From NCBI GenBank assembly GCA_016342755.1, contig JAEINS010000024.1, positions 1 to 64,000 of the forward strand: a stretch of DNA of 64,000 nt, given 5' to 3'. A program made the position numbers and the translations under genes. Of this stretch, positions 1 through 64,000 are shown one piece after another. The DNA is from Melioribacteraceae bacterium (GTDB taxonomy: Bacteria > Bacteroidota > Ignavibacteria > Ignavibacteriales > Melioribacteraceae). Position 1 is the first letter of the stretch, and each line of letters opens with the position of its first letter. The notes below the pieces were generated by a model, which searched no databases, was not told the origin of the DNA, and saw nothing but the letters and a program-made list of their open reading frames with translations.

Positions 1-75
1 GATTTGAAGATCGGCTGATGCCGTTCTTATAAAATTACAAAATAACGTTTACACAAAATAATTTACAGTCTCTAT

Positions 76-2079
76 TTATATCAAGGATTCAATAATTTCA
101 TCTTTAACTAAAAATGGTATTGTGATGTGACCTTTATCTTTATTCTCTTCATTCCATTTAACGGTTGTTTCAATAGCATTTTCATTACGCGCCCAGCTTC
201 TTCTTGAAACTCCTCCCATTACATCCCATGAAAGACCTTTTTTTATTATTTCATCCATTCGTTCACTGCCATCTAAGAAAATACCGTTACCGCCGTTACT
301 TGAGCGACCAATACCAACTCCGCCACCGTTTGATAAAACGACAAGTGTCATTCCACGCGCAACGTTTCCGGCAAAGCATTGTACCGACATATCAGCGGTT
401 GCACGGCTTCCATCATATATATTTGCAGTTTCTCTAAATGGCGAATCAGTTCCGGAAACATCATGATGATCTCTCCCAAGCATAACCGGACCAATTTTAC
501 CTTCTTTAATCAACCGGTTAAACTTCAATGCAATTTTAATTCGCCCTTCTTCATCAGCATAAAGGATACGCGCTTTTGTTCCAACTACTAATTTGTGTTC
601 TTCCGCTGTGGCAATCCAGTGATAGTTGTCTCTATGTACACTGCTAATCGATGGATCAATTGATTCCATTGCGGCTTTATCAGTCGCTCGTAAGTCTTCA
701 TTTTTCCCGCTTAAACAAACCCATCTAAACGGACCAAATCCGCGGTCAAAGCAAATTGGACCCATTATATCTTCAACATAAGACGGCCAGATAAATCCTT
801 CTGAAGTATCAGTTCCATTTTTTGCAATCGATTTTTCACCCGCATTAAAAATTGAAGCCATAAAACTATTACCATAATCCCAGAAGTAAGATCCTTTTTT
901 AGTCAGATTTTTAATCACTTTATACTGTCTTATTAATGATTCATCCACTAACTTTTTAAATTTTACCGAATCGTTTTCAATCAGATTTCTTCCTTCGTCA
1001 AAACTGATTCCTGCCGGAGTATAACCGCCTTCATAAACAGCATGACATGAAGTCTGATCAGAAACTAATTCAACATGGATATTATTTTCATCCAGATATT
1101 CTAATAGATCAACAACGTTTCCATGATATGCTATTGAAACTGATTCTTCCGATTCCTTTGCTTCTTTCATCCATTGAGCAATTTGACCCAGATTATCAGA
1201 TACTTTGCTAACCCAGCCCTGTTCATGCCTAGTTTTTATACGGCTGTAATCAACTTCAGCTACAACACCTATTCCGCCGGCAATTTCAACAGCCTTTGGC
1301 TGAGCACCAGACATACCGCCTAATCCTGAAGTAACAAAAAATATTCCTTTCAAATCCTTATCCTCTGGGATTCCCAAATACTTGCGACCGGCATTTAGCA
1401 GAGTTATAAATGTACCGTGTACAATTCCTTGCGGACCAATATACATCCAGCCGCCGGCAGTCATTTGTCCGTAATTAGTACAGCCCATAGCGGTTAACTT
1501 TTTGAAGTCATCAGGGTTATCCCATTCGCCAACCATTAATCCGTTAGTGTTTATAACTCTTGGCGCGTTTCTGTGCGATTTATAAAGACCTAAAGGATGA
1601 CCGGAACTAACAACTAAAGTCTGGTCTTCTTCCATTACTTCAAGATATTTTTTAATCAGCAAATATTGCATCCAGTTTTGAAATATTTGTCCGGTTTCGC
1701 CATAAGTCACTAATTCGTAAGGATAAAGCGCAATGTCAAAGTCAAGATTATTATCAATCATAACCTGAAGACCCTTTGCCTCAGGAATACCTTTGTATTC
1801 TTCTATTGGCTTGCCGGATAGTTTTCCTTCCGGACGGAATCTGTAACCGTATATACGTCCTGTAGTTTTAAGTTCTTCAAGAAATTCCGGCGCTAATTCT
1901 TCATGAAGATTTTCCGGGATGTATCTTAACGCATTTTTAAGTGCTGTGGCAATCTCGTGTTTGGTCAGATTTAATCCACGGTTTGGAGCTCTTCTTAAAC
2001 CTTCAATAAATTCCTTTTTAGGGGGAAGCTGATCAGAAAGTTTAATGGTCATAGAATTTGAAATATCTAAGTTGGTCAT
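76..2079 (-). CDS. hutU: urocanate hydratase (urocanase)
   Basis: Converts urocanate to 4-imidazolone-5-propionate, the second step of histidine degradation, in the cytoplasm with tightly bound NAD. The whole protein reads as urocanase: conserved blocks such as TNYGQMTAGGWMYIGPQG, the Gly-rich VTSGLGGMSGAQPKA stretch, a DQTSCHAVYEGGY region with the conserved cysteine, and GRDHHDVSGTDSPFRET near the C-terminus. At about 667 residues it is the long form rather than the roughly 555-residue form of Proteobacteria. I start at ATG 2079, because a GAGG box lies about 5 bases upstream; a GTG at 2085 would leave no spacer. No other hut gene lies in the window, so the rest of the pathway is elsewhere or beyond the left edge. 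Divergent from the gene at 2277. Confidence 0.95.
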   Translation of the reverse strand: MTNLDISNSMTIKLSDQLPPKKEFIEGLRRAPNRGLNLTKHEIATALKNALRYIPENLHEELAPEFLEELKTTGRIYGYRFRPEGKLSGKPIEEYKGIPEAKGLQVMIDNNLDFDIALYPYELVTYGETGQIFQNWMQYLLIKKYLEVMEEDQTLVVSSGHPLGLYKSHRNAPRVINTNGLMVGEWDNPDDFKKLTAMGCTNYGQMTAGGWMYIGPQGIVHGTFITLLNAGRKYLGIPEDKDLKGIFFVTSGLGGMSGAQPKAVEIAGGIGVVAEVDYSRIKTRHEQGWVSKVSDNLGQIAQWMKEAKESEESVSIAYHGNVVDLLEYLDENNIHVELVSDQTSCHAVYEGGYTPAGISFDEGRNLIENDSVKFKKLVDESLIRQYKVIKNLTKKGSYFWDYGNSFMASIFNAGEKSIAKNGTDTSEGFIWPSYVEDIMGPICFDRGFGPFRWVCLSGKNEDLRATDKAAMESIDPSISSVHRDNYHWIATAEEHKLVVGTKARILYADEEGRIKIALKFNRLIKEGKIGPVMLGRDHHDVSGTDSPFRETANIYDGSRATADMSVQCFAGNVARGMTLVVLSNGGGVGIGRSSNGGNGIFLDGSERMDEIIKKGLSWDVMGGVSRRSWARNENAIETTVKWNEENKDKGHITIPFLVKDEIIESLI

Positions 2080-2240
2080 AATCACCTCAAAAATTTACAC
2101 TTTAGTTTTAGTTCTTAAGATGTTGCAAATTGGATTTGATCCTTAACTGAATACTGTTAACTCAGAACTAAAAACTATTATTCATTTTTACATATTCAAT
2201 ATTATTGAGAAAAGATGTCTAATTCAAATTTCATTTTTAT

Positions 2241-2248
2241 TAACTTTG
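2241..2248 (+). promoter_or_regulatory. possible -7 promoter element
   Basis: TAACTTTG fits the TAnnTTTG -7 element of Bacteroidota housekeeping promoters and lies 28 bases before the ATG at 2277. No TTTG is found 19 bases upstream, so only half of the consensus is present. Weak support on its own. Confidence 0.3.
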
Positions 2249-2276
2249 AACAATTACAAACTAAAAATTTTAACAA

Positions 2277-3476
2277 ATGACTTTAGAAGAATTCCGGAAT
2301 ATTGATAAAGAAACACTGTTCGGTCAAATAGAAAAATATAAAAATCATGACCCGGCAAAACTTGCTTTGGAACTTAACAAGAGAGAAGGAGCTTCCTCGC
2401 GGGTAATATCAGAGCAGATTTTGTGCGGCAGAAAGGCACTAAAGAAACTTCCAAAGATTAGTGAAAGTAAACTCCTTTATGATAATATTGCCTTAGAACA
2501 GTGTTCAAGTGAGGCGGCGGCAATTGTTAAAGCCAGTTTAATTAACGGGAGAAAAATAATTGATCTCACAGGTGGATTAGGAATTGACGATATCAAATTT
2601 TCTAAAAGTTTTGAAAAAGTAATTTACTGTGAACAGAATGAAGTTTTAGCAAAAATGTTTGAGGTGAATTTAAAAGAACTTGAGATCAGTAACATTACGA
2701 TTAAAAATGTTAACAGTATTGAGTACTTAAAAACAGTTGAGAATAATACTTTTGACTGGATATATCTTGATCCGGCAAGAAGAGAAGGATCAAAAAGATC
2801 TATCGATTTAGATTACTGCACTCCAAATATTTATGAGAATCTTGATCTCTTTTTTCGTAAATCTGATAACATAATGATAAAGGCAGCTCCGGCATTTGAT
2901 TTAACTGAGGCGGTAAAGCGTTTTTCAAATTTGACTGAACTTATTATTGTTTCGGTTGATAACGAATGTAAAGAAGTCTTGTTGCTCTTAAAGAAGAATA
3001 AAAGTAAAACAAATGTTACGATTAAAACTATTTTGATCGACGGAAAAAATTTCGCCAAAAAAACATTTCAAAAAAAACTTAATGATGATATACCAAAAAA
3101 ATATTTGCCGGTTCAAAAATATTTTTACGAACCAGATGCCGGAATTATAAAAAGCGGATTGAGTTCAGTTGCCGCAAAAGAATTCGGGCTCTCTTTTATA
3201 AATGATAAATGTGATTTTCTGACAAGTGAAATATTAATGCCCGATTTTCCGGGAAGAGTTTTTGAAGTGAAAAATGTTGTGCCGTTCAAAGATAAGCTGA
3301 TCAAAAAGTATTTGTCCGGGCTGGACATAAAAAAAGCTAATGTTGCTAAAAGAGGTTTTAGATTAAGTGTCAGTGATATTCGTAAAAGGCTTAAAATAAA
3401 GGAGGGCGGAGATGATTACCTCTTTTTCACCAGTGATATAGCCGGGAATCAAATTCTGATTCATTCAGTAAAATAG
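2277..3476 (+). CDS. THUMP-like class I SAM-dependent methyltransferase
   Basis: 399 residues. The N-terminal helical part leads into a Rossmann methyltransferase core: the SAM-binding glycine loop is visible as IDLTGGLGIDDIKFS (about residues 94-108), the acidic end of strand 2 as VIYCEQNE, and a catalytic-type motif WIYLDPARR (about 161-169), which resembles the DPPR/NPPY motifs of RNA or DNA base methyltransferases. The C-terminal part matches the THUMP-like/ferredoxin-like domain seen in Bacteroidota proteins of this length. The substrate is unknown; an RNA base is likely by analogy. The next gene follows after 8 bases, so the two may be cotranscribed. Divergent from hutU. Confidence 0.8.
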   Translation: MTLEEFRNIDKETLFGQIEKYKNHDPAKLALELNKREGASSRVISEQILCGRKALKKLPKISESKLLYDNIALEQCSSEAAAIVKASLINGRKIIDLTGGLGIDDIKFSKSFEKVIYCEQNEVLAKMFEVNLKELEISNITIKNVNSIEYLKTVENNTFDWIYLDPARREGSKRSIDLDYCTPNIYENLDLFFRKSDNIMIKAAPAFDLTEAVKRFSNLTELIIVSVDNECKEVLLLLKKNKSKTNVTIKTILIDGKNFAKKTFQKKLNDDIPKKYLPVQKYFYEPDAGIIKSGLSSVAAKEFGLSFINDKCDFLTSEILMPDFPGRVFEVKNVVPFKDKLIKKYLSGLDIKKANVAKRGFRLSVSDIRKRLKIKEGGDDYLFFTSDIAGNQILIHSVK

Positions 3477-3484
3477 GATTTATT

Positions 3485-4234
3485 ATGACGAAGCGGTTAA
3501 GTCTGTTTGTTGTTCTAATATTTTGTTCTAGTATCTTTGCTCAGACAGAGAACTGGATAAAATGCAGTAATAATGGGTTTATACGGGGGAACATAAACGA
3601 AAAGGAAATTTATTTGTGTTTTACCGGTGGCGACTTTTGTGATGGTGGTGAATATATTTTAAAAGTTTTGGAAGATAAATTTATAAAAGCTAATTTCTTT
3701 TTTACGGGCGATTTTTACAGAAAAGAAGAATTCAAACCAACAATAAAAAAGTTATTTGAAAATGGACATTATCTTGGAGCACATTCTAATAAACACCTTC
3801 TTTACTGCGACTGGACAAAGCGGGATTCAACATTAATTACGCATGATGAATTTGTTAAAGATCTGGAAGACAACTTCCATGAAATGTCGAAGTTCGGAAT
3901 TGCTAAGTCTGATGCACGTTTTTTTATGCCTCCGTTTGAATGGTACAATGAACAAATTGTTAAATGGACTGAGGAACTTGGGTTAACTCTTGTTAATTTT
4001 ACTCCGGGAACTTTATCAAATTCTGATTACAAAGTTCCTGGTATGAAAAATTATATTGGCAGCAATGAAATTTATAACTCGATTATTAATTATGAATCTG
4101 AGCAAAATTTAAACGGATTTTTTCTTTTACTTCATATTGGAACTCATCCGGATAGAACGGATAAATTTTATTTTCTTCTGGAAGATTTAGTAGATGAATT
4201 ACAAAACAGAGGATATAAGTTTAAACGATTCTGA
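3485..4234 (+). CDS. secreted polysaccharide deacetylase (NodB-fold, CE4)
   Basis: 249 residues with an N-terminal signal peptide ending near FCSSIFAQ, so probably periplasmic or exported. The NodB fold is visible as IYLCFTGGDFCDGGEYIL (metal-binding Asp region; the usual TFDDG is altered to TGGDFCDGG), followed by ANFFFTGDF, and the metal-binding His pair in GAHSNKHLLYCDW. A third motif RFFMPPFEWYN and a final LLLHIGTHP complete the usual five motifs. It would remove acetyl groups from N-acetylated or O-acetylated glycans; the target is unknown. It starts 8 bases after the methyltransferase gene with an AGGA box before the ATG. Confidence 0.8.
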   Translation: MTKRLSLFVVLIFCSSIFAQTENWIKCSNNGFIRGNINEKEIYLCFTGGDFCDGGEYILKVLEDKFIKANFFFTGDFYRKEEFKPTIKKLFENGHYLGAHSNKHLLYCDWTKRDSTLITHDEFVKDLEDNFHEMSKFGIAKSDARFFMPPFEWYNEQIVKWTEELGLTLVNFTPGTLSNSDYKVPGMKNYIGSNEIYNSIINYESEQNLNGFFLLLHIGTHPDRTDKFYFLLEDLVDELQNRGYKFKRF

Positions 4235-4438
4235 TTCTTAAATAAAAAATCATCCCCTAATTAATCTCCTTTTTTCTTTCTGTTTATAACATGTAGTTTT
4301 TTTAGAAAATTAAAGATTCTAAAGGTATATGTAAATATTTTAACATTGGTTCTATATAAATACCCTTAAACCTGAATAAAAATTTAAATCCTTTTGCCGA
4401 TAGTGGCATCAAACTGGTAAAAACAAATAGGAGCATTT

Positions 4439-4957
4439 TTGAAATATTTATCAATCATATTATTAATTGCAATTACATTTGTTGGATGTTCAAGTTTTAA
4501 AGTGGAAGAAAAACAAAATAAAATTAAACAAGATCACACAACTGTTTCAACTGATAGAATTGAATTAAAAGAAGCTATTCCTTTTGATTTATCAACTTTA
4601 TATATGAGGTTGTTTAGTCTGAAAATGGAAAAACAAAATAAATTTGTGCTGGGTTTCTATTACTTCGGTAAAAAAGAAGCACAGTTCGAAAAAATAAATT
4701 TGAAGTTTGGAAATGAGGTTCATGAATTATTACCTAGAATTCCTTCTGAAACTGAAGATTTTGGTGCATTGGGAATTGCGGAAGAGTTTTACGTAAGAGT
4801 TCCTAACGGATTAATAGATAATTTAATAAGTTCGCAAAAAGTTGAATTGGACGTAATTGGAAAAGGATTCAGTTACAATAAAATATTAGATAAGAAAAAC
4901 AAAAAGAATATCGAAAAATTTCTTAATCATAAAACCGTTTTAGCATATAAAAATTAA
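4439..4957 (+). CDS. lipoprotein of unknown function
   Basis: 172 residues starting at TTG, chosen because TAGGAG lies just upstream and the frame begins with a lipoprotein signal (KYLSIILLIAITFVGC, lipobox FVGC, then SS). The mature part is predicted to be mostly beta-strand and charged, with no family I recognise. It stands alone, followed by a hairpin terminator at 4987. A short stem (TGCC/GGCA, 4395-4408) lies in its leader. Function unknown. Confidence 0.7.
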   Translation: MKYLSIILLIAITFVGCSSFKVEEKQNKIKQDHTTVSTDRIELKEAIPFDLSTLYMRLFSLKMEKQNKFVLGFYYFGKKEAQFEKINLKFGNEVHELLPRIPSETEDFGALGIAEEFYVRVPNGLIDNLISSQKVELDVIGKGFSYNKILDKKNKKNIEKFLNHKTVLAYKN

Positions 4958-4986
4958 CAACAGTTCTCCTTTGTTGTATATACTGT

Positions 4987-5018
4987 AGAGCTGGTACCCC
5001 TTGCCAGCTCTTTCTCTT
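4987..5018 (+). terminator. rho-independent terminator after lipoprotein gene
   Basis: AGAGCTGG (4987-4994) pairs with CCAGCTCT (5004-5011), an 8-bp stem with a 9-base loop, followed by a T-rich tail. It lies 29 bases after the stop codon of the lipoprotein gene. Confidence 0.7.
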
Positions 5019-5243
5019 TTAAGAGAAAACTTTAACCAATGACTCATTTCATTTATTTGCATAACCCAATCAAAAAGTTCATTCATAAACTTCTCCATTT
5101 CCAACTCGTAATTATTTTAAATGTTATTAACAGTAAAATAATTATATTTTAAAACGGACTTTAAAATCATTCCTTAATTGCGATAATAAAAGAATAAATT
5201 CCTAATAATTGGGTAAATGGATATTAGAAATGATTAAATTTTT

Positions 5244-8200
5244 TTGCACTTTTTCTTAATTAGTATTTCGCTAATTGCTCAAAGCAAAAACATAAGATTT
5301 GAACAATTGTCCATTAACGAAGGGCTTTCACACAATTTAGTTTTGGATATTACCCAGGATAATACTGGTTACATTTGGTTAGCCACACAAGACGGACTTA
5401 ATAAATACGACGGCTATAATTTTGTCAATTTCAATAATGATCCAAATGATTATAACTCAATTGGCGAAAACTGGATAAACTCGATTGAGTTTGATGATGA
5501 CGGCAATCTTTGGATTGGAACCTGGGGAAACGGATTAAATCTTCTTAAAAAGGGATCAAAAAAGTTTATACGGTTTGAACATGAACCCGGGAATAGAAAT
5601 AGTATATCGAATAACTGGATACAAAAATTAATTGTTGATAAAAACAATAACATCTGGATGACAACCTGGGGCGGCGGATTAAATTTTTACAATCCCAAAA
5701 CTGATGTTTTTAAATCATACCAATATAATGAATCTATAAAGGACGGTATACCGGAAGATAATTTATATGCATTATTTGAAAGTGCGGAAGGTGAAATATG
5801 GTTTGGAACAAACCAAAAAGGGCTTTGTAAATTTGATCCGAAAACTGAAAAATTTGAAACCTATTCTAATAATTTGAATAATAATGATTCCCGGTCTAAT
5901 TATGTGACGGCTATTTGCGAAGACAGCAAAGGGGTTTTATGGGTTGGAACCTTTGGTGACGGGCTTCATATATTTAATAAAACAACTAAAAAGTTTGAAA
6001 ATTGCAAGGAAATAGGAAACCACAGTCCAAAGTTAATAACTTCAATTCGTGAGGATAATGACATGCAATTGTGGATTAGTTCTGATGATAAGGGGCTTTT
6101 TCAATATCAGTTGGATAATCATAAATGCTATAGTATAAAAAATTCTAATACTAATAAAACTACATTTAATGATATAAGAATTTGGTCGGTATTTGAAGAT
6201 CGTTCGGGAATTATCTGGGTCGGAACTTTTTCAAGCGGAATAGGGCTTTACAAAAAACACAATAATTTTTTCGGGCATATAAATAAAAATATAGATGATC
6301 CCAACTGTATTAATAATAACTTCATTAAAGCAATTTTTGAGGATGAAAATAATAATCTTTGGATTGGTACTGACGAGGGAATTTCCATTCTAAACAGATT
6401 GACAAATAAGATTGAATTTTTAATGCATGATCCTAGTAAGTATAACACTCTTAGTAATAATAGAATTAGATCAATCTATAAAGATAAAAAAGGGAAGTTC
6501 TGGATTTTAACATGGGGCGGAGGTATAAATTTTTATGATCCCGACAGAAAAACTTTTAAAAGATTTTTAAACGATAAAAATAATTCGAACTCCCTTTCTG
6601 ATAACTATACTAAGGCTATTATTGAAGATGAACAAGGAAAGCTTTATATAGCCACCGAAGCCGGAGTTAATATTTTTGATCCGGTTAAGAACGTATTTAG
6701 TTTAATATCACATAATCCGCTTAATGCAAAGTCTATTTCTAGTAAACAGATTACTTCTTTAACCTTTAATACTGACGGACGATTGTGGATTGGGACTCAG
6801 GCGGGACTTAATCTTTATAATTTAAAAACTCAGGAAAATATTCGTTACTTAAATTCAATGGAAAACAAACAAAGTCTAAGTAATAACAGAATCCGGGATA
6901 TATTTATTGATAGTGATAATGAGGTTTGGATTGCGACTCTTGGCGGAGGCATCAATAAATTCGATTCTAAAACAGAAACATTTAAAAGGTTTAATGAATC
7001 TGATGGTCTCGCGAACAATACCGCATATTGTATTTTAGAAGACAATAACAAAAATATATGGATCAGTACTAATAAAGGATTATCAAGGCTTAATAAAAAA
7101 ACACTGAAATTTAAAAATTTTGATAAAAGAGACGGACTTCAATCAAATGAATTTAACGGAGGAGCGAGTTTTAAAAATTCTGCAACCGGCGAATTATTTT
7201 TTGGCGGTATTAATGGCTTAAATTATTTTTTCCCTTCAAAAATTAAAGAGAATAATACAGTTCCTCCAATTGAACTAACAAAATTCAATGTAAATTATAA
7301 TGATTATAACTCCGATAAAACTTTAGCTGATTTAGAATCGGTTACATTAAATTATACGGAAAATTATATTTATCTCGAATTTACTGCACTCGATTTTACT
7401 TCGCCGTCAAAAAACAATTATGCCTATAAATTAAAAGGGTTGGAAGACAGCTGGGTTAAATCCGGGAATAAAAACTTTGCTAATTATACAAATCTTGATC
7501 CGGGAGAATATGTATTTAAAGTTAAAGGCACAAATAACGACGGTGTTTGGAATACAACCGGAAAAGAGCTTGCCATTACCATTGTACCGCCTTTCTGGCT
7601 ACGATGGTATTTTAAAGTGTTCCTTTTTATGGCAGTGGTTATTATTATAGTTTCGTTTATTGTTATTAGAGGTAGAAGGTTTAATCAAAGGAAATCGGAA
7701 TTAGAGGCTTTAATAAACAATAAAACAAAAGATCTTTATACAAGTAATGAATTATTAAAAGAGGCAAACCTTACAAAAGATAAATTTATGTCGATAATGG
7801 CACACGATTTAAAAAATCCTTTTGGAGCTATAATTAATGTTAGCGATTTGCTTTTGAAAGATTTTTACAATTTACCCGATTCTGAAAAACTTGAAATGAT
7901 TTCTTTAATATCAAATTCTTCACGAAAAACCTTAACTCTGTTAGAAAATTTATTGATATGGGCACAAAGTCAATCAGATAAAATTGTTTTTTCCCCCGAT
8001 AAAATTAAAATCAAAGAGCTTATTACAGAATCAATTTTGCCATACGAATTTTTTGCCGGATCTAAACAACTAAAAATTAAAACAGAAGTAGATGAATTGG
8101 AAATAAATGCCGATAGATTTATGCTGAATACAGTAATTGGCAACCTTATAAATAACGCGATAAAATTCTCGAAGAATAACAGCACTATTACAATTTTTGG

Positions 8201-8447
8201 ATTTTCAAAAAATGGTTTTACAAATATTAAAGTGAAAGACGAAGGTATTGGAATAGATAAAAATAGAATGGAGGATTTATTTAATAAAGATAAACACACC
8301 GAGACAACTGGAACTGATAGTGAAAAAGGGCTTGGTTTAGGATTGCAGCTATGTTTGGAATTTACACAAAAACATAATGGAAAAATTGATGTTGAAAGTG
8401 AATTAGGGAAAGGATCAACTTTCACAATTATAATACCGGAAAATTAA
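5244..8447 (+). CDS. beta-propeller/Y_Y_Y sensor histidine kinase
   Basis: About 1067 residues. The periplasmic part has about a dozen reg_prop-type propeller repeats (recurring IWIGTxGxGLNxx and FxxYxxDPxNxxSLSxN), then a Y_Y_Y domain (about 715-775), one membrane helix (about 789-810), a HisKA domain with the phosphorylated His in MAHDLKNPFG (H854) and a HATPase domain with NLINNAIKFS, DEGIGID and GLGLGLQL. Unlike the hybrid sensors of Bacteroides it has no receiver or AraC domain, so it needs a separate response regulator, not seen here. The only in-frame start is TTG 5244, which cuts into the signal peptide; an ATG at 5230 is out of frame by one base across a T7 tract, and one more T would give a complete signal peptide (MIKFFLHFFLISISLIAQ). 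Confidence 0.88.
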   Translation: MHFFLISISLIAQSKNIRFEQLSINEGLSHNLVLDITQDNTGYIWLATQDGLNKYDGYNFVNFNNDPNDYNSIGENWINSIEFDDDGNLWIGTWGNGLNLLKKGSKKFIRFEHEPGNRNSISNNWIQKLIVDKNNNIWMTTWGGGLNFYNPKTDVFKSYQYNESIKDGIPEDNLYALFESAEGEIWFGTNQKGLCKFDPKTEKFETYSNNLNNNDSRSNYVTAICEDSKGVLWVGTFGDGLHIFNKTTKKFENCKEIGNHSPKLITSIREDNDMQLWISSDDKGLFQYQLDNHKCYSIKNSNTNKTTFNDIRIWSVFEDRSGIIWVGTFSSGIGLYKKHNNFFGHINKNIDDPNCINNNFIKAIFEDENNNLWIGTDEGISILNRLTNKIEFLMHDPSKYNTLSNNRIRSIYKDKKGKFWILTWGGGINFYDPDRKTFKRFLNDKNNSNSLSDNYTKAIIEDEQGKLYIATEAGVNIFDPVKNVFSLISHNPLNAKSISSKQITSLTFNTDGRLWIGTQAGLNLYNLKTQENIRYLNSMENKQSLSNNRIRDIFIDSDNEVWIATLGGGINKFDSKTETFKRFNESDGLANNTAYCILEDNNKNIWISTNKGLSRLNKKTLKFKNFDKRDGLQSNEFNGGASFKNSATGELFFGGINGLNYFFPSKIKENNTVPPIELTKFNVNYNDYNSDKTLADLESVTLNYTENYIYLEFTALDFTSPSKNNYAYKLKGLEDSWVKSGNKNFANYTNLDPGEYVFKVKGTNNDGVWNTTGKELAITIVPPFWLRWYFKVFLFMAVVIIIVSFIVIRGRRFNQRKSELEALINNKTKDLYTSNELLKEANLTKDKFMSIMAHDLKNPFGAIINVSDLLLKDFYNLPDSEKLEMISLISNSSRKTLTLLENLLIWAQSQSDKIVFSPDKIKIKELITESILPYEFFAGSKQLKIKTEVDELEINADRFMLNTVIGNLINNAIKFSKNNSTITIFGFSKNGFTNIKVKDEGIGIDKNRMEDLFNKDKHTETTGTDSEKGLGLGLQLCLEFTQKHNGKIDVESELGKGSTFTIIIPEN

Positions 8448-8991
8448 GTTTTCATTTGAGACTTTTTCTCATTCTAAAGCAGTATTGAAAAAATCGACAT
8501 GGATAGATTTACCAATAAGATACGCGCCTTATTCTGCGATTAAAACTAAAATTATGAAGTTGTTTGTCGGGAGCTAATTCTGTTTGTTTTTTAATACATT
8601 TTTACTCGAAACTGGACAGAGTATGATTATAACGTATTATATATTTGCCATGGAGTTTTGCTCTTAAAATTGATGAATATAAAAAAGCCGCGTCAACAAT
8701 AGAAATATCAAGTTTTTTAGATATTTGTGAAATGTAGCGTGCTTGTAAATTCATGTAATATTTGAAATCTATTGTTTTCATTTTTCATCTCCAATAATAG
8801 ACGTTCAAACAAGGTGCCAGGTTTTAACACTGTTATCAGAAAATTATTTTGAAGATTATGTTTATGAAAAATCTAAAAATGAAAACTTTTCGAAAAGTAA
8901 AAAACAATTGACTCCAAACTCAGATTATATTAAAAGTCTGGAGAATTATAAATTTAAACAAGAATTGAAAATTAGTATATCGGAGAAAATT
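8448..8991. other. decayed intergenic stretch
   Basis: 544 bases between the kinase and the glycosidase. Besides the small minus-strand ORF at 8602-8781 there are two start-less plus-strand open frames that look like coding debris: 8461-8577 (ending KTKIMKLFVGS) and 8791-8991 (containing SENYFEDYVYEKSKNENF and running on into the glycosidase frame). I do not recognise either. No terminator or promoter is convincing. Confidence 0.4.
8602..8781 (-). CDS. small hypothetical protein, 59 aa
   Basis: An ATG at 8781 is preceded by GGAG with a 7-base spacer, one of the better ribosome binding sites of the area, and opens a 59-residue frame starting MKTIDFKYYMNLQARYIS and containing KKLDISIVDAAFLYSS. 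The composition is that of a real protein and the N-terminus looks like a small helical protein, but I cannot name a family. It may be intact or the remaining head of a longer gene, since the surrounding 544 bases look decayed. Function unknown. Confidence 0.45.
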   Translation of the reverse strand: MKTIDFKYYMNLQARYISQISKKLDISIVDAAFLYSSILRAKLHGKYIIRYNHTLSSFE

Positions 8992-10770
8992 TTGAAAAAT
9001 TTATTTGTAATTCTTTTATTAGTTAATGTTGTGCTTTCTGCTCAGGCTATGATAAATGTTGATGCGAGAAAAACCACAAGTTTAAATGGCAAATGGAATG
9101 TTATAATAGATCCGTACGAAAACGGGTATTATGATTATCGCTATGAACCAAGCAATAATGGATATTTTAAGAATGCTCAGCAAAATGAAAGATGGGAGTT
9201 ATTAGAATATAGTTTTGATACAGATGAAATGTTATATGTTCCCGGTGATTGGAATTCGCAGAAAGAAAAGCTGCTTTATTACGAAGGAACTATCTGGTAT
9301 AAAAAATCATTCAACTATAACTTACCAAAGGAAAAAAGACTGTTCCTTTATTTTGGTGCTGTAAACTATGATGCAAAAGTTTACCTGAATGGCGAATTGA
9401 TTGGAGAACATGAAGGCGGATTCACCCCGTTCCAATTTGAAATAACCGATAAAGTAAAAGAGAAAGGCAATTACGTTATTGTTAAAGCGGATAATAAAAG
9501 ATATAAGGATGCTGTTCCTACTGTAAATACTGACTGGTATAACTATGGTGGTATTACAAGAAAGGTATTACTGATCGAAACAGAGGAAACATTCGTTCAA
9601 GATTATTTCATACAATTAGAAAAAGGAAACCTAAATAAAATATCGGGCTGGGTTAAATTAAATGGAAATCATTTAAATAAGAAATTGGAAATTAAAATTC
9701 CGGAAGCAGAAATTTATAAAGCCGTTAATACTGATGATAATGGATTTGCAAAATTTGAAATTGAAAAAAAGATGGAACTCTGGTCACCGGAAAATCCAAA
9801 GTTATATGATGTTGAATTAATACTAGGGGAATGTGTTATAGCTGATAAAGTTGGCTTCAGAACAATTGAAACAAGAGGAACGGATATTTTATTGAACGGA
9901 AAGTCTGTTTTTTTAAGAGGAATATGTTTGCATGAAGAAGCCGCTTATCAAAATGGCGGGCGCGCATTTTCAAAGGATCATGCGAAAGTGCTTTTAGGAT
10001 GGGCAAAAGATTTATCATGTAATTATGTAAGACTTGCTCATTACACTCATAACGAAGCTATGGTTAGATATGCCGATGAAATAGGGCTGCTAGTATGGGC
10101 AGAAGTACCAGTCTACTGGACTATCTCATGGGAAAATGAAGCAACATACAAAAATGCTGAAAATCAATTAACAGAAATGATAACACGTGATAGAAACCGA
10201 TGTGCAGTTGCTTTATGGTCTATGGCTAACGAAACACCTTTATCAGAAGCAAGATTTAAGTTCCTTTCAAAGCTTGCAAAAAAAGCAAAAGAACTAGATC
10301 CCTCACGGCTTATTACCGCTGCAATGGAAAGACATTATAGTGATGACAATACTTTGATAATTGATGATGAATTTGGAAAAGTAGTTGATGTATTAGGATG
10401 CAACGCTTATATAGGCTGGTACGATGGATTACCTGAAAAGTGCAGAGGAATTAAATGGGAAACAGTTTATGATAAGCCGGTTATAATTAGCGAATTTGGC
10501 GGCGGCGCGTTATTTGGCGAACATGGTGATAAATTAACAAGATGGTCAGAGGAATTTCAGGAAAGTTTGTACAAAGAAAATCTTGAAATGTTTAAGAAAG
10601 TTAGTTTCATACAAGGATTAACACCATGGATACTAAAGGATTTTAAGTCACCCCGCAGACACAAGCCAAGAATACAGAACTTTTGGAATATGAAAGGATT
10701 AATTTCAGATAAAGGTGATAAGAAAAAAGCTTATTATGTTTTGAAGAATTTTTATGAGACAATTAAATAA
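8992..10770 (+). CDS. secreted glycoside hydrolase family 2 (beta-glucuronidase-like)
   Basis: 592 residues from TTG 8992. This start is chosen because GGAG lies 6 bases upstream and the frame then begins with a signal peptide (LKNLFVILLLVNVVLSAQA); the open frame continues upstream to 8908 and beyond but that part is debris. Domains in order: sugar-binding jelly roll (GTIWYKKSF, FGAVNYDAKVYLNG), immunoglobulin-like sandwich, and TIM barrel (RLAHYTHNEAMVRYADEIGL). The acid/base Glu is in WSMANETP (E414) and the nucleophile Glu in ISEFGGGA (E501). It would cleave a beta-glycoside, probably a glucuronide or galactoside, in the periplasm. The oxidoreductase gene starts 11 bases later, suggesting joint sugar use. 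Confidence 0.9.
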   Translation: MKNLFVILLLVNVVLSAQAMINVDARKTTSLNGKWNVIIDPYENGYYDYRYEPSNNGYFKNAQQNERWELLEYSFDTDEMLYVPGDWNSQKEKLLYYEGTIWYKKSFNYNLPKEKRLFLYFGAVNYDAKVYLNGELIGEHEGGFTPFQFEITDKVKEKGNYVIVKADNKRYKDAVPTVNTDWYNYGGITRKVLLIETEETFVQDYFIQLEKGNLNKISGWVKLNGNHLNKKLEIKIPEAEIYKAVNTDDNGFAKFEIEKKMELWSPENPKLYDVELILGECVIADKVGFRTIETRGTDILLNGKSVFLRGICLHEEAAYQNGGRAFSKDHAKVLLGWAKDLSCNYVRLAHYTHNEAMVRYADEIGLLVWAEVPVYWTISWENEATYKNAENQLTEMITRDRNRCAVALWSMANETPLSEARFKFLSKLAKKAKELDPSRLITAAMERHYSDDNTLIIDDEFGKVVDVLGCNAYIGWYDGLPEKCRGIKWETVYDKPVIISEFGGGALFGEHGDKLTRWSEEFQESLYKENLEMFKKVSFIQGLTPWILKDFKSPRRHKPRIQNFWNMKGLISDKGDKKKAYYVLKNFYETIK

Positions 10771-10781
10771 ATGGGATCAAA

Positions 10782-11762
10782 ATGAAGAAAGTAAAATGGG
10801 GGATTATCGGATGCGGAGATGTTACCGAAATAAAAAGCGGTCCGGCATTCAATAGAGTTAGAGATTCTGAATTGGTAGCTGTAATGAGGCGTGATACTGC
10901 TAAGGCTAAAGATTATGCCGAAAGACACTTGGTTCCTAAATGGTATGATAATGCTGAAAACCTTATTAACGATTCTGATGTAAATGCAATTTATATTGCT
11001 ACACCTCCATCTTCTCATTGCGCGTATACACACTTAGCCGCAAAGGCTGGCAAGCCGGTTTACGTTGAAAAACCTATGGCAGCTAATTATTATGAATGTT
11101 TAAGCATGATTGATATATGTGAGAAGCATAAAGTCCCATTATTTGTGGCTTATTACAGACGCGTACTTCCTCTCTTCTTAAAAGTAAAAGAATTAGTTGA
11201 GAAGGGAAGTATTGGGAAAATACTTCAGACAAACATTAAACTCCACTTAGTCCCCAATTCTGCTGATTATAACAAAGAAAATTTGCCTTGGCGTTTAAAA
11301 CCGGAAATTGCCGGTGCCGGATACTTTTATGATTTGGCCTCTCATCAATTTGATTATTTAGACTTTCTTTGTGGTTCAATTGAAGAAGTTTCTGGTAATG
11401 CCTCTAACCTGGGTGGTTTATATAAGGTAGAAGATAATGTGACTGCTTCCTGGAAATTCTCTTCTGGGATACTGGGAACGGGCTCGTGGAATTTTGTTTC
11501 AACAAAAAAAAATGTGTGTGATGAAATAGAAATTATTGGCGACAAAGGAAAAATTATATTCCCAACATTTATCCGGGATCCAATAAAGTTAATAACAGTT
11601 AAAGGGAATGTTGAAATTATTTCTGAATGGCCAAAGCATATTCAAGAGCCGCTTATTAAATTAGTTGTAGAAGAACTATTAGGGAAAGGAACTTGTCCAA
11701 GCAGCGGTTTATCGGGCGCGAGAACAAATTGGGTATTGGATAAAATATTAAATAAAATTTAA
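10782..11762 (+). CDS. Gfo/Idh/MocA family NAD(P)-dependent sugar oxidoreductase
   Basis: 326 residues. N-terminal Rossmann fold with the dinucleotide motif GIIGCGDVTE, then TPPSSHCAYTHLAAKAGKPV and the catalytic-region motif EKPMA with its conserved Lys; the C-terminal half is the usual alpha/beta dimerisation domain with GAGYFYDLASHQFDYLDFL. It probably oxidises or reduces a sugar or sugar acid released by the glycosidase encoded 11 bases upstream; substrate unknown. No signal peptide, so cytoplasmic. Convergent with modC, 34 bases apart. Confidence 0.9.
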   Translation: MKKVKWGIIGCGDVTEIKSGPAFNRVRDSELVAVMRRDTAKAKDYAERHLVPKWYDNAENLINDSDVNAIYIATPPSSHCAYTHLAAKAGKPVYVEKPMAANYYECLSMIDICEKHKVPLFVAYYRRVLPLFLKVKELVEKGSIGKILQTNIKLHLVPNSADYNKENLPWRLKPEIAGAGYFYDLASHQFDYLDFLCGSIEEVSGNASNLGGLYKVEDNVTASWKFSSGILGTGSWNFVSTKKNVCDEIEIIGDKGKIIFPTFIRDPIKLITVKGNVEIISEWPKHIQEPLIKLVVEELLGKGTCPSSGLSGARTNWVLDKILNKI

Positions 11763-11796
11763 TTCCCTATTGTAGCTCGTTTAGCTCAAATGTTTT

Positions 11797-12864
11797 CTAA
11801 GCTAACAAGGCAACACTTTTAACCTGAACGTAAACTTTTTTATTCGGGGCAAGATCCAGTATGTTTGCCGATTTACGGGTTACACGTGCTAATATGGAAG
11901 CTTTATTAGAAACCAGTTTAACCATAACCTGCGATCTTCCAACCGGAGCAATTTTGGAAATCTGAGCAGGGAATATATTTAATATACTTGTCCCGGTCTG
12001 TGCTGCTAATGTAATACTCACGTCACGGGCGGCTATTCTTAGTCTGACTTTTGTTCCAATAGGTAAATTCTTCTGTCCGACTGTAAATTTCCCAAATTCA
12101 GAATCTAAATAAGTTAAAGAAAATTTATTGTCGTGATCCATTACAATTGCTTCAACCAATGACTCAGCATTTTCATCTCTGGAAATATTGAAATCGAGGC
12201 TTGTAAGAATTTCGCCAATTAGACCCGAAGCTTTAACTATGCCTTCTTCAAGTATAACAATATGATCTGCAATACGTGCAACTTCATCAGTTGAGTGACT
12301 AACATAAATAATTGGAATTTTAAGTTCAGTGTGAAGTGATTGGATGTAAGGTAGAATCTCTAACTTCAAATTTTCATCCAAAGAAGAAAGTGGTTCATCC
12401 ATAAGAAGCAAATCCGGATTATAAGCCAATGCTCTGGCGATTGCAACTCTCTGCTGTTCACCGCCCGATAAATATTGGGGCTGACGATCTAAAAGATGTT
12501 TAATATTTAGGAGATCAATAATATAACCGGGTGACATACTGTTTTTAGAATTAGAGGAACGTTTTTGCCCATATTCAATATTCTTAATCACACTAAGGTG
12601 CCGGAAAAGACCGGGCTCTTGAAATACATACCCTATGGCTCTTTTATGCGGCGGAACAAAAATGTTTTTGTCCTGCCATACTGTTTCGCCTATTCTGATA
12701 TATCCGTTTTTATGGAAATCCAATCCGGCAATTGCCCGTAATAATGTTGTTTTTCCGCTGCCGGACTTTCCAAATATAGATGTGATAGCTTTTGCCGGGA
12801 TGTTCAAATCAGCATTAAGTGTAAAAGTTCCTTTCTTGATCTGAAATTTTGCATGAATACTCAT
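11797..12864 (-). CDS. modC: molybdate ABC transporter ATP-binding protein
   Basis: 355 residues. The ABC domain shows Walker A GKSGSGKTT, Q-loop YVFQEPGLFRHLSV, signature LSGGEQQRVAIARAL, Walker B LLLMDEPLSSLDE and the H-loop IYVSHS. After about residue 240 comes a TOBE/MOP-like molybdate-sensing domain (RLRIAARDVSI, then GRSQVMVKLV). It powers uptake of molybdate or tungstate. Its start overlaps the modB stop by 4 bases (ATGA), so translation is coupled. Last gene of modABC. Confidence 0.93.
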   Translation of the reverse strand: MSIHAKFQIKKGTFTLNADLNIPAKAITSIFGKSGSGKTTLLRAIAGLDFHKNGYIRIGETVWQDKNIFVPPHKRAIGYVFQEPGLFRHLSVIKNIEYGQKRSSNSKNSMSPGYIIDLLNIKHLLDRQPQYLSGGEQQRVAIARALAYNPDLLLMDEPLSSLDENLKLEILPYIQSLHTELKIPIIYVSHSTDEVARIADHIVILEEGIVKASGLIGEILTSLDFNISRDENAESLVEAIVMDHDNKFSLTYLDSEFGKFTVGQKNLPIGTKVRLRIAARDVSITLAAQTGTSILNIFPAQISKIAPVGRSQVMVKLVSNKASILARVTRKSANILDLAPNKKVYVQVKSVALLA

Positions 12865-13544
12865 GATTGAACTATCCTAAATTTTCTGTTAACCGCGTAG
12901 ATTGAAATCAGCATTATAAAAGAAATACAGAGTAGAATTCCCGAAAGCCAATGTGCATTTATATATTCCAGACTTTCAACATGATCATAAATTGCAATTG
13001 ATAGAACCTGAGTTTCACCCGGAATATTACCGCCAATCATCAGTACAACTCCAAACTCTCCTATGGTATGTGCAAATCCTAATACAGCGGCTGTAAAAAA
13101 TCCGTGACGGGCCAATGGAATTATAACGGTAAAAAAGCGATCGATAGGTGAAGCGCCTAAAGTAGCGGCGACTTCTATTTGCTGCTTTCCTACGGACTTA
13201 AAAGCATCCTGTAACGGCTGAACAACAAATGGCAATGAATAAATTACAGAGCCGGCTATTAATCCGGTGAACGTGAACGCGATTGGTTTTATTCCCAAAG
13301 TGTCTAACAATATTCCTATGAATCCATCGGGACCAAAAGCGATGAGAAGATAAAAGCCTAATACTGTTGGCGGTAAAACCAATGGCAGTGCAATTACAGC
13401 ATCAATTAAAAATTTGAGCCTGAATTTTGTTTTAGATAACCACCAGGATAACGGAGTACCCAGTACAAGCAGTATAAATGTAGTTGATAAAGCAAGTTTA
13501 AGTGTTATTATAAGAGCTGATATATCATATTCATTTAATATCAT
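12861..13544 (-). CDS. modB: molybdate ABC transporter permease
   Basis: 227 residues with about five to six membrane segments. The cytoplasmic EAA loop that docks with ModC is seen as EVAATLGASPIDRFFTVIIPLARHG, and the ModB-type start LSWWLSKTKF and VLPPTVLGFYLL are clear. Overlaps modA and modC by 4 bases on either side, so modABC is a tight operon. Confidence 0.93.
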   Translation of the reverse strand: MILNEYDISALIITLKLALSTTFILLVLGTPLSWWLSKTKFRLKFLIDAVIALPLVLPPTVLGFYLLIAFGPDGFIGILLDTLGIKPIAFTFTGLIAGSVIYSLPFVVQPLQDAFKSVGKQQIEVAATLGASPIDRFFTVIIPLARHGFFTAAVLGFAHTIGEFGVVLMIGGNIPGETQVLSIAIYDHVESLEYINAHWLSGILLCISFIMLISIYAVNRKFRIVQS

Positions 13545-14284
13545 GGAGTATCGTATCCAAAATCATGAATTATTTTTTTTGCATCCGGACTTCTGAGAAA
13601 ATCAAAAAAAGCTCTAGCCGATTTTTTCTTGTTCAATAATATAGCCTGTTGTTTAATAGGAGAGTAAAATTTGGCGGGAACAATCCAGTAATAATTTTTA
13701 TTTTGAATATTACTTCCAATAATTTGAGAGAGAGCACAAAATCCTAATTCAGCATTTCCACTTTTTATAAACTGGAATGCCTGGCCAATATTTTCTCCTT
13801 TAACAATCTTTTTACTAAGTTTTAAAAATTGATTTAACTTAATTAGAACTTCTTTTGCAGCCATTCCATAAGGTGCTAATTTAGGATTAGCAATTGCGAT
13901 ATGATTATATTTTGATGAAGTTAAAACATTTACCGCAGAATCACCCAATTTAATTGCAGGACTCCAGAGTACAAGTTTTCCAATAGCATAAGTGAAACGG
14001 CTATTTTTCAACGCGACTTTTTCATCTTCGAGTAATTTAGGTCTTTTAGAATCGGCAGCAAGAAATCCATCGAACGGGGCACCATTTTTAATTTGCGCGT
14101 ACAGTTTTCCGGTGGAGCCAAATATTAGAACAACTTTGTCTCCGGTTTGTTCTTCATAAAGGTTAACAATTTTTTTTATTGTAGCCGAAAAATTAGTTGC
14201 AACGGCAATTTTTATTTCTTCCGCGTTTAACAAATGGTTAAAGACGAATAATAGTATAAAGATTATGCAGAAAATTTTTTTCAT
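13541..14284 (-). CDS. modA: molybdate ABC transporter substrate-binding protein
   Basis: 247 residues with a signal peptide ending near LLNAEE. The ModA pattern is clear: IKIAVATNFSATIKKIV, then FGSTGKLYAQIKNGAPFDGFLAADSKRP, and NPKLAPYGMAAKEVL. The Ser/Thr-rich loops that bind the oxyanion (TNFSAT and FGSTGK) are present. It delivers molybdate or tungstate in the periplasm to ModBC. First gene of the operon; no clear promoter was found upstream. No molybdoenzyme gene is in the window. Confidence 0.92.
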   Translation of the reverse strand: MKKIFCIIFILLFVFNHLLNAEEIKIAVATNFSATIKKIVNLYEEQTGDKVVLIFGSTGKLYAQIKNGAPFDGFLAADSKRPKLLEDEKVALKNSRFTYAIGKLVLWSPAIKLGDSAVNVLTSSKYNHIAIANPKLAPYGMAAKEVLIKLNQFLKLSKKIVKGENIGQAFQFIKSGNAELGFCALSQIIGSNIQNKNYYWIVPAKFYSPIKQQAILLNKKKSARAFFDFLRSPDAKKIIHDFGYDTP

Positions 14285-14389
14285 ATGTATATATATTTAA
14301 AATAGATTTGTAGTATAAAAATAAGCAATGTTTAGGAAGGTTTAAAACAGCAGACGCAAAATAGTTAAGATTAAATATGTATGGAGAAT

Positions 14390-15856
14390 CTAGTTCTCAT
14401 TTATAGATTTTAGTAATATTCTAAAAGTTGTTCCTTTGTCTTTACTACTTTCAACACTAATATCAGCATTTATTATATCACAATATTTTTTAACCAGCGA
14501 AAGTCCAAGTCCGCTTCCTTCAAAATGTCGTGTATATCCGCCTTCTTCCTGACTGAACTGATCGAATATTCTAGATTGATATTCTTCAGACATTCCTTTT
14601 CCTGTATCAATAATAGCGAATAAAAACTTATCGGGATTTTCTTCTGAAAGGCTAAGTTCTATTGATCCTTTCCCGGTATATTTAATCGCGTTATCAATTA
14701 GATTGGCAAATATCTGATTTAGCGCATAATCATCTGTTATTATTTTTGAACTAGTAACATCTAAATTTAATTTTAGTTCAAGTCCTTTAGACTCAGCCAT
14801 TTTTAAATATTCTTTTTTAAGATTAGGTAATATACTGGCTAAATCAATTTCTCTAATAGTAGGTTCATAAATTCCGAGTTGAAGTTCAGAGGTATTTAAA
14901 ATAAGATCAATTGTTCTCACAATTCTTTTACTTGCGGAATCAATACCGGCAAAACAAATATCCAGCTCTTCATTTTCAACCGTGTCCAAAATATCTTCAA
15001 TTAAATAAGTGAAATTTTGAATTACGTTTATCGGACTCCTAATTTCGTGCGACATCTGAGCTAGAAATTCAGACTTCAGTTCATTTGCGTTTTCGGCTTT
15101 TTCTTTTGCTACAACTAAATTAGATTCAATTTTTTTCCTTCCTGCAATTTCAATTCTCAGTTTATTATTTAACATTTTTAATTCAGCAGTTCTTTGGTTA
15201 ACGCGCTCTTCTAAATGTGAGTTGTTTTCTTTAATTATTTTATTGGATTGATCAAGCTTATAGGAAATATCGTATTCTTTTCTCTGAGAATAATCAAAGG
15301 ATAATTTGGCAAACATTCCAATAAAATTTGCTGAGAGAAGAAAGAAATTATTATTTATTATAGTTTTAACTGGTGTATCAACTAAATAAAATATTGTTAT
15401 TTCGTAAGCTAAAATAATTATAGTGGAACTTATTGTTGCCCATTTAAAGTTTATATTTAAGAATGCATAACCCAAAATAAAAACCAGAATTATTCCGGCA
15501 TAATAATTATAACCTACTTCAGGCGGCGCAACAGCAATCATTATCACAATACCCAATCCGGCAATTAATACAATAAATCCCATTAAAGGCTGAATATATT
15601 TAAATAATCGTTTCGAAAATGTTGCAGCCAGAATTATACAAGTTGAAGGAATTACTACCGCAAAACGTATTAACCAGAAAGTGTCAGCAATCTCAGGAGC
15701 TACTAAAAAATCGAGAAAACCAAACAACGCATAAAAAATAATGCCCGATAGTAAAGTAATTCGGATTATTTTTATATTTCTGTTATTATACTCTGATTGG
15801 AACTTAGATTCTAGTTCATCGGGTAATTCATATTTTATTCTGCTTAGTAAATTCAT
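14390..15856 (-). CDS. membrane sensor histidine kinase
   Basis: 488 residues. About six membrane helices (roughly 30-190, such as TLLSGIIFYALFGFLDFLV and GLGIVIMIAVA), a coiled coil (about 200-250), HisKA with MSHEIRSPINVI (H270) and a HATPase domain with NLIDNAIKYTGKG, DTGKGM and GSGLGLSLVKKY. The membrane part has no extracytoplasmic sensor of note, so it may sense a signal at or in the membrane. No response regulator is adjacent; the partner is unknown. It is divergent from the TPR kinase at 16019. Confidence 0.88.
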   Translation of the reverse strand: MNLLSRIKYELPDELESKFQSEYNNRNIKIIRITLLSGIIFYALFGFLDFLVAPEIADTFWLIRFAVVIPSTCIILAATFSKRLFKYIQPLMGFIVLIAGLGIVIMIAVAPPEVGYNYYAGIILVFILGYAFLNINFKWATISSTIIILAYEITIFYLVDTPVKTIINNNFFLLSANFIGMFAKLSFDYSQRKEYDISYKLDQSNKIIKENNSHLEERVNQRTAELKMLNNKLRIEIAGRKKIESNLVVAKEKAENANELKSEFLAQMSHEIRSPINVIQNFTYLIEDILDTVENEELDICFAGIDSASKRIVRTIDLILNTSELQLGIYEPTIREIDLASILPNLKKEYLKMAESKGLELKLNLDVTSSKIITDDYALNQIFANLIDNAIKYTGKGSIELSLSEENPDKFLFAIIDTGKGMSEEYQSRIFDQFSQEEGGYTRHFEGSGLGLSLVKKYCDIINADISVESSKDKGTTFRILLKSINEN

Positions 15857-15969
15857 TATGTTATTATCGAAAAAGACCTACAAAAGTTAAAATAATATAG
15901 TAAAGTTTTGTTTAATTAAAAATCAGTTACACTTCAACTTTTTAACGTAACTTTCATCTTTTCTAATAA

Positions 15970-15977
15970 TAACTTTG
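15970..15977 (+). promoter_or_regulatory. possible -7 promoter element
   Basis: TAACTTTG matches TAnnTTTG; the upstream TTTG at 19 bases is missing. Transcription from it would begin near 15984, downstream of the TTG at 15983, which supports the ATG at 16019 as the start of the kinase gene. Confidence 0.35.
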
Positions 15978-16018
15978 TAAATTTGCAGGATATCTATTCA
16001 CAAAAATTGAATGATAAT

Positions 16019-18004
16019 ATGAAATTGTTTAGATCGTTAATTTATTTTTCCTTTGTCTTTCTTACAAGTTTAATTTCAGCGCAAAATTCTGCCGATAGTT
16101 TAATTAGCTCTATCTCTAATTTTGAAGATTCCCTACAGATAAAAATGTTAAAAGAAGCTTGTTGGGAAAATAGAAGTAAGGATCCAGAAAAAGCGATATT
16201 ATATGGAGTTACGGCCATTAATAAAATGAAAGAAACCTCAATTGATAAATATTATGCCGAAGCTTATAATTATCTGGGTGTGATATTTGGAAACTTAGGG
16301 AAACTGGACTCAGCTTATTATCATTATAAAATCGCGATTCAAAAGGCTACAGAAAAAGGTGATTCTATTCAAATAGGATATTCTTTAAATAATATTGGGG
16401 ATTATTATTATAAAAACGCGCTTTTTTCAACTGCATTAGAATATATCTTTAGATCATATGAAGTTTTTGAAAAAATTGGCGATGAAGATGGAATGGCGTA
16501 TACTTTAAATGATATTGGCGAGATTTACTTAAAACAAGAAGATTACCATAAGGCACTCGAGAAGTTTTTAAAATCGGGGGAAATACGATATAGAATTAAA
16601 GATTACAGGGGTTATGCAAAATCATTATTAAATCAGGCTGCAACTTATGAAAAACAGGGCAAGGATATTATTGCGCTAAATACATATGCCATTGCAAGAG
16701 AATTTAATGAACAAACAAATTATGTTAAGGGTAAAAGCTGGGCTTTAGCGGGAATTAGTGATATTTATTTTAAGCAGATGAGATTAGATAAAGCTCTTGA
16801 AATGAGAAACGAAGCTTTAGAGATAGATATTGAAATTGGAAATAAGTATGGCGAAATAATTAATTATAATCAAATTGGGGCATTATACTTAAAAAAAGGT
16901 CAATATAAGGAAGCAGAAAAATATTTAAATAAAGCCTTAAGTGAAGGTGAGTTAACTGGGCATATGGATCAGATGCTTATTAGTTATGACCTTTTGAAAC
17001 AGGTAGCCATGCGATCTAATAATTACGCTACAGCTTATACATATCTGGAAAATTATACTTCAATTAAGGATAGAGTATTCAGTCAGGAAAGTTCAAATAA
17101 AATTGCCGATCTGCAGATGGCTTTTGTTACTGAAAGAAAAGATAGAGAATGGGATATTCTAAAGAAGGATATTGAGATTGAACAAAACTTAAATCGATTT
17201 CTAATTATAATATCCGTTTTAATTTTAGGGTTTGTTCTTTTATATATATCAAAATTTAGATCTGAGAGAAAATCCAATAAAAAATTGAATAAAGCAAATC
17301 AGCAATTAAATGAGTTAAACGCCCAGAAGGATAAACTGCTCTCAATTATTGGACATGATTTAAAGAACTCTGCATGTGTTATACAAAACTATCTTGAGTT
17401 ATTAGTAGCTGATTTTGAATTATTAAATGAGAAAGAAAGAACAGAATATCTAAAAACCGCATTTAATTCATCCCAACTGCTTACAAATTTATTATTGGAT
17501 ATTTTAGAATGGGGAAGTGTTACAAGAGGATTATTTAATGTAAATCTTGTTGATGTAAAATTACACGATTCTATTTCTACAATAATTGAAACGTTAAATC
17601 CTCTGGCAGTTAATAAAAAAATCAGCCTAATTTCCAATATAGGCGATTCGATTATTAAAACTGATAAAGATATGGTTAATACAGTTGTTAGAAATCTGGT
17701 GAGCAATGCAATAAAATTTACTAAACATGGCGGTAAAATATATTTAGATTATTCTGAAGATCAGTTATACCATTATATCTCGACTAAAGATAATGGAATT
17801 GGTATAGACCCTGAAAAAATTGAAGATCTTTTTAGAATTGATAAAGTTACAACTACTATTGGAACTGCAAATGAAACTGGAACCGGCTTAGGTTTGCCAA
17901 TGGCTTATGAATTTGTTAAAAAATGTAATGGTGAAATACTTGTGAATTCGAAGATTGGCGAAGGATCTGAATTTATTGTTAAATTACCCAAAAATTATAA
18001 TTAA
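16019..18004 (+). CDS. TPR-containing sensor histidine kinase
   Basis: 661 residues from ATG 16019; the frame opens at TTG 15983, but only the ATG gives a proper signal peptide (MKLFRSLIYFSFVFLTSLISA). The periplasmic part is a run of six or seven tetratricopeptide repeats (about 60-345; for example YSLNNIGDYYYKNALFSTAL), then a coiled stretch, one membrane helix (about 393-411), a HisKA domain with IGHDLKNSACVIQ (H446) and HATPase motifs NLVSNAIKFTKHG, DNGIGID and GTGLGLPM. The kinase core resembles that of the 5244 gene. No response regulator nearby. Ends 65 bases before hcp, with a shared terminator between. Confidence 0.88.
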   Translation: MKLFRSLIYFSFVFLTSLISAQNSADSLISSISNFEDSLQIKMLKEACWENRSKDPEKAILYGVTAINKMKETSIDKYYAEAYNYLGVIFGNLGKLDSAYYHYKIAIQKATEKGDSIQIGYSLNNIGDYYYKNALFSTALEYIFRSYEVFEKIGDEDGMAYTLNDIGEIYLKQEDYHKALEKFLKSGEIRYRIKDYRGYAKSLLNQAATYEKQGKDIIALNTYAIAREFNEQTNYVKGKSWALAGISDIYFKQMRLDKALEMRNEALEIDIEIGNKYGEIINYNQIGALYLKKGQYKEAEKYLNKALSEGELTGHMDQMLISYDLLKQVAMRSNNYATAYTYLENYTSIKDRVFSQESSNKIADLQMAFVTERKDREWDILKKDIEIEQNLNRFLIIISVLILGFVLLYISKFRSERKSNKKLNKANQQLNELNAQKDKLLSIIGHDLKNSACVIQNYLELLVADFELLNEKERTEYLKTAFNSSQLLTNLLLDILEWGSVTRGLFNVNLVDVKLHDSISTIIETLNPLAVNKKISLISNIGDSIIKTDKDMVNTVVRNLVSNAIKFTKHGGKIYLDYSEDQLYHYISTKDNGIGIDPEKIEDLFRIDKVTTTIGTANETGTGLGLPMAYEFVKKCNGEILVNSKIGEGSEFIVKLPKNYN

Positions 18005-18017
18005 ATCTATTTAAAGA

Positions 18018-18046
18018 AAAACCCGGCATGGAGATAACCGGGTTTT
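18018..18046. terminator. bidirectional terminator between kinase and hcp
   Basis: AAAACCCGG (18018-18026) pairs with CCGGGTTTT (18038-18046), a 9-bp stem with an 11-base loop, with A-rich sequence before and T-rich after. It serves the two convergent genes. Confidence 0.75.
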
Positions 18047-18068
18047 ATAAAGGGAAATATTTTTTATT

Positions 18069-19727
18069 CTACTGAGCGTTCATCATTGCTTCAACATCTT
18101 CTTTTACATCACCAATTGCTTTAATACCAAAGTTTTCAACTAAAACTTTAGCAACGTTTGGTGATAAAAATGCAGGAAGTGTTGGTCCTAAACGGATACC
18201 TTTAACTCCTAAGAACAACAATGCTAGTAAAACGGTAACAGCTTTTTGCTCGTACCATGCAATGTCGTAAGAGATTGGTAAATCGTTAATATCTTCTAAA
18301 CCAAATACTTCTTTTAATTTAAGAGCAATCACTGCAAGAGAGTAAGAATCATTACACTGTCCGGCATCAAGAACTCTAGGAATTCCACCGATATCACCTA
18401 ATTCTAATTTATTATATCTGTACTTTGCACAACCGGCTGTTAAAATTACAGTATCTTTTGGTAATTCCTGGGCAACTTCTGTAAAGTAATTACGTCCGTT
18501 TTGCCTGCCATCGCAGCCAGCCATTACAACAAATCTTTTTACTGCACCAGTTTTAACAGCACCAACAACTTTATCAGCCAGAGCCATTACCTGGTTATGA
18601 GCAAATCCACCGACAATTTTACCAGTTTCTATTTCAATTGGAGCTTCACAGTTTTTAGCAATTTCAATTACTTCTGAAAAATCTTTTGCTGCACCATTTT
18701 CGCCATCCGGAATATGTTTAACACCAGGATAACCAACTGCATCTGTTGTGAAAATTCTATCTTTATAGCTATCTTTTACAGGAACTATACAATTTGTAGT
18801 CATTATAATTGGACCGTTAAAAGACGCAAATTCTTTATCTTGTTTCCACCATGCATTACCATAGTTTCCAACAAAATGATCATATTTTTTGAATTTTGGA
18901 TAATAGTGAGCCGGTAACATTTCACTATGAGTGTAAACATCAACACCAGTTCCTACAGTCTGCTCTAAAAGATATTCCATATCTTTTAGGTCGTGACCTG
19001 AAATAAGGATACCAGGATTTTTTCCAACACCGATGTTAACTTCTGTTATTTCCGGATTACCGTACGCATCTGTATTTGCTTTATCTAATAAAGCCATAAC
19101 ATCAACTGAATATTTTCCAGTTTCCATAACCAATGCAATATTTTCTTCAACAGTTAATTCATCATTTGTAAGAGCAACTAAAGCTCGTTGTGTAAAATCA
19201 TGAACTTCATCGTTTACAGTGCCTAAATTTATTGCATGGTGATGATAAGCTGCCATCCCTTTTAGACCATAAAGAACCAAAGCTCTTAAAGATCTTACAT
19301 CTTCATTTGGAGCATCAATTTTACCTTCAATTTCTTCAGATTTTTTTATTAATTCAGCTTCATCACTTGAAAACCAAGTTACCGAATCGTGTAAATTATT
19401 TCCTAATTCAACACCTTTATCTGCAAGTTGAGAGATTAATTCATCTCTTAATTTTAATCCTTTTTTTACAACTGTTTTACAATCTTCAATTGAAAAGTTT
19501 ACATTTGTGATTGTTGTAAATAATACTTCAGTCATATAAGTTTTAGCAGTAGAAACATCTATTCCGGCTTCTTTTGCTTTAGTGCTAACAATAGCAACAC
19601 CTTTTAGAATGTAAATTGCAAGATCTTGCATATTAGATACATCTGCAGGAATTCCGCAAACACCCATTGAACCTGAACATCCAATTCCTTTTGAAGCTTC
19701 CTGACATTGATAACAGAACATACTCAT
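18069..19727 (-). CDS. hcp: hybrid cluster protein (hydroxylamine/NO reductase)
   Basis: 552 residues. The N-terminal Fe-S cluster ligands are C5, C8, C17 and C24. The hybrid-cluster ligands are all visible in order: His in [10 protein letters not shown], Glu in YTHSEMLP, Cys in TTNCIVPV, the persulfide-type Cys in [10 protein letters not shown], Cys in [10 protein letters not shown], Cys in [10 protein letters not shown], then Glu and Lys in AWYEQKAV. It detoxifies nitric oxide (and reduces hydroxylamine in vitro) under anaerobic conditions. A GGAG box precedes the start. It follows the ferredoxin gene by 37 bases and shares its promoter, with an Fnr-type box upstream. Confidence 0.96.
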
Positions 19728-19764
19728 AATAATATCTCCTTAAATCTATTTAGTTTATAATTTT

Positions 19765-20607
19765 TTAAATCCACTCTTCTTTTAACACTTCACCTTGCAA
19801 GCCAATAACTATAACTTTTAAAGGTATTTTTCTTGTAGCTTCAGTAACTGCCTGCTGAGCCATGTATAATAAGCCATTACAACATGGTACTTGCATAACC
19901 ATAACGGTTAAAGTATTTATTTCAGATAAATCGATAAGAGCTTTTAATTTTTCTAAATAATTTTCTTGTCGTGTATCAAGTTTAGGGCAAGCAATTGCCA
20001 ACGTTTTATCTTTCAGGAAATCTTTATGAAAATCGCCAACTGTAAAAGCTGTACAATCAGCTGCAAGTAATAAATCAGATCCTTTAAAGAAAGGAGCCTG
20101 TGGAGAAATTAAATGCATTTGAACAGGCCATTGCTGTAATTGTGAAGGACGGGTTCCAGAATTGTCAGAATCATCAGTCTCTTTTTTTGCAAACGATATT
20201 GATTTAGAACCTGGACAGCCACCAGAATCACATGAAGCACTTTCCTCTTTTTTGCTCAAATCAATTTCAATTCCATTTTCATTAAGATAATCTAACGCCT
20301 CAGTTAAAAATTCAATTGCATTATGATCTTTAAGATGATTTACATGCGCTCTAATTGTGTTTTCGCCTTTTTTAACAATTTCAGCCATAACTTTTCTTTC
20401 ATCATAAGCCTCAGCTTCGCGTTCAATTACTGTTATAGCATTTTCCGGGCAATGACCAATACATGCACCCAATCCGTCGCAGAATAAATCGCTGATTAAA
20501 CGGGCTTTCCCATCAATAATTTGTAACGCGCCTTCATGGCAATTTGGAACACAATCTCCACAACCAGTACACAAATCTTCATCTATATGTATAATTTCTC
20601 TTTTCAT
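19765..20607 (-). CDS. 4Fe-4S ferredoxin-type protein, likely electron donor to Hcp
   Basis: 280 residues. Two [4Fe-4S] motifs stand at the N-terminus, CTGCGDCVPNCHEG and CDGLGACIGHCPENA (residues 12-56). A linker with a third cysteine group (SCDSGGCPGS, about 125-134) follows, then an alpha/beta C-terminal domain with MHLISPQAPF and a Cys-containing MQVPCCNGLLYM. Its place as first gene of the hcp operon suggests it plays the part that Hcr plays in enterobacteria, although it is not a flavoprotein NADH oxidoreductase like Hcr. Strong ribosome binding site AAAGGAG. Proteins of this kind next to hcp are common in anaerobes. Confidence 0.85.
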   Translation of the reverse strand: MKREIIHIDEDLCTGCGDCVPNCHEGALQIIDGKARLISDLFCDGLGACIGHCPENAITVIEREAEAYDERKVMAEIVKKGENTIRAHVNHLKDHNAIEFLTEALDYLNENGIEIDLSKKEESASCDSGGCPGSKSISFAKKETDDSDNSGTRPSQLQQWPVQMHLISPQAPFFKGSDLLLAADCTAFTVGDFHKDFLKDKTLAIACPKLDTRQENYLEKLKALIDLSEINTLTVMVMQVPCCNGLLYMAQQAVTEATRKIPLKVIVIGLQGEVLKEEWI

Positions 20608-20636
20608 TATTTTCTCCTTTATTATAATTTCTGGTT

Positions 20637-20644
20637 CAAATCTA
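20637..20644 (-). promoter_or_regulatory. -7 element of the ferredoxin-hcp promoter
   Basis: On the minus strand TAGATTTG matches TAnnTTTG. The -33 position, 19 bases further up, is not TTTG, as expected for an activator-dependent promoter. A start of transcription near 20631 would put the centre of the Fnr-type box (20673.5) at about -42, the class II activation position. Confidence 0.5.
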
Positions 20645-20666
20645 TCATATACAGAATGCTATTTCC

Positions 20667-20680
20667 TTGATCTGAATCAA
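20667..20680. promoter_or_regulatory. Fnr/HcpR-type operator
   Basis: TTGATCTGAATCAA is a perfect TTGAT-N4-ATCAA palindrome, extended by one more matched pair to CTTGAT/ATCAAG. It lies between the divergent hcp operon and the Crp/Fnr-family gene. The regulator encoded at 20761 carries the E-x-x-S-R recognition-helix signature that reads TTGAT half-sites in Fnr, so it is the obvious candidate to bind here. Confidence 0.8.
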
Positions 20681-20704
20681 GAAAGCGAAAAAAAAATATT
20701 TTTT

Positions 20705-20735
20705 TTTGTAAGTGTGATAAAAGAAGTTATTTTTG
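20705..20735 (+). promoter_or_regulatory. Bacteroidota-type promoter of the Crp/Fnr-family gene
   Basis: TTTG at 20705-20708, a spacer of exactly 19 bases, then TATTTTTG at 20728-20735: an exact fit to TTTG-N19-TAnnTTTG. Transcription would begin near 20742, leaving a leader of about 19 bases before the ATG at 20761. The Fnr-type box would be centred near -68. Confidence 0.65.
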
Positions 20736-20760
20736 GTATCTGATTGTTAAATGGTGGATA

Positions 20761-21387
20761 ATGGAAATTAGGCAATTAATATCGAAATCGAACTTTTTTA
20801 AGGGCTTTTCCGTAAAAAACAGTGAGCTTATTTATGAAATTGGAACCCTGAAAAAAATAAAGAAAAAGGAACAGCTTTTTTGTGAAGGTGATAAAGGTTA
20901 TTCCTTTTTTTTATGTGTAGAGGGAAAAGTTCAACTTAGTAAAACAACTGCTGACGGAAAAGAAATTGTAATAAGAGTTATTACATCGGGTGAATTATTT
21001 GGCGAAGTAATTTTATTCGAAAACAATGTTTATCCGGTAACTGCAACAACCTTAAGCGAAACTGAGATTTTTATAATTAAGAAAGAAAATTTTTATGGTC
21101 TTCTTGATCAAAAAGAATTTAGAAATGAGTTTTTTGGTCTTTTAATTAGAAAACAAAGATATCTTGCAGAACGAATAAAGTATTTAACAATTCATGATGT
21201 TGAAGACAGATTATTTAAATTTTTAGAAGAACACTATTCTCACGAAACTGAGTTTAAACTGGAACTTTCGAAAAAAGATCTTGCTGCCGCAATTGGTACA
21301 ACTCCGGAAACTCTCTCAAGATTAATTTTAAGATTAACAAACGAAAATAAGATTATGGTTGATGGAAACAAGTGGAAAATAATTTAA
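20761..21387 (+). CDS. Crp/Fnr-family regulator, HcpR-like
   Basis: 208 residues: an N-terminal cyclic-nucleotide-binding fold (about 10-120; GDKGYSFFLCVEGKVQL and GELFGEVILFENNVYPVTATT), a dimerisation helix, and a winged helix with KKDLAAAIGTTPETLSRLILRLT. The recognition helix has ETLSR, the Fnr pattern for TTGAT. Only two cysteines are visible, not the four that hold the oxygen-sensing cluster of Fnr, and it lacks the Crp-type cAMP pocket Arg in the FGE..L..R region. It is therefore more like HcpR/Dnr proteins that respond to nitrosative stress. Divergent from the hcp operon, with the operator between. Confidence 0.85.
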   Translation: MEIRQLISKSNFFKGFSVKNSELIYEIGTLKKIKKKEQLFCEGDKGYSFFLCVEGKVQLSKTTADGKEIVIRVITSGELFGEVILFENNVYPVTATTLSETEIFIIKKENFYGLLDQKEFRNEFFGLLIRKQRYLAERIKYLTIHDVEDRLFKFLEEHYSHETEFKLELSKKDLAAAIGTTPETLSRLILRLTNENKIMVDGNKWKII

Positions 21388-21494
21388 TTCTACCGGGATA
21401 AATGGTTGTAAATCATCCCGAAATAAATCAACTTAAGTTTTAATAAATATTTTTTTTATATTTTCCCAGTCTTGAGAAATTGAGGATTAACAAA

Positions 21495-22397
21495 ATGAAA
21501 AAAAACAATACCAGATTTATTATTTTATCCGTTCTTTTAATTTGTTTCCTGTCGGCTGAACTATTTGCCCAGAAAATATATTTTTGCAGGGAAGGTCATG
21601 TTTATGTGTCCGATTCATTAACAAATAAAGAAACAAAACTTTTTGAAGGTACAAATCCGCAAATCTCTCCGAATGGGAAAAACATTGTTTACACACAAAA
21701 TGAATTTTCCTCGACAGCTTTGAAAAGATATATAGGCATTTATAACAATTCGACCAAGAAAAACTTAATATTAAAAGATATTCCCGGTAACGAAAATTTT
21801 TCACCTAAATGGTCACCCGATTCAAAACATATTTTATTCAGTCATAAAAAAGACAGTTTAACAAAAGCCGCTGTTGTTTATACAAGTGGAAAAGGATTCA
21901 AAGTAATTTCGAACGGAATGAAAACAAATATTGGAATAGGCGGCTGGAAATCGGATGGGAAAAGGGTTTTGTTATACGATAAAGAAAATTTATTTGAAGT
22001 TGATATAAACGGAGAAATACTGAAGAAGACATCTCTTACGAAAATAATCGGGGAATATGGTTTTTCATGGGATATGAATTTTCAGTTTTTTCAAAAGGAT
22101 AAAGTTCTGATTTTTACAGCGTTAAATGATGATGATTTTATTGAAGGTTATGTTTATGCGCCATCGGTGTTGTTCATTTTTGATCCAATGATAGGTGTTC
22201 CGTTTAGAATTACACCAAAGGGACTAAATGTAACTTCTTTCAATTTTATGGATAATAAAAGCACAATAATATTTTCAGCCCTAACTTCCGAAACAATACG
22301 CAAAGGCAAAGATAATATTTATAAGATTGATACAAGAGGACATAATTTAAAACAGATTTTAGAAAACGGAGTATCACCAAGTTTCCGGAAAAATTAA
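21495..22397 (+). CDS. secreted TolB-like (PD40) beta-propeller protein
   Basis: About 300 residues from ATG 21495, which has GAGG about 8 bases before it and opens a signal peptide ending in LFAQ. The mature part has WD40-like PD40 repeats: NPQISPNGKNIVYTQ, FSPKWSPDSKHILFSHK, GGWKSDGKRVLLYD and a final VSPSFRKN. Such propellers bind partners or small ligands; no enzyme motif is seen. The broken Nudix gene begins 4 bases later. Function unknown. Confidence 0.7.
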   Translation: MKKNNTRFIILSVLLICFLSAELFAQKIYFCREGHVYVSDSLTNKETKLFEGTNPQISPNGKNIVYTQNEFSSTALKRYIGIYNNSTKKNLILKDIPGNENFSPKWSPDSKHILFSHKKDSLTKAAVVYTSGKGFKVISNGMKTNIGIGGWKSDGKRVLLYDKENLFEVDINGEILKKTSLTKIIGEYGFSWDMNFQFFQKDKVLIFTALNDDDFIEGYVYAPSVLFIFDPMIGVPFRITPKGLNVTSFNFMDNKSTIIFSALTSETIRKGKDNIYKIDTRGHNLKQILENGVSPSFRKN

Positions 22398-22401
22398 ATT
22401 T

Positions 22402-22731
22402 ATGAAAGAAGAAAACGTAATTATTGTTGATGGGAGGAGTTGTATCAGCCGGTGAAGAATATGATGACTCAGCTAAAAGAGAATTGGCCGAAGAATTAGG
22501 TATAACTAATATTGAATTAATCCCTCATTTTAAATTCTTCTATGAGGATGGGAAAAATAAAGTCTGGGGAAAAGTTTATCATGTTGTTATGATGGTAAAG
22601 TTGTTTTGCAGGAAGAGGAAGTTGAAAACGGAGATTTTTATTCGATTGAAACGATTTTACAAATGTCTGATTCAGAATCCTTTACACCAGATAGTTTATA
22701 TGTGTTTAAAAGGTATATAAGAGAAAAGTGA
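22402..22731 (+). pseudogene. broken Nudix hydrolase gene
   Basis: The ATG at 22402 opens MKEENVIIVDG and then leaves frame. From about 22430 a second frame carries an intact Nudix box (GVVSAGEE...RELAEELGI) and continues to WGKVYHVV, where a one-base loss near 22586-22590 shifts it again; the third frame then gives YDGKVVLQEEEVENGDFYSIE and ends at TGA 22729-22731. Compared with normal Nudix proteins the part between the N-terminal strand and the box (about 20-25 residues) is missing as well. At least one internal deletion and one frameshift, so it is not a sequencing slip alone. Confidence 0.8.
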
Positions 22732-22748
22732 TTTTGGTTTAAAATGAA

Positions 22749-22778
22749 AAATCCCGGCCAAGACCGGGATTTTTTTTA
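22749..22778. terminator. bidirectional terminator before the cold shock gene
   Basis: AAATCCCGG pairs with CCGGGATTT around a six-base loop, with an A tract upstream and eight Ts downstream. It serves the Nudix remnant on the plus strand and the cold shock gene on the minus strand. Confidence 0.75.
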
Positions 22779-22793
22779 CGAATAAATTTATAA

Positions 22794-23006
22794 TTAGCCA
22801 ATTACGCTAACTGCAGTTGCTTGAAGACCTTTTGCGCCTTCAGTAACTGAAAATTCTACTCTATCGTTTTCTTCTAAAGTTTTGTAACCATCACCAACTA
22901 TTGATTGAAAATGTACAAATACGTCATCGCCATTTTCTTGTGAAATAAAACCAAAACCTTTTGTGCTGTTGAACCATTTAACGGTTCCTTCTTTGCGCTC
23001 TGTCAT
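22794..23006 (-). CDS. cold shock domain protein (CspA family)
   Basis: 70 residues, the full length of the family: [16 protein letters not shown] (RNP1 KGFGFI), DVFVHFQSI (RNP2) and [21 protein letters not shown] five-strand OB fold that binds single-stranded RNA or DNA and acts as an RNA chaperone. GGAG precedes the ATG. The intergenic space of about 270 bases upstream is long enough for the structured leader typical of csp genes. Confidence 0.95.
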
Positions 23007-23276
23007 AACAGTGCTCCTTTTTAAATAATTTGATTGATATTTTGACAGGGCTCTAAAATCAATAGGGGAAGTTCGAATCTAAAAACTAATACATCTACTT
23101 CTTTTCTAACTGACTCATTGTAAATGAGCTTACTTCTAAAGTTACTGCCTTAACGACCCAAACTTAAGAAAAATATATTTCATAACCTAATTTTTTATGA
23201 AGATAATTTATAAAAAAAATAAAATAAATTTAGTACCTTTATCTTTTGTTATTTAAAGTTGATTTTGAAGGGTTAT
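23007..23276. other. divergent intergenic region, possible csp leader
   Basis: 270 bases between the cold shock gene and the SMP-30-like gene. A small hairpin, CTCATT/AATGAG (23114-23128), is the only clear local structure. The length suits a long cold shock mRNA leader on the minus strand, but I see no exact -33/-7 promoter. Confidence 0.3.
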
Positions 23277-24167
23277 ATGAAGAAAATTAGTGGAATAATT
23301 ATTATAGCATGTTTGTTGTTTTTTGTTCAATGTTCAAATAAAAACATCACAGATAAGATAATTGTCAAATCAGAGGTTATAAAACTAGCTGATGACTTTA
23401 GTTTTACAGAAGGGCCAACTGCTGATAAAGATGGCAATGTCTATTTCACAGATCAGCCAAATAATAAAATACACATCTGGAATGTGGATGGTGTTCTCTC
23501 ATTATTTACAGATGATTCAAAAAGATCAAACGGTTTATATTTTGACATGAATGGCGAACTTCTTGCCTGTGCAGATTTAGATAACAAATTAATCGCATTC
23601 AACATGGATAAATCGATAAAGGAATATGCAGTAGATTATAATGGAAGTAAATTAAACGGTCCTAATGATTTATGGATTGATTTAAAGGGAGGAGTTTATT
23701 TTACAGATCCGTATTATCAAAGACCCTGGTGGGATAGGAAATCAGCTGATTTAGATGTCGAGGCTGTTTATTATTTGTTGCCTTCGAGAGATAAGGTTAT
23801 TAGAGTTGATAATGAATTAGTAAAACCAAACGGAATTATTGGATCGGACGATGGAACTGTTTTATACGTTGCTGATATTGGAGCTGGCAAAACATACAGT
23901 TACAGAATTGTGGAAGATGGTTCTTTGAGTGATAAAAAACTTTTTTGCAGCGAAGGTTCGGACGGAATGACAATTGACAAAAGCGGAAATGTGTATCTGA
24001 CAAATAAAACCGTCTCTGTTTTTTCGAAAGATGGTAAACAAGTTATAAAAATTGAAATACCGGAAAGTCCATCAAATGTATGTTTTGGCGGCGTTGATAG
24101 AAAAACCTTATTTATAACTGCGCGTACTTCTCTCTATTCTGTTGAGATGAATGTAGAAGGTTTTTAG
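23277..24167 (+). CDS. SMP-30/gluconolactonase-like lipoprotein
   Basis: About 296 residues from ATG 23277 (AAGGG upstream); the frame opens at TTG 23259 but only the ATG gives a lipoprotein signal with the lipidated Cys in FFVQC (C19). A six-bladed propeller with the metal-site residues of SMP-30 proteins: Glu in FTEGPTADKDG (E45), Asn in LNGPNDLWID, Asn in VKPNGIIG and Asp in GSDGMTIDKSG. It probably hydrolyses a sugar lactone in the periplasm or at the outer membrane; the substrate is unknown. Confidence 0.85.
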   Translation: MKKISGIIIIACLLFFVQCSNKNITDKIIVKSEVIKLADDFSFTEGPTADKDGNVYFTDQPNNKIHIWNVDGVLSLFTDDSKRSNGLYFDMNGELLACADLDNKLIAFNMDKSIKEYAVDYNGSKLNGPNDLWIDLKGGVYFTDPYYQRPWWDRKSADLDVEAVYYLLPSRDKVIRVDNELVKPNGIIGSDDGTVLYVADIGAGKTYSYRIVEDGSLSDKKLFCSEGSDGMTIDKSGNVYLTNKTVSVFSKDGKQVIKIEIPESPSNVCFGGVDRKTLFITARTSLYSVEMNVEGF

Positions 24168-24179
24168 TTGGAACTTAAA

Positions 24180-24518
24180 TCAATCAACATATTTTTCAGC
24201 CGATTCAACTCCTTTTTTTACAAGTTTTGTAAACCAGGAAGCAGCATAAAGTAGAATCATCACAAATAATCCCATTGCCGCAAGAATTAAGCTGTTAAAA
24301 ATATTTTGATATACGGCGAACAAAATTAGGGCAAGAAATATTGCGGCAGCAAATATTGAAATACCGACAGTATTTATAAGCTTTGAAAGGTCACTTGAAT
24401 CATCAATAGATTTTGTATTTGCATTGTTAAGTATTAGAGTGTCTTTTTCTACTCTTTCACCGGTTTCAACATTTATGTAATAAACATCAGCACCATCTTC
24501 AACTCGTTTAAGCCGCAT
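24180..24518 (-). CDS. small membrane protein of unknown function
   Basis: 112 residues. A soluble N-terminus (about 45 residues, with VYYINVETGERVEKDTLIL) is followed by two adjacent membrane helices (about 50-70 and 75-95) and a charged tail. No family recognised; no operon partner. Convergent with the SMP-30-like gene, 12 bases apart. Confidence 0.6.
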   Translation of the reverse strand: MRLKRVEDGADVYYINVETGERVEKDTLILNNANTKSIDDSSDLSKLINTVGISIFAAAIFLALILFAVYQNIFNSLILAAMGLFVMILLYAASWFTKLVKKGVESAEKYVD

Positions 24519-24555
24519 CCAGATTACTCCAATAGTTTAAGATTTCTAAATCTTT

Positions 24556-24750
24556 ATGACGTATAAAATAGATAAAAGTTTAGAAAAACAAAAAACAATT
24601 CCTTTTGAGTATAATGATTCTGTTGATTCGCTAAAAAACACACTATTAAATATCTTTAAAGTTGAAATACATAAATATAAAGATGAGTTTGAAGTTAATA
24701 AAAATTGCGGATTGAGTTTTTTTGAGAAATATGACAAAAGATTTAATTGA
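24556..24750 (+). CDS. small hypothetical protein, 64 aa
   Basis: An ATG opens 64 residues rich in Lys, Asp and Phe (MTYKIDKSLEKQKTI ... GLSFFEKYDKRFN). No ribosome binding site is evident. It sits in a 235-base gap between two minus-strand genes and ends 3 bases before the MutT stop. An overlapping minus-strand frame is less protein-like. Possible gene, function unknown. Confidence 0.4.
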   Translation: MTYKIDKSLEKQKTIPFEYNDSVDSLKNTLLNIFKVEIHKYKDEFEVNKNCGLSFFEKYDKRFN

Positions 24751-24753
24751 AAT

Positions 24754-25143
24754 TTATGTTCCAATTATCTTTAAGTAATCTTTAATAATCGGGATATCAG
24801 CTTCTGCCATATCCAGAGTATTTAATTCATCGGGTAAAATCCATTTGGCGTTTTGGTGTTCCAGTAAAATGATATCTCCGGAAATATATTTAACTCTAAA
24901 GGGAATTAGATCAATTGTTTTAATATCGTATTTATAAAAATTGTTTTTGAGTCGACTAATAATTTCTACCTTTAAATTTAACTCTTCCTTAATCTCACGA
25001 ATTATACATTCTTCGGCAGTTTCAGTACTATGGATTTTTCCTCCGGGAAATTCCCATTTTAAAGGCGGATGCATTTTTTCACTTCGCTGGGCCACAAGTA
25101 CTTTCCCTTTATTCTCAATTATTGCGCAGGTTACTTTAATCAT
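24754..25143 (-). CDS. mutT: MutT-type Nudix hydrolase (8-oxo-dGTP diphosphatase-like)
   Basis: 129 residues, the usual MutT length. MIKVTCAIIENKGKVLVAQRS opens the fold; KWEFPGGKIHSTETAEECIIREIKEELNL holds the Nudix box with the metal-binding Glu residues, the usual final Gly being Asn. LLEHQNAKWILPDEL near the C-terminus is typical of MutT. It would remove oxidised nucleotides such as 8-oxo-dGTP from the pool. The specificity is inferred. Confidence 0.82.
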   Translation of the reverse strand: MIKVTCAIIENKGKVLVAQRSEKMHPPLKWEFPGGKIHSTETAEECIIREIKEELNLKVEIISRLKNNFYKYDIKTIDLIPFRVKYISGDIILLEHQNAKWILPDELNTLDMAEADIPIIKDYLKIIGT

Positions 25144-25176
25144 AAACTATTTTTGGTGTTCATTATTTTATAAATG

Positions 25177-26163
25177 TTAATCAATAATAATAGTAGCTTT
25201 TAAAGCTAAGTGATCAGAAATACTCTGATGATTAGTACCAATTACATCGGTGGTATTTATAGAACTGATTTTTATTTTTTTCAAGTTTATATCATTTAGT
25301 TTATCGTATCCAAAGATATAATCGAAACGTTTAAAAAAATTAAAAAACTTGAAACTCATAGAATACTCTATTTCTCCTTTATTAAACTCTTTGTGAAAAT
25401 CTCTTGGATAACCCAGGCTTTTTCTGAGTCGTAAAAATTTTTCTTCGTCGTAAGCATCAATATTAAAATCGCCTGCTAGTACAACTATCAAATTACCAGG
25501 ATCCGAAATTACACCTTCCTTTATTACTTTGTGCACTGATCCGAAAATAAATTTTTTAATTTGGTTTAACTGTAATCTTTTATGAGTTGCTGAACCCAAA
25601 GCCTGAACATGAGTCGCAAATAAGAACATTTTTGTAGAATCATTTATCTGGTATAGAGAACCAACAACTGATTTATTTGAAAGGAAATCTTGTGAGAGCG
25701 AAATCTCTTTTTTCAACATTTTATGAATTGCTTTATCAGTGTGTTTAACTGCATCGCCAAAATCTATTTTAGACAAATCAATCTGTTTATGTTTGCTCAT
25801 TAAAAATAATCCGGCATCCTGATAAAGAGATTCAGGGAAACTGTCGTAATCAATTCTTGAAATTATTGATTTATATTTGCTTGTATCAATCTTGCCAATA
25901 ATTTCTTTTCTCTCAGATTCACTAAATAATTCCTGAAAAACCACAAAGTCGTATTGCTCTTCATTTAAATAAGAAACCAATCCATCTGTAAGTTCATCTT
26001 CCTTATTGCCGATAGCCTGTATGTTATAAGTAAGAATGTTAAGCTGATTACCATTTGTTTCCAATATAGAATCATTTACAGCATTTATATAATTAATACT
26101 TGATGAACAGCCGGTTATAAAAGTTATGATTAAAAATGTAATCAGATTTATTCGTAAAAACAT
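25177..26163 (-). CDS. endonuclease/exonuclease/phosphatase-fold lipoprotein
   Basis: 328 residues with a lipoprotein signal (lipobox FITGC, then SSS). The EEP motifs follow in order: LNILTYNIQ (metal Asn), DFVVFQELF (metal Glu), FATHVQALG (catalytic His), VVLAGDFNID (Asp and Asn) and SDHLALK (Asp-His pair). Secreted members of this type include sphingomyelinase-like phosphodiesterases, so it may cleave phospholipids or extracellular nucleic acid; which is not shown by the sequence. Confidence 0.82.
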   Translation of the reverse strand: MFLRINLITFLIITFITGCSSSINYINAVNDSILETNGNQLNILTYNIQAIGNKEDELTDGLVSYLNEEQYDFVVFQELFSESERKEIIGKIDTSKYKSIISRIDYDSFPESLYQDAGLFLMSKHKQIDLSKIDFGDAVKHTDKAIHKMLKKEISLSQDFLSNKSVVGSLYQINDSTKMFLFATHVQALGSATHKRLQLNQIKKFIFGSVHKVIKEGVISDPGNLIVVLAGDFNIDAYDEEKFLRLRKSLGYPRDFHKEFNKGEIEYSMSFKFFNFFKRFDYIFGYDKLNDINLKKIKISSINTTDVIGTNHQSISDHLALKATIIID

Positions 26164-26404
26164 TAGTTAGTAGCCAGTTTATTAATATTGAAAAACAATT
26201 ATATCAAAATAGAGTTCCAAATTCATGGGCAAAATATGTGCTATTAGTTTTAAATTCAAGAACAACAACTTGTTACTAGTAATAAAGAGTATGGAGTTTT
26301 TATATAAACAAAATTTCATCTTCAACTTTTTTTAATTATTTTAAACCAAAGCGGCAACATATATTCAATTGATACATCTGTAGAAGTAAGAGAACAGAGA
26401 AAAA

Positions 26405-26923
26405 ATGGCAAACTCTAAAAACATAATTGAATTTACACTTGCTTATAATCGCTATAAAGCGCAAGTCTATAACTATGTTTTGAAAATGATCTCAAACAAA
26501 ATGGTTTGTGAAGATATTATTCAGAATGTGTTTTTAAAGTTGTATGAAAACCTTGAAAATATTAGAAATAAAAGCAGCATACAGTTTTGGATATTTAGAA
26601 CCGCGCGAAATGAAGTTTATACATACTTTAGAACAAAAAAAGTAAGAGTAGACCAGTTTAATGTTGAAGATACGGATGATCTTGAAATTGATGACGGCGG
26701 AAATTTAGCAGTCGCGTTTGAGATGAAAGAAGTAAAAGAACTAATCTTGAAAGAGCTTGAAAGTATGCCGTATGAACAAAAAGAAATTTATCTGCTTAAA
26801 GAATACGGCGGACTCAGTTATAAAGAGATTTCAAGCATAATGAATATTGATGAAAATCTGGTTAAAAGCAGGTTATTTAAAGTCAGACAAAAATTAGCAC
26901 GAAGAATTGCAAGAGTCTATTAA
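26405..26923 (+). CDS. ECF-type RNA polymerase sigma factor
   Basis: 172 residues. Region 2 reads YNYVLKMISNKMVCEDIIQNVFLKLYENL with IQFWIFRTARNEVYTYFR; region 4 reads MPYEQKEIYLLKEYGGLSYKEISSIMNIDENLVKSRLFKVRQKLARRI. No region 1 or 3. It is followed after 24 bases by a split anti-sigma factor and three TonB-domain genes, so it probably controls a cell-envelope or transport response including this operon. Confidence 0.92.
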   Translation: MANSKNIIEFTLAYNRYKAQVYNYVLKMISNKMVCEDIIQNVFLKLYENLENIRNKSSIQFWIFRTARNEVYTYFRTKKVRVDQFNVEDTDDLEIDDGGNLAVAFEMKEVKELILKELESMPYEQKEIYLLKEYGGLSYKEISSIMNIDENLVKSRLFKVRQKLARRIARVY

Positions 26924-26947
26924 ACCTTGCTATAGCAGGAGAAAATA

Positions 26948-27184
26948 ATGGGACAGAATGATTTAAAAATAATGATCAATGAATATTTTGACGGTGAACT
27001 TGATAAAGAGAAAGAAACACTTCTGTTTACCCGGCTTTCACTTGATGATGAAGCACGTGATTATTTTAAAGATCTTAATATGATAAAAACAGCAACTGAG
27101 CAAACATTAGAAGAGTTTCCATTCGGACTTGAAGAGCGTATAATGTACTCTGTTGGAAGTATGAACGATAAAAAAAAGTTTTAG
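26948..27184 (+). CDS. anti-sigma factor, cytoplasmic half
   Basis: 78 residues starting MGQNDLKIMINEYFDGEL, the N-terminal pattern of anti-sigma domains that clamp ECF sigma factors; the zinc-binding His-x3-Cys-x2-Cys is absent. It ends at a TAG at 27182 directly after an A8 tract (27170-27177). If that tract had seven As, the frame would continue without a stop into the membrane segment encoded at 27186, giving a normal single-pass anti-sigma factor of about 155 residues. A good GGAG box precedes it. Confidence 0.75.
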   Translation: MGQNDLKIMINEYFDGELDKEKETLLFTRLSLDDEARDYFKDLNMIKTATEQTLEEFPFGLEERIMYSVGSMNDKKKF

Positions 27185-27185
27185 C

Positions 27186-27419
27186 TTGTTTAGTAAAAAT
27201 CCGCTTGCTTTTGTTGCATACGGTGTTGCTATAGTTTTAATATTTCTAACAATGCATTTTTATAATGAATCGCGGGATTACAAGATTAGAGTTGATAATG
27301 CAATTACACAAATAAAAATGCAGAATCAGAATATGCAGGTGTTAATGAATAACCAGTTACCTGAAGCAGTTATAAATGCGCAATTGGATAATCCGGTAAT
27401 TGTAAGAGCGTCTTTGTAG
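27186..27419 (+). CDS. anti-sigma factor, membrane half
   Basis: 77 residues from a TTG that lies one base after the preceding stop. One membrane helix (AFVAYGVAIVLIFLTMHFY) and a short periplasmic coiled region (KIRVDNAITQIKMQNQNMQVLMN). No ribosome binding site of its own is evident. Best read as the C-terminal half of the anti-sigma factor, separated by a one-base shift at the A8 tract, either by mutation, by transcriptional slippage, or by a base-call error. Confidence 0.6.
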   Translation: MFSKNPLAFVAYGVAIVLIFLTMHFYNESRDYKIRVDNAITQIKMQNQNMQVLMNNQLPEAVINAQLDNPVIVRASL

Positions 27420-27428
27420 GAGATGAAA

Positions 27429-28178
27429 ATGAAAAAGATATTACTAATTCTATTATTGATTGTTATTGCTGCTTGTGATAAAAGCAAAAATGATTTGCCA
27501 GGTAAAGATGAAAATTTTACCAGTGCCGAATCTTTGGTTGGTAAAGAAATTGAAGGTGATGCCGAGTTTTTTTCTGAAGTAGAAGAAATGCCCTCTGTAA
27601 TTGGGGGGATGATGGAAATACAGAAGAATATTGTTTATCCAAAGGAAGCAAAAGAAAAGGGAATTAGCGGACGAGTATTAATACGGGCTTATATTGATGA
27701 AAAGGGGAATGTTGAGAAAACAAAAATTGTAAGAGGAATTGGATTTGGATGTGACGAAGCTGCGGCAATTGCAATTAGAAAGACAAAGTTTAATCCTGGA
27801 ATTAATAAAGGAAAACCGGTTAAAGTGGCGTGCGCAATACCAATTGTCTTTAGACTGGATGACTTGGGTTATGAAAAAAACGGAACCTATTCAATTCTTG
27901 GAGTAAAGGAATATAACAGAAATAATGCAAGTTTACTGATGGGTAGAATTACGGCAGCAAAAAACGATATCCCAATTATAGCCGCAAATATATTATTGGA
28001 AAACACAGATAAAGGCGCGGCAACTGATTTAGGCGGAAATTACCAGATTAACGGAATTAAACCGGGTACGTATAAATTTAAAGTCAATGCTAAAGAATTT
28101 GAGAATTTCATATCAGGATCAATAGAAATAAAAGAGAATACAATAACATATTTAGATATAAAATTAGGATATAAGTAG
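27429..28178 (+). CDS. lipoprotein with TonB C-terminal and carboxypeptidase-regulatory-like domains
   Basis: 249 residues from ATG 27429, six bases after GGAG (an ATG at 27423 would touch the GGAG). Lipoprotein signal ending IVIAAC. A TonB C-terminal domain (about 55-135; YPKEAKEKGISGRVLIRAYIDEKGNV ... KFNPGINKGKPV) is followed by a CarboxypepD_reg-like sandwich (about 165-249; GRITAAKNDIPIIAANILLEN ... GNYQINGIKPGTYKF), the domain found at the N-terminus of TonB-dependent receptors. It lacks the membrane helix and Pro-rich spacer of a real TonB, so it is not an energiser by itself. Confidence 0.82.
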   Translation: MKKILLILLLIVIAACDKSKNDLPGKDENFTSAESLVGKEIEGDAEFFSEVEEMPSVIGGMMEIQKNIVYPKEAKEKGISGRVLIRAYIDEKGNVEKTKIVRGIGFGCDEAAAIAIRKTKFNPGINKGKPVKVACAIPIVFRLDDLGYEKNGTYSILGVKEYNRNNASLLMGRITAAKNDIPIIAANILLENTDKGAATDLGGNYQINGIKPGTYKFKVNAKEFENFISGSIEIKENTITYLDIKLGYK

Positions 28179-28236
28179 ACAAATACTTTCCGGCCGGAAG
28201 TAGAATCTAATAACACATATAATAATGGAGCAAAAA

Positions 28237-28626
28237 ATGAAACAAGTAAATGAAACTATAGTGAGACTGGGATTATTGATGGTCTTTTTATTTACACTTT
28301 CCGCCGGAAGCCTTAATGCGCAGGATAAGTGCAAACAAAAACTTGATAAAGAACCTTTCCCGGTCGGCGGATTAAAAACAATAATGAAAAATGTTGAATA
28401 TCCTGATAAAGCTAAAAAAGAAGGTATTCAGGGAAAAGTAATTGTAACAGCAGTTATTGATGCTGAAGGAAACGTAATAAAAACCAGCATCGAAAAGTCG
28501 GATAATGAAGTTCTAAATGATGCCGCGCTTAAAGCAGTTAAGAACACTAAATTTACCCCCGGTGAAAAAGACGGGAAAAAAGTAAAAGCAGAAGTAACTG
28601 TTCCTATAATGTTTAAACTAAGTTAA
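28237..28626 (+). CDS. secreted TonB C-terminal domain protein
   Basis: 129 residues from ATG 28237, six bases after GGAG; an upstream in-frame ATG at 28225 is less likely. Signal peptide ending SLNAQ, then a single TonB C-terminal domain (YPDKAKKEGIQGKVIVTAVIDAEGNV ... KFTPGEKDGKKV). No Pro-rich spacer. Nearly the same domain occurs in the genes on both sides, so this is a tandem family. Confidence 0.85.
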   Translation: MKQVNETIVRLGLLMVFLFTLSAGSLNAQDKCKQKLDKEPFPVGGLKTIMKNVEYPDKAKKEGIQGKVIVTAVIDAEGNVIKTSIEKSDNEVLNDAALKAVKNTKFTPGEKDGKKVKAEVTVPIMFKLS

Positions 28627-28681
28627 CCGGATGCATTTTATCCGGTTTTAAGTTTTTTATAACAAAAAATAGGGGGATAAA

Positions 28682-29338
28682 ATGGCACTTCCAAAAAATC
28701 CGAAGTACGATCTTAAAAGAACTTCTCAGAGAGTTTTTGAAGTAAGCTTAATAGTATCTCTAATGGTTACAATTTTAGCGTTCAAGTTTTTTCCAAATGT
28801 ACAAAATGAAAGTGAGACTGTTTTTGTTCCTCAAGATTTAATTAATGTGGAGGATATTGCAAATACGGTTCATGAAAATAAACCACCTCCTCCTCCCAAA
28901 CCGCCTATTCCTATTGAAGCAGCAATAGAGGATGAGGCAATAGAAGATTTAACAATTGATGAAACAGATTTTAATGATGAACCTATTGATGCTCCACCAC
29001 CTATGATTGAAGAAGAAGAGGAAGAGGATGACGGAGCTTATATGTTTATTCCGGTTGAAGAACAGCCTTATCCAATAGGCGGAGTTGCGGCAATTCTTAA
29101 AAAAATTGAATACCCGGACATGGCTAAAAGAGCAGGTATTCAAGGAAAAGTTTATGTTCATGCATATGTTGATGTTGATGGTACAGTTACAAAGGTTGAG
29201 TTAATTAAAGGTATTGGAGCCGGATGTGATGAAGAAGCTCTTAACGCGGTTCTAAAAAGTGAATTTTCTCCCGGCAGACAACGCGGTAAAGCAGTTCGTG
29301 TTAGAGTTGCAGTACCTGTTATTTTTAGACTGCAATAG
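28682..29338 (+). CDS. TonB-type energy transducer
   Basis: 218 residues. An N-terminal membrane helix (VFEVSLIVSLMVTILAFKFF), a Pro-rich and acidic spacer (PPPPPKPPIPIEA then IEEEEEEDDG) and a TonB C-terminal domain (YPDMAKRAGIQGKVYVHAYVDVDGTV ... EFSPGRQRGKAV). It is the only one of the three TonB-domain proteins here with the anchor and spacer needed to reach an outer membrane receptor. GGGGA precedes the start. No ExbB/ExbD or receptor gene in the window. Confidence 0.88.
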   Translation: MALPKNPKYDLKRTSQRVFEVSLIVSLMVTILAFKFFPNVQNESETVFVPQDLINVEDIANTVHENKPPPPPKPPIPIEAAIEDEAIEDLTIDETDFNDEPIDAPPPMIEEEEEEDDGAYMFIPVEEQPYPIGGVAAILKKIEYPDMAKRAGIQGKVYVHAYVDVDGTVTKVELIKGIGAGCDEEALNAVLKSEFSPGRQRGKAVRVRVAVPVIFRLQ

Positions 29339-29345
29339 TTTAAAA

Positions 29346-29378
29346 AAAGATGACATCTTTTTTTAAGATGTCATCTTT
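29346..29378. terminator. bidirectional terminator
   Basis: Perfect 14-bp arms (29346-29359 and 29365-29378) around a T5 loop, with As before and Ts inside; placed between the convergent TonB and TldE-like genes. Confidence 0.8.
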
Positions 29379-29391
29379 AGTTTTGAATTTA

Positions 29392-30711
29392 TTAAATGCC
29401 GCTTATATCAGCTTGTGCAAATTTGAATGCCGGAATCTTCCATGAAGAATATGGATAAGGATCATTTCCAACTTCTACTAAGCTATTCCAGAATTCTTTT
29501 GCGTTACCGGAAATATTTATTTCGTTTACAGGTTTTGTTATTTTACCATCTTCAACTAACAGTCCAACAATACCAAATGAAAAATCACCAGTTGTTGAGT
29601 TAGAATTACCGCCAATAAATCCGGTTACAAAAATTCCATTTTTCATTTCTTTAATCATATCTTCAGCAGATTTATCGCCATACTCAAATAATATATTTGT
29701 TGGGGATCCGCAGTTTGGTTCCATGTCTAATTTTTTACCATAATAAGTATCAACGTAATAATGGCGAAGAATTCCCTTTTCGATTACAACTTTTTTCCTG
29801 GTTGCAATTCCCTCACCATCATAAAGTCTGGAACCAAAAGCACCTTTAACAAAGGGATCGTCTATGAGAGTAAGTTTTTCAGACGCAATTTGTTTGCCAA
29901 GCATTCCTTCGAGAAAAGAACTTTTTTGCTGAAGAGCTCTTGCACTCATAGGGCTTGACATCATTCCAAGCAATCTTCCGCCGGAACGATTTTCAATTAC
30001 TAAATCATATTTGCCTGATTTAATTTTGCTCTGACCAATTTTTCTTAAAGCGCGTTTAGCTGCTTCTGTTCCTAATTTTTGAGGATCAGGAAGTTGATTA
30101 AAGAATCTACTTGAACCCCAATACCAGTCTTCCGGTCTGCCGCCGCTTTCATCTTTTACTGTTACAGAAGCCCCGCATGAGAAATAAGTTGTTTTGTTCT
30201 CAGCTAAAAATCCGTTACTGTGGGCTTTTACCGATTCACTAATTCCATCAGAATATCCGGCAGATGCAGAGATTATTTTGTCACTTTGTGTTCTGGCTAT
30301 TTCTTCAATTTCTTTTGCAATCTCTTTTCTCTTTTCCGGATTTACATTTTCATATTGTTTATCAACTAAATCTAAATCAACATCTAAATCCTTTGGATAA
30401 TACTTTGGATCGGGTAGTGTTCTAAATTCGTCCTGACTTAAATATTTAGTTGCGGAAACAGCTTCTTCAATAAATTTTTCTAGCGCGTCTTTTCTAAGAT
30501 CACTTGTTGAGTGACTTGAATATTTATGATTTGCATAAATAGTTAGTGACAGAGAGTTTTCAGTTGCCTCTGTTAAGTTTTCAATTTTTTTATCTCTAAA
30601 ACTTACATCAACAGATCTGCTGTTTGATATATCTACTTTTACTTCATCAGCACCTTGTTTCTGAGCATATTTTGTGGCCCATTCGGCCAGGTTTAACCTT
30701 TCATTTTTCAT
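29392..30711 (-). CDS. pmbA: TldE/PmbA-family protease subunit
   Basis: 439 residues matching the non-catalytic partner of TldD: GADEVKVDISNSRSVDVSFRD at the start, TSISA-type central fold, and the C-terminal FVTGFIGGNSNSTTGDFSFGIVG block typical of TldE/PmbA. It lacks the HExxxH zinc site found in the neighbouring TldD, with which it forms a heterodimer that degrades unfolded peptides and matures small peptides. No signal peptide is visible, which is odd as the TldD partner has one. 57 bases after tldD, likely one operon. Confidence 0.88.
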   Translation of the reverse strand: MKNERLNLAEWATKYAQKQGADEVKVDISNSRSVDVSFRDKKIENLTEATENSLSLTIYANHKYSSHSTSDLRKDALEKFIEEAVSATKYLSQDEFRTLPDPKYYPKDLDVDLDLVDKQYENVNPEKRKEIAKEIEEIARTQSDKIISASAGYSDGISESVKAHSNGFLAENKTTYFSCGASVTVKDESGGRPEDWYWGSSRFFNQLPDPQKLGTEAAKRALRKIGQSKIKSGKYDLVIENRSGGRLLGMMSSPMSARALQQKSSFLEGMLGKQIASEKLTLIDDPFVKGAFGSRLYDGEGIATRKKVVIEKGILRHYYVDTYYGKKLDMEPNCGSPTNILFEYGDKSAEDMIKEMKNGIFVTGFIGGNSNSTTGDFSFGIVGLLVEDGKITKPVNEINISGNAKEFWNSLVEVGNDPYPYSSWKIPAFKFAQADISGI

Positions 30712-30768
30712 TTTAAATTCCTCATATCAATTTTCAATTTTGTTTGAATAAACTATAACTTAAATAGT

Positions 30769-32319
30769 TTAGCTATTTACGCCTCCGACAGTAATGCTTG
30801 AAACTTTTACTGTTGGTAAGCCCATTGATACGGGAACACTTTGCCCGTCCTTGCCGCAAGTCCAGCCTCCTTCAGCCATTTTGAAGTCGTCTGCAACCAT
30901 GTTAATGTTTTTAAGTACTTCCGGACCGTTACCAATTATATTAACGTCTTTAATAGGTCGCTGAATTTTTCCGTTCTCAATTAAATATCCTGACTTCACA
31001 TAAAACGTGAAATCACCGCCGCCAATAAAAACCTGACCGTTTGTAAAATCTTCAGCTATAATGCCCTTTTTAACACTTTCAATAATTTCTTCCCTTTTAT
31101 GCGGACCAGGAAGCATATATGTGTTTCTCATTCTAGGAAGAACCGGATGGCGGAACGATTGTCTCCGTCCGTTGCCGGTAGGTTTTAGTCCATAAAATTT
31201 TGCGCTAATTCTATCATGCAGATAGCTTTTTAATACTCCGCCTTCAACAAGATATGTTTCCTGAGAATCGTTACATTCGTCATCAACATTAATAGAGCCC
31301 CGTATATTAGGATTTGTTCCGCTATCAACAATTGTTACAAATTTTTCAGCAACCGGTTTTCCAATTTTATCGGCAAAGATCGAAATTTCTTTTCTATTGA
31401 AATCAGCCTCCATACCATGACCTATAGCTTCATGCAAAAGAATACCGCTGCTGCCGGCAGCCAATACAACTTCCATTTCCCCTGCTTCCGGCTTAACTGC
31501 CTCAAAAAGATTTGTAGTTCTTCTAACAGCTTCTGTTGCTAATCTATCAACATTTGCCGGAGTAAAAAATTCAATTCCCCTGCGTCCTGAAAGATTAAAC
31601 CCGTTCTGTTCTTTAGCACCATTTTGTTCTGCTGTACATGAAACAGAAATCTGGCTCATCGGCTGATAATCGTATGTTATGCGTCCTTCGGAGTTAGCAA
31701 CAAGATTATAAGTAGTCTGATCAATAAACCAAACATTCGATTTTATAATTCTGTTGTCTTCTGCAAATACTTTTTCGTTGATCTTTTGCAGATACGGAAT
31801 TTTTTGATCAATCTTAACTTCTTCCCAAGGAGTTTCAATTTTATAGTAGTTAGGAGTTTCATGAAGTTTTAATGGAACAGGATCAAACTTTTTTGTTTCG
31901 TTTGCAATGTTTGCCGCGGTTTTAGCAGCTAACTTCATAGCGTTGGGTGTAATTTCTTCAGTAAAAGAATAACCTGTCTGATCGCCTTTTAAAACTCTGA
32001 TGCCAACGCCATAACTTATATCACTGTAGGCACGGTTAACCGACTTGTCTTCAAGTCCAATATAATTGCTTATTGAATGCTGGAAGAACAAATCACAATA
32101 GTCCCCGCCTTTTGATAATGCGGTTTGCATCACTTCACGGATTATTTCTTCGCTAATGGTAAAATGATCATAATAATTTTTTAGTTTCATAACTGTTCCA
32201 TCCGGAGTTGAAAATGCTTTTGAAGGATCTGCTTTTAGAAATGCCGGTACAAATGCAGCAGCTACTAAGCCTTTTGCTCCGTTCTCTAAAAATCGCCTTC
32301 TCGAAATACCTGTGCCCAT
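30769..32319 (-). CDS. tldD: TldD-family metalloprotease with Tat signal
   Basis: 516 residues. The catalytic zinc site is HEAIGH in ILLHEAIGHGMEADFNRKE, and the C-terminus has the TldD block FVNGQVFIGGGDFTFYVKSGYLIENGKI-like sequence, shown here as NGQVFIGGGDFTFYV. Unusually, the protein starts GTGISRRRFLENGAKGLV, a twin-arginine signal (SRRRFL) with a hydrophobic stretch and Ala-rich end, implying export in folded form. Cytosolic TldD of E. coli has none. First gene of a pair with pmbA; divergent from a Tat-exported amidohydrolase. Confidence 0.88.
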   Translation of the reverse strand: MGTGISRRRFLENGAKGLVAAAFVPAFLKADPSKAFSTPDGTVMKLKNYYDHFTISEEIIREVMQTALSKGGDYCDLFFQHSISNYIGLEDKSVNRAYSDISYGVGIRVLKGDQTGYSFTEEITPNAMKLAAKTAANIANETKKFDPVPLKLHETPNYYKIETPWEEVKIDQKIPYLQKINEKVFAEDNRIIKSNVWFIDQTTYNLVANSEGRITYDYQPMSQISVSCTAEQNGAKEQNGFNLSGRRGIEFFTPANVDRLATEAVRRTTNLFEAVKPEAGEMEVVLAAGSSGILLHEAIGHGMEADFNRKEISIFADKIGKPVAEKFVTIVDSGTNPNIRGSINVDDECNDSQETYLVEGGVLKSYLHDRISAKFYGLKPTGNGRRQSFRHPVLPRMRNTYMLPGPHKREEIIESVKKGIIAEDFTNGQVFIGGGDFTFYVKSGYLIENGKIQRPIKDVNIIGNGPEVLKNINMVADDFKMAEGGWTCGKDGQSVPVSMGLPTVKVSSITVGGVNS

Positions 32320-32505
32320 TTTTGCTCCCTATTAATTATTAAAATTGTTTGAAAAGATTATGAATTAATTGGTGAAAAAATATACTAATTTTAGTCGGTT
32401 GAAACAGAAAAAAGTTCCTGGTTTTCCGAAGTGATCTTAAACACAGCAAATGGATTAAAATACTTTAAAGTGTTATTTTAATCATAATAAATAGTTGGGG
32501 ATTGG

Positions 32506-34179
32506 ATGCAAACTAAATTATCTCGCCGTACATTTATAAAAACTGCTTCAGTTGCCGGCAGCGCGCTTTTTATGGGCATAAGCCTCTCAAATAAATTTGA
32601 CCTAATTATAAAAAACGCAAAAATTGTTGATGGGAGCGGTAGACCAGTCTATAAAAATGATATCGGTATTATTGGCAATAAGGTTGTCGCTATTGATGAT
32701 CTTGCAAATTCATCGGCCGATATTATTTTAGATGTTGCGGGAAAACATGTTTCCCCCGGTTTTATAGATATTCATACACATACTGATAAAGAGCTTCTTG
32801 TAAATAATAAGGCTGAAAGCAAAATTAGACAGGGAGTTACTACAGAGGTCGGCGGTAACTGCGGTTCATCGGTATTTCCACTTTTGCCCAAAGATATAAA
32901 AGATATGAGAACTTCCGGCTTGGAAAAGTATGGGATAGAAATGAAATGGAAAAATATTGATGAATTTTTCAGCGCGCTTGAAAAAAATAAAACTTCAATA
33001 AATTATGCTTCCTTTACCGGGCATGGCGATATTAGGGCTTTTACAGTTGGCCGTAATGATGTTGAGCCGACTAAAGATCAGTTGAAAAAAATGAAGTGGC
33101 TTATTTCTGAATCAATGGAAATGGGCAGTTTAGGCTTATCAACCGGATTAGAGTATTCTCCGGGCAGTTATGCAAAGACCGATGAACTTATTGAATTGTG
33201 CAAAACAGTTGCATCAAAAAATGGTGTTTATGCAACACATATGAGAAACGAAGATGATACAGTTGAAGAGGCTATACAAGAAGCCTTAGATATAGCTGAA
33301 TATTCTAAAGTGTCATTGCAAATATCACATCTTAAAGCCTGTAATAAAGCTAATTGGCATAAAGTTGAAAATATGTTAAGAATGATTGGGGATGCAAATA
33401 AATCAGGTATACCTGTTCATGCTGATAGATATCCTTATATAGCTTATGGAACCGGGTTATCAGCTTTTTTGCCTTTATGGGCCAGACAGGGAAACACTGA
33501 TGATGTAATTGAAAGATTAAAAGATAAAAATCAAATAAAAAAAATCTATGAATACACTGATAGCCGCGGCATACGAATTGGCGGATGGGACAGAGTAGTT
33601 ATAAGTTCATGTTCGGAAAAGCATAATAAAAAGTGGGAAGGAATGTCGATAAAAGATTGTGCCGGGGAATGTAATAAAAGCGAACTCGATTTTATAAAGG
33701 AATTATTGATTGAAGAAAGACTTAATCCGGGCATTGTTGGATTTGCAATGGATGAAAAGAATTTGGAAAAAGTTTTAGCGGATAATTTAGTTATGGCAGG
33801 ATCAGATGGAACTGCAGTTGCTCCGTACGGGAAATTGGGAACAGGAAAACCTCATCCAAGATATTACGGTACTTTTCCAAGGGTAATAGGGAAATTCTGC
33901 AGAGAAGATAAAATATTTGATCTTCAGACTGCAATAAAGAAAATGACTTTGATGCCTGCGGAAAAATTGAATCTTAAAAATAGAGGTCAAATAAAAAAAG
34001 GGTATTATGCCGATTTAGTGGTTTTCAATTTTGATAACGTAATTGATAAAGCAACATTTAAGGATCCCCACAATTATCCAACCGGGATTGAAAAAGTTAT
34101 TGTTAACGGAAAACTGACCATAAACGACGGAGTTCATACAGGTGCTTTAAATGGTGATATAATAAGGCACAAAACATAA
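32506..34179 (+). CDS. D-aminoacylase/N-acyl-D-amino-acid deacylase-like amidohydrolase, Tat-exported
   Basis: 557 residues. A twin-arginine signal (SRRTFIKTASVAGSALFMG) precedes an amidohydrolase fold: IIKNAKIVDGSGRPVYKNDIG, metal motif DIHTHTD, GVTTEVGGNCGSS (bridging Cys region), ISHLKACNKANWHK and MAGSDGTAV with the catalytic Asp; the C-terminal KKGYYADLVVFN is typical. It would remove the acyl or peptide-like group from N-acyl-D-amino acids, for example from cell wall fragments. A GGGGA box precedes the ATG. Start chosen for the Tat signal. Confidence 0.85.
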   Translation: MQTKLSRRTFIKTASVAGSALFMGISLSNKFDLIIKNAKIVDGSGRPVYKNDIGIIGNKVVAIDDLANSSADIILDVAGKHVSPGFIDIHTHTDKELLVNNKAESKIRQGVTTEVGGNCGSSVFPLLPKDIKDMRTSGLEKYGIEMKWKNIDEFFSALEKNKTSINYASFTGHGDIRAFTVGRNDVEPTKDQLKKMKWLISESMEMGSLGLSTGLEYSPGSYAKTDELIELCKTVASKNGVYATHMRNEDDTVEEAIQEALDIAEYSKVSLQISHLKACNKANWHKVENMLRMIGDANKSGIPVHADRYPYIAYGTGLSAFLPLWARQGNTDDVIERLKDKNQIKKIYEYTDSRGIRIGGWDRVVISSCSEKHNKKWEGMSIKDCAGECNKSELDFIKELLIEERLNPGIVGFAMDEKNLEKVLADNLVMAGSDGTAVAPYGKLGTGKPHPRYYGTFPRVIGKFCREDKIFDLQTAIKKMTLMPAEKLNLKNRGQIKKGYYADLVVFNFDNVIDKATFKDPHNYPTGIEKVIVNGKLTINDGVHTGALNGDIIRHKT

Positions 34180-34340
34180 ATTAATTCGTCAAACACAATG
34201 TTGTTTTTTCTAAACAGGTATAAGTATTTTTTATTTAGCATTTAACAATACACAGTATTTAAATATAAAATCATAAATTATTCATGGAATAAATGAATAC
34301 AACATATTGTCTAATCATAAAACCATAATAAAAGCAAATT

Positions 34341-35240
34341 ATGAAAATTAAAATTGATCATCTCTCAAAGATTTACAAAAATGGAAATAAAGCTGTAAAC
34401 GATGTAACACTAGACATTGATAGCGGAATGTTTGGTCTTCTGGGACCAAATGGCGCGGGCAAAACAACTTTAATGAGAATACTTGCAACTTTAATGACAG
34501 CATCATCCGGCGATGTAAAAATAAATGATCTCGATATATTAAATGATAGAGGTGCAATAAGATCGATGTTAGGTTTTCTTCCCCAGGATTTCAGTTCATT
34601 TCCAAAATTAAAAACATGGGAGTTCCTCGACTATTCGGCAGCACTTGCTGGAATTAAATTGAAGAAGGAAAGAATGCATTTAGTTGATGCAATGCTTGAT
34701 AAAGTAGGACTGCTTGAATTCAGAGACAGACAGGCAAAAAAACTTTCCGGTGGAATGAAACGCAGGTTAGGTATTGCACAAGCACTTATTGGAGATCCAA
34801 AGATATTAATAGTTGATGAACCAACTACCGGACTTGACCCCGAAGAGAGAATAAGATTTAGAAATATTCTTTCTGATATGAGCAGAAAAGAAATTGTAAT
34901 TATACTATCAACCCATATTGTTGGCGATATTTCCAGTACATGTAAAAAGATGGCTTTGTTAAACAAAGGTTCGGTTGCTTTTAACGGCACTCCGGATGAG
35001 TTAATAGATTTAGCGCGTGAACATGTTTTTAGAATTGAAGCCTTTGATAGTGATCTTGAAAATATAAAAGCAAACTATCCTGTTATATCAACTATACCTT
35101 CCGAAAACGGCTGGGATGTTGAAGTGGTTGCTAATAAACTGGGGGATTATAAAGGTGAAATAATTGAGCCTAATTTGGAACATGCCTATATGTATTTTAT
35201 GGAATATTTAGTTGAAGACGAAACAGTTAAAGTTTACTAA
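34341..35240 (+). CDS. ABC transporter ATP-binding protein
   Basis: 299 residues: Walker A LGPNGAGKTT, Q-loop FLPQDFSSFP, signature LSGGMKRRLG, Walker B ILIVDEPTTGLD and H-loop STHI. The C-terminal part after the ABC core ends with NLEHAYMYFMEY. It resembles the ATPases that serve ABC-2 type permeases, and it is a close relative of the ATPase domain at the end of the 44383 gene (both have GMFGLLGPNGAGKTTLMRI and ERIRFRN after Walker B). The permease gene follows after 16 bases. First gene of the long export operon. Confidence 0.93.
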   Translation: MKIKIDHLSKIYKNGNKAVNDVTLDIDSGMFGLLGPNGAGKTTLMRILATLMTASSGDVKINDLDILNDRGAIRSMLGFLPQDFSSFPKLKTWEFLDYSAALAGIKLKKERMHLVDAMLDKVGLLEFRDRQAKKLSGGMKRRLGIAQALIGDPKILIVDEPTTGLDPEERIRFRNILSDMSRKEIVIILSTHIVGDISSTCKKMALLNKGSVAFNGTPDELIDLAREHVFRIEAFDSDLENIKANYPVISTIPSENGWDVEVVANKLGDYKGEIIEPNLEHAYMYFMEYLVEDETVKVY

Positions 35241-35256
35241 TAAATGGAAAAAATAA

Positions 35257-38200
35257 ATGTTATCACTATATAACATAACTATAATAGCAAAATTTGAACT
35301 TAAAACATTATTGCGAAGCTGGTTCTTGAGAATATTTATTGTTTTAAGCCTTGCATTTCTGTTTATGTACGATCTGGTAACCATTACAAATGTATTTAAG
35401 CCTTTTATACCTAGGTCTATGTACGCATTGCCTTCTTCAACTCCTTACATAAACATGGTCCTTTTTAATCTAGCACAGGCAGTTATTGCTGTTTTCCTGT
35501 CATCCGATTTTTTTAAAAGGGATAGAAAACTAAATACAACCGAAGCAATTTATATTAGATCGATGAGTAACAGTTCGTACATTTTAGGAAAGGCAATCGG
35601 TATTTTATTTGTATTTGTTATCTTAAATGTTTTTGTCTTAGTATTAACCGGAACCATACATTATTTCTTTGGATTATCTGATGTAAATATATACGCATAT
35701 TTTTTATATCCGCTTGTAATAAGCCTGCCAACGCTGGTATTTATTATCGGGCTCACATTTTTCTTAATGGGAGTAATTAAAAATCAGGCCATTACATTTA
35801 TTATTTTACTTGGTTATATAGCTTCAGCAATTTTTTATTTAGGGCCGCAGATTGATCCAATATTTGATTACACAACAATGTGGTTTCCATTAATGTATTC
35901 AGATTTTGTAGGGTTCGGCAATGAATATGAAATTCTAATACATCGGGGATTATATCTTTTCGCGGGCATTGGATTAATATTTTTAACTATCCTGATGTTC
36001 AAACGCTTACCCCAGGAAGATTTAATAAGAAAGCTATCATTACCCGGAACTATTATCTCACTAATTGTTGTCCTATTCTCTATTTATTCATATATACTAA
36101 TACCTATTGAAAGAGAATCTTTAAGAACAGATATATATACGGCAAATTATGAGAGTTCAAAAATTCCCAGAGTAACAATAACTGATAACACTATTAGTTT
36201 AACTCATAAAAAAAATCATTTGGAATGCAGATCAGAAATAAAATTTGTTAATAAAAATGAGGAGTCGGTTACCGGTTATATTTTTAATCTGAATCCCGGG
36301 CTAATAGTAACATCGGTTACAAGTAAAAATAAAAACATAGAATTTGTAAATGAAAAAGGCCTGATAAGAATTACTCCTGATAAACAACTATTATCGGGAA
36401 ATAGTGATTCACTATTAATTTTTTATGAAGGACAAATTGACGAAAACGCATGTTATCTTGATATGGACGATGAAAGGCTTGATGAGTCGAAAAGACAGTT
36501 TGTATTCGGGATTAAAAAACGATATTCATTTTTAACAGAAAATTATGTCTTGTTAACAAATGAAAATCAGTGGTATCCTAATTCCGGTGTAAAATATTTA
36601 AGGAATAATCCATTCAGTTATAAAACGAATTTTATAAACTTTAAATTAAATGTAACAACAGATAAAAATCTTAATGTATTATCACAAGGTACCGAAACAA
36701 AATTAAATGAGTATGAAACCAGTTTTAATATGAGCAAGCCAATTCCGTTTATTTCACTTATAATTGGAGATTATGAAAAACGCTCAATAAAAGTAGACTC
36801 AGTTGATTACAGTCTTTATACTTTTGAGGGGCACAATTATTTTGATGAATATTTAAACGAAGTAGGTGATACACTCGGGACTTTAATAAGAGAACTTAAA
36901 AATAATTATGAAACTAAAATAGGTTTAGAATATAAGTTTAACAGACTCTCTTTAATCGAGGTTCCTGTCCAATATACTACATATAAAAGGGCCTGGACGG
37001 TTGCCCAGGAAAGCGGACAGCCGGAAATGATATTTTTAACTGAGAATGGATTTAATGTTGAAGCTGCGGATTTTAAATTATATAAGCAGGGTCAGGAAAG
37101 ATTTAGCGATAGAAGTAATCAGGTAATACTTGAAAAAGAAAAACAAGGCCAAATGTTCAACAACTTTATATCCTCAACATTATTTGATCAATCTAGAAAT
37201 ATGCGATTCCGTTCTCAAAGTGATTTGCAAAGTGCAGGGAACCCATTTTCAATATTTCCAAATTATTATTCTTATGTATACAAAGTATCTTCAGATAGTT
37301 ATCCGTTATTTAATACTTTGTTTGAAGGCTATTTAAAAGGTGATGAAGACGATTCCCCATTTTCAAGAAGACGTGTAATGGAAGCCATTACGCCAATTGA
37401 AAAAGCAGCAATTAGTTTGAGTGAAAAAGGAATTGCTGCCCATTTAAGTGATACACTTAAAAAAGATATATTGCCGGATATATTAGATATAAAAGGAGAT
37501 TATCTGTTTAACATGTTAAAGGGAATGATTAGCACAGAAAAATTATCTTCAATTATAAATAATATACTTTCTAATTCTCCCAACTCAGAAATTGATTTAG
37601 AGGTTTTTCATAAAAAAATATTAGAAGAAACAAGTATTGATATTTATAGCATGATGGATGAATGGTACAATCAGAACGGGCTGCCGGGATATTTAATAGA
37701 AAAAATTGAAAACTATAGATTTACAGAAGGTAACAGAGAAAAATATCAAGTCAGGTTTACGGTTACAAATCCGGAGAATGTGAGCGGAGTTATTAAAACC
37801 TCATTCTATGCGGCTGGCGGTCGTGGTGGAGGCAGAGGCGGCGGCAGATTTGGCTCTTTTGGCGGCAGTGGCGCGGATGAGGCAATTAGTGAACAAATTT
37901 TATTGCTGGGTTCTAAACAAACACTTGAGTACGGAATTGTATTGGATGAAGAACCACGGAGAATGAACATCAACACAATTTTATCATTAAATCTTCCGCT
38001 TGATATTGAAAAAACCTTTGAAGAATTTGAAGAGCGTAAAAAAGTTAAACCCTTTATAGGAAGTTTTCCGGTTGAACAAGGCCGTTTAATTAATAGTGGT
38101 GAAATAATAATAGACAATGAAGATTCGACATTTACATTTGTTAACACCAGTGATAGAAGCATGCTTAAGCAGTTACTGGATTTAGGAAATGATGATGAAA

Positions 38201-38613
38201 AATATAAAGGTGTCAGATTCTGGAATCCTCCAAATAATTGGACTGCAACTATACACTCTGATTTTTACGGCAAATATATACACTCTGCTCATTTTATTGG
38301 AGGAAGTGACGGCAGCAAATCAGTTTCATGGAACACAGAAATTTTATCCGGCGGTTATTATGATGTTTACGCCTACATTAGTAACGCTTTAACATTTGGA
38401 AGAAGAGGTCAAAATAATTCCAATACTAAATATCATTATAAAATACATAATGATGATGGTGTTGAGGATGTTGAGGTTGAAATTAATAATGCTGACAAGG
38501 GCTGGAATCTTTTAGGCAGATATTATTTTTCGGAAGGGAATTGCAAAGTTGAATTGACTGATGAAGGTGAAGGACTAATTATAGCAGATGCAATAAAATG
38601 GATAGCACAATAA
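35257..38613 (+). CDS. ABC permease fused to peptidase-M1-like and golvesin-C-like domains
   Basis: 1118 residues. Residues about 1-290 form an ABC-2 type membrane domain (several helices; FLSSDFFKRDRKLNTTEAIY loop). Residues about 300-830 resemble the M1-aminopeptidase-like part of Bacteroidota 'ABC permease/M1' fusions, but I find no HExxH zinc motif, so it is probably not a peptidase. A Gly/Arg-rich linker (GGRGGGRGGGRFGSFGG, about 853-869) follows. Residues about 976-1118 look like a golvesin C-terminal (xanthan-lyase type) carbohydrate-binding fold (GVRFWNPPNNWTATIHSDFYG, then GGYYDVYAYIS and IIADAIKWI). Pairs with the 34341 ATPase. The transported substrate is unknown. Confidence 0.8.
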   Translation: MLSLYNITIIAKFELKTLLRSWFLRIFIVLSLAFLFMYDLVTITNVFKPFIPRSMYALPSSTPYINMVLFNLAQAVIAVFLSSDFFKRDRKLNTTEAIYIRSMSNSSYILGKAIGILFVFVILNVFVLVLTGTIHYFFGLSDVNIYAYFLYPLVISLPTLVFIIGLTFFLMGVIKNQAITFIILLGYIASAIFYLGPQIDPIFDYTTMWFPLMYSDFVGFGNEYEILIHRGLYLFAGIGLIFLTILMFKRLPQEDLIRKLSLPGTIISLIVVLFSIYSYILIPIERESLRTDIYTANYESSKIPRVTITDNTISLTHKKNHLECRSEIKFVNKNEESVTGYIFNLNPGLIVTSVTSKNKNIEFVNEKGLIRITPDKQLLSGNSDSLLIFYEGQIDENACYLDMDDERLDESKRQFVFGIKKRYSFLTENYVLLTNENQWYPNSGVKYLRNNPFSYKTNFINFKLNVTTDKNLNVLSQGTETKLNEYETSFNMSKPIPFISLIIGDYEKRSIKVDSVDYSLYTFEGHNYFDEYLNEVGDTLGTLIRELKNNYETKIGLEYKFNRLSLIEVPVQYTTYKRAWTVAQESGQPEMIFLTENGFNVEAADFKLYKQGQERFSDRSNQVILEKEKQGQMFNNFISSTLFDQSRNMRFRSQSDLQSAGNPFSIFPNYYSYVYKVSSDSYPLFNTLFEGYLKGDEDDSPFSRRRVMEAITPIEKAAISLSEKGIAAHLSDTLKKDILPDILDIKGDYLFNMLKGMISTEKLSSIINNILSNSPNSEIDLEVFHKKILEETSIDIYSMMDEWYNQNGLPGYLIEKIENYRFTEGNREKYQVRFTVTNPENVSGVIKTSFYAAGGRGGGRGGGRFGSFGGSGADEAISEQILLLGSKQTLEYGIVLDEEPRRMNINTILSLNLPLDIEKTFEEFEERKKVKPFIGSFPVEQGRLINSGEIIIDNEDSTFTFVNTSDRSMLKQLLDLGNDDEKYKGVRFWNPPNNWTATIHSDFYGKYIHSAHFIGGSDGSKSVSWNTEILSGGYYDVYAYISNALTFGRRGQNNSNTKYHYKIHNDDGVEDVEVEINNADKGWNLLGRYYFSEGNCKVELTDEGEGLIIADAIKWIAQ

Positions 38614-38648
38614 TCAAATATAATTTGAGTAAGAAATTAGGTTATAAA

Positions 38649-40106
38649 ATGGAAAAAATATTTTTACTGGTTTGTATTTTACTCTTTAGTAACAATTATA
38701 CTAAGGCACAGACTATATTGAACATGGATGGAGCTTTAGAAATAGCTGAGGTTAATAGCCCAACTATTATAAAATCGAAGCTCAATTTAGAAAGGAGCAA
38801 AGAATCACTTAATGCTCAAAATGCTGCTTTAAAATCAAAATTCAATTTATCTATTACTCCTTTTGAATATTCGAAGGACAGAGTTTTTAATGACTACTTC
38901 TCGCAATGGAATACAAACGAAACTAAAAGGTCATCCGGTACTTTCAGTATTTCACAGCCCTTAAAATGGACTGATGGAACGTTATCGCTTATAGATAGAT
39001 TTTCATGGCAGGATGCTTTTAGTGAATTTAACAATGATAATGAAAAATCTTTCAGTAACAATCTGTATCTAAGTTATGATCAGCCATTATTCACATATAA
39101 CAGAACTATGCTTGAGCTGAAAGAGCTTGAGTATGATCTTGAAAATGCAACGCTAAGTTATGAAATGCAGAAATTGAATTTGAGAAAAAATGTTACTCAG
39201 GCGTTTTATGATGTATATCAAAAACAGCAGAGTATGGAAATTTCACAGGAAGAATATAATAGTCAGAAAAAAAATTATGATATAACAATCAATAAAGTTG
39301 ATGCCGGAATTTTAGCCCGGGAAGAATTATATCAGGCAGAATTAAACATGCTGAATAGTGACGCGGAATTAAAAACAAACAAGGTTCAGTTAGAAAATGC
39401 TCTGGATGATTTTAAGCAATTAATTGGAATGCCTTTAGATGAAGAGATTACAATTGTTACTGATATAACATTTAATCCGATTATGGTTGATCTTAAGAAG
39501 GCTTCGGAATATGGTTTAAATAACCGGATGGAATTGAGACAAAGAGAAATTGACATTGAGGCTTCACAGTTTAATATTATAAGAACATCTTCAATAAATG
39601 AATTTAAAGGTAATTTGTCGTTATCAGTAGGTATAATAGGAACTGATGAAAAATTAGCAAAGATCTACGATACCCCCACAAACAACCAGCAATTTGCGGT
39701 TACCTTCGATGTACCCCTATGGGACTGGGGCGAAAGTGATGCGCGTATTAAAGCTGCGGAAGCAAGTCTAAAAAGTTCTCAGGTTTCTTTTGAAGATGAA
39801 AAGATCAGCATACTAAAATCGATTAGAAGTGTTTACAGAAATCTAAATAATCTGGAAATGCAGATAGATATTTCTGAAAAAAGTGTAAGGAATGCTGAAC
39901 TGGCATATGAAATAAATTTAGAAAGATATAAAAACGGAGATTTAACCAGTATAGATCTCGATATTTTTCAGAATCAATTATCTCAGACCAAGTTAAATAG
40001 AATTAGTGCTTTACTAAATTATAAAATTGAATTATTAAATTTGAAAATACAGTCGCTATGGGATTTTGAACATGAAATTCCTGTGCTTAAAAAGTTTGAT
40101 AAATAA
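38649..40106 (+). CDS. TolC-type outer membrane efflux protein
   Basis: 485 residues from ATG 38649, which opens a signal peptide ending NNYTKAQ; the frame starts at 38598, inside the end of the permease gene, but that would put 17 residues before the signal. Two halves with long coiled-coil helices (LNLERSKESLNAQNAALKSK; DVDKV-type NKVDAGILAREELYQAELNML; IRSVYRNLNNLEMQIDISEK and YKNGDLTSIDLDIFQNQLSQ) mark the TolC fold. It forms the outer membrane duct for the pumps encoded next. Followed by the membrane fusion gene after 19 bases. Confidence 0.9.
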   Translation: MEKIFLLVCILLFSNNYTKAQTILNMDGALEIAEVNSPTIIKSKLNLERSKESLNAQNAALKSKFNLSITPFEYSKDRVFNDYFSQWNTNETKRSSGTFSISQPLKWTDGTLSLIDRFSWQDAFSEFNNDNEKSFSNNLYLSYDQPLFTYNRTMLELKELEYDLENATLSYEMQKLNLRKNVTQAFYDVYQKQQSMEISQEEYNSQKKNYDITINKVDAGILAREELYQAELNMLNSDAELKTNKVQLENALDDFKQLIGMPLDEEITIVTDITFNPIMVDLKKASEYGLNNRMELRQREIDIEASQFNIIRTSSINEFKGNLSLSVGIIGTDEKLAKIYDTPTNNQQFAVTFDVPLWDWGESDARIKAAEASLKSSQVSFEDEKISILKSIRSVYRNLNNLEMQIDISEKSVRNAELAYEINLERYKNGDLTSIDLDIFQNQLSQTKLNRISALLNYKIELLNLKIQSLWDFEHEIPVLKKFDK

Positions 40107-40125
40107 TTTTGAATAGGAGAAAAAA

Positions 40126-41175
40126 GTGAAAAAGTATTTCAGCTTTTTATTTTTGATGTTGTTTTTAATAGGGTGTACCGGCAATGATACGGATTTTGAT
40201 ACAGATATTTCCGTACCAGTTTCGGTTGAAGATGTAAAGTATAAATCAATAGAACAGTTTATAGAAACAACAGGAACAGTTATGCCTGTTAAGGAAGCTG
40301 TTTTAAGTTCAGAAATCGGCGGGAAATATTCACTGCAAATAAATCCCGGCACAAAGAGGAATTATTCACTTGGCGATTTGGTTAAAAAAGGTGAAGTAAT
40401 TATTAAAATTGAAGATGAAGAATTTGCAAATGAAATACGAATTGATCTGAAAAAACATTCCCTCGATAACGCACTTAGCGAATATGAAAAACAGAAATCA
40501 ATTTACGACAAAGGCGGTGTTACTTTACGTGAGTTAAACACATCTGAAACAGATTATTTAAATGCAAAGTATACTTACGAGAATGCTGTTATTCAGTTAG
40601 AAAAAACAAAAGTGAAATCACCTTTTGACGGAGTAATTGTTGATATCCCATATTATACTGAAAATGTTAAAATCTCAACAGGCAGACAGGTTCTAAAGGT
40701 TATGAATTATTCTGAGCTATATATGGAAATAAATCTGCCGGAAAAATTATTGGACAAAATAAATGTTAAACAAAGTGCCCGTATAATGAATTATACAATT
40801 GAGGATGATACACTGAAAGGAACAATTTCGCAAATATCGCCGGCTATAGATACACAAACAAGAACTTTTGAGGCGACCTTAAAAATTGAAAATAACGAGA
40901 GATTATTAAGACCCGGTATGTTTGCAAAAGCTGAATTAATTATTGCAAAAAAAGATAGTGTATTAGTTATACCTAAAGATATAATATTATCTAAGCAACG
41001 CGGTAAAACAGTTTTTGTTGTTGCTAAAGGTGCTGCCCGGGAAGCTGTTATAACAACGGGACTTGAGAATCCTACACATGTAGAAGTAGTTAAAGGATTA
41101 AAGCTTAATGAACGCATTGTTACAAAGGGTTTTGAGACTCTTCGCAATAGAAGCAAAGTGAAAATTATTAAGTAA
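40126..41175 (+). CDS. RND efflux membrane fusion lipoprotein
   Basis: 349 residues starting at GTG with AGGAG upstream. Lipoprotein signal (lipobox FLIGC). Order: beta strand, lipoyl-like half (SSEIGGKYSLQINPGTKRNYSLGDLVKKGEVII), a short alpha hairpin (SLDNALSEYEKQKSIYDKGGVTLRE), second lipoyl half (VKSPFDGVIVDI), beta barrel (QTRTFEATLKIENNERLLRPGMFAKAEL) and membrane-proximal domain. Bridges the inner membrane pumps to the TolC-type protein. The next gene is 118 bases away with a REP-like sequence between. Confidence 0.92.
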   Translation: MKKYFSFLFLMLFLIGCTGNDTDFDTDISVPVSVEDVKYKSIEQFIETTGTVMPVKEAVLSSEIGGKYSLQINPGTKRNYSLGDLVKKGEVIIKIEDEEFANEIRIDLKKHSLDNALSEYEKQKSIYDKGGVTLRELNTSETDYLNAKYTYENAVIQLEKTKVKSPFDGVIVDIPYYTENVKISTGRQVLKVMNYSELYMEINLPEKLLDKINVKQSARIMNYTIEDDTLKGTISQISPAIDTQTRTFEATLKIENNERLLRPGMFAKAELIIAKKDSVLVIPKDIILSKQRGKTVFVVAKGAAREAVITTGLENPTHVEVVKGLKLNERIVTKGFETLRNRSKVKIIK

Positions 41176-41180
41176 TAAAA

Positions 41181-41213
41181 TTTGTCATCCCGATTTGTTA
41201 TAACGGAATCTAG
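41181..41213. repeat. possible degenerate REP-like element
   Basis: The sequence TGTCATCCCGATTTGTTA followed by AACGGAATCTAG resembles the dispersed palindromic repeats with a GTCATCCCGA core and a mirrored CGGAATCTAG end that occur between genes in several bacteria. Pairing between the halves is imperfect. Only one copy is seen in the window. Confidence 0.35.
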
Positions 41214-41293
41214 TTTTACTAGCGACTCTAAAACAGACTGGCAAGACAAAATTATGATGTGATTAAATCGAATATGAGGAAAGCAAATAATAG

Positions 41294-44200
41294 ATGAAAA
41301 AGCTAATTCAGTTTTCAATAGAATACCCGGTAACAATAATGATGGTTATATTGGGCGTTTTGCTGCTTGGGTATATTTCTTTTGACAGATTAAGTATTGA
41401 TCTTTTCCCTGATCTTAATAATCCCAGATTGTTTATCGATTTACAAGTTGGCGAAAAACCTCCCGAGGAGATTGAAAAAAATTATACCAAAGCAGTTGAA
41501 TCAATTGCGATACAGCAAAAAGGAGTTACACAGGTTTCTTCCGTAACTAAGGTTGGTGTGGCGCAGATAACGGTAGAGTATAGTTGGGATAAAGATATGG
41601 ATGAGGCTTTTCTCGATTTACAAAAAACAGTTACAAGTTTAGCTCAAAACCTTGAAGTTGATGATATAAGCATTTCACAAGTCGATCCAAACTCTGATCC
41701 CGTTATGACCGTGGCATTCTCTAACCCGAATATTACAGATATGGATAATTTAAGGAAGACCGCTGAAAACTATATTAGAAATGAACTGATTAGAATTGAA
41801 GGAATTGCTGATATTGAATTAGTTGGTATTGAAGAAAAAGAAATAGATATAGAAACAAATAATTATATGCTTGCGGCGCATTCATTAACTCTGGAACAAT
41901 TAAAATCTCAGATAGAAAAATTTAACGCTAATATATCTGGCGGATCTATTGTTGAAATGGGCAAGAAGTATATTATAAAGGGTGTAAGTGTATTCCAAAC
42001 TATTGATGATATTAAAAAAACAATTGTAAGTTATAAATTAACCGCTGAAGGTGATAGTCTAAAAAAAGTTCCGGTATATCTTTCGGATGTTGCCTCGGTA
42101 GTTTATAAAAATAAAGATCCTGAGAATATTGTAAGGCTTAATGGAAAAAGATGTGTAGGTCTTTCAGTTTATAAAGAGACCAAGTATAATACAGTTAAAG
42201 CAATTGAAGAACTTAAAGTAGCTTTAAAGGAAATCTCCAATGCCTTGCCCGGATATGAATTTGTTGTAATTCAAAACCAGGGTGAATTTATTCAAAACTC
42301 CATTGAGGAAGTTGAAGAAACAGCATTGATAGGAATTATATTAGCGGTTCTAATTCTATACATATTTCTTAGGCATATTGGTACTACAACTATTATCAGT
42401 ATTGCAATCCCAATATCCATAGTGGCAACTTTTAATTTAATGTATTTTAATGGATTAACACTTAACATAATGACTTTAGGCGGACTTGCCTTAGGTGCGG
42501 GAATGCTGGTTGATAATGCTATTGTTGTGATGGAAAATATTTTTAGAAATTTAGAAGCCGGAGAATCAGTTAAAGAAGCGGCAATAAAAGGCACTTCACA
42601 AGTTGGAGGAGCTATAATATCCTCTACAGTAACAACAATAATTGTTTTTCTTCCCATTGTATATTTGCACGGAGCTTCCGGCGAATTGTTTAAAGATCAG
42701 GCATGGACAGTGGCGTTCTCACTAATCTCATCTTTATTTGTCGCAATATTTCTTATACCATTATTGAGTACAAAGTTTTTAAAAAATCATACTTCTAAAA
42801 AACAGAAAAAGTCTATTCAATTTAAGAGTTATAAATCCTTTCTAAATAAAGTGCTGGATAAAAGTATTTTGGTTATGACTCTGGCTTTAATCTTAATAAT
42901 TGGTTCTTATTTTCTAATACCGGTTATAGGCAGCGAGTTTATGCCGAAGACAAATTCAAGTGAAATTACATTAGAAATAAAATTAGATGAAGGAACCGGA
43001 TTAGAACTAACAGCTTCAACTGTTTCATCACTTGAACATCTTATTACAGAAATTGTTGGTGAAGATCTCAAATATTTATATAGCAATATTGGAGCCTCTA
43101 AAACATCTACATCCGATATTGGATCTTTGTTTAATGATGAAAACTATGCTGAACTGAAAATTGTTTTAAATGATGAATCAATTGGCAGATCGGGTATAAT
43201 TATTAATAATTTGATGCAGGGACTTGAGGTTACTGAAGATATAGAAATTAGTATTAGTACCGATAAGACACCGCTTGCGCAAATACTTGGAACTGAAGAT
43301 ACACCGATAGTTATTGAGATAAAAGGAGATGACCTTGAAGTTCTTGAAGCAATTTCTGAACAAGTAAAATCAAAACTTTTAGCAATGGATGAATTATCAA
43401 ATATCCAAACCAGTTTTGAAAAGGGTGCGCCGGAGATTGATGTACAGATTGACAGAGTACGGGCTGGTTTATTTAATCTTGGTGTTAATGAAATTAGTTC
43501 GCAGGTGCAGGATAAATTAAGCGGTAAGGATGCCGGCGATTGGGAATATGAAGGTGAAATGAAAGATATAACCTTAAGTATTCCTGATGTTTCGCTGCTA
43601 GAATTAGAAAACATGATTTTAAATAGCGGCACAAGTGTAATAAGACTAAATGAAGTAGCTGTTATAAGTGAGAAAAATGCGCCAAAAGAAATAAACAGGC
43701 GAAACCAAAGCAGAATTGGTAAAATAACATCGCAGTTAAATGATAATGTTATTTTTGATCACATTGTGAAAAAGATTACCAATGAACTCTCTGATATTCC
43801 GCTGGAACCAAATTATAAAATTGAAGTTGCAGGCCAGGAGTTAAAAAGACAAGAATCAATGAGCAATCTGGTATTTGCTTTTCTACTTTCTATAATTTTA
43901 GTTTATATGGCTTTGGCATCGCAGTTCGAATCGCTTCTTTATCCATTTACAATTTTATTAACAATCCCGCTAGCCGGTGTGGGAGCTGTTTTTATATTCT
44001 TAATTCTTGGTATGCCGTTTAATATTATGGCTTTTATAGGAATAATTATGCTTGTCGGAATTGCTGTTAACGATTCTATCATATTAGTAGATGCAATTAA
44101 TCAGCTTAAAAAAGAAGGTCTGGAATTACGTGCTGCTATTATTGAAGCAGGAACCAGACGTATTAGACCAATTGTAATGACAAGTTTAACAACTATTTTA

Positions 44201-44371
44201 GCATTATTACCATTAACATTAGGGATTGGTGAAGGCGCGTCTTTAAGATCGCCAATGGCTTTAGCGGTTATAGGAGGATTAATAACCTCAACAATATTAA
44301 CCTTAATCGTAATTCCTTGTGTTTATTTGTCTGTAGATAAATTAAAAGAAAAATTCAATTTCAGTAAGTAA
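41294..44371 (+). CDS. RND efflux pump, inner membrane protein 1
   Basis: 1025 residues, the standard RND length with 12 membrane helices and two large periplasmic loops. N-terminal SIEYPVTIMMVILGVLLLGYISF; helix 4 carries the proton-relay Asp in GAGMLVDNAIVVMENI (D407); helix 10 has GIAVNDSIILVDAI, lacking the Lys of AcrB, as is common in Bacteroidota HAE1 members. RRIRPIVMTSLTTILALLPL and GAS-type C-terminal helices are present. It expels drugs, lipids or other compounds using proton flow. 11 bases before a second RND gene, so the two may form a mixed trimer as MdtB/MdtC do. Confidence 0.93.
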   Translation: MKKLIQFSIEYPVTIMMVILGVLLLGYISFDRLSIDLFPDLNNPRLFIDLQVGEKPPEEIEKNYTKAVESIAIQQKGVTQVSSVTKVGVAQITVEYSWDKDMDEAFLDLQKTVTSLAQNLEVDDISISQVDPNSDPVMTVAFSNPNITDMDNLRKTAENYIRNELIRIEGIADIELVGIEEKEIDIETNNYMLAAHSLTLEQLKSQIEKFNANISGGSIVEMGKKYIIKGVSVFQTIDDIKKTIVSYKLTAEGDSLKKVPVYLSDVASVVYKNKDPENIVRLNGKRCVGLSVYKETKYNTVKAIEELKVALKEISNALPGYEFVVIQNQGEFIQNSIEEVEETALIGIILAVLILYIFLRHIGTTTIISIAIPISIVATFNLMYFNGLTLNIMTLGGLALGAGMLVDNAIVVMENIFRNLEAGESVKEAAIKGTSQVGGAIISSTVTTIIVFLPIVYLHGASGELFKDQAWTVAFSLISSLFVAIFLIPLLSTKFLKNHTSKKQKKSIQFKSYKSFLNKVLDKSILVMTLALILIIGSYFLIPVIGSEFMPKTNSSEITLEIKLDEGTGLELTASTVSSLEHLITEIVGEDLKYLYSNIGASKTSTSDIGSLFNDENYAELKIVLNDESIGRSGIIINNLMQGLEVTEDIEISISTDKTPLAQILGTEDTPIVIEIKGDDLEVLEAISEQVKSKLLAMDELSNIQTSFEKGAPEIDVQIDRVRAGLFNLGVNEISSQVQDKLSGKDAGDWEYEGEMKDITLSIPDVSLLELENMILNSGTSVIRLNEVAVISEKNAPKEINRRNQSRIGKITSQLNDNVIFDHIVKKITNELSDIPLEPNYKIEVAGQELKRQESMSNLVFAFLLSIILVYMALASQFESLLYPFTILLTIPLAGVGAVFIFLILGMPFNIMAFIGIIMLVGIAVNDSIILVDAINQLKKEGLELRAAIIEAGTRRIRPIVMTSLTTILALLPLTLGIGEGASLRSPMALAVIGGLITSTILTLIVIPCVYLSVDKLKEKFNFSK

Positions 44372-44382
44372 GATTAAATTTC

Positions 44383-47300
44383 ATGGATCTATTAAAAATA
44401 GTTGTTGAAAGAAAAACGTTTGTAAGTATGGTCTTTATTGGACTTTCGCTTCTTGGATATATTTCATATAGAAATTTACCAGTCGAGTTATATCCTAATA
44501 CTGAATTGCCAATGCTCTTTATTCAGGTTAATTCAATTCAGGAGGTTAATCCTTCTTATATGGAGAATCAGGCAATTATACCTTTGGAAGGTGCTATTGG
44601 TACCCTTGAAGGTATTGAAAGTATTGACTCTTATGTTGATAGCAGAAGTGGAATGATAACCATTTTTTATGAGCAAAATATTAACACAAAATATGCTTAC
44701 CTAAAACTAAATGAAAAAATTGAAAATGCGAAATCGAAACTGCCCGAAGGATTTATTGTTAATGTATTAAAGATTGATACTGAGAAATTAACAAATCAGT
44801 TTATTGATCTTGAAGTGCGCGGTTCCGGCGGATCTGACAGAGTAAGAAATATTGTTGAAGAAAAAATACTTCCGGTTCTTGAAAGTGTGGATGGAATCGC
44901 AAATGTTGAAGTTACAGGAGGCAGGCAAAAATCGGTAGAGATTATTCTTCGAAAAGAAATATCTGAAGCCTATGGAATAACGCCATCCAGAATCAGCAGT
45001 CTGATTAATCAATATAATAAGTCTACAACATTTGTCGGGGAGACATATAAAAACAATGCAAGATATTTTGTAAACGTATCCTCGGAAACTGATGATATTA
45101 CAGAGATAGAAAATATAATAGTTATTCGGCAGGGTCCGGTTAGATTAAAAGATATAGCTGATATATCTTTTGGTGTAAAAGAAGAAGAAACTCTTAGCAG
45201 GGTAAACGGAAAGGAATCAGTTACAGTACAACTTATAAGGGATTCACAAGTTAATCTGATTGAACTGTCGCATAAAACACAAGATGTAATTACTGATCTG
45301 AATAACAAACTAAGTTACCTGGATGTTGAAATTTATATTCAGCGAAATACAGCTGAAGAAATTGAACGGAATATTGATTTAATTATAGAACTGGCTCTGG
45401 TAGGCGGATTGCTGGCTATATTTATTCTTTGGATATTTTTGCGAAATTTTCAATTAGTTATAACAGTTGCTCTGGCAATCCCGATTTCTGTTTTTACAGC
45501 ATTCAACTTCTTTTATTATTTTGATATATCTATAAATAGCCTGACTCTTATTGGAATTGCATTAGCAGTCGGGATGCTCCTGGATAATAGTGTAGTTGTT
45601 CTCGAAAATATTTACAGGCTTTCTTCGTCAGACAAAAATTATAATAATACAGTTGTACAAGGCACCAAAGAAGTATGGCGTTCTATAATGGCCGCTACAC
45701 TTACTACAATAACTGTATTTCTTCCGTTTGTATTTTCTACAAATTTTCTGGTCAGCTTATTTGGCACTCATATCGGTGTATCAATTGTTTCTACCTTAAT
45801 AATCTCTCTATTAGCAGCACTTTTTCTGGTTCCAATGATCACTCACTATTTTTTATTGAGAAAGAAAAAGAATCAAAAAGTTTTTGAAAGATTAGGACTC
45901 GACAACAGACTAATTCAGATTTATTTAGTTTTGCTGAAATCATGTATAAGATTTCCGGCCAGAACCATAATAGGAGCGGTTATAATTTTCTTCGCAAGTA
46001 TATTTATAGCTTTAGCGGTAAGTATAAGTGTATCAAACGAAGTTGAAACAGATTCTTTTAATCTATACGCAACAATGCCGGAAGGATCTACACTTGAATT
46101 TTCGGATGAGTTAACAAAAGAGATTGAGGGGAAATTAGAGAATCTTAAAGAGAAAGAAAGTGTCACTAGTAGAATTTATGAAGATCAGTCTATACTGACT
46201 ATTAAGCTGAAAGAAGATTATTCATCAATTGATAATAAAAGTATTGAAGATATAAAATCGAATATTCAAAATTCTGTTAACAGTATTAACAATGCTGAAA
46301 TAGGATTTGATCAGCCGCAGTCTAATCAGCGTTTTGGCGGCGGCAGCGGAATGAACATGCTGAACCGATTTGAAAGGATGATGGGAATCGGTTCTCAAAG
46401 GGAAACGGTTCTGATTAAAGGCAGCGATTTTGAAAAAATGAGAAACGTCGCGAATGATATTAAATATTATCTGGAAGATCTTTCCTCGGTTAATTATGCA
46501 AATGTTTCAGTAGCGGGCAACCGACCGGAAATACATTTGTTATTTGATACACACATAATGAGTCAGTTCGATATTCCTCTAACATCAGTGTTAAGTGAAC
46601 TTAATACATTCAGAAAAGAATTTACTTCAAATACAAAATTTAAGCAGGGCGTTGATGAATATGATATAACTATTAGAACTGAGGATCCCGGTGCTGATAA
46701 TGACAAAACGATGGAGGATTTAAGAAAGCTGGTTATTACTGCAAATTCCGGTTCAAGTTTTGAACTGCATGATATAAGTAAAATTATTTATGCAAGCGGA
46801 ATGTCTTCTATTACCAGAGTTAATCAGGAAAAACAAATTGAAGTATCATACCAATTCCTGTCAGAAATAAATGAATCGAATGATCTTCTTGATAACGCAA
46901 AATTAGAAATTGAAGAACTTGTTTCAAGTTTAGTTATTCCTTCTGGTATTGCAATTGAAGTAGTTCAGGAAGATGACGAATTTGAAGAGTATTATTTCTT
47001 AATTGGTGTTGCAATACTTCTGATCTATATGATTCTGGCTTCAATATTTGAATCTTTAATAACACCGCTTGTACTAATGTTTTCAATACCCTTGGCAGCT
47101 ATAGGTTCCTTAGGAGCACTTATAATTACTGGTAACTCACTTCTTAATACTAATACGTTAACCGGATTTTTAATTCTGTTAGGAGTTGTTGTTAACAATG
47201 GAATTATTCTTATTGATTATTCACGGATACTTAGGAAAAGAGGTTACGGTAAACTGCGGGCAATTGTTACGGCAGGTATGGCGCGGACACGCCCGATTGT

Positions 47301-49053
47301 TATAACAGCTATTACTACCATTATAGCTATGTTTCCGCTGGCAATGGGTGAATCGGAATATGTAGCCGCAATTGGAGCGCCGTTTGCAATTACGGTTATT
47401 GGCGGTTTAGCTGTAAGCACATTGTTTACACTTATATTTATTCCAACATTTCACTCTGGTCTTGATAATGCAATTAAATGGATTCGTGAATTAGACTTAA
47501 TAAGTAAAATCCTTCAACTCATAGTGTTCATAGCACTTTCTGCAATTGTCTATTATGAAGTTGATAGTTTTATTTGGCAGCTTGTAGATTGGTTCTTAGT
47601 TATTATTACAGTTCCTGCTATAACTTATTTTATTAAAACCAGCTTAAGACGCGCGGATGAAAAAATAATTGCCGATGGTGAAGATATAATTATTAAGATC
47701 CAGAACCTGGTTAAAGTTTATGATGCCGATTCCCGTTTTATGCGTGAATGGAAAAAAGGAAAAGCTAAACTTAATAAATTTTATGATCCGGCTAATTATA
47801 TCTGGGAAATTCCGTTCTTTGGATTCCTGATCTATTTTAATTATTTCTATTTGAACAAAGGATTTTGGATTTTCTTTCTTGCGCATATAATTTTCTTCTA
47901 TCTTCTCTATTTAATAAAGAATGTGGTGACGAAAATAAATTCAGAAAATAAAGTAATCAAATTTATTAGCGGAAATTTATATAAGGTCATTTTCTGGGGA
48001 TTCCCTACGTTAAATCTTGTTATATTTTACTTAATGTGGAAAAGCCTCACACTTATTGTTTTCATCGCGGTTCTATGGTATGCGGCTCTTCTTGTTTATT
48101 CCACATCGCGGAAATTGTACAAAGGATTAATCACAATTGAAATTAATCCGAAAGGATTAAGAAAAGTTAGAAATAATTATTATAAACTGGTAAAACATAT
48201 TCCAATAATTGGGAAACAGAAAAAACCATTTAAAGCATTAAACAGAGTTACACTTGAAATTGGGAACGGAATGTTTGGATTACTGGGGCCAAATGGAGCT
48301 GGTAAAACTACCCTAATGCGAATTATCTGCGGTATACTTGAACAAAGTTATGGTAAAGTCTGGATTAACGGAATTGATAGGAACGAAATGCGTGAGGAAC
48401 TTCAAGGTTTAATTGGTTACTTGCCGCAAGAGTTTGGTACGTACGAAAATATGACTGCTTTCGAATTTCTTAATTACCAGGCTATTCTAAAAAATATTTT
48501 GGATAAAGATAAACGTGAAGCAATGGTGAAGTATGTTCTTGAATCAGTTCACATGTATGAGAAAAAAGATGATAAGATTGGCTCCTTTTCTGGCGGAATG
48601 AAACAGAGAATTGGTATCGCGCAGATTCTTCTGCATCTTCCTAAGATTCTTGTTGTTGATGAACCAACAGCCGGACTTGATCCTCGTGAGAGAATTAGAT
48701 TCAGAAATCTGCTTGTGGAACTGGCTCAGGACAGGATTGTTATATTTTCCACACATATAATTGAAGATATTTCAAGTTCATGCAGTAAGGTTGCGGTTCT
48801 AAACAGCGGAGAAGTGAAGTATGTGGGTGAACCCGCTAAGATGGCGGAAATTGCCGAAGGAAAAATCTGGCAGTTGAAAGTGTCGCAAAGTGAATTTGAA
48901 AAACTGCAAAATGAATATGTAATTATAAATCACATGCGAGATGGTGATAGGATTAGAATAAGATGTATAGCCGGGAAACAGCCGCATGAAGATGCAATTG
49001 CTATAAAACCTAGTCTGGAAGATGCTTATTTGTGTTTGCAAAAGAGCGGTTAA
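44383..49053 (+). CDS. RND efflux pump fused to an ABC ATPase
   Basis: 1556 residues in one unbroken frame. Residues 1-1025 are a complete RND pump (helix 4 GMLLDNSVVVLENI, D401; TRPIVITAITTIIAMFPLAMG). Two further helices follow (about 1038-1085). The first ABC strand IIIKIQNLVKVYD comes at 1102-1114, then about 165 residues with about four helices (for example FGFLIYFNYFYL, GFWIFFLAHIIFFYLLYLI), and then the remaining ABC domain: PFKALNRVTLEIGNGMFGLLG with Walker A GPNGAGKTT (1302-1310), Q-loop YLPQEFGTY, signature SGGMKQR (1403-1409), Walker B LVVDEP (D1426, E1427) and H-loop STHI (H1458). All ABC motifs are intact, so it can probably hydrolyse ATP. The ABC permease at 49158 is the likely partner. 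Confidence 0.9.
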   Translation: MDLLKIVVERKTFVSMVFIGLSLLGYISYRNLPVELYPNTELPMLFIQVNSIQEVNPSYMENQAIIPLEGAIGTLEGIESIDSYVDSRSGMITIFYEQNINTKYAYLKLNEKIENAKSKLPEGFIVNVLKIDTEKLTNQFIDLEVRGSGGSDRVRNIVEEKILPVLESVDGIANVEVTGGRQKSVEIILRKEISEAYGITPSRISSLINQYNKSTTFVGETYKNNARYFVNVSSETDDITEIENIIVIRQGPVRLKDIADISFGVKEEETLSRVNGKESVTVQLIRDSQVNLIELSHKTQDVITDLNNKLSYLDVEIYIQRNTAEEIERNIDLIIELALVGGLLAIFILWIFLRNFQLVITVALAIPISVFTAFNFFYYFDISINSLTLIGIALAVGMLLDNSVVVLENIYRLSSSDKNYNNTVVQGTKEVWRSIMAATLTTITVFLPFVFSTNFLVSLFGTHIGVSIVSTLIISLLAALFLVPMITHYFLLRKKKNQKVFERLGLDNRLIQIYLVLLKSCIRFPARTIIGAVIIFFASIFIALAVSISVSNEVETDSFNLYATMPEGSTLEFSDELTKEIEGKLENLKEKESVTSRIYEDQSILTIKLKEDYSSIDNKSIEDIKSNIQNSVNSINNAEIGFDQPQSNQRFGGGSGMNMLNRFERMMGIGSQRETVLIKGSDFEKMRNVANDIKYYLEDLSSVNYANVSVAGNRPEIHLLFDTHIMSQFDIPLTSVLSELNTFRKEFTSNTKFKQGVDEYDITIRTEDPGADNDKTMEDLRKLVITANSGSSFELHDISKIIYASGMSSITRVNQEKQIEVSYQFLSEINESNDLLDNAKLEIEELVSSLVIPSGIAIEVVQEDDEFEEYYFLIGVAILLIYMILASIFESLITPLVLMFSIPLAAIGSLGALIITGNSLLNTNTLTGFLILLGVVVNNGIILIDYSRILRKRGYGKLRAIVTAGMARTRPIVITAITTIIAMFPLAMGESEYVAAIGAPFAITVIGGLAVSTLFTLIFIPTFHSGLDNAIKWIRELDLISKILQLIVFIALSAIVYYEVDSFIWQLVDWFLVIITVPAITYFIKTSLRRADEKIIADGEDIIIKIQNLVKVYDADSRFMREWKKGKAKLNKFYDPANYIWEIPFFGFLIYFNYFYLNKGFWIFFLAHIIFFYLLYLIKNVVTKINSENKVIKFISGNLYKVIFWGFPTLNLVIFYLMWKSLTLIVFIAVLWYAALLVYSTSRKLYKGLITIEINPKGLRKVRNNYYKLVKHIPIIGKQKKPFKALNRVTLEIGNGMFGLLGPNGAGKTTLMRIICGILEQSYGKVWINGIDRNEMREELQGLIGYLPQEFGTYENMTAFEFLNYQAILKNILDKDKREAMVKYVLESVHMYEKKDDKIGSFSGGMKQRIGIAQILLHLPKILVVDEPTAGLDPRERIRFRNLLVELAQDRIVIFSTHIIEDISSSCSKVAVLNSGEVKYVGEPAKMAEIAEGKIWQLKVSQSEFEKLQNEYVIINHMRDGDRIRIRCIAGKQPHEDAIAIKPSLEDAYLCLQKSG

Positions 49054-49157
49054 GTATTTGTAGTATAAATGAAGCTGTCTGTTGATATGCAAAGTGAAAA
49101 ATCTATAATATAAATTGACGGGGAAATATAAATGACCAATAGAGTGAAGCTGGAGAA

Positions 49158-49880
49158 ATGATGTTTAGCAAATTTAATCTAAGAAATAATATAGATCTCA
49201 TAGATAAATTATTCCGATATAATCTGAAAATAATTTTTGCCAATAAATTTATTTACTTCCTATTGGCAGCGGTTGGTTTTTTCATTTTTGTAACTATAGT
49301 TAGTTTGTTTTCATCATCCGATTCAAACGTACAATCCGTTTATTATTTACAGTTATTTCCAGGCATACTATTAATCTTTTATCCAACTACATTTGGTATT
49401 CAGAATGATGAAGATTCACGAATGCTAGAAATAATTTTTTCCATTCCCAATTACCGTTACAAGGTTTGGCTTGTTAGAATGATAATCATTTACATTATAG
49501 TTTTTGCGCTTCTAATAGTATTATCAATTCTTAGTTATTTTGCAATCGCGGTTGTCCCGATTTTTGAAATGTCATATCAGCTTATGTATCCAATATTTTT
49601 CCTGGGCAGTTTTGCTTTTATGATCTCTACTGTAATCCGCAACGGAAACGGCTCCGCTATTATTATGATAATTATCGGACTCGTTTTTTGGATATCCAGC
49701 GGAATATTGCAGTACAGCGAATGGAATATTTTTCTAAATCCATTCGATTTACCTCGAGATGTTAGTGAAGTAATTTGGCAGACAGTTATGACAAACAACC
49801 GGCTTTACCTTTTAGCCGGAATAATTCTAACGCAATTATTTGGATTGTTTAATCTGCAGAATAGAGAAAAGTTTGTTTAG
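49158..49880 (+). CDS. ABC-2 type permease
   Basis: 240 residues with about six membrane helices (NKFIYFLLAAVGFFIFVTIVS, QLFPGILLIFYPTTFG, MIIIYIIVFALLIVLSIL and others) and a conserved FGIQNDEDSRMLEIIFSIPNYRYKVWLVRM loop like that of ABC-2 proteins. It is the natural membrane partner of the ATPase domain fused to the preceding RND pump. GGAG precedes the ATG. A nine-codon frame (49132-49161) upstream overlaps its start by ATGA and could couple translation. Last gene of the operon; a strong terminator follows. Confidence 0.85.
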   Translation: MMFSKFNLRNNIDLIDKLFRYNLKIIFANKFIYFLLAAVGFFIFVTIVSLFSSSDSNVQSVYYLQLFPGILLIFYPTTFGIQNDEDSRMLEIIFSIPNYRYKVWLVRMIIIYIIVFALLIVLSILSYFAIAVVPIFEMSYQLMYPIFFLGSFAFMISTVIRNGNGSAIIMIIIGLVFWISSGILQYSEWNIFLNPFDLPRDVSEVIWQTVMTNNRLYLLAGIILTQLFGLFNLQNREKFV

Positions 49881-49904
49881 AACGAATATATATATATTAA
49901 ATGT

Positions 49905-49928
49905 AGAGTCGGGGCATGCCCCGACTCT
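49905..49928. terminator. bidirectional terminator of the export operon and GH16 gene
   Basis: A perfect 24-base palindrome, arms AGAGTCGGGGCA and TGCCCCGACTCT with no loop bases in excess, between two convergent genes. The T tail is short, so it may act mainly as a stable 3' hairpin. Confidence 0.65.
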
Positions 49929-49938
49929 GTGATTAAGC

Positions 49939-52077
49939 TTACTTAACCAAACTCATCTTCTTAACCTGAACAAAATTACCACTTTGCAATTTATAAAAAT
50001 ATATTCCGCTATTTAAATTAGATGCATCAAATGTGATTTTATACGTTCCGGCAGATTGAGCTTTATTCACTAATGTTTTTATTTCGTTTCCAAGTACATC
50101 ATAAATTTTGAGCTGCAGGATCGAGGTATGCTTCGACTCGACGATGGGAATTGAGTATTCTATTGTTGTTGCCGGATTAAACGGATTAGGATAATTTTGT
50201 TCAAGCGAAAATCCTATTGGCAACCTGTCTTCTTCAGAAGTACCTGTAATATTAGTTATTTCAAATGGATTATCAGATAAATCATAAGTAGTTAACTTTG
50301 CATTATCCTGAACAGCTATAATACAGTCAGTTGAAATATCTTCCGGTACCAGCCATCTATAAATGCCAAATTGAGCGGTAGTTGACGGAACTATTGTTTT
50401 CCAGGTTGAACCGCTGTTGAGAGAATATCTTAAGCGAACATTATCTATCAATTGGGATTGCCATGTTATTTCTAATATGCTTCCAACGGGCAATATTTCA
50501 CCCCCGTTTGGTGATAATAAGATAACTTCTGGCTCAGCATTTTTTTCATAAACATTTATTTTATTAAAATTAAAATTACCGTTTGATATGTTAACTTTTA
50601 GAATATGATTTCCTTCTGTAAGCTCAACTTCATTTGAAACAACATCTTTCCATGTTTGCCATCCGCCGGTAGAATTTATACTGATATTCCCGGTTACATC
50701 AATTCCGTCAATTTCAATATTAAAACTTCCGCCGCTGCTTTCACTTGCAACCCTTGATGTAAATACATAAGAACCAGTGCCGGTTACATTTATTGAATAT
50801 GCAAGCCATTCATTTGCCTGAGTCCAGCCAATATTATAACCTCCGCCTAAATCTTCGCACACCTCTATATCTACAGAATTATTTCTATAAGTAGAACCGG
50901 TATTGCTGGCATCTTTATCAGAATAAGATATTCCTTCCTTTCCTAAATCATAATCTTCCAACTGAATAACTCCCGGAATTGTATGATAATATCCTTTGTA
51001 GGAAGACTGTGACACACTTTCGCCAACAACAATATGTATTTTCTCAGATTCTCCCACAATACCTGTTGTTGAATAAGTTTTTGCTGAAATAGTATAAGAG
51101 CCGGCTTCAACATTATTCCAGTTCATATTGTAAGGCTCAACAACTGTCTCACCAATTAATGCTGCATCCTGATAAAATTCTACTTTCTCTATTTCATCTT
51201 CAAAATCGACATTAGCAGTTATATTTATCGGAGCATGAACAGAAAAAGTGCTGTTATTACTTGGTTCTGTAATGTTTATCTCCGGGTACAGGTTTGATAA
51301 CTGATAAACTCTTACATAATCAATTTCCATTGTTTGAGGAAACACTGTTGAAGAATTTGGTGAACCAGGCCAGTTTCCGCCTACCGCAAGATTAAGCAGT
51401 ATAAAATGTTTTTTATGAAACTCATCCATATGAGCAGCAGTTATATCAACTGTATTAAATAGCTTGTCATCAACAAACCACTGAATTTTCTGCGGATCCC
51501 AGATAACAGAAAAGAGATGAAAGGCTTCAGAAAAATTGCCGGTGCTTAGAGTATAATTTCCTCCGTAACTTGCATGTCCGTTATCATCCCAGTGAACAGT
51601 GCCATGACTTATATTGTCCCTTCCTTCTCCGCCAACCATTTCCATTATATCAATCTCACCACACTTTGGCCAGCTTACCTGAGAAATATCATTTCCAAGA
51701 GTCCAGAATGCAGGCCATATTCCTTGTCCGTAAGGAAGTCTTATCATTGCTTCAATTTTTCCGTACTGAAATTCTTGTTTATCCTTAGAAATTAATCTTG
51801 CCGAAGTATAAGCACTGCCGCCGTAATTTTCTTTTATAGCTTTAATTGTTAATCTGCCGTTTCCAACATAAGAATTATCTTCTCTATCAGTATAATATTG
51901 AAATTCGGCATTTCCCCAGCCGTGTCCGCCGGTCTCATGAGTCCAGTTAGAATCGTTTATTTCAGTTCCGTTAAATTCATCAGCCCATGCTAAACGGTAA
52001 TATTGCGAATAGAAATTTTGAGTTGAGAAAAATAAAATTGTGATACAAAGAAATGAAATTCGTTTTGCATAAAACAT
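49939..52077 (-). CDS. secreted GH16 beta-glucanase with Ig-like, CBM6 and type IX sorting domains
   Basis: 712 residues. Signal peptide (about 1-24), GH16 catalytic domain (about 25-260) with the catalytic motif GEIDIMEMVGG (nucleophile E141, D143, acid/base E146), laminarinase/lichenase type; a Big_9/Ig-like domain (about 265-350; PEINITEPSNNSTFSV); a CBM6-like module (about 360-500; QLEDYDLGKEGISYSDKD, ANEWLAYSINV); another Ig-like module; and a C-terminal sorting domain (about 625-712; SLEQNYPNPFNPATTIEYSI, IKTLVNKAQSAGTYKI, NSGIYFYKLQSGNFVQVKKM). It is exported by the type IX system and degrades beta-1,3 or mixed-linkage glucans. Stands alone. Confidence 0.92.
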   Translation of the reverse strand: MFYAKRISFLCITILFFSTQNFYSQYYRLAWADEFNGTEINDSNWTHETGGHGWGNAEFQYYTDREDNSYVGNGRLTIKAIKENYGGSAYTSARLISKDKQEFQYGKIEAMIRLPYGQGIWPAFWTLGNDISQVSWPKCGEIDIMEMVGGEGRDNISHGTVHWDDNGHASYGGNYTLSTGNFSEAFHLFSVIWDPQKIQWFVDDKLFNTVDITAAHMDEFHKKHFILLNLAVGGNWPGSPNSSTVFPQTMEIDYVRVYQLSNLYPEINITEPSNNSTFSVHAPINITANVDFEDEIEKVEFYQDAALIGETVVEPYNMNWNNVEAGSYTISAKTYSTTGIVGESEKIHIVVGESVSQSSYKGYYHTIPGVIQLEDYDLGKEGISYSDKDASNTGSTYRNNSVDIEVCEDLGGGYNIGWTQANEWLAYSINVTGTGSYVFTSRVASESSGGSFNIEIDGIDVTGNISINSTGGWQTWKDVVSNEVELTEGNHILKVNISNGNFNFNKINVYEKNAEPEVILLSPNGGEILPVGSILEITWQSQLIDNVRLRYSLNSGSTWKTIVPSTTAQFGIYRWLVPEDISTDCIIAVQDNAKLTTYDLSDNPFEITNITGTSEEDRLPIGFSLEQNYPNPFNPATTIEYSIPIVESKHTSILQLKIYDVLGNEIKTLVNKAQSAGTYKITFDASNLNSGIYFYKLQSGNFVQVKKMSLVK

Positions 52078-52251
52078 ACTAATCTCCCAAGTTTTATGAT
52101 GAAATTACAAATACTGAGCCAAAGAAGAAAGTCTGTTTTAGCGTGAAAATAAAAGGAAAGGTTTCAATAATTATAAAAATGATAATTCTAAATACTCTTA
52201 TTTATAATTGGAATGAATATCTGTATTGAGCAGTTATCACAGTCAAGAAGT

Positions 52252-52338
52252 GGTGAGGCTGTCTCAATAATTCCAAAAGTTGTTATTCAGAGGGGTGAAG
52301 TGAGGAATGACAAATTATACTTTTGAGACATCCTCACC
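52252..52338. repeat. imperfect inverted repeat
   Basis: GGTGAGGCTGTCTCAA (52252-52267) is mirrored by TTGAGACATCCTCACC (52323-52338), 15 of 16 pairs. A second pair, TGAGGAATG (52301-52309) and CATTCCTCA (52338-52346), overlaps it. Could be a small non-autonomous element or a remnant. Confidence 0.45.
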
Positions 52339-52537
52339 ATTCCTCATACAAAAGAAAACATGTTTACTTTTTATAAAATCAAATCTCAAAACTGCCAACT
52401 TACAACTTTCTTTTGGCACTTCATTTGCTCAAATACTTGTTTATCTTCAGCATAAAATTAGTTTTTAAGGTGAAATTGAAGTCTGATGACTAATTATTTT
52501 CAGTTAGATATAAAAATGACCTGTTAAATCGGTAAAA

Positions 52538-52551
52538 ATTACTTAAGTAAT
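52538..52551. promoter_or_regulatory. palindromic operator-like site
   Basis: ATTACTTAAGTAAT is a perfect 14-base palindrome 48 bases before the start of the 52600 gene. It could be the site of a repressor of the following two-gene unit, but no regulator gene is adjacent. Confidence 0.35.
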
Positions 52552-52599
52552 AAAGTGAAACTCCGATAATATAAGAGCATAAACCAAAAGGAGGATAAA

Positions 52600-53133
52600 T
52601 TGGAAATTGGGAAAATAGCATTCTTGGAAACATACGATATCGAGAATGAAACTGGAATTATGGGTGTTGTAATGGTAACTGATACTGATACAAAACCTTT
52701 GGAGTTTAGAGTAACCGCTCCTATCAAGCCGTCAAATTTTCAAAAAATTCTGTACGGAAGTGTATTAAAAGAACATATTTCCGTTGAACTTGTTGCGGTT
52801 CCGCTGTTAGGCGCAATTAAGGAAGAAGTTGATATTATCTTCGTCCGCGATCCGTTATTTTTAGGCGCAAACAACAAACAGCAGACCAGAGTTGTACGCG
52901 TATTTAATGATAATGATAAAGCTTCAAAAATAGCTACAAAAGCGGAGGAAATTAAAAACTTCAATGCCGAAGCGGGTAAAGTCTATATAGAAACATCGAA
53001 GAAATTTGAAGATGAACTTCCTCAATTAAAGGATATGATAAACGGGGTTGCCGAATCAAGAGATCTTATAGAGCCTTTCGAAAGATTAAAATTAGCGTGT
53101 GAACAGGTTTATCAGAAGAGAACCAGAGAATAG
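52600..53133 (+). CDS. conserved-looking hypothetical protein, partner of SNF2-like ATPase
   Basis: 177 residues starting at TTG, fixed by a strong AGGAGG box. Soluble, alpha/beta N-terminus (MEIGKIAFLETYDIENETGIMGVVMVTDTD, cut here for length: begins LEIGKIAFLETYDIE) with FRVTAPIKPS and a helical C-terminus with EAGKVYIETSKKFEDELP. I recognise no family and no catalytic motif. Its stop is only 6 bases from the start of the large ATPase gene, so the two are a unit. It may be an adaptor or regulatory subunit; function unknown. Confidence 0.7.
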   Translation: MEIGKIAFLETYDIENETGIMGVVMVTDTDTKPLEFRVTAPIKPSNFQKILYGSVLKEHISVELVAVPLLGAIKEEVDIIFVRDPLFLGANNKQQTRVVRVFNDNDKASKIATKAEEIKNFNAEAGKVYIETSKKFEDELPQLKDMINGVAESRDLIEPFERLKLACEQVYQKRTRE

Positions 53134-53139
53134 TACAAC

Positions 53140-56136
53140 ATGTACAAAGCTCTTAGAAAAAAACTTGGTACTTCAATTTCTGAATTGGAGATGCCGGAAC
53201 ATTATCAGATCAGTAAATGGTTAAATAAACCAAAACATTCAGAAGAAGAAATTGGTATTATTATATCATTTGTTGAAGTTGATATGGATGTTGATCTTAA
53301 TCTAGATCCAGTGGAAATCAATCCGGAGATCCCAGATTTAGTTTTGGAAGAACCAAAGATCACTTCATTTGATTCAATGCTTTTGGAAAAACAAAAAACC
53401 GATTATGTATTATTTGGTTTTGGCAAAACAGAAGTTAACCAAATAAAATATGCGGTTATTGAAGGAGCTGAACTAAGTTTAGTTGATGAAACCTTTAAAA
53501 AATCGGATATAGATATTAGTGAAGTTGATCTGCCGGTTTTAGGAACAAAACCTAAATTATATAAAGCTAATACAGTATTCAAATTACCAAGTATTAACGA
53601 AATTGAACTGTTAAAACCTTCTTCCGAAATTAGGAATATTGAACTTTTGCATCCGGTTTCCGAGACCCGGAATATAGAATTGCTTGAACCATCTTCAGAA
53701 ACTGAAAATATAGAATTACTCCAGCCGTCTTCAGTAATAAAAGAAGTTGACATAACAGAACCAGAGACTGTTACGGAAGATATTGAATTTACATCTTTCA
53801 ACAGCGGCTCAGCAAATGTTGTTCTCGAATCGGTGGAAACAGAAACAATAGATATAGAATATCATATCCCGATAGAAGATTCTGAGAATATTGATTTTTC
53901 ATACGATGGATTAAAAGTTTCAACAGTAATTTTTCAGTATATACCTGAAGATACTGCCGATGTTGATTTCAAAGTTCCTGAACCGGAAATTATTGATCAC
54001 CTGGCAAAACTGATCCCGGAAATTTATAAAATTGATCTTTTGAGTTTGGATGATATGAGTCCGGCCGAAATATTAGACGAGACTCTGCAGAAAGAATATG
54101 AGATATTAGATAAAGCGCCTAAGATAATTAGTGTTAATTTAAGCAACTTCTTTGAGTCTGAAATTTTATCCGTTAACTATACAAGCCCTTTAACAGCAGA
54201 CCCTTCAAATACACAGCCATTTAAAAAAGGACTTTATATATCTACGCCGGATATAAATGAGTTTTCTTTAAATATAACTGAACTTGAATCGGATGATACT
54301 TATATAACAAATGATATTATTGATGATAAAGAAGATAACGCTGATTACAAATATTACAAACGCTTAATAGAACCAAGTTTAAAAATAGATGAAGTTCTTA
54401 AGAATAAAATATTCAACAGGCTTTATCCCTATCAGCGTATAGGAAGTGAGTTTTTAACCGAGTGTGAGTTTGCTTTATTAACCGATGAATATGGTTTGGG
54501 TAAAACTATTGAAACAGTCGGAGCTATAAAACTTCTATGGAATAAACGTACAATACAATCAGCCCTTATTATTACTGATGATCTATCAATTGGAGACGAA
54601 TCCTTAAATGAATCTCTTAATTCCATTGAAGGATGGATTGGTGTTGTTAAGCAGTTTGCACCAGAATTAATTTTATCAATAATAAATGAAAATGATCCGA
54701 TTGAAAAATGGCAAAGCGCAAGCAATGTGTTTATAACTACCTATTCGGAGCTTAACAGGCAAATCAGTAATAATACATTAAGCAAAAGAATTTTAAAATC
54801 ATTTGATTGTCTTGTGCTCGATGATATTCATGAGAAGCTGGAAGATAGTTCGGATATTGAAAATATTCTAGCGGCTGAATTTGAGCCCTATTATTATTGG
54901 CTTTTATCAAGTATCCCGGAAGATTATATTCAGCAGGATATTAAAGCACTTTTTAACCGGGATGATTTATTTATTCTAGGTCGTTCAAAAGCAATTGTAA
55001 AAAATGATACACCAGAAATTATTAGAAAAGACTACTGGCTTAAGTTAACTGAAATACAAAAAACTGAGTATGAAGAAAAGTTCGCTTCAATAAGAGAAGA
55101 ACTTTCTGATATCCTTTTCTTAGGTGATCCGTTCAGATTCCAGGCAAATGTTTTTAGAGCCTTACATGATTTGCAGCAGATATACAATTTTTCAAGTGAA
55201 TCTAAAACAGCTCCTAAAACTGATTTAATAATTAAACACTTGAACTTAATTTCTAAGTGGGAGAAAAAAGTAATTATTTTCACTCAATTCGAAAAGTTCG
55301 GTTTTAACAAAATTGAAAAACTGCTGAAGAAAAATAATATTACTTTTGTAAAATTAACTCCGTCTATGAATCCGGATGAACTGAATGAAGTTATTAGTAA
55401 ATCGGAAGAAGACGATAATATGTTTGTTTATCTATGCAGCATCAAAACCTCTGGTCTTAAATTCCAATTACCAAAAGTTTCGTATATAATAAATTTTGAT
55501 CAGTGGTGGAATCCTGCTTCAGTGTGGAGTATGGAAAAGAAAATTCTTTCGGCAGAGAGACATGAAGCATTAACTATAATAAACTATTTTATTAAAGATA
55601 CATACGACTCCGGACTTCAATCATATTTGAATAAACAGGGTTTGACCGATAAAAACCTCGTCGGGCATTTAACTTCAGAAAGTTATCAGAAAATGATTAA
55701 CGAAGCTGATTGGACTGAAATATTAAAATTGACCGCGCCTGGTGATAATGGTGCTGAGAAAGTTATAAAACCGGAATTGACCGGTTATTCTACAATAGAA
55801 GAAGTAACACAAAAAATGAGTTTTATTTTAACCCTGCTGGGGTTTACCATTAACGAAATGGAAACAGGTTTACAAAACTACGGTACATATATTTATGCCG
55901 AACGTGATGAAGCCGGAACAAAAATAAAAGTAATGGCAAAATGTATTTTCACTGATTTCCTAAATGCTGAGGCAATACAGTTTCATCTTAAAGATGAGAA
56001 GTTTACTAAAGATACAAATAAGCGTTTACTTATAACCAGCGGAAGAGTCGATGAAAACTACATAAACACAAATAGCAGAGTAACAATTATTGATGTAAAT
56101 AAACTAAATACATTCGCAAATCGTTTCGGATTGTAA
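53140..56136 (+). CDS. degenerate SNF2-family ATPase with N-terminal repeats and possible Mrr-like tail
   Basis: 998 residues. Residues 1-420 are acidic, low-complexity and include 12-residue repeats (155-214). The SNF2 region has Walker A DEYGLGKT (449-456; intact Lys), a weakened motif II LVLDDIHE (561-565, DDIH for DEAH), motif III-like LLSSIPE, motif V region CSIKTSGLKFQLPKVSYIINFDQWWNP, and a motif VI (NPASVWSMEKKILSAER, 791-807) lacking the usual paired Arg residues. So it may bind but hydrolyse ATP poorly. Residues about 880-998 (EEVTQKMSFILTLLGFTINEMETG ... KRLLITSGRVDENY) resemble an Mrr-type nuclease fold, with the catalytic D...QxK not evident. Partner of the 52600 protein. Confidence 0.7.
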   Translation: MYKALRKKLGTSISELEMPEHYQISKWLNKPKHSEEEIGIIISFVEVDMDVDLNLDPVEINPEIPDLVLEEPKITSFDSMLLEKQKTDYVLFGFGKTEVNQIKYAVIEGAELSLVDETFKKSDIDISEVDLPVLGTKPKLYKANTVFKLPSINEIELLKPSSEIRNIELLHPVSETRNIELLEPSSETENIELLQPSSVIKEVDITEPETVTEDIEFTSFNSGSANVVLESVETETIDIEYHIPIEDSENIDFSYDGLKVSTVIFQYIPEDTADVDFKVPEPEIIDHLAKLIPEIYKIDLLSLDDMSPAEILDETLQKEYEILDKAPKIISVNLSNFFESEILSVNYTSPLTADPSNTQPFKKGLYISTPDINEFSLNITELESDDTYITNDIIDDKEDNADYKYYKRLIEPSLKIDEVLKNKIFNRLYPYQRIGSEFLTECEFALLTDEYGLGKTIETVGAIKLLWNKRTIQSALIITDDLSIGDESLNESLNSIEGWIGVVKQFAPELILSIINENDPIEKWQSASNVFITTYSELNRQISNNTLSKRILKSFDCLVLDDIHEKLEDSSDIENILAAEFEPYYYWLLSSIPEDYIQQDIKALFNRDDLFILGRSKAIVKNDTPEIIRKDYWLKLTEIQKTEYEEKFASIREELSDILFLGDPFRFQANVFRALHDLQQIYNFSSESKTAPKTDLIIKHLNLISKWEKKVIIFTQFEKFGFNKIEKLLKKNNITFVKLTPSMNPDELNEVISKSEEDDNMFVYLCSIKTSGLKFQLPKVSYIINFDQWWNPASVWSMEKKILSAERHEALTIINYFIKDTYDSGLQSYLNKQGLTDKNLVGHLTSESYQKMINEADWTEILKLTAPGDNGAEKVIKPELTGYSTIEEVTQKMSFILTLLGFTINEMETGLQNYGTYIYAERDEAGTKIKVMAKCIFTDFLNAEAIQFHLKDEKFTKDTNKRLLITSGRVDENYINTNSRVTIIDVNKLNTFANRFGL
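53602..53781 (+). repeat. 12-residue (36-base) tandem repeats within the SNF2-like gene
   Basis: Four clear units (IELLKPSSEIRN, IELLHPVSETRN, IELLEPSSETEN, IELLQPSSVIKE) plus a fifth diverged one (VDITEPETVTED), residues 155-214. The DNA units differ at many third positions, so the repetition is held at the protein level. Confidence 0.85.
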
Positions 56137-56210
56137 CCTATAAGATTTCAATTCTTAAGCTTTTCTTTTTATATTTATTCATTCTTAAAATTATAAAGAA
56201 AGATTTAATT

Positions 56211-56642
56211 ATGACTGAAAAGAAAAAAAACAGAGTAACAGGAGTTGGCGGAATATTTTTTAAGTGTAATAACCCGGAAAATATGCGCAATTGGTATGAT
56301 AAAAATTTAGGATTAGAAACAAACGAGTACGGCTCTCTGTTTGAATTTAGAGATACTATTAAGCCGGAAGAAAAAAACTATTTGCAATGGAGCCCGATGG
56401 GAGCAGACACAAAATATTTTGAACCATCGCCAAAAGAGTTTATGATAAATTATCGTGTAGTAAATATTGAAGCTCTAGTAGCGGAACTTAAAGTAAATGG
56501 TGTAACTGTTGTTGATAATATTGAAGAATATGAATATGGGAAATTTGTTCATATAATGGATCCGGAAGGAAATAAGATTGAACTTTGGGAACCTGTAGAT
56601 CCTGTTTTTACAAAAGAGTATGATGGTAAAACATCATGCTAA
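56211..56642 (+). CDS. VOC-family protein (glyoxalase/bleomycin-resistance fold)
   Basis: 143 residues. Two beta-alpha-beta-beta-beta modules: GVGGIFFKCNNPENMRNWYDKNLGLE with the typical ring of polar residues, and IVNIEALV-type second half YRVVNIEALVAELKVNGVTVV with HIMDPEGNKIELWEP, the classic end of this family. A metal-dependent enzyme or binding protein of unknown substrate. Single gene with a terminator after it. Confidence 0.88.
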   Translation: MTEKKKNRVTGVGGIFFKCNNPENMRNWYDKNLGLETNEYGSLFEFRDTIKPEEKNYLQWSPMGADTKYFEPSPKEFMINYRVVNIEALVAELKVNGVTVVDNIEEYEYGKFVHIMDPEGNKIELWEPVDPVFTKEYDGKTSC

Positions 56643-56680
56643 AATATTAACAGTGTTCTTCCAAAATCGTTTTATTTATT

Positions 56681-56727
56681 ATTCTCACTTAGCTCTATAA
56701 ACAGGGCAAAGTGAGAATCTTTGTTTT
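56681..56727 (+). terminator. rho-independent terminator after VOC gene
   Basis: ATTCTCACTT (56681-56690) pairs perfectly with AAGTGAGAAT (56709-56718), followed by CTTTGTTTT. The same region has an alternative pairing with CTTTGCCTGT further down. Confidence 0.65.
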
Positions 56728-56805
56728 ATAATATAAACAAGATTTCTCACATCTACTTTGCCTGTCGCAGACATGTCTGGTTCAAAATCGCCAGCTCCTT
56801 TAATC

Positions 56806-57351
56806 TTATTTATTTTCAACCAGTTTTTGTGAATACTGAATTGCCTTATCAAAAGAATCAAAAATACTTATTTTTTTAATCAGCAAATTAATTTTGTGTT
56901 TATAAAAATCATTTAGAACAGATTTATTAACACCGGCTAAAATTATATAAACACCAGATTCCTGAAGAATTTCAATTACCTGTTCTAAATTATGAAATCC
57001 GGTTGAATCGATAAAAGGAACGTGGCGCATTCTAATAATCAGCACTTTAGAATTCATTCCAACATTTTTAATAACCTCGGCATATTCTTTAGCGGAAGCA
57101 AAAAACAATGGTCCGCTTATTTCATAAATAGAAACATCTTCTGGTATTTTTGAATAATCTTCAAGTAAATCGGAATCAATTTCCGGAGGAATTTTTGCAC
57201 CAAAATCTGTCATGCGTTTCATAAATAATAATGCGGATAGTACAATTCCTACTTCTATAGCTACAGTTAAATCGACAAGGACAGTTAAGAAGAAAGCAAC
57301 ACAATCACATCGAAAAATGAATTTTGCAATATAGAGCGGAATGTTCTCCAT
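56806..57351 (-). pseudogene. SulP anion permease, C-terminal (STAS) part of a frameshifted gene
   Basis: The useful part of this frame starts near 57300: [28 protein letters not shown] is the last membrane stretch of a SulP transporter, followed by a STAS domain (VSIYEISGPLFFASAKEYAEVIKNV ... VPFIDSTGFHNLEQVIEIL, with the DSTG phosphorylation-type motif). It belongs to the same gene as the frame at 57285-58439; the break lies at about 57285-57300 and is a one-base shift. The first 18 residues of the open frame are a shadow of the upstream frame. Confidence 0.7.
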
Positions 57352-58439
57352 TCGCTCATGTTATATGCAACAACTATAAGTATACCGGCAAGACACGACA
57401 TTGGAATAAGCTTTGCCCATTTGCCGAAAAAGAGCATTATTAAAAGCAAAACTATCGCATGAATCATTCCGGCAATTGGAGTGCGCCCGCCGTTTTTAAC
57501 ATTTGTAGCAGTTCTTGCAATTGCTCCGGTAGCCGGAATTCCGCCGAAAAACGGAGTGATTATATTTGCTATACCCTGTGCAATAAGTTCAGTGTTAGAG
57601 CGGTGATTACCACTTATCATACCGTCCGAAACAACCGCGGAAAGTAATGATTCAATTCCGCCAAGCAAAGCAATTGTAATTGCGGGTAAAATATAAATGT
57701 GTAATTCGCTCAGATTAAAAGCAGGAATTTCAAAACTAAATTTATTTGGGATTTCACCAAAAAAGGATTCAATTGATGTAACAGGCAGATCGGCAATATT
57801 AACTAACAGGGTGGAAAATATTATTGCAAAAAATGAACCCGGGATTTTAGTTTTTAACTTTTTGGAAAAAACAGTTATAAAAATTGTTGCGGCAGTAATA
57901 CCGACAGCAATTAAGTTTATCTCGTTTAAATGCGTAAAATATAAATGCCATTTATCAATAAAGTCCGAAGGAATCTTTTCTATTTGAAGACCTAAAGCAT
58001 CTCTGACCTGAGTTGAAAAAATTACAACAGCAATGCCGCTTGTAAAGCCGACAATTAATGGATGAGGAAAATACTTTAATAAAGTTCCTAACCGGAGGAC
58101 ACCAAATAAGACAAGAATAATTCCGGCTAAAACAGAAGAAATTATTAGTCCGTCGATTCCATATTTTTCAACTATTCCATAAACAATAATTATGAACGCG
58201 CCCGTGGGTCCGCCAATCTGGACTCTGCTTCCACCAAGTAAAGATATAATAAAGCCGGCAATAACCGCGGTTATCAATCCTTTTTCCGGTGAAACGCCAG
58301 AAGCAACCGCAAAGGCAATTGCAAGCGGCAGTGCAACAACGCCCACAACAATTCCCGCCAAAATATCGGAGGTTATTTGCTTTTTACTAATTCCAGCTTT
58401 TAGCAAACTGAAAAATTTCGGTTTAAAAATACTATCCAT
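57285..58439 (-). CDS. SulP-family anion permease, membrane part of a frameshifted gene
   Basis: About 384 residues from ATG 58439 (a TTG at 58454 is possible). SulP signature: [31 protein letters not shown], then [24 protein letters not shown] and [50 protein letters not shown]. It ends prematurely at ...VIVLLSS by a one-base shift relative to the C-terminal frame. SulP proteins import sulfate, bicarbonate or other anions. Without the last helices and STAS domain the function is doubtful unless the frame is repaired. Confidence 0.85.
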
Positions 58440-58649
58440 TTTCAATCTCAACAAATCAAATTTTTATTAAATAACTAACGGGTATTTAGATTGGCTGTAT
58501 CAAATAATAATAAATTAGATGTGTGTTGAAATCCTCTTGTAAAAGATGTCACAAGAAATTTATTGCCGGTTACAAAGTTAAGTCTTTTTAATATAAACAA
58601 CATCTTAATAGAATATTTTTTATTAATGTTTTAATAAAAAACAATAAGG

Positions 58650-59504
58650 TTAATTTCTGAAATAATTATTCTGATATTCCGAGGGTGTTTTACTAGTGAT
58701 TGATTTAAAGTGTTTATTGAAATTTGAAATGTTGTTAAATCCGCTTTTATAACATATTTCTGAGATTGTAAGTTTCTTTTCCTGAAGCAGATTACATGCG
58801 TACCCAATTCGCATTTCGTTAACTACATATATAAATGTTTTTGAAGTGTTTTTCTTAAAGTAACGGCAAAAAGCAGTTTCATTCATACTTACAAGAGTTG
58901 CCGCTTCGTTTATACAAATGGGTTTTAAATAATTGTTAAGAATATAATTAAATATAATTTCCATCTTTTCTTTACTGCTGCTTTTTATTGCGCTATAATA
59001 ATCAATTACAGTAATTGTCTCCAACTTTTTTGTAGAACCTATAATGTCCAGTATTTGAATCAGCAGAGTGATTTTTTCAATTCCTTTTGCGTTTAGAATT
59101 TTTTCAATTCCGGAAAGTACCAGATCTTTGGATTGCCCGGTTATTTTAATTCCCTTTTTCGATTTCTCTATAGCATTTTTTATATACTTAAATTCATTAA
59201 AGTTTACCCAGTCATCCGAAATAAAATCCTTTTTAAACTGAATTAAAACACCAGAAGTCTTATGTTCGCCGGAATTATCATTTAGCCAGGCATGAGGCAA
59301 ATTTGGACCAAAGAAAACCAAATCATCTTTTTTAAAATCGTTAACATTATTCCCTATAAAAAGTTTTCCAAAACCCTCGCTTATGTAAACTATTTCATAA
59401 GCTGTGTGAAAATGCCATGGTGATTTTAAATAAGGAGTAGAAAATGGAATTATATTAAAAGCGGAATCAACCGGATAAGTTACATTCTCGAATTTGGCTT
59501 TCAT
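58650..59504 (-). CDS. AraC-family transcriptional regulator
   Basis: 284 residues. N-terminal cupin-like sensing domain (PFSTPYLKSPWHFHTAYEIVYISEGFGKLFIG with DLVFFGPNLPHAWLND) and C-terminal double helix-turn-helix (CINEAATLVSMNETAFCRYFKKNT; TISEICYKSGFNNISNFNKHFKSITSKTPSEY). It is divergent from the corrinoid methyltransferase operon, 143 bases apart, and probably activates it in response to a small molecule, perhaps a methylated substrate. Confidence 0.9.
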   Translation of the reverse strand: MKAKFENVTYPVDSAFNIIPFSTPYLKSPWHFHTAYEIVYISEGFGKLFIGNNVNDFKKDDLVFFGPNLPHAWLNDNSGEHKTSGVLIQFKKDFISDDWVNFNEFKYIKNAIEKSKKGIKITGQSKDLVLSGIEKILNAKGIEKITLLIQILDIIGSTKKLETITVIDYYSAIKSSSKEKMEIIFNYILNNYLKPICINEAATLVSMNETAFCRYFKKNTSKTFIYVVNEMRIGYACNLLQEKKLTISEICYKSGFNNISNFNKHFKSITSKTPSEYQNNYFRN

Positions 59505-59647
59505 ATCTTAAAATTGCTTATTTATTAAAAAGTGCAAGAATAGTATAGAATTTTGTAAATATACTAAAAGAAAAATTTAGTTTGCCATATTATTTTAGAA
59601 TCGTATAATTTCTATTAATTCAATTAACATAAGCTAATTGGTGTAAT

Positions 59648-60688
59648 ATGACATACAAAAGAAAAAATTTTGAGCCGGATTTTTCAAACTTTGAAAAAGT
59701 ACTAAGACGGGAAAAACCCAACAGACCCGTGCTTTATGAATTTGCCTTCAATATACCCTTGCTGCAAAGACTTACAGAAAATAAATTTACTGTTGATGAA
59801 AATGATTATATGACTTATTTCAAGATGCTTACTGAAGCTTCAGTTATGATGGGATACGATTATATCACGGTTTCGGCATGGAGATTAAACGCTCTTGCAT
59901 TTCCAAAAGGGGAAGTTGATCAGAAAAAAAGTAAATCGCAAAACGAGGGAGCTTTAATTAAGGATATTGAAAGTTTTGAAAAATATCCGTGGCCGGATGC
60001 TGATTCATACGATTATAGTTTATACGAAAAAATTGGGAAAGGACTTCCTGATGGCATGATGATGATTCCTAATAGTAATGGAGGAGTTCTTGAAAATGTT
60101 ACTGAGTTAGTGGGTTATGAGCAGCTATGTTATATGTATATGATGGACGCAGAACTGACTAAGGAAATTTTTGACGCCGTTGGTTCAAGATTATTAAGGT
60201 TTTACGAAAATGTTTCTAAGTTTGATAAGGTTGGTGCTGTTATAGCAAATGATGACTGGGGTTTTAAAACCCAGACAATGTTTCCGCCTGATATGTTAAG
60301 GGAATATGTGATACCCTGGCATAAAAAAATAGCTGACGCAATTCACAGTGCGGGAAAACTTTCGATGCTTCATTCGTGCGGTAATCTTAAAGAAGTGATG
60401 GATGATATAATTGATGATATTGGTTATAAGGGAAAACATTCTTACGAGGATGAGATAATTCCGGTTGAAGAGGCCTATAAATTGTGGGGAGACCGGATTG
60501 CTATTATTGGCGGGCTTGATATTGATTTTCTAACCCGTAGTACTCCTACTGAAATTACCCGCCGGGCAAAAGCACTATTAGAACTTACATCTGAAAAGGG
60601 CGGTTATGCTCTGGGCTCTGGCAACAGTATACCTGAATATATTCCATACGAAAATTTTGTAGCAATGATTTCAGCAGTAAATGATTAA
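59648..60688 (+). CDS. UroD-fold corrinoid methyltransferase
   Basis: 346 residues of the uroporphyrinogen-decarboxylase fold in its methyltransferase branch. Zinc-type ligands appear in MLHSCGNLKEV (H242 and C244); the third ligand position (ALGSGNSIP, S324) is a Ser. VIANDDWGFKTQTMFPPDMLREYV and IAIIGGLDIDFL resemble demethylases such as MtvB-type proteins. With the corrinoid protein gene 18 bases later, it would transfer a methyl group from a methylated substrate (perhaps an O-methyl or N-methyl compound) to Co(I). Substrate not identified. Confidence 0.82.
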   Translation: MTYKRKNFEPDFSNFEKVLRREKPNRPVLYEFAFNIPLLQRLTENKFTVDENDYMTYFKMLTEASVMMGYDYITVSAWRLNALAFPKGEVDQKKSKSQNEGALIKDIESFEKYPWPDADSYDYSLYEKIGKGLPDGMMMIPNSNGGVLENVTELVGYEQLCYMYMMDAELTKEIFDAVGSRLLRFYENVSKFDKVGAVIANDDWGFKTQTMFPPDMLREYVIPWHKKIADAIHSAGKLSMLHSCGNLKEVMDDIIDDIGYKGKHSYEDEIIPVEEAYKLWGDRIAIIGGLDIDFLTRSTPTEITRRAKALLELTSEKGGYALGSGNSIPEYIPYENFVAMISAVND

Positions 60689-60706
60689 AATAAATTGAGG
60701 TAAAAA

Positions 60707-61375
60707 ATGGAAAGTTTATTAAATGAGATTGCTCACTGTGTTGAATTTGGAAAAATTGATTTGAAGTCTCCTTATCCGCCGGACATGAAAGGAAAAGAAG
60801 GAGCGGCGGAGTTAACAAAAAAAGCACTTGATGAAGGTATACCCGCAAAAGATATACTGGAAAAGGGTTTAATAGTAGGGATGGCAAAAATCGGGATTAA
60901 ATTTAGGGCTAATGAAGTATTTGTCCCGCAAGTATTAATGTCGGCTAAAGCAATGAGTACTGCGATGGAGCATATAAAGCCGCTGTTTATAACCGGAGCT
61001 GTTAAAGCTAAAGGAACATTTATTATTGGTACTGTGGCTGGTGATTTGCATGACATAGGAAAAAACCTTGTCTCAATGATGATTGAAGGAAACGGCTGGA
61101 ATGTTGTTGATCTTGGAGTTGATGTAAAACCCGAAAAATTCTTGGAAGCTGTTAAAGAAAATCCTAATAGCTATGTGGGGTTATCAGCATTGTTAACTAC
61201 AACAATGGTTCAGATGGAAAAGATTGTTTCGTTAATTAAGGAAGATCATCCTGAAACAAAAATATTGATTGGCGGTGCACCGGTTAATGAAAATTTTAAA
61301 AATAAAATTGGTGCCGATTTTTATGCTCCCGATCCACAAGGTGCTGTTGAGTATATAAATGCCGGAGCCGCGTAA
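60707..61375 (+). CDS. corrinoid-binding methyl-carrier protein
   Basis: 222 residues. An N-terminal four-helix cap (ELTKKALDEGIPAKDILEKGLIVGMAKIG ... EVFVPQVLMSAKAM) precedes a B12-binding Rossmann domain with the D-x-H-x-x-G motif in GDLHDIGKNLV (cobalt-ligand H115), LGVDVKPEKF, VGLSALLTTTM and ILIGGAPV. It shuttles the methyl group between the UroD-like proteins on either side. Same family as MtaC/MtbC. Stop is 2 bases before the next start. Confidence 0.94.
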   Translation: MESLLNEIAHCVEFGKIDLKSPYPPDMKGKEGAAELTKKALDEGIPAKDILEKGLIVGMAKIGIKFRANEVFVPQVLMSAKAMSTAMEHIKPLFITGAVKAKGTFIIGTVAGDLHDIGKNLVSMMIEGNGWNVVDLGVDVKPEKFLEAVKENPNSYVGLSALLTTTMVQMEKIVSLIKEDHPETKILIGGAPVNENFKNKIGADFYAPDPQGAVEYINAGAA

Positions 61376-61377
61376 GC

Positions 61378-62754
61378 ATGAAAGGATTAAAATTAATACA
61401 AAGGGCAATTAATCTTCAGGAAGTTAAACGTATACCCTGGGTGCCTTTTGTAGGTGTACATGCGGCAAAACTAATTAATAAAAATGCTTCAGAGTTTTTA
61501 AAATCAGAAGAGCTAATATACAAAGGTGTTTCTGAGGCTATTACTAAGTATAATCCCGATGGAATCCCAATTTTATTTGATCTACAATTGGAAGCAGAAG
61601 TATTAGGGTGCGAGTTAATTTGGGCAGACGAAAATCCTCCCTCTGTTGTTTCACATCCATTGCAGAAGGGCATACTCCTATCGGATCTTAGGATTCCCAA
61701 TAAAACAGATGGCAGAATTGGGATTACTTTGAATGCCGCTAAAAGGATAAAAAACGATCATCCCGATTTAGCTGTTTACGGATTAATTACAGGCCCATTT
61801 ACATTGGCACTTCATCTGCTTGGAACAGACATTTTTATGAAAATGTTTATGGAACCGGATGAGATACGTATGATTTTAGATTTCTGTACGGCAGTCGGTA
61901 AAAAAATGAGTGAGTATTATATTGAAGCCGGCTGCGATGTTATAGCAGTTGTTGATCCAATGACAAGTCAGATTGATCCGATGAATTTTAATCAGTTTGT
62001 ATCGCCCTATGTATCTGAAATCTTCACTTATATAAGATCCCGGGAAAAGATAAGTTCTTTTTTTGTTTGTGGTAATGCTGAACAGAATATTGAAGAAATG
62101 TGCAAATGTAAACCAGATAATATTTCTATTGATGAAAATATTGATCTGGAATTTGTAAAAAATATTACTCTTAAACATAAAATAAGTTTTGGCGGGAATA
62201 TAAAATTAACTGTATCTCTTTTACTCGGGAATGAAAATGATTGTCAGGCTGACGCTCTTTCATGTATGGATAAAGGCGGACTAAAAGGATTTATACTTGC
62301 TCCGGGATGTGATATACCGATGGATACTCCTGTTATAAATTTGCAGGCCGTTAGTAATTTAGTCTTCGATGAATATCAGCAGCAGGTTATTAGAACAATG
62401 GATAATGCCGACGCAGAAGAAACTGAGATTGATTTAACCGGACATTGGAAACCGGATAAATTGAATATTGATATATTCACACTCGATTCATCTTCATGCG
62501 CACCTTGCAAATATATGGTTGAAGCTGTTAATAAAATAATTCCCGAGTTTGGAAAAGTTGTGGAAATTAAGGAATTCAAAATTAAAGAATTAGAAAGCAT
62601 CAAAATGATGCGGGCACTTAAAGTGAAGAATATACCTTCAATCTGCATTGAAGGGGAAGTTGTTTTCAGTTCACAAATTCCGCCGCGTGAAAAACTTATT
62701 ACTGCAGTAAAAGAAAAACTTGACCAAAAATTTGCTAAGAAAATAAATGGATAA
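61378..62754 (+). CDS. UroD-fold methyltransferase fused to a thioredoxin-like domain
   Basis: 458 residues. Residues about 1-345 are a UroD-fold protein of the MtaA/MtbA type. The expected zinc motif H-x-C is F229-V230-C231 (FFVCGNA), so the His is missing; the other Cys is C311 in APGCDIP. A linker precedes a thioredoxin/glutaredoxin-like domain (about 365-458) with CAPC (C374, C377), VKNIPSICIEGEVVF at the cis-Pro site. The methyl acceptor may be a thiol or folate and is unknown. Overlaps the CobW gene by 8 bases. Confidence 0.85.
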   Translation: MKGLKLIQRAINLQEVKRIPWVPFVGVHAAKLINKNASEFLKSEELIYKGVSEAITKYNPDGIPILFDLQLEAEVLGCELIWADENPPSVVSHPLQKGILLSDLRIPNKTDGRIGITLNAAKRIKNDHPDLAVYGLITGPFTLALHLLGTDIFMKMFMEPDEIRMILDFCTAVGKKMSEYYIEAGCDVIAVVDPMTSQIDPMNFNQFVSPYVSEIFTYIRSREKISSFFVCGNAEQNIEEMCKCKPDNISIDENIDLEFVKNITLKHKISFGGNIKLTVSLLLGNENDCQADALSCMDKGGLKGFILAPGCDIPMDTPVINLQAVSNLVFDEYQQQVIRTMDNADAEETEIDLTGHWKPDKLNIDIFTLDSSSCAPCKYMVEAVNKIIPEFGKVVEIKEFKIKELESIKMMRALKVKNIPSICIEGEVVFSSQIPPREKLITAVKEKLDQKFAKKING

Positions 62755-63664
62755 AATCCCTTTCTATTTAGTAACCGGATTTTTGGGAAGCGGGAAAACA
62801 ACATTCTTGAAGAATCTTTTAAATGAATATTGTGATTCTAAAAAGATTGCCGTTATTCAAAATGAATTTGCACCGGCAAAAGTAGATGGAAAAGAATTAA
62901 ACCAGCTCGATAAAAATTTTGAAATTCTTGAAATTAACAAAGGGTCGGTTTTTTGCGTTTGTCTGCTGGGCGGTTTTATAGAATCACTAAACCAATTTGT
63001 AGATGGACATAAACCGGATATAGTTATACTTGAAGCATCCGGACTATCAGATCCTATAGCTATAGCTGAAATATTTCAGCAAGAAGAATTATCTAAAAAA
63101 ATATTTTTAAAATATATTTGGTGTGTTGTTGATCTTCAAAACTTTTCAAGGATTAATAAAAATATAGAGCGGGTTGTAAATCAGATCCGTGTAGCGGATA
63201 AAATAATATTAAATAAAATGGATTTGAATAACGGCAACGTTGATCATGTTGTATCAAGTGTTAAAGAAATAAATCCCATTGCGGAGATTCAATTAGCAAA
63301 ATATTGCAAATGTGATTTTTCAAAAGAATTTGAAAATCATGAAATCCCGGTTCGTACTCAGTTAAAGAAAGGCGATGTAAGCGGAGGAAAACCTGATATC
63401 AGTTCGGGTGTTATTAGAACTTCAGCTAAGGTAAGTAAGGAAGGATTGGATAATTTCCTTAGAGAGGTTTCTCCGATTATGATTAGGCTTAAAGGGCATG
63501 TAAAATATGAAGATGATTCATGTGCAAGTGTGCAGGCATGTTTTGGTGAGTTTGAGATTATCCCCATGAAGTTCTTTTCTGGTCCGGGTGAAATGGTTTT
63601 TATGGGTGATTGTGTTAATATTAAAGAGATAAATAACAGATTTAAAGAGCTGGCTTTAAGATGA
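62747..63664 (+). CDS. CobW-like G3E family GTPase
   Basis: 305 residues. Walker A GFLGSGKTTFLKN, Mg-binding EFAPAKVDGKEL region, EASGLSDPIAIAEIF, and the guanine motif NKMD. The metallochaperone motif normally CxCC is here VFCVCLLGGF (only two cysteines, CxC). G3E GTPases deliver metals or repair cofactors; here the setting suggests zinc loading of the UroD-fold proteins or corrinoid repair. Starts inside the end of the previous gene and overlaps the next gene by 4 bases (ATGA). Confidence 0.87.
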   Translation: MDKIPFYLVTGFLGSGKTTFLKNLLNEYCDSKKIAVIQNEFAPAKVDGKELNQLDKNFEILEINKGSVFCVCLLGGFIESLNQFVDGHKPDIVILEASGLSDPIAIAEIFQQEELSKKIFLKYIWCVVDLQNFSRINKNIERVVNQIRVADKIILNKMDLNNGNVDHVVSSVKEINPIAEIQLAKYCKCDFSKEFENHEIPVRTQLKKGDVSGGKPDISSGVIRTSAKVSKEGLDNFLREVSPIMIRLKGHVKYEDDSCASVQACFGEFEIIPMKFFSGPGEMVFMGDCVNIKEINNRFKELALR

Positions 63665-64000
63665 TAGAAAAATATAATATTGAATATGAAAAAGTGGTGG
63701 TGCGGCTTTCAGATCTTGAACGCTTCATTGGATATTCTGGTGGGGATATTCCCGATTTATTTAAAGACATTATAAACGAGATTTTAGCAGATATTGAAAA
63801 TCATGTAAATCCCACGGGCGGATATTCAATTAATGAAGCATCATTTACTTCGAACAAAAATGAAATTGTTGCAGATAAATTAATATTCACTCCTAGTCAG
63901 TTAATAACTGCCAGACTAAAAAAATCAGAAAAAATTGCTGCTTTTGTTTGTACAATTGGCAAAGGAATTACAGAGTGGGCAAATGAGTTTCTTAAAAAAG
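63661..64000 (+). CDS. MetH-activation-domain-like protein, partial (runs off the window)
   Basis: The ATG overlaps the stop of the CobW-like gene by 4 bases (ATGA). The 113 residues visible include VVRLSDLERFIGYSGGDIP, NEASFTSNKNEI and KSEKIAAFVCTIGKGITEWA, which resemble the B12-dependent methionine synthase activation domain (reactivation fold). In corrinoid methyltransferase clusters such a protein is fitting for reductive reactivation of Co(II), or as part of the methyl acceptor system. The C-terminus lies beyond position 64000. Confidence 0.7.
   Translation, partial: MIEKYNIEYEKVVVRLSDLERFIGYSGGDIPDLFKDIINEILADIENHVNPTGGYSINEASFTSNKNEIVADKLIFTPSQLITARLKKSEKIAAFVCTIGKGITEWANEFLKK

Follow-up and report, generated by a model that had tools for sequence, protein, structure and literature searches.

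An RND permease and an ABC ATPase form one 1556-residue protein in a seven-gene operon of a Melioribacteraceae bacterium, and the same fusion, with its neighbouring genes, is conserved at 29 further genomic loci. The operon was analysed in a window of 64,000 nucleotides, which is the whole stretch of DNA considered here. On balance, we favor the interpretation that the operon encodes a composite exporter, in which an RND assembly is joined to one of two ATPases belonging to an ABC exporter from the same operon. This architecture and gene order suggest a coupling of ATP-driven flipping to RND/TolC export.

Operon organization

The seven genes are arranged in the following order:

34341–35240, + strand: NBD1, a stand-alone DrrA/GldA-like ATPase (Pfam, NCBIfam)
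35257–38613, + strand: TMD1-Golvesin (TMD1), 1118 aa, with a membrane part at its N-terminus, a large extracytoplasmic portion and Golvesin_C
38598–40106, + strand: TolC-type outer membrane factor (Pfam OEP)
40126–41175, + strand: periplasmic adaptor of the RND_mfp / HlyD type, above the NCBIfam TIGR01730 cut-off
41294–44371, + strand: RND1, the second RND permease, 1025 aa, unfused (Pfam)
44383–49053, + strand: RND2::NBD2 fusion, 1556 aa in a single open frame (Pfam ACR_tran and ABC_tran), with 29 further loci
49158–49880, + strand: TMD2, a 240 aa permease with a predicted type V/ABC-2 fold

The adaptor and TolC-type partner that mark a HAE1-type RND permease are both encoded alongside, and the two RND permeases, RND1 and RND2, are 26% identical. 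No ATPase other than NBD2 adjoins TMD2 in the operon.

About 2 kb upstream of the operon, a TldD/PmbA metallopeptidase pair is encoded on the opposite strand (29392–32319, − strand), with an amidohydrolase (32506–34179) between the pair and the operon. Directly past the operon lies a GH16 glycoside hydrolase (49939–52077, − strand) that bears both a CBM6/CBM35-type module and a sorting tail for type IX secretion, and a 1067 aa sensor kinase with two-component-regulator propeller repeats is found at 5244–8447. The 15 largest non-operon clusters around the further loci (L050–L078), where most flanks stop short of the upstream side, did not reveal a substrate or regulator gene that recurs. By their look, most of these clusters are antisense or alternative readings of the operon genes, and ordinary genes on the downstream side are common to some Bacteroidales loci.

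The fusion protein

The frame at 44383–49053 is open over all 1556 residues and contains both ACR_tran (PF00873, residues 4–1024, E 3.9e-154) and ABC_tran (residues 1287–1430, E 8e-28). The first-pass annotation had described an unbroken frame running from a complete RND pump, with the helix 4 aspartate, into an ABC domain with intact motifs that is close to the stand-alone ATPase at 34341. Each of these points is borne out below and the covalent fusion is real; as a picture of the protein, however, an RND pump running into an ABC domain was too simple, since it overlooked six linker transmembrane (TM) helices, a split NBD and the completeness of the operon. The segments of the fusion are:

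44383–47463, + strand: RND2 permease part, residues 1–1027 (Pfam; residue counts in 25 fusions)
47497–47649, + strand: two extra TM helices following RND TM12, residues about 1039–1089 (hydropathy, AlphaFold2 helices)
47680–47724, + strand: predicted first strand of the NBD with the A-loop Tyr, IKIQNLVKVY, residues 1104–1113, preceding the four-TM segment
47791–48120, + strand: four-TM segment predicted to lie inside the NBD, residues about 1137–1246, without a Pfam family
48229–49050, + strand: rest of NBD2, residues 1283–1556, with Walker A/B, signature, Q- and H-loop

Judged by its sequence, the RND half is a complete HAE1-type RND permease. Residues D401, R968 and T975, which we take to correspond to AcrB D407, R971 and T978, are present, and asparagines (N402 and N938) occupy the positions of AcrB D408 and K940. 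The D407, R971 and T978 equivalents are kept in all 25 fusions examined, and the two asparagines in 23 of them. This D N N R T pattern is also the commonest in unfused RND proteins (17 of 33 from other loci, and 15 of 23 within the fusion loci), so that the RND2 half looks like an ordinary working RND protein of the lineage. Relatives in the PDB include CmeB and MdtB, and RND2 scores under the curated cut-offs of the NCBIfam RND_permease_1/2 models (NF033617, 433.8 of 1250 bits; NF000282, 312.2 of 1250).

NBD2 displays every element expected of an ABC ATPase: a Walker A motif (GPNGAGKT, 1302–1309), a signature (SGGMKQ, from 1403), a Walker B motif with its glutamate (D1426/E1427), an H-loop (H1458), a Q-loop (Q1349) and an A-loop aromatic residue (Y1113). 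No variation occurs at Y1113, K1308, Q1349, S1403, G1404, D1426, E1427 or H1458 in any of the 28 fusions aligned, the window included (28 of 30 rows, with L067 and L077 omitted as partial). NBD2 is also the best conserved module, with 59–76% identity to the window across the loci, compared to 42–68% for RND2 (a range that omits the 70% of a short RND fragment in L077) and 30–46% for the linker. Because the best conserved module also has invariant catalytic residues, NBD2 is expected to use ATP. Its closest relative in its own genome is NBD1, with 44% identity over 268 aa, and the remaining NBD matches there reach 35% at most. DrrA/GldA-type models are the best among the NCBIfam ATPase models for both NBD1 and NBD2; NBD2 falls below the curated cut-offs (GldA, 169 of 402.6 bits; drrA, 154.6 of 312.45 bits).

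Linker helices and a predicted discontinuous NBD

Six TM helices, arranged as two plus four, are predicted in the linker from the hydropathy of the window protein and from the average over 30 sequences, in which hydrophobic peaks occur at about residues 1044–1061, 1065–1082, 1143–1152, 1161–1179, 1198–1212 and 1219–1236. Lys plus Arg outnumber Asp plus Glu in three of the four linker loops expected to be cytoplasmic; the short loop after RND TM12 has no positive excess (Lys/Arg 1.8 versus Asp/Glu 1.6). The linker was not recognizable as a known domain, with a best Pfam E-value of 0.018 among 30 members and matches scattered over unrelated families, and no sequence match to it was found in the PDB at E up to 1.

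An AlphaFold2 model of fusion residues 860–1556 was built from 28 sequences and is of moderate quality, with a mean pLDDT of 74.5 and a pTM of 0.53 (two of the five models near 74, three at 60–63). The model places a strand at residues 1104–1112 (model residues 245–253), followed by the four-TM helices and then by the NBD, and the pLDDT is about 88 at model residues 241–250, around this first strand. Structure 1vpl, of which 234 of 238 residues can be superposed, spans the model range 243–695 (Z 27.2, rmsd 1.8), and 4yer_B superposes over 265 residues (Z 28.5, rmsd 3.4). The alignments of solved NBDs, for which only end points are given, begin at about model residues 241–244, near the strand. 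Since nearly all of 1vpl is aligned, its first strand falls on model residues from 243 on.

The same strand was located by sequence. A position-specific matrix was constructed from eight stand-alone ATPases of the same genome, namely NBD1 and seven of 13 that were fetched; the six left out comprise three without a recognizable Walker A frame and three outside the strand pattern. The best ten-residue window of the whole fusion protein is IKIQNLVKVY at 1104–1113, with a score of 11.9 against 6.9 for the next, and the equivalent window ranks best within the linker in all 29 relatives. The A-loop Tyr is separated from the first Gly of Walker A by 22–28 residues in the eight stand-alone ATPases, versus 189 residues in the window fusion and 193–204 in its relatives. 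NBD2 thus does not have an uninterrupted chain from strand 1 to Walker A, as the four-TM segment intervenes. A nearly invariant REW motif stands immediately ahead of this segment. Prediction and sequence together suggest that the NBD2 chain is interrupted, after its first strand, by four membrane helices. We know of no other NBD split by a membrane segment, which would be an unusual build for an ABC motor.

The placement of the strand also bears on whether the single chain might be processed in vivo to yield a conventional RND protein and a separate, conventional ABC ATPase. Such processing would be compatible with the sequence, but we regard it as very improbable, as the NBD begins with a strand located ahead of the four-TM segment, and a cut between this segment and the NBD body would leave the NBD incomplete.

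Conservation of the fusion and its operon

An alignment of five linkers was used to scan a species genome collection of 84,980 species, and 29 further fusion loci were found by this linker pattern, whose reach ends short of unfused or differently linked relatives. By title, the loci belong mostly to Bacteroidota groups, and also to Melioribacteraceae, Chlorobiota, candidate division KSB1, Krumholzibacteriota and Aminicenantes, while two are titled only 'bacterium'. Title and kinship conflict for some of them. Four loci (L050, L052, L053 and L071) belong to the family of the window, where they recur among the family genomes counted below, and are titled Melioribacteraceae, Melioribacteraceae, Chlorobiota and Bacteroidetes, respectively.

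All 29 loci are free of stops from the linker through the end of the NBD, and the RND part shares this frame in 28, the contig of L067 beginning within the linker. The entire fusion is contained in a single frame at 22 loci. Five fusions are interrupted by a contig end (L050, L065, L067, L068 and L077), and in L055 and L066 the RND part is broken once or twice, in N-containing frames and at a distance of more than 1 kb upstream from the junction. Sequencing error, which the first-pass annotation had allowed for as a flaw in the frame, is therefore excluded as the cause of the fusion. An assembly or sequencing artefact might be suspected, as all 29 relatives are titled metagenome-assembled genomes; however, the loci come from different assemblies in which the frame continues into the NBD and the next gene downstream is retained, and the fusion is also present in phylum genomes of 99–100% completeness (G512, G583 and G725), which leaves an artefact with a negligible likelihood.

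At least five of 79 genomes of the family carry the fusion, the window's own included (G000, G046, G035, G002 and G053, with few candidates scored per genome); in G053, the fusion gene is divided between two contigs. A linker-only query found the identical five genomes among 164 of the order. In wider samples that likewise include the window's own genome, at least four of 391 genomes of the class and at least five of 395 of the phylum have the fusion; both values are lower bounds, with six candidates scored per genome and chance-level linker matches excluded. The matches set aside as chance, in G003, G145, G041 and G515, are partial (E 7e-5 to 4e-4) and run across stop codons in three of the four cases; the matching frame in G003 resembles an apolipoprotein N-acyltransferase by eye. 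No linker match was found on plasmids in 72,556 records.

The RND2 part was also used as a query against 390 genomes of the phylum, with two candidates scored per genome, a depth at which a hidden exception is possible. Among the matches listed, five genomes (the window included) have a relative of at least 49% identity, and these relatives are all fused, in frames of 1561–1640 aa. The next-best relatives listed are at most 30% identical and unfused, in frames of 1009–1085 aa and, in one case, 1206. An unfused RND2 ortholog, or a stop between the two parts in homologues as the first-pass annotation had envisaged, was not seen among the matches listed from these genomes.

These data can be set against a passive tether, in which the ABC exporter and the RND pump would work independently at different steps and be joined for a fixed ratio and proximity. 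Each half has kept its own functional residues, and fusion commonly keeps partners together. Nevertheless, a mere tether would not need a membrane-split NBD, yet the NBD appears split in all 29 relatives, and the matches listed hold no unfused version. We consider this explanation improbable, although clearly less so than cleavage.

A tree of 27 fusions, from which L055, L067 and L077 were left out as short, requires two changes of the label Bacteroidota and places the Aminicenantes row on a long branch. It is compatible both with and without horizontal transfer, neither of which it proves or excludes. The most divergent fusion is that of L073 (Aminicenantes by title, GC 0.66), with 42% (RND2) and 59% (NBD2) identity to the window; its 264 kb contig contains TMD1, TolC, adaptor, RND1, fusion, TMD2 and NBD1. 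In another genome, the fusion frame (G725:C62:2457-6557) has 1640 aa, and both its linker and its RND part align as two pieces separated by a gap of ~90 bases, pointing to two insertions of some 30 residues.

The surrounding operon is conserved with the fusion. TMD2 is the next operon gene downstream at all 29 loci, which answers in the affirmative the proposal of the first-pass annotation to check whether the fusion is conserved with the permease at 49158. On the upstream side, wherever the contig reaches, RND1 (24 of 24), the adaptor (21 of 21), TolC (20 of 20) and TMD1-Golvesin (17 of 17) are present. NBD1 was sought in 14 genomes that contain loci from this set of 29; ten of them have an ortholog of 58–71% identity ~14 kb upstream of the fusion NBD, on its contig and strand. 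The best NBD1 match is on other contigs in G765, G773 and G774, and no NBD1 match is listed for G767, where the contig is apparently too short to reach. A TMD1 ortholog was found in all six fusion genomes tested for it.

The membrane proteins TMD2 and TMD1

TMD2 is predicted to have a six-TM type V/ABC-2 fold. In its AlphaFold2 model (pLDDT 82.7), the best structural matches are the membrane domains of NosY, ABCG and ABCA proteins, with Z 16.4 and rmsd 3.6 over 214 residues for NosY (7znq_y) and Z of about 15 for ABCG2 and ABCA1. The Foldseek E-values are weak (best 0.02, none below 0.001), and ABC transporters or CcmB-type subunits make up all of the top 20 hits. Pfam matches are below threshold, with ABC2_membrane_3 in five of 12 members (best E 0.0022) and Acyl_transf_3 in four of 12.

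About six TM helices are also present at the N-terminus of TMD1, as judged from sequence, and the Golvesin_C domain is well supported (Pfam, E 3e-15). The N-terminus gives a Pfam E-value of 0.92 for ABC-2 and a probability of 1.4% in a profile comparison with TMD2. No PDB sequence match was found for TMD1. A role of the extracytoplasmic part as an active M1 peptidase was not supported, as HExxH occurs in none of five proteins; a sub-threshold Peptidase_M1 match (E 4.2e-4) was obtained for L040 alone among four TMD1 proteins scanned.

The invariable position of TMD2 is relevant to another arrangement, in which NBD2 would act on the RND protein itself: nucleotide binding would be relayed via the added helices to RND TM12 and gate or power its cycle, with TMD2 being secondary. 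The layout of the chain lends itself to this, as the NBD is attached to RND TM12 by two helices and appears wrapped round four more, and Y1113 is invariant and the REW motif before the four-TM segment nearly so. On the other hand, the gene after the fusion at 29 of 29 loci encodes a permease predicted to adopt a type V ABC membrane fold, which would otherwise have no adjacent ATPase, and the D N N R T residues of RND2 are no different from the commonest pattern of unfused RND proteins. An action of NBD2 on the RND protein is thus unlikely, if somewhat less so than a passive tether.

Proposed mechanism

The composite exporter that we favor would consist of two assemblies. RND1 and RND2, together with the adaptor and TolC, would form a putatively proton-driven RND assembly; NBD1 and NBD2 would form an ABC exporter with TMD2, and probably TMD1, as its membrane parts. 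According to the model, the two pieces of NBD2 around the four-helix segment could hold the ATPase at the membrane beside the RND protomer, where NBD2 most likely pairs with NBD1. ATP would then drive TMD2, and probably TMD1, whose ABC roles are presumptive, and a substrate, perhaps lipid-like or an envelope component, would be moved to the outer face of the inner membrane. The tethered RND/adaptor/TolC conduit may take over the substrate there and carry it outside. In its simplest form, the system would be a heterodimeric ABC exporter tied covalently, via RND2, to an RND/adaptor/TolC conduit.

A tighter integration of the two energy sources is conceivable, and we put it forward tentatively. 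One polypeptide would couple proton-driven RND cycling to ATP hydrolysis, the split NBD would relay conformational change between the ABC-2 and RND parts, and a single substrate would leave the inner membrane and be exported by way of RND, adaptor and TolC within one machine.

Comparison with known systems

MdtABC-TolC and other two-RND HAE1 pumps resemble the present operon in having an adaptor, a TolC-type factor and two different RND permeases per operon. To our knowledge, MdtB and MdtC are without an ATPase or extra helices, whereas RND2 continues into six further helices and an NBD. The likeness to MacAB-TolC lies in an ABC ATPase encoded with an adaptor and TolC; in contrast to MacAB-TolC, the ATPase is fused to an RND protein here and the permease is predicted to be of the ABC-2/type V kind. 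Pfam gave no match to a FtsX/MacB-type domain in the fusion (E up to 0.001) or in 12 TMD2 sequences (E up to 1).

NosFY/DrrAB/ABCG-like type V exporters are related through NBD1 and NBD2, which match DrrA/GldA-type models, and through the TMD2 model, which resembles NosY and ABCG. Unlike in these exporters, one of the NBDs is covalently joined to an RND pump and, by prediction, split by four TM helices. The ArsA-ArsB arsenite pump, in which a secondary carrier can also be run by an associated ATPase, is a precedent for a transporter with two energy sources; that pump belongs to other protein families and is not known to have a covalent RND-ABC fusion or a TolC conduit.

By convention, RND and ABC exporters are placed in distinct superfamilies that draw on different sources of energy. 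Although each module of the operon belongs to a known superfamily, the combination fits no described tripartite pump that we know of. The first-pass annotation knew of no described mechanism for this architecture, and a narrow search of the open-licence PMC literature, in which absence is no proof, likewise returned no description of an RND-ABC fusion; nor did a search for the terms in one review (PMC8277102). The fused RND-ABC architecture is in our assessment categorically new, although automatic protein databases may well list the domain pair.

The occurrence of RND and ABC modules in one protein, within an operon that is kept across several phyla as judged by title, implies that the combination is functional. 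With both modules in one chain, direct coupling of primary and secondary active transport becomes testable in a single purified protein.
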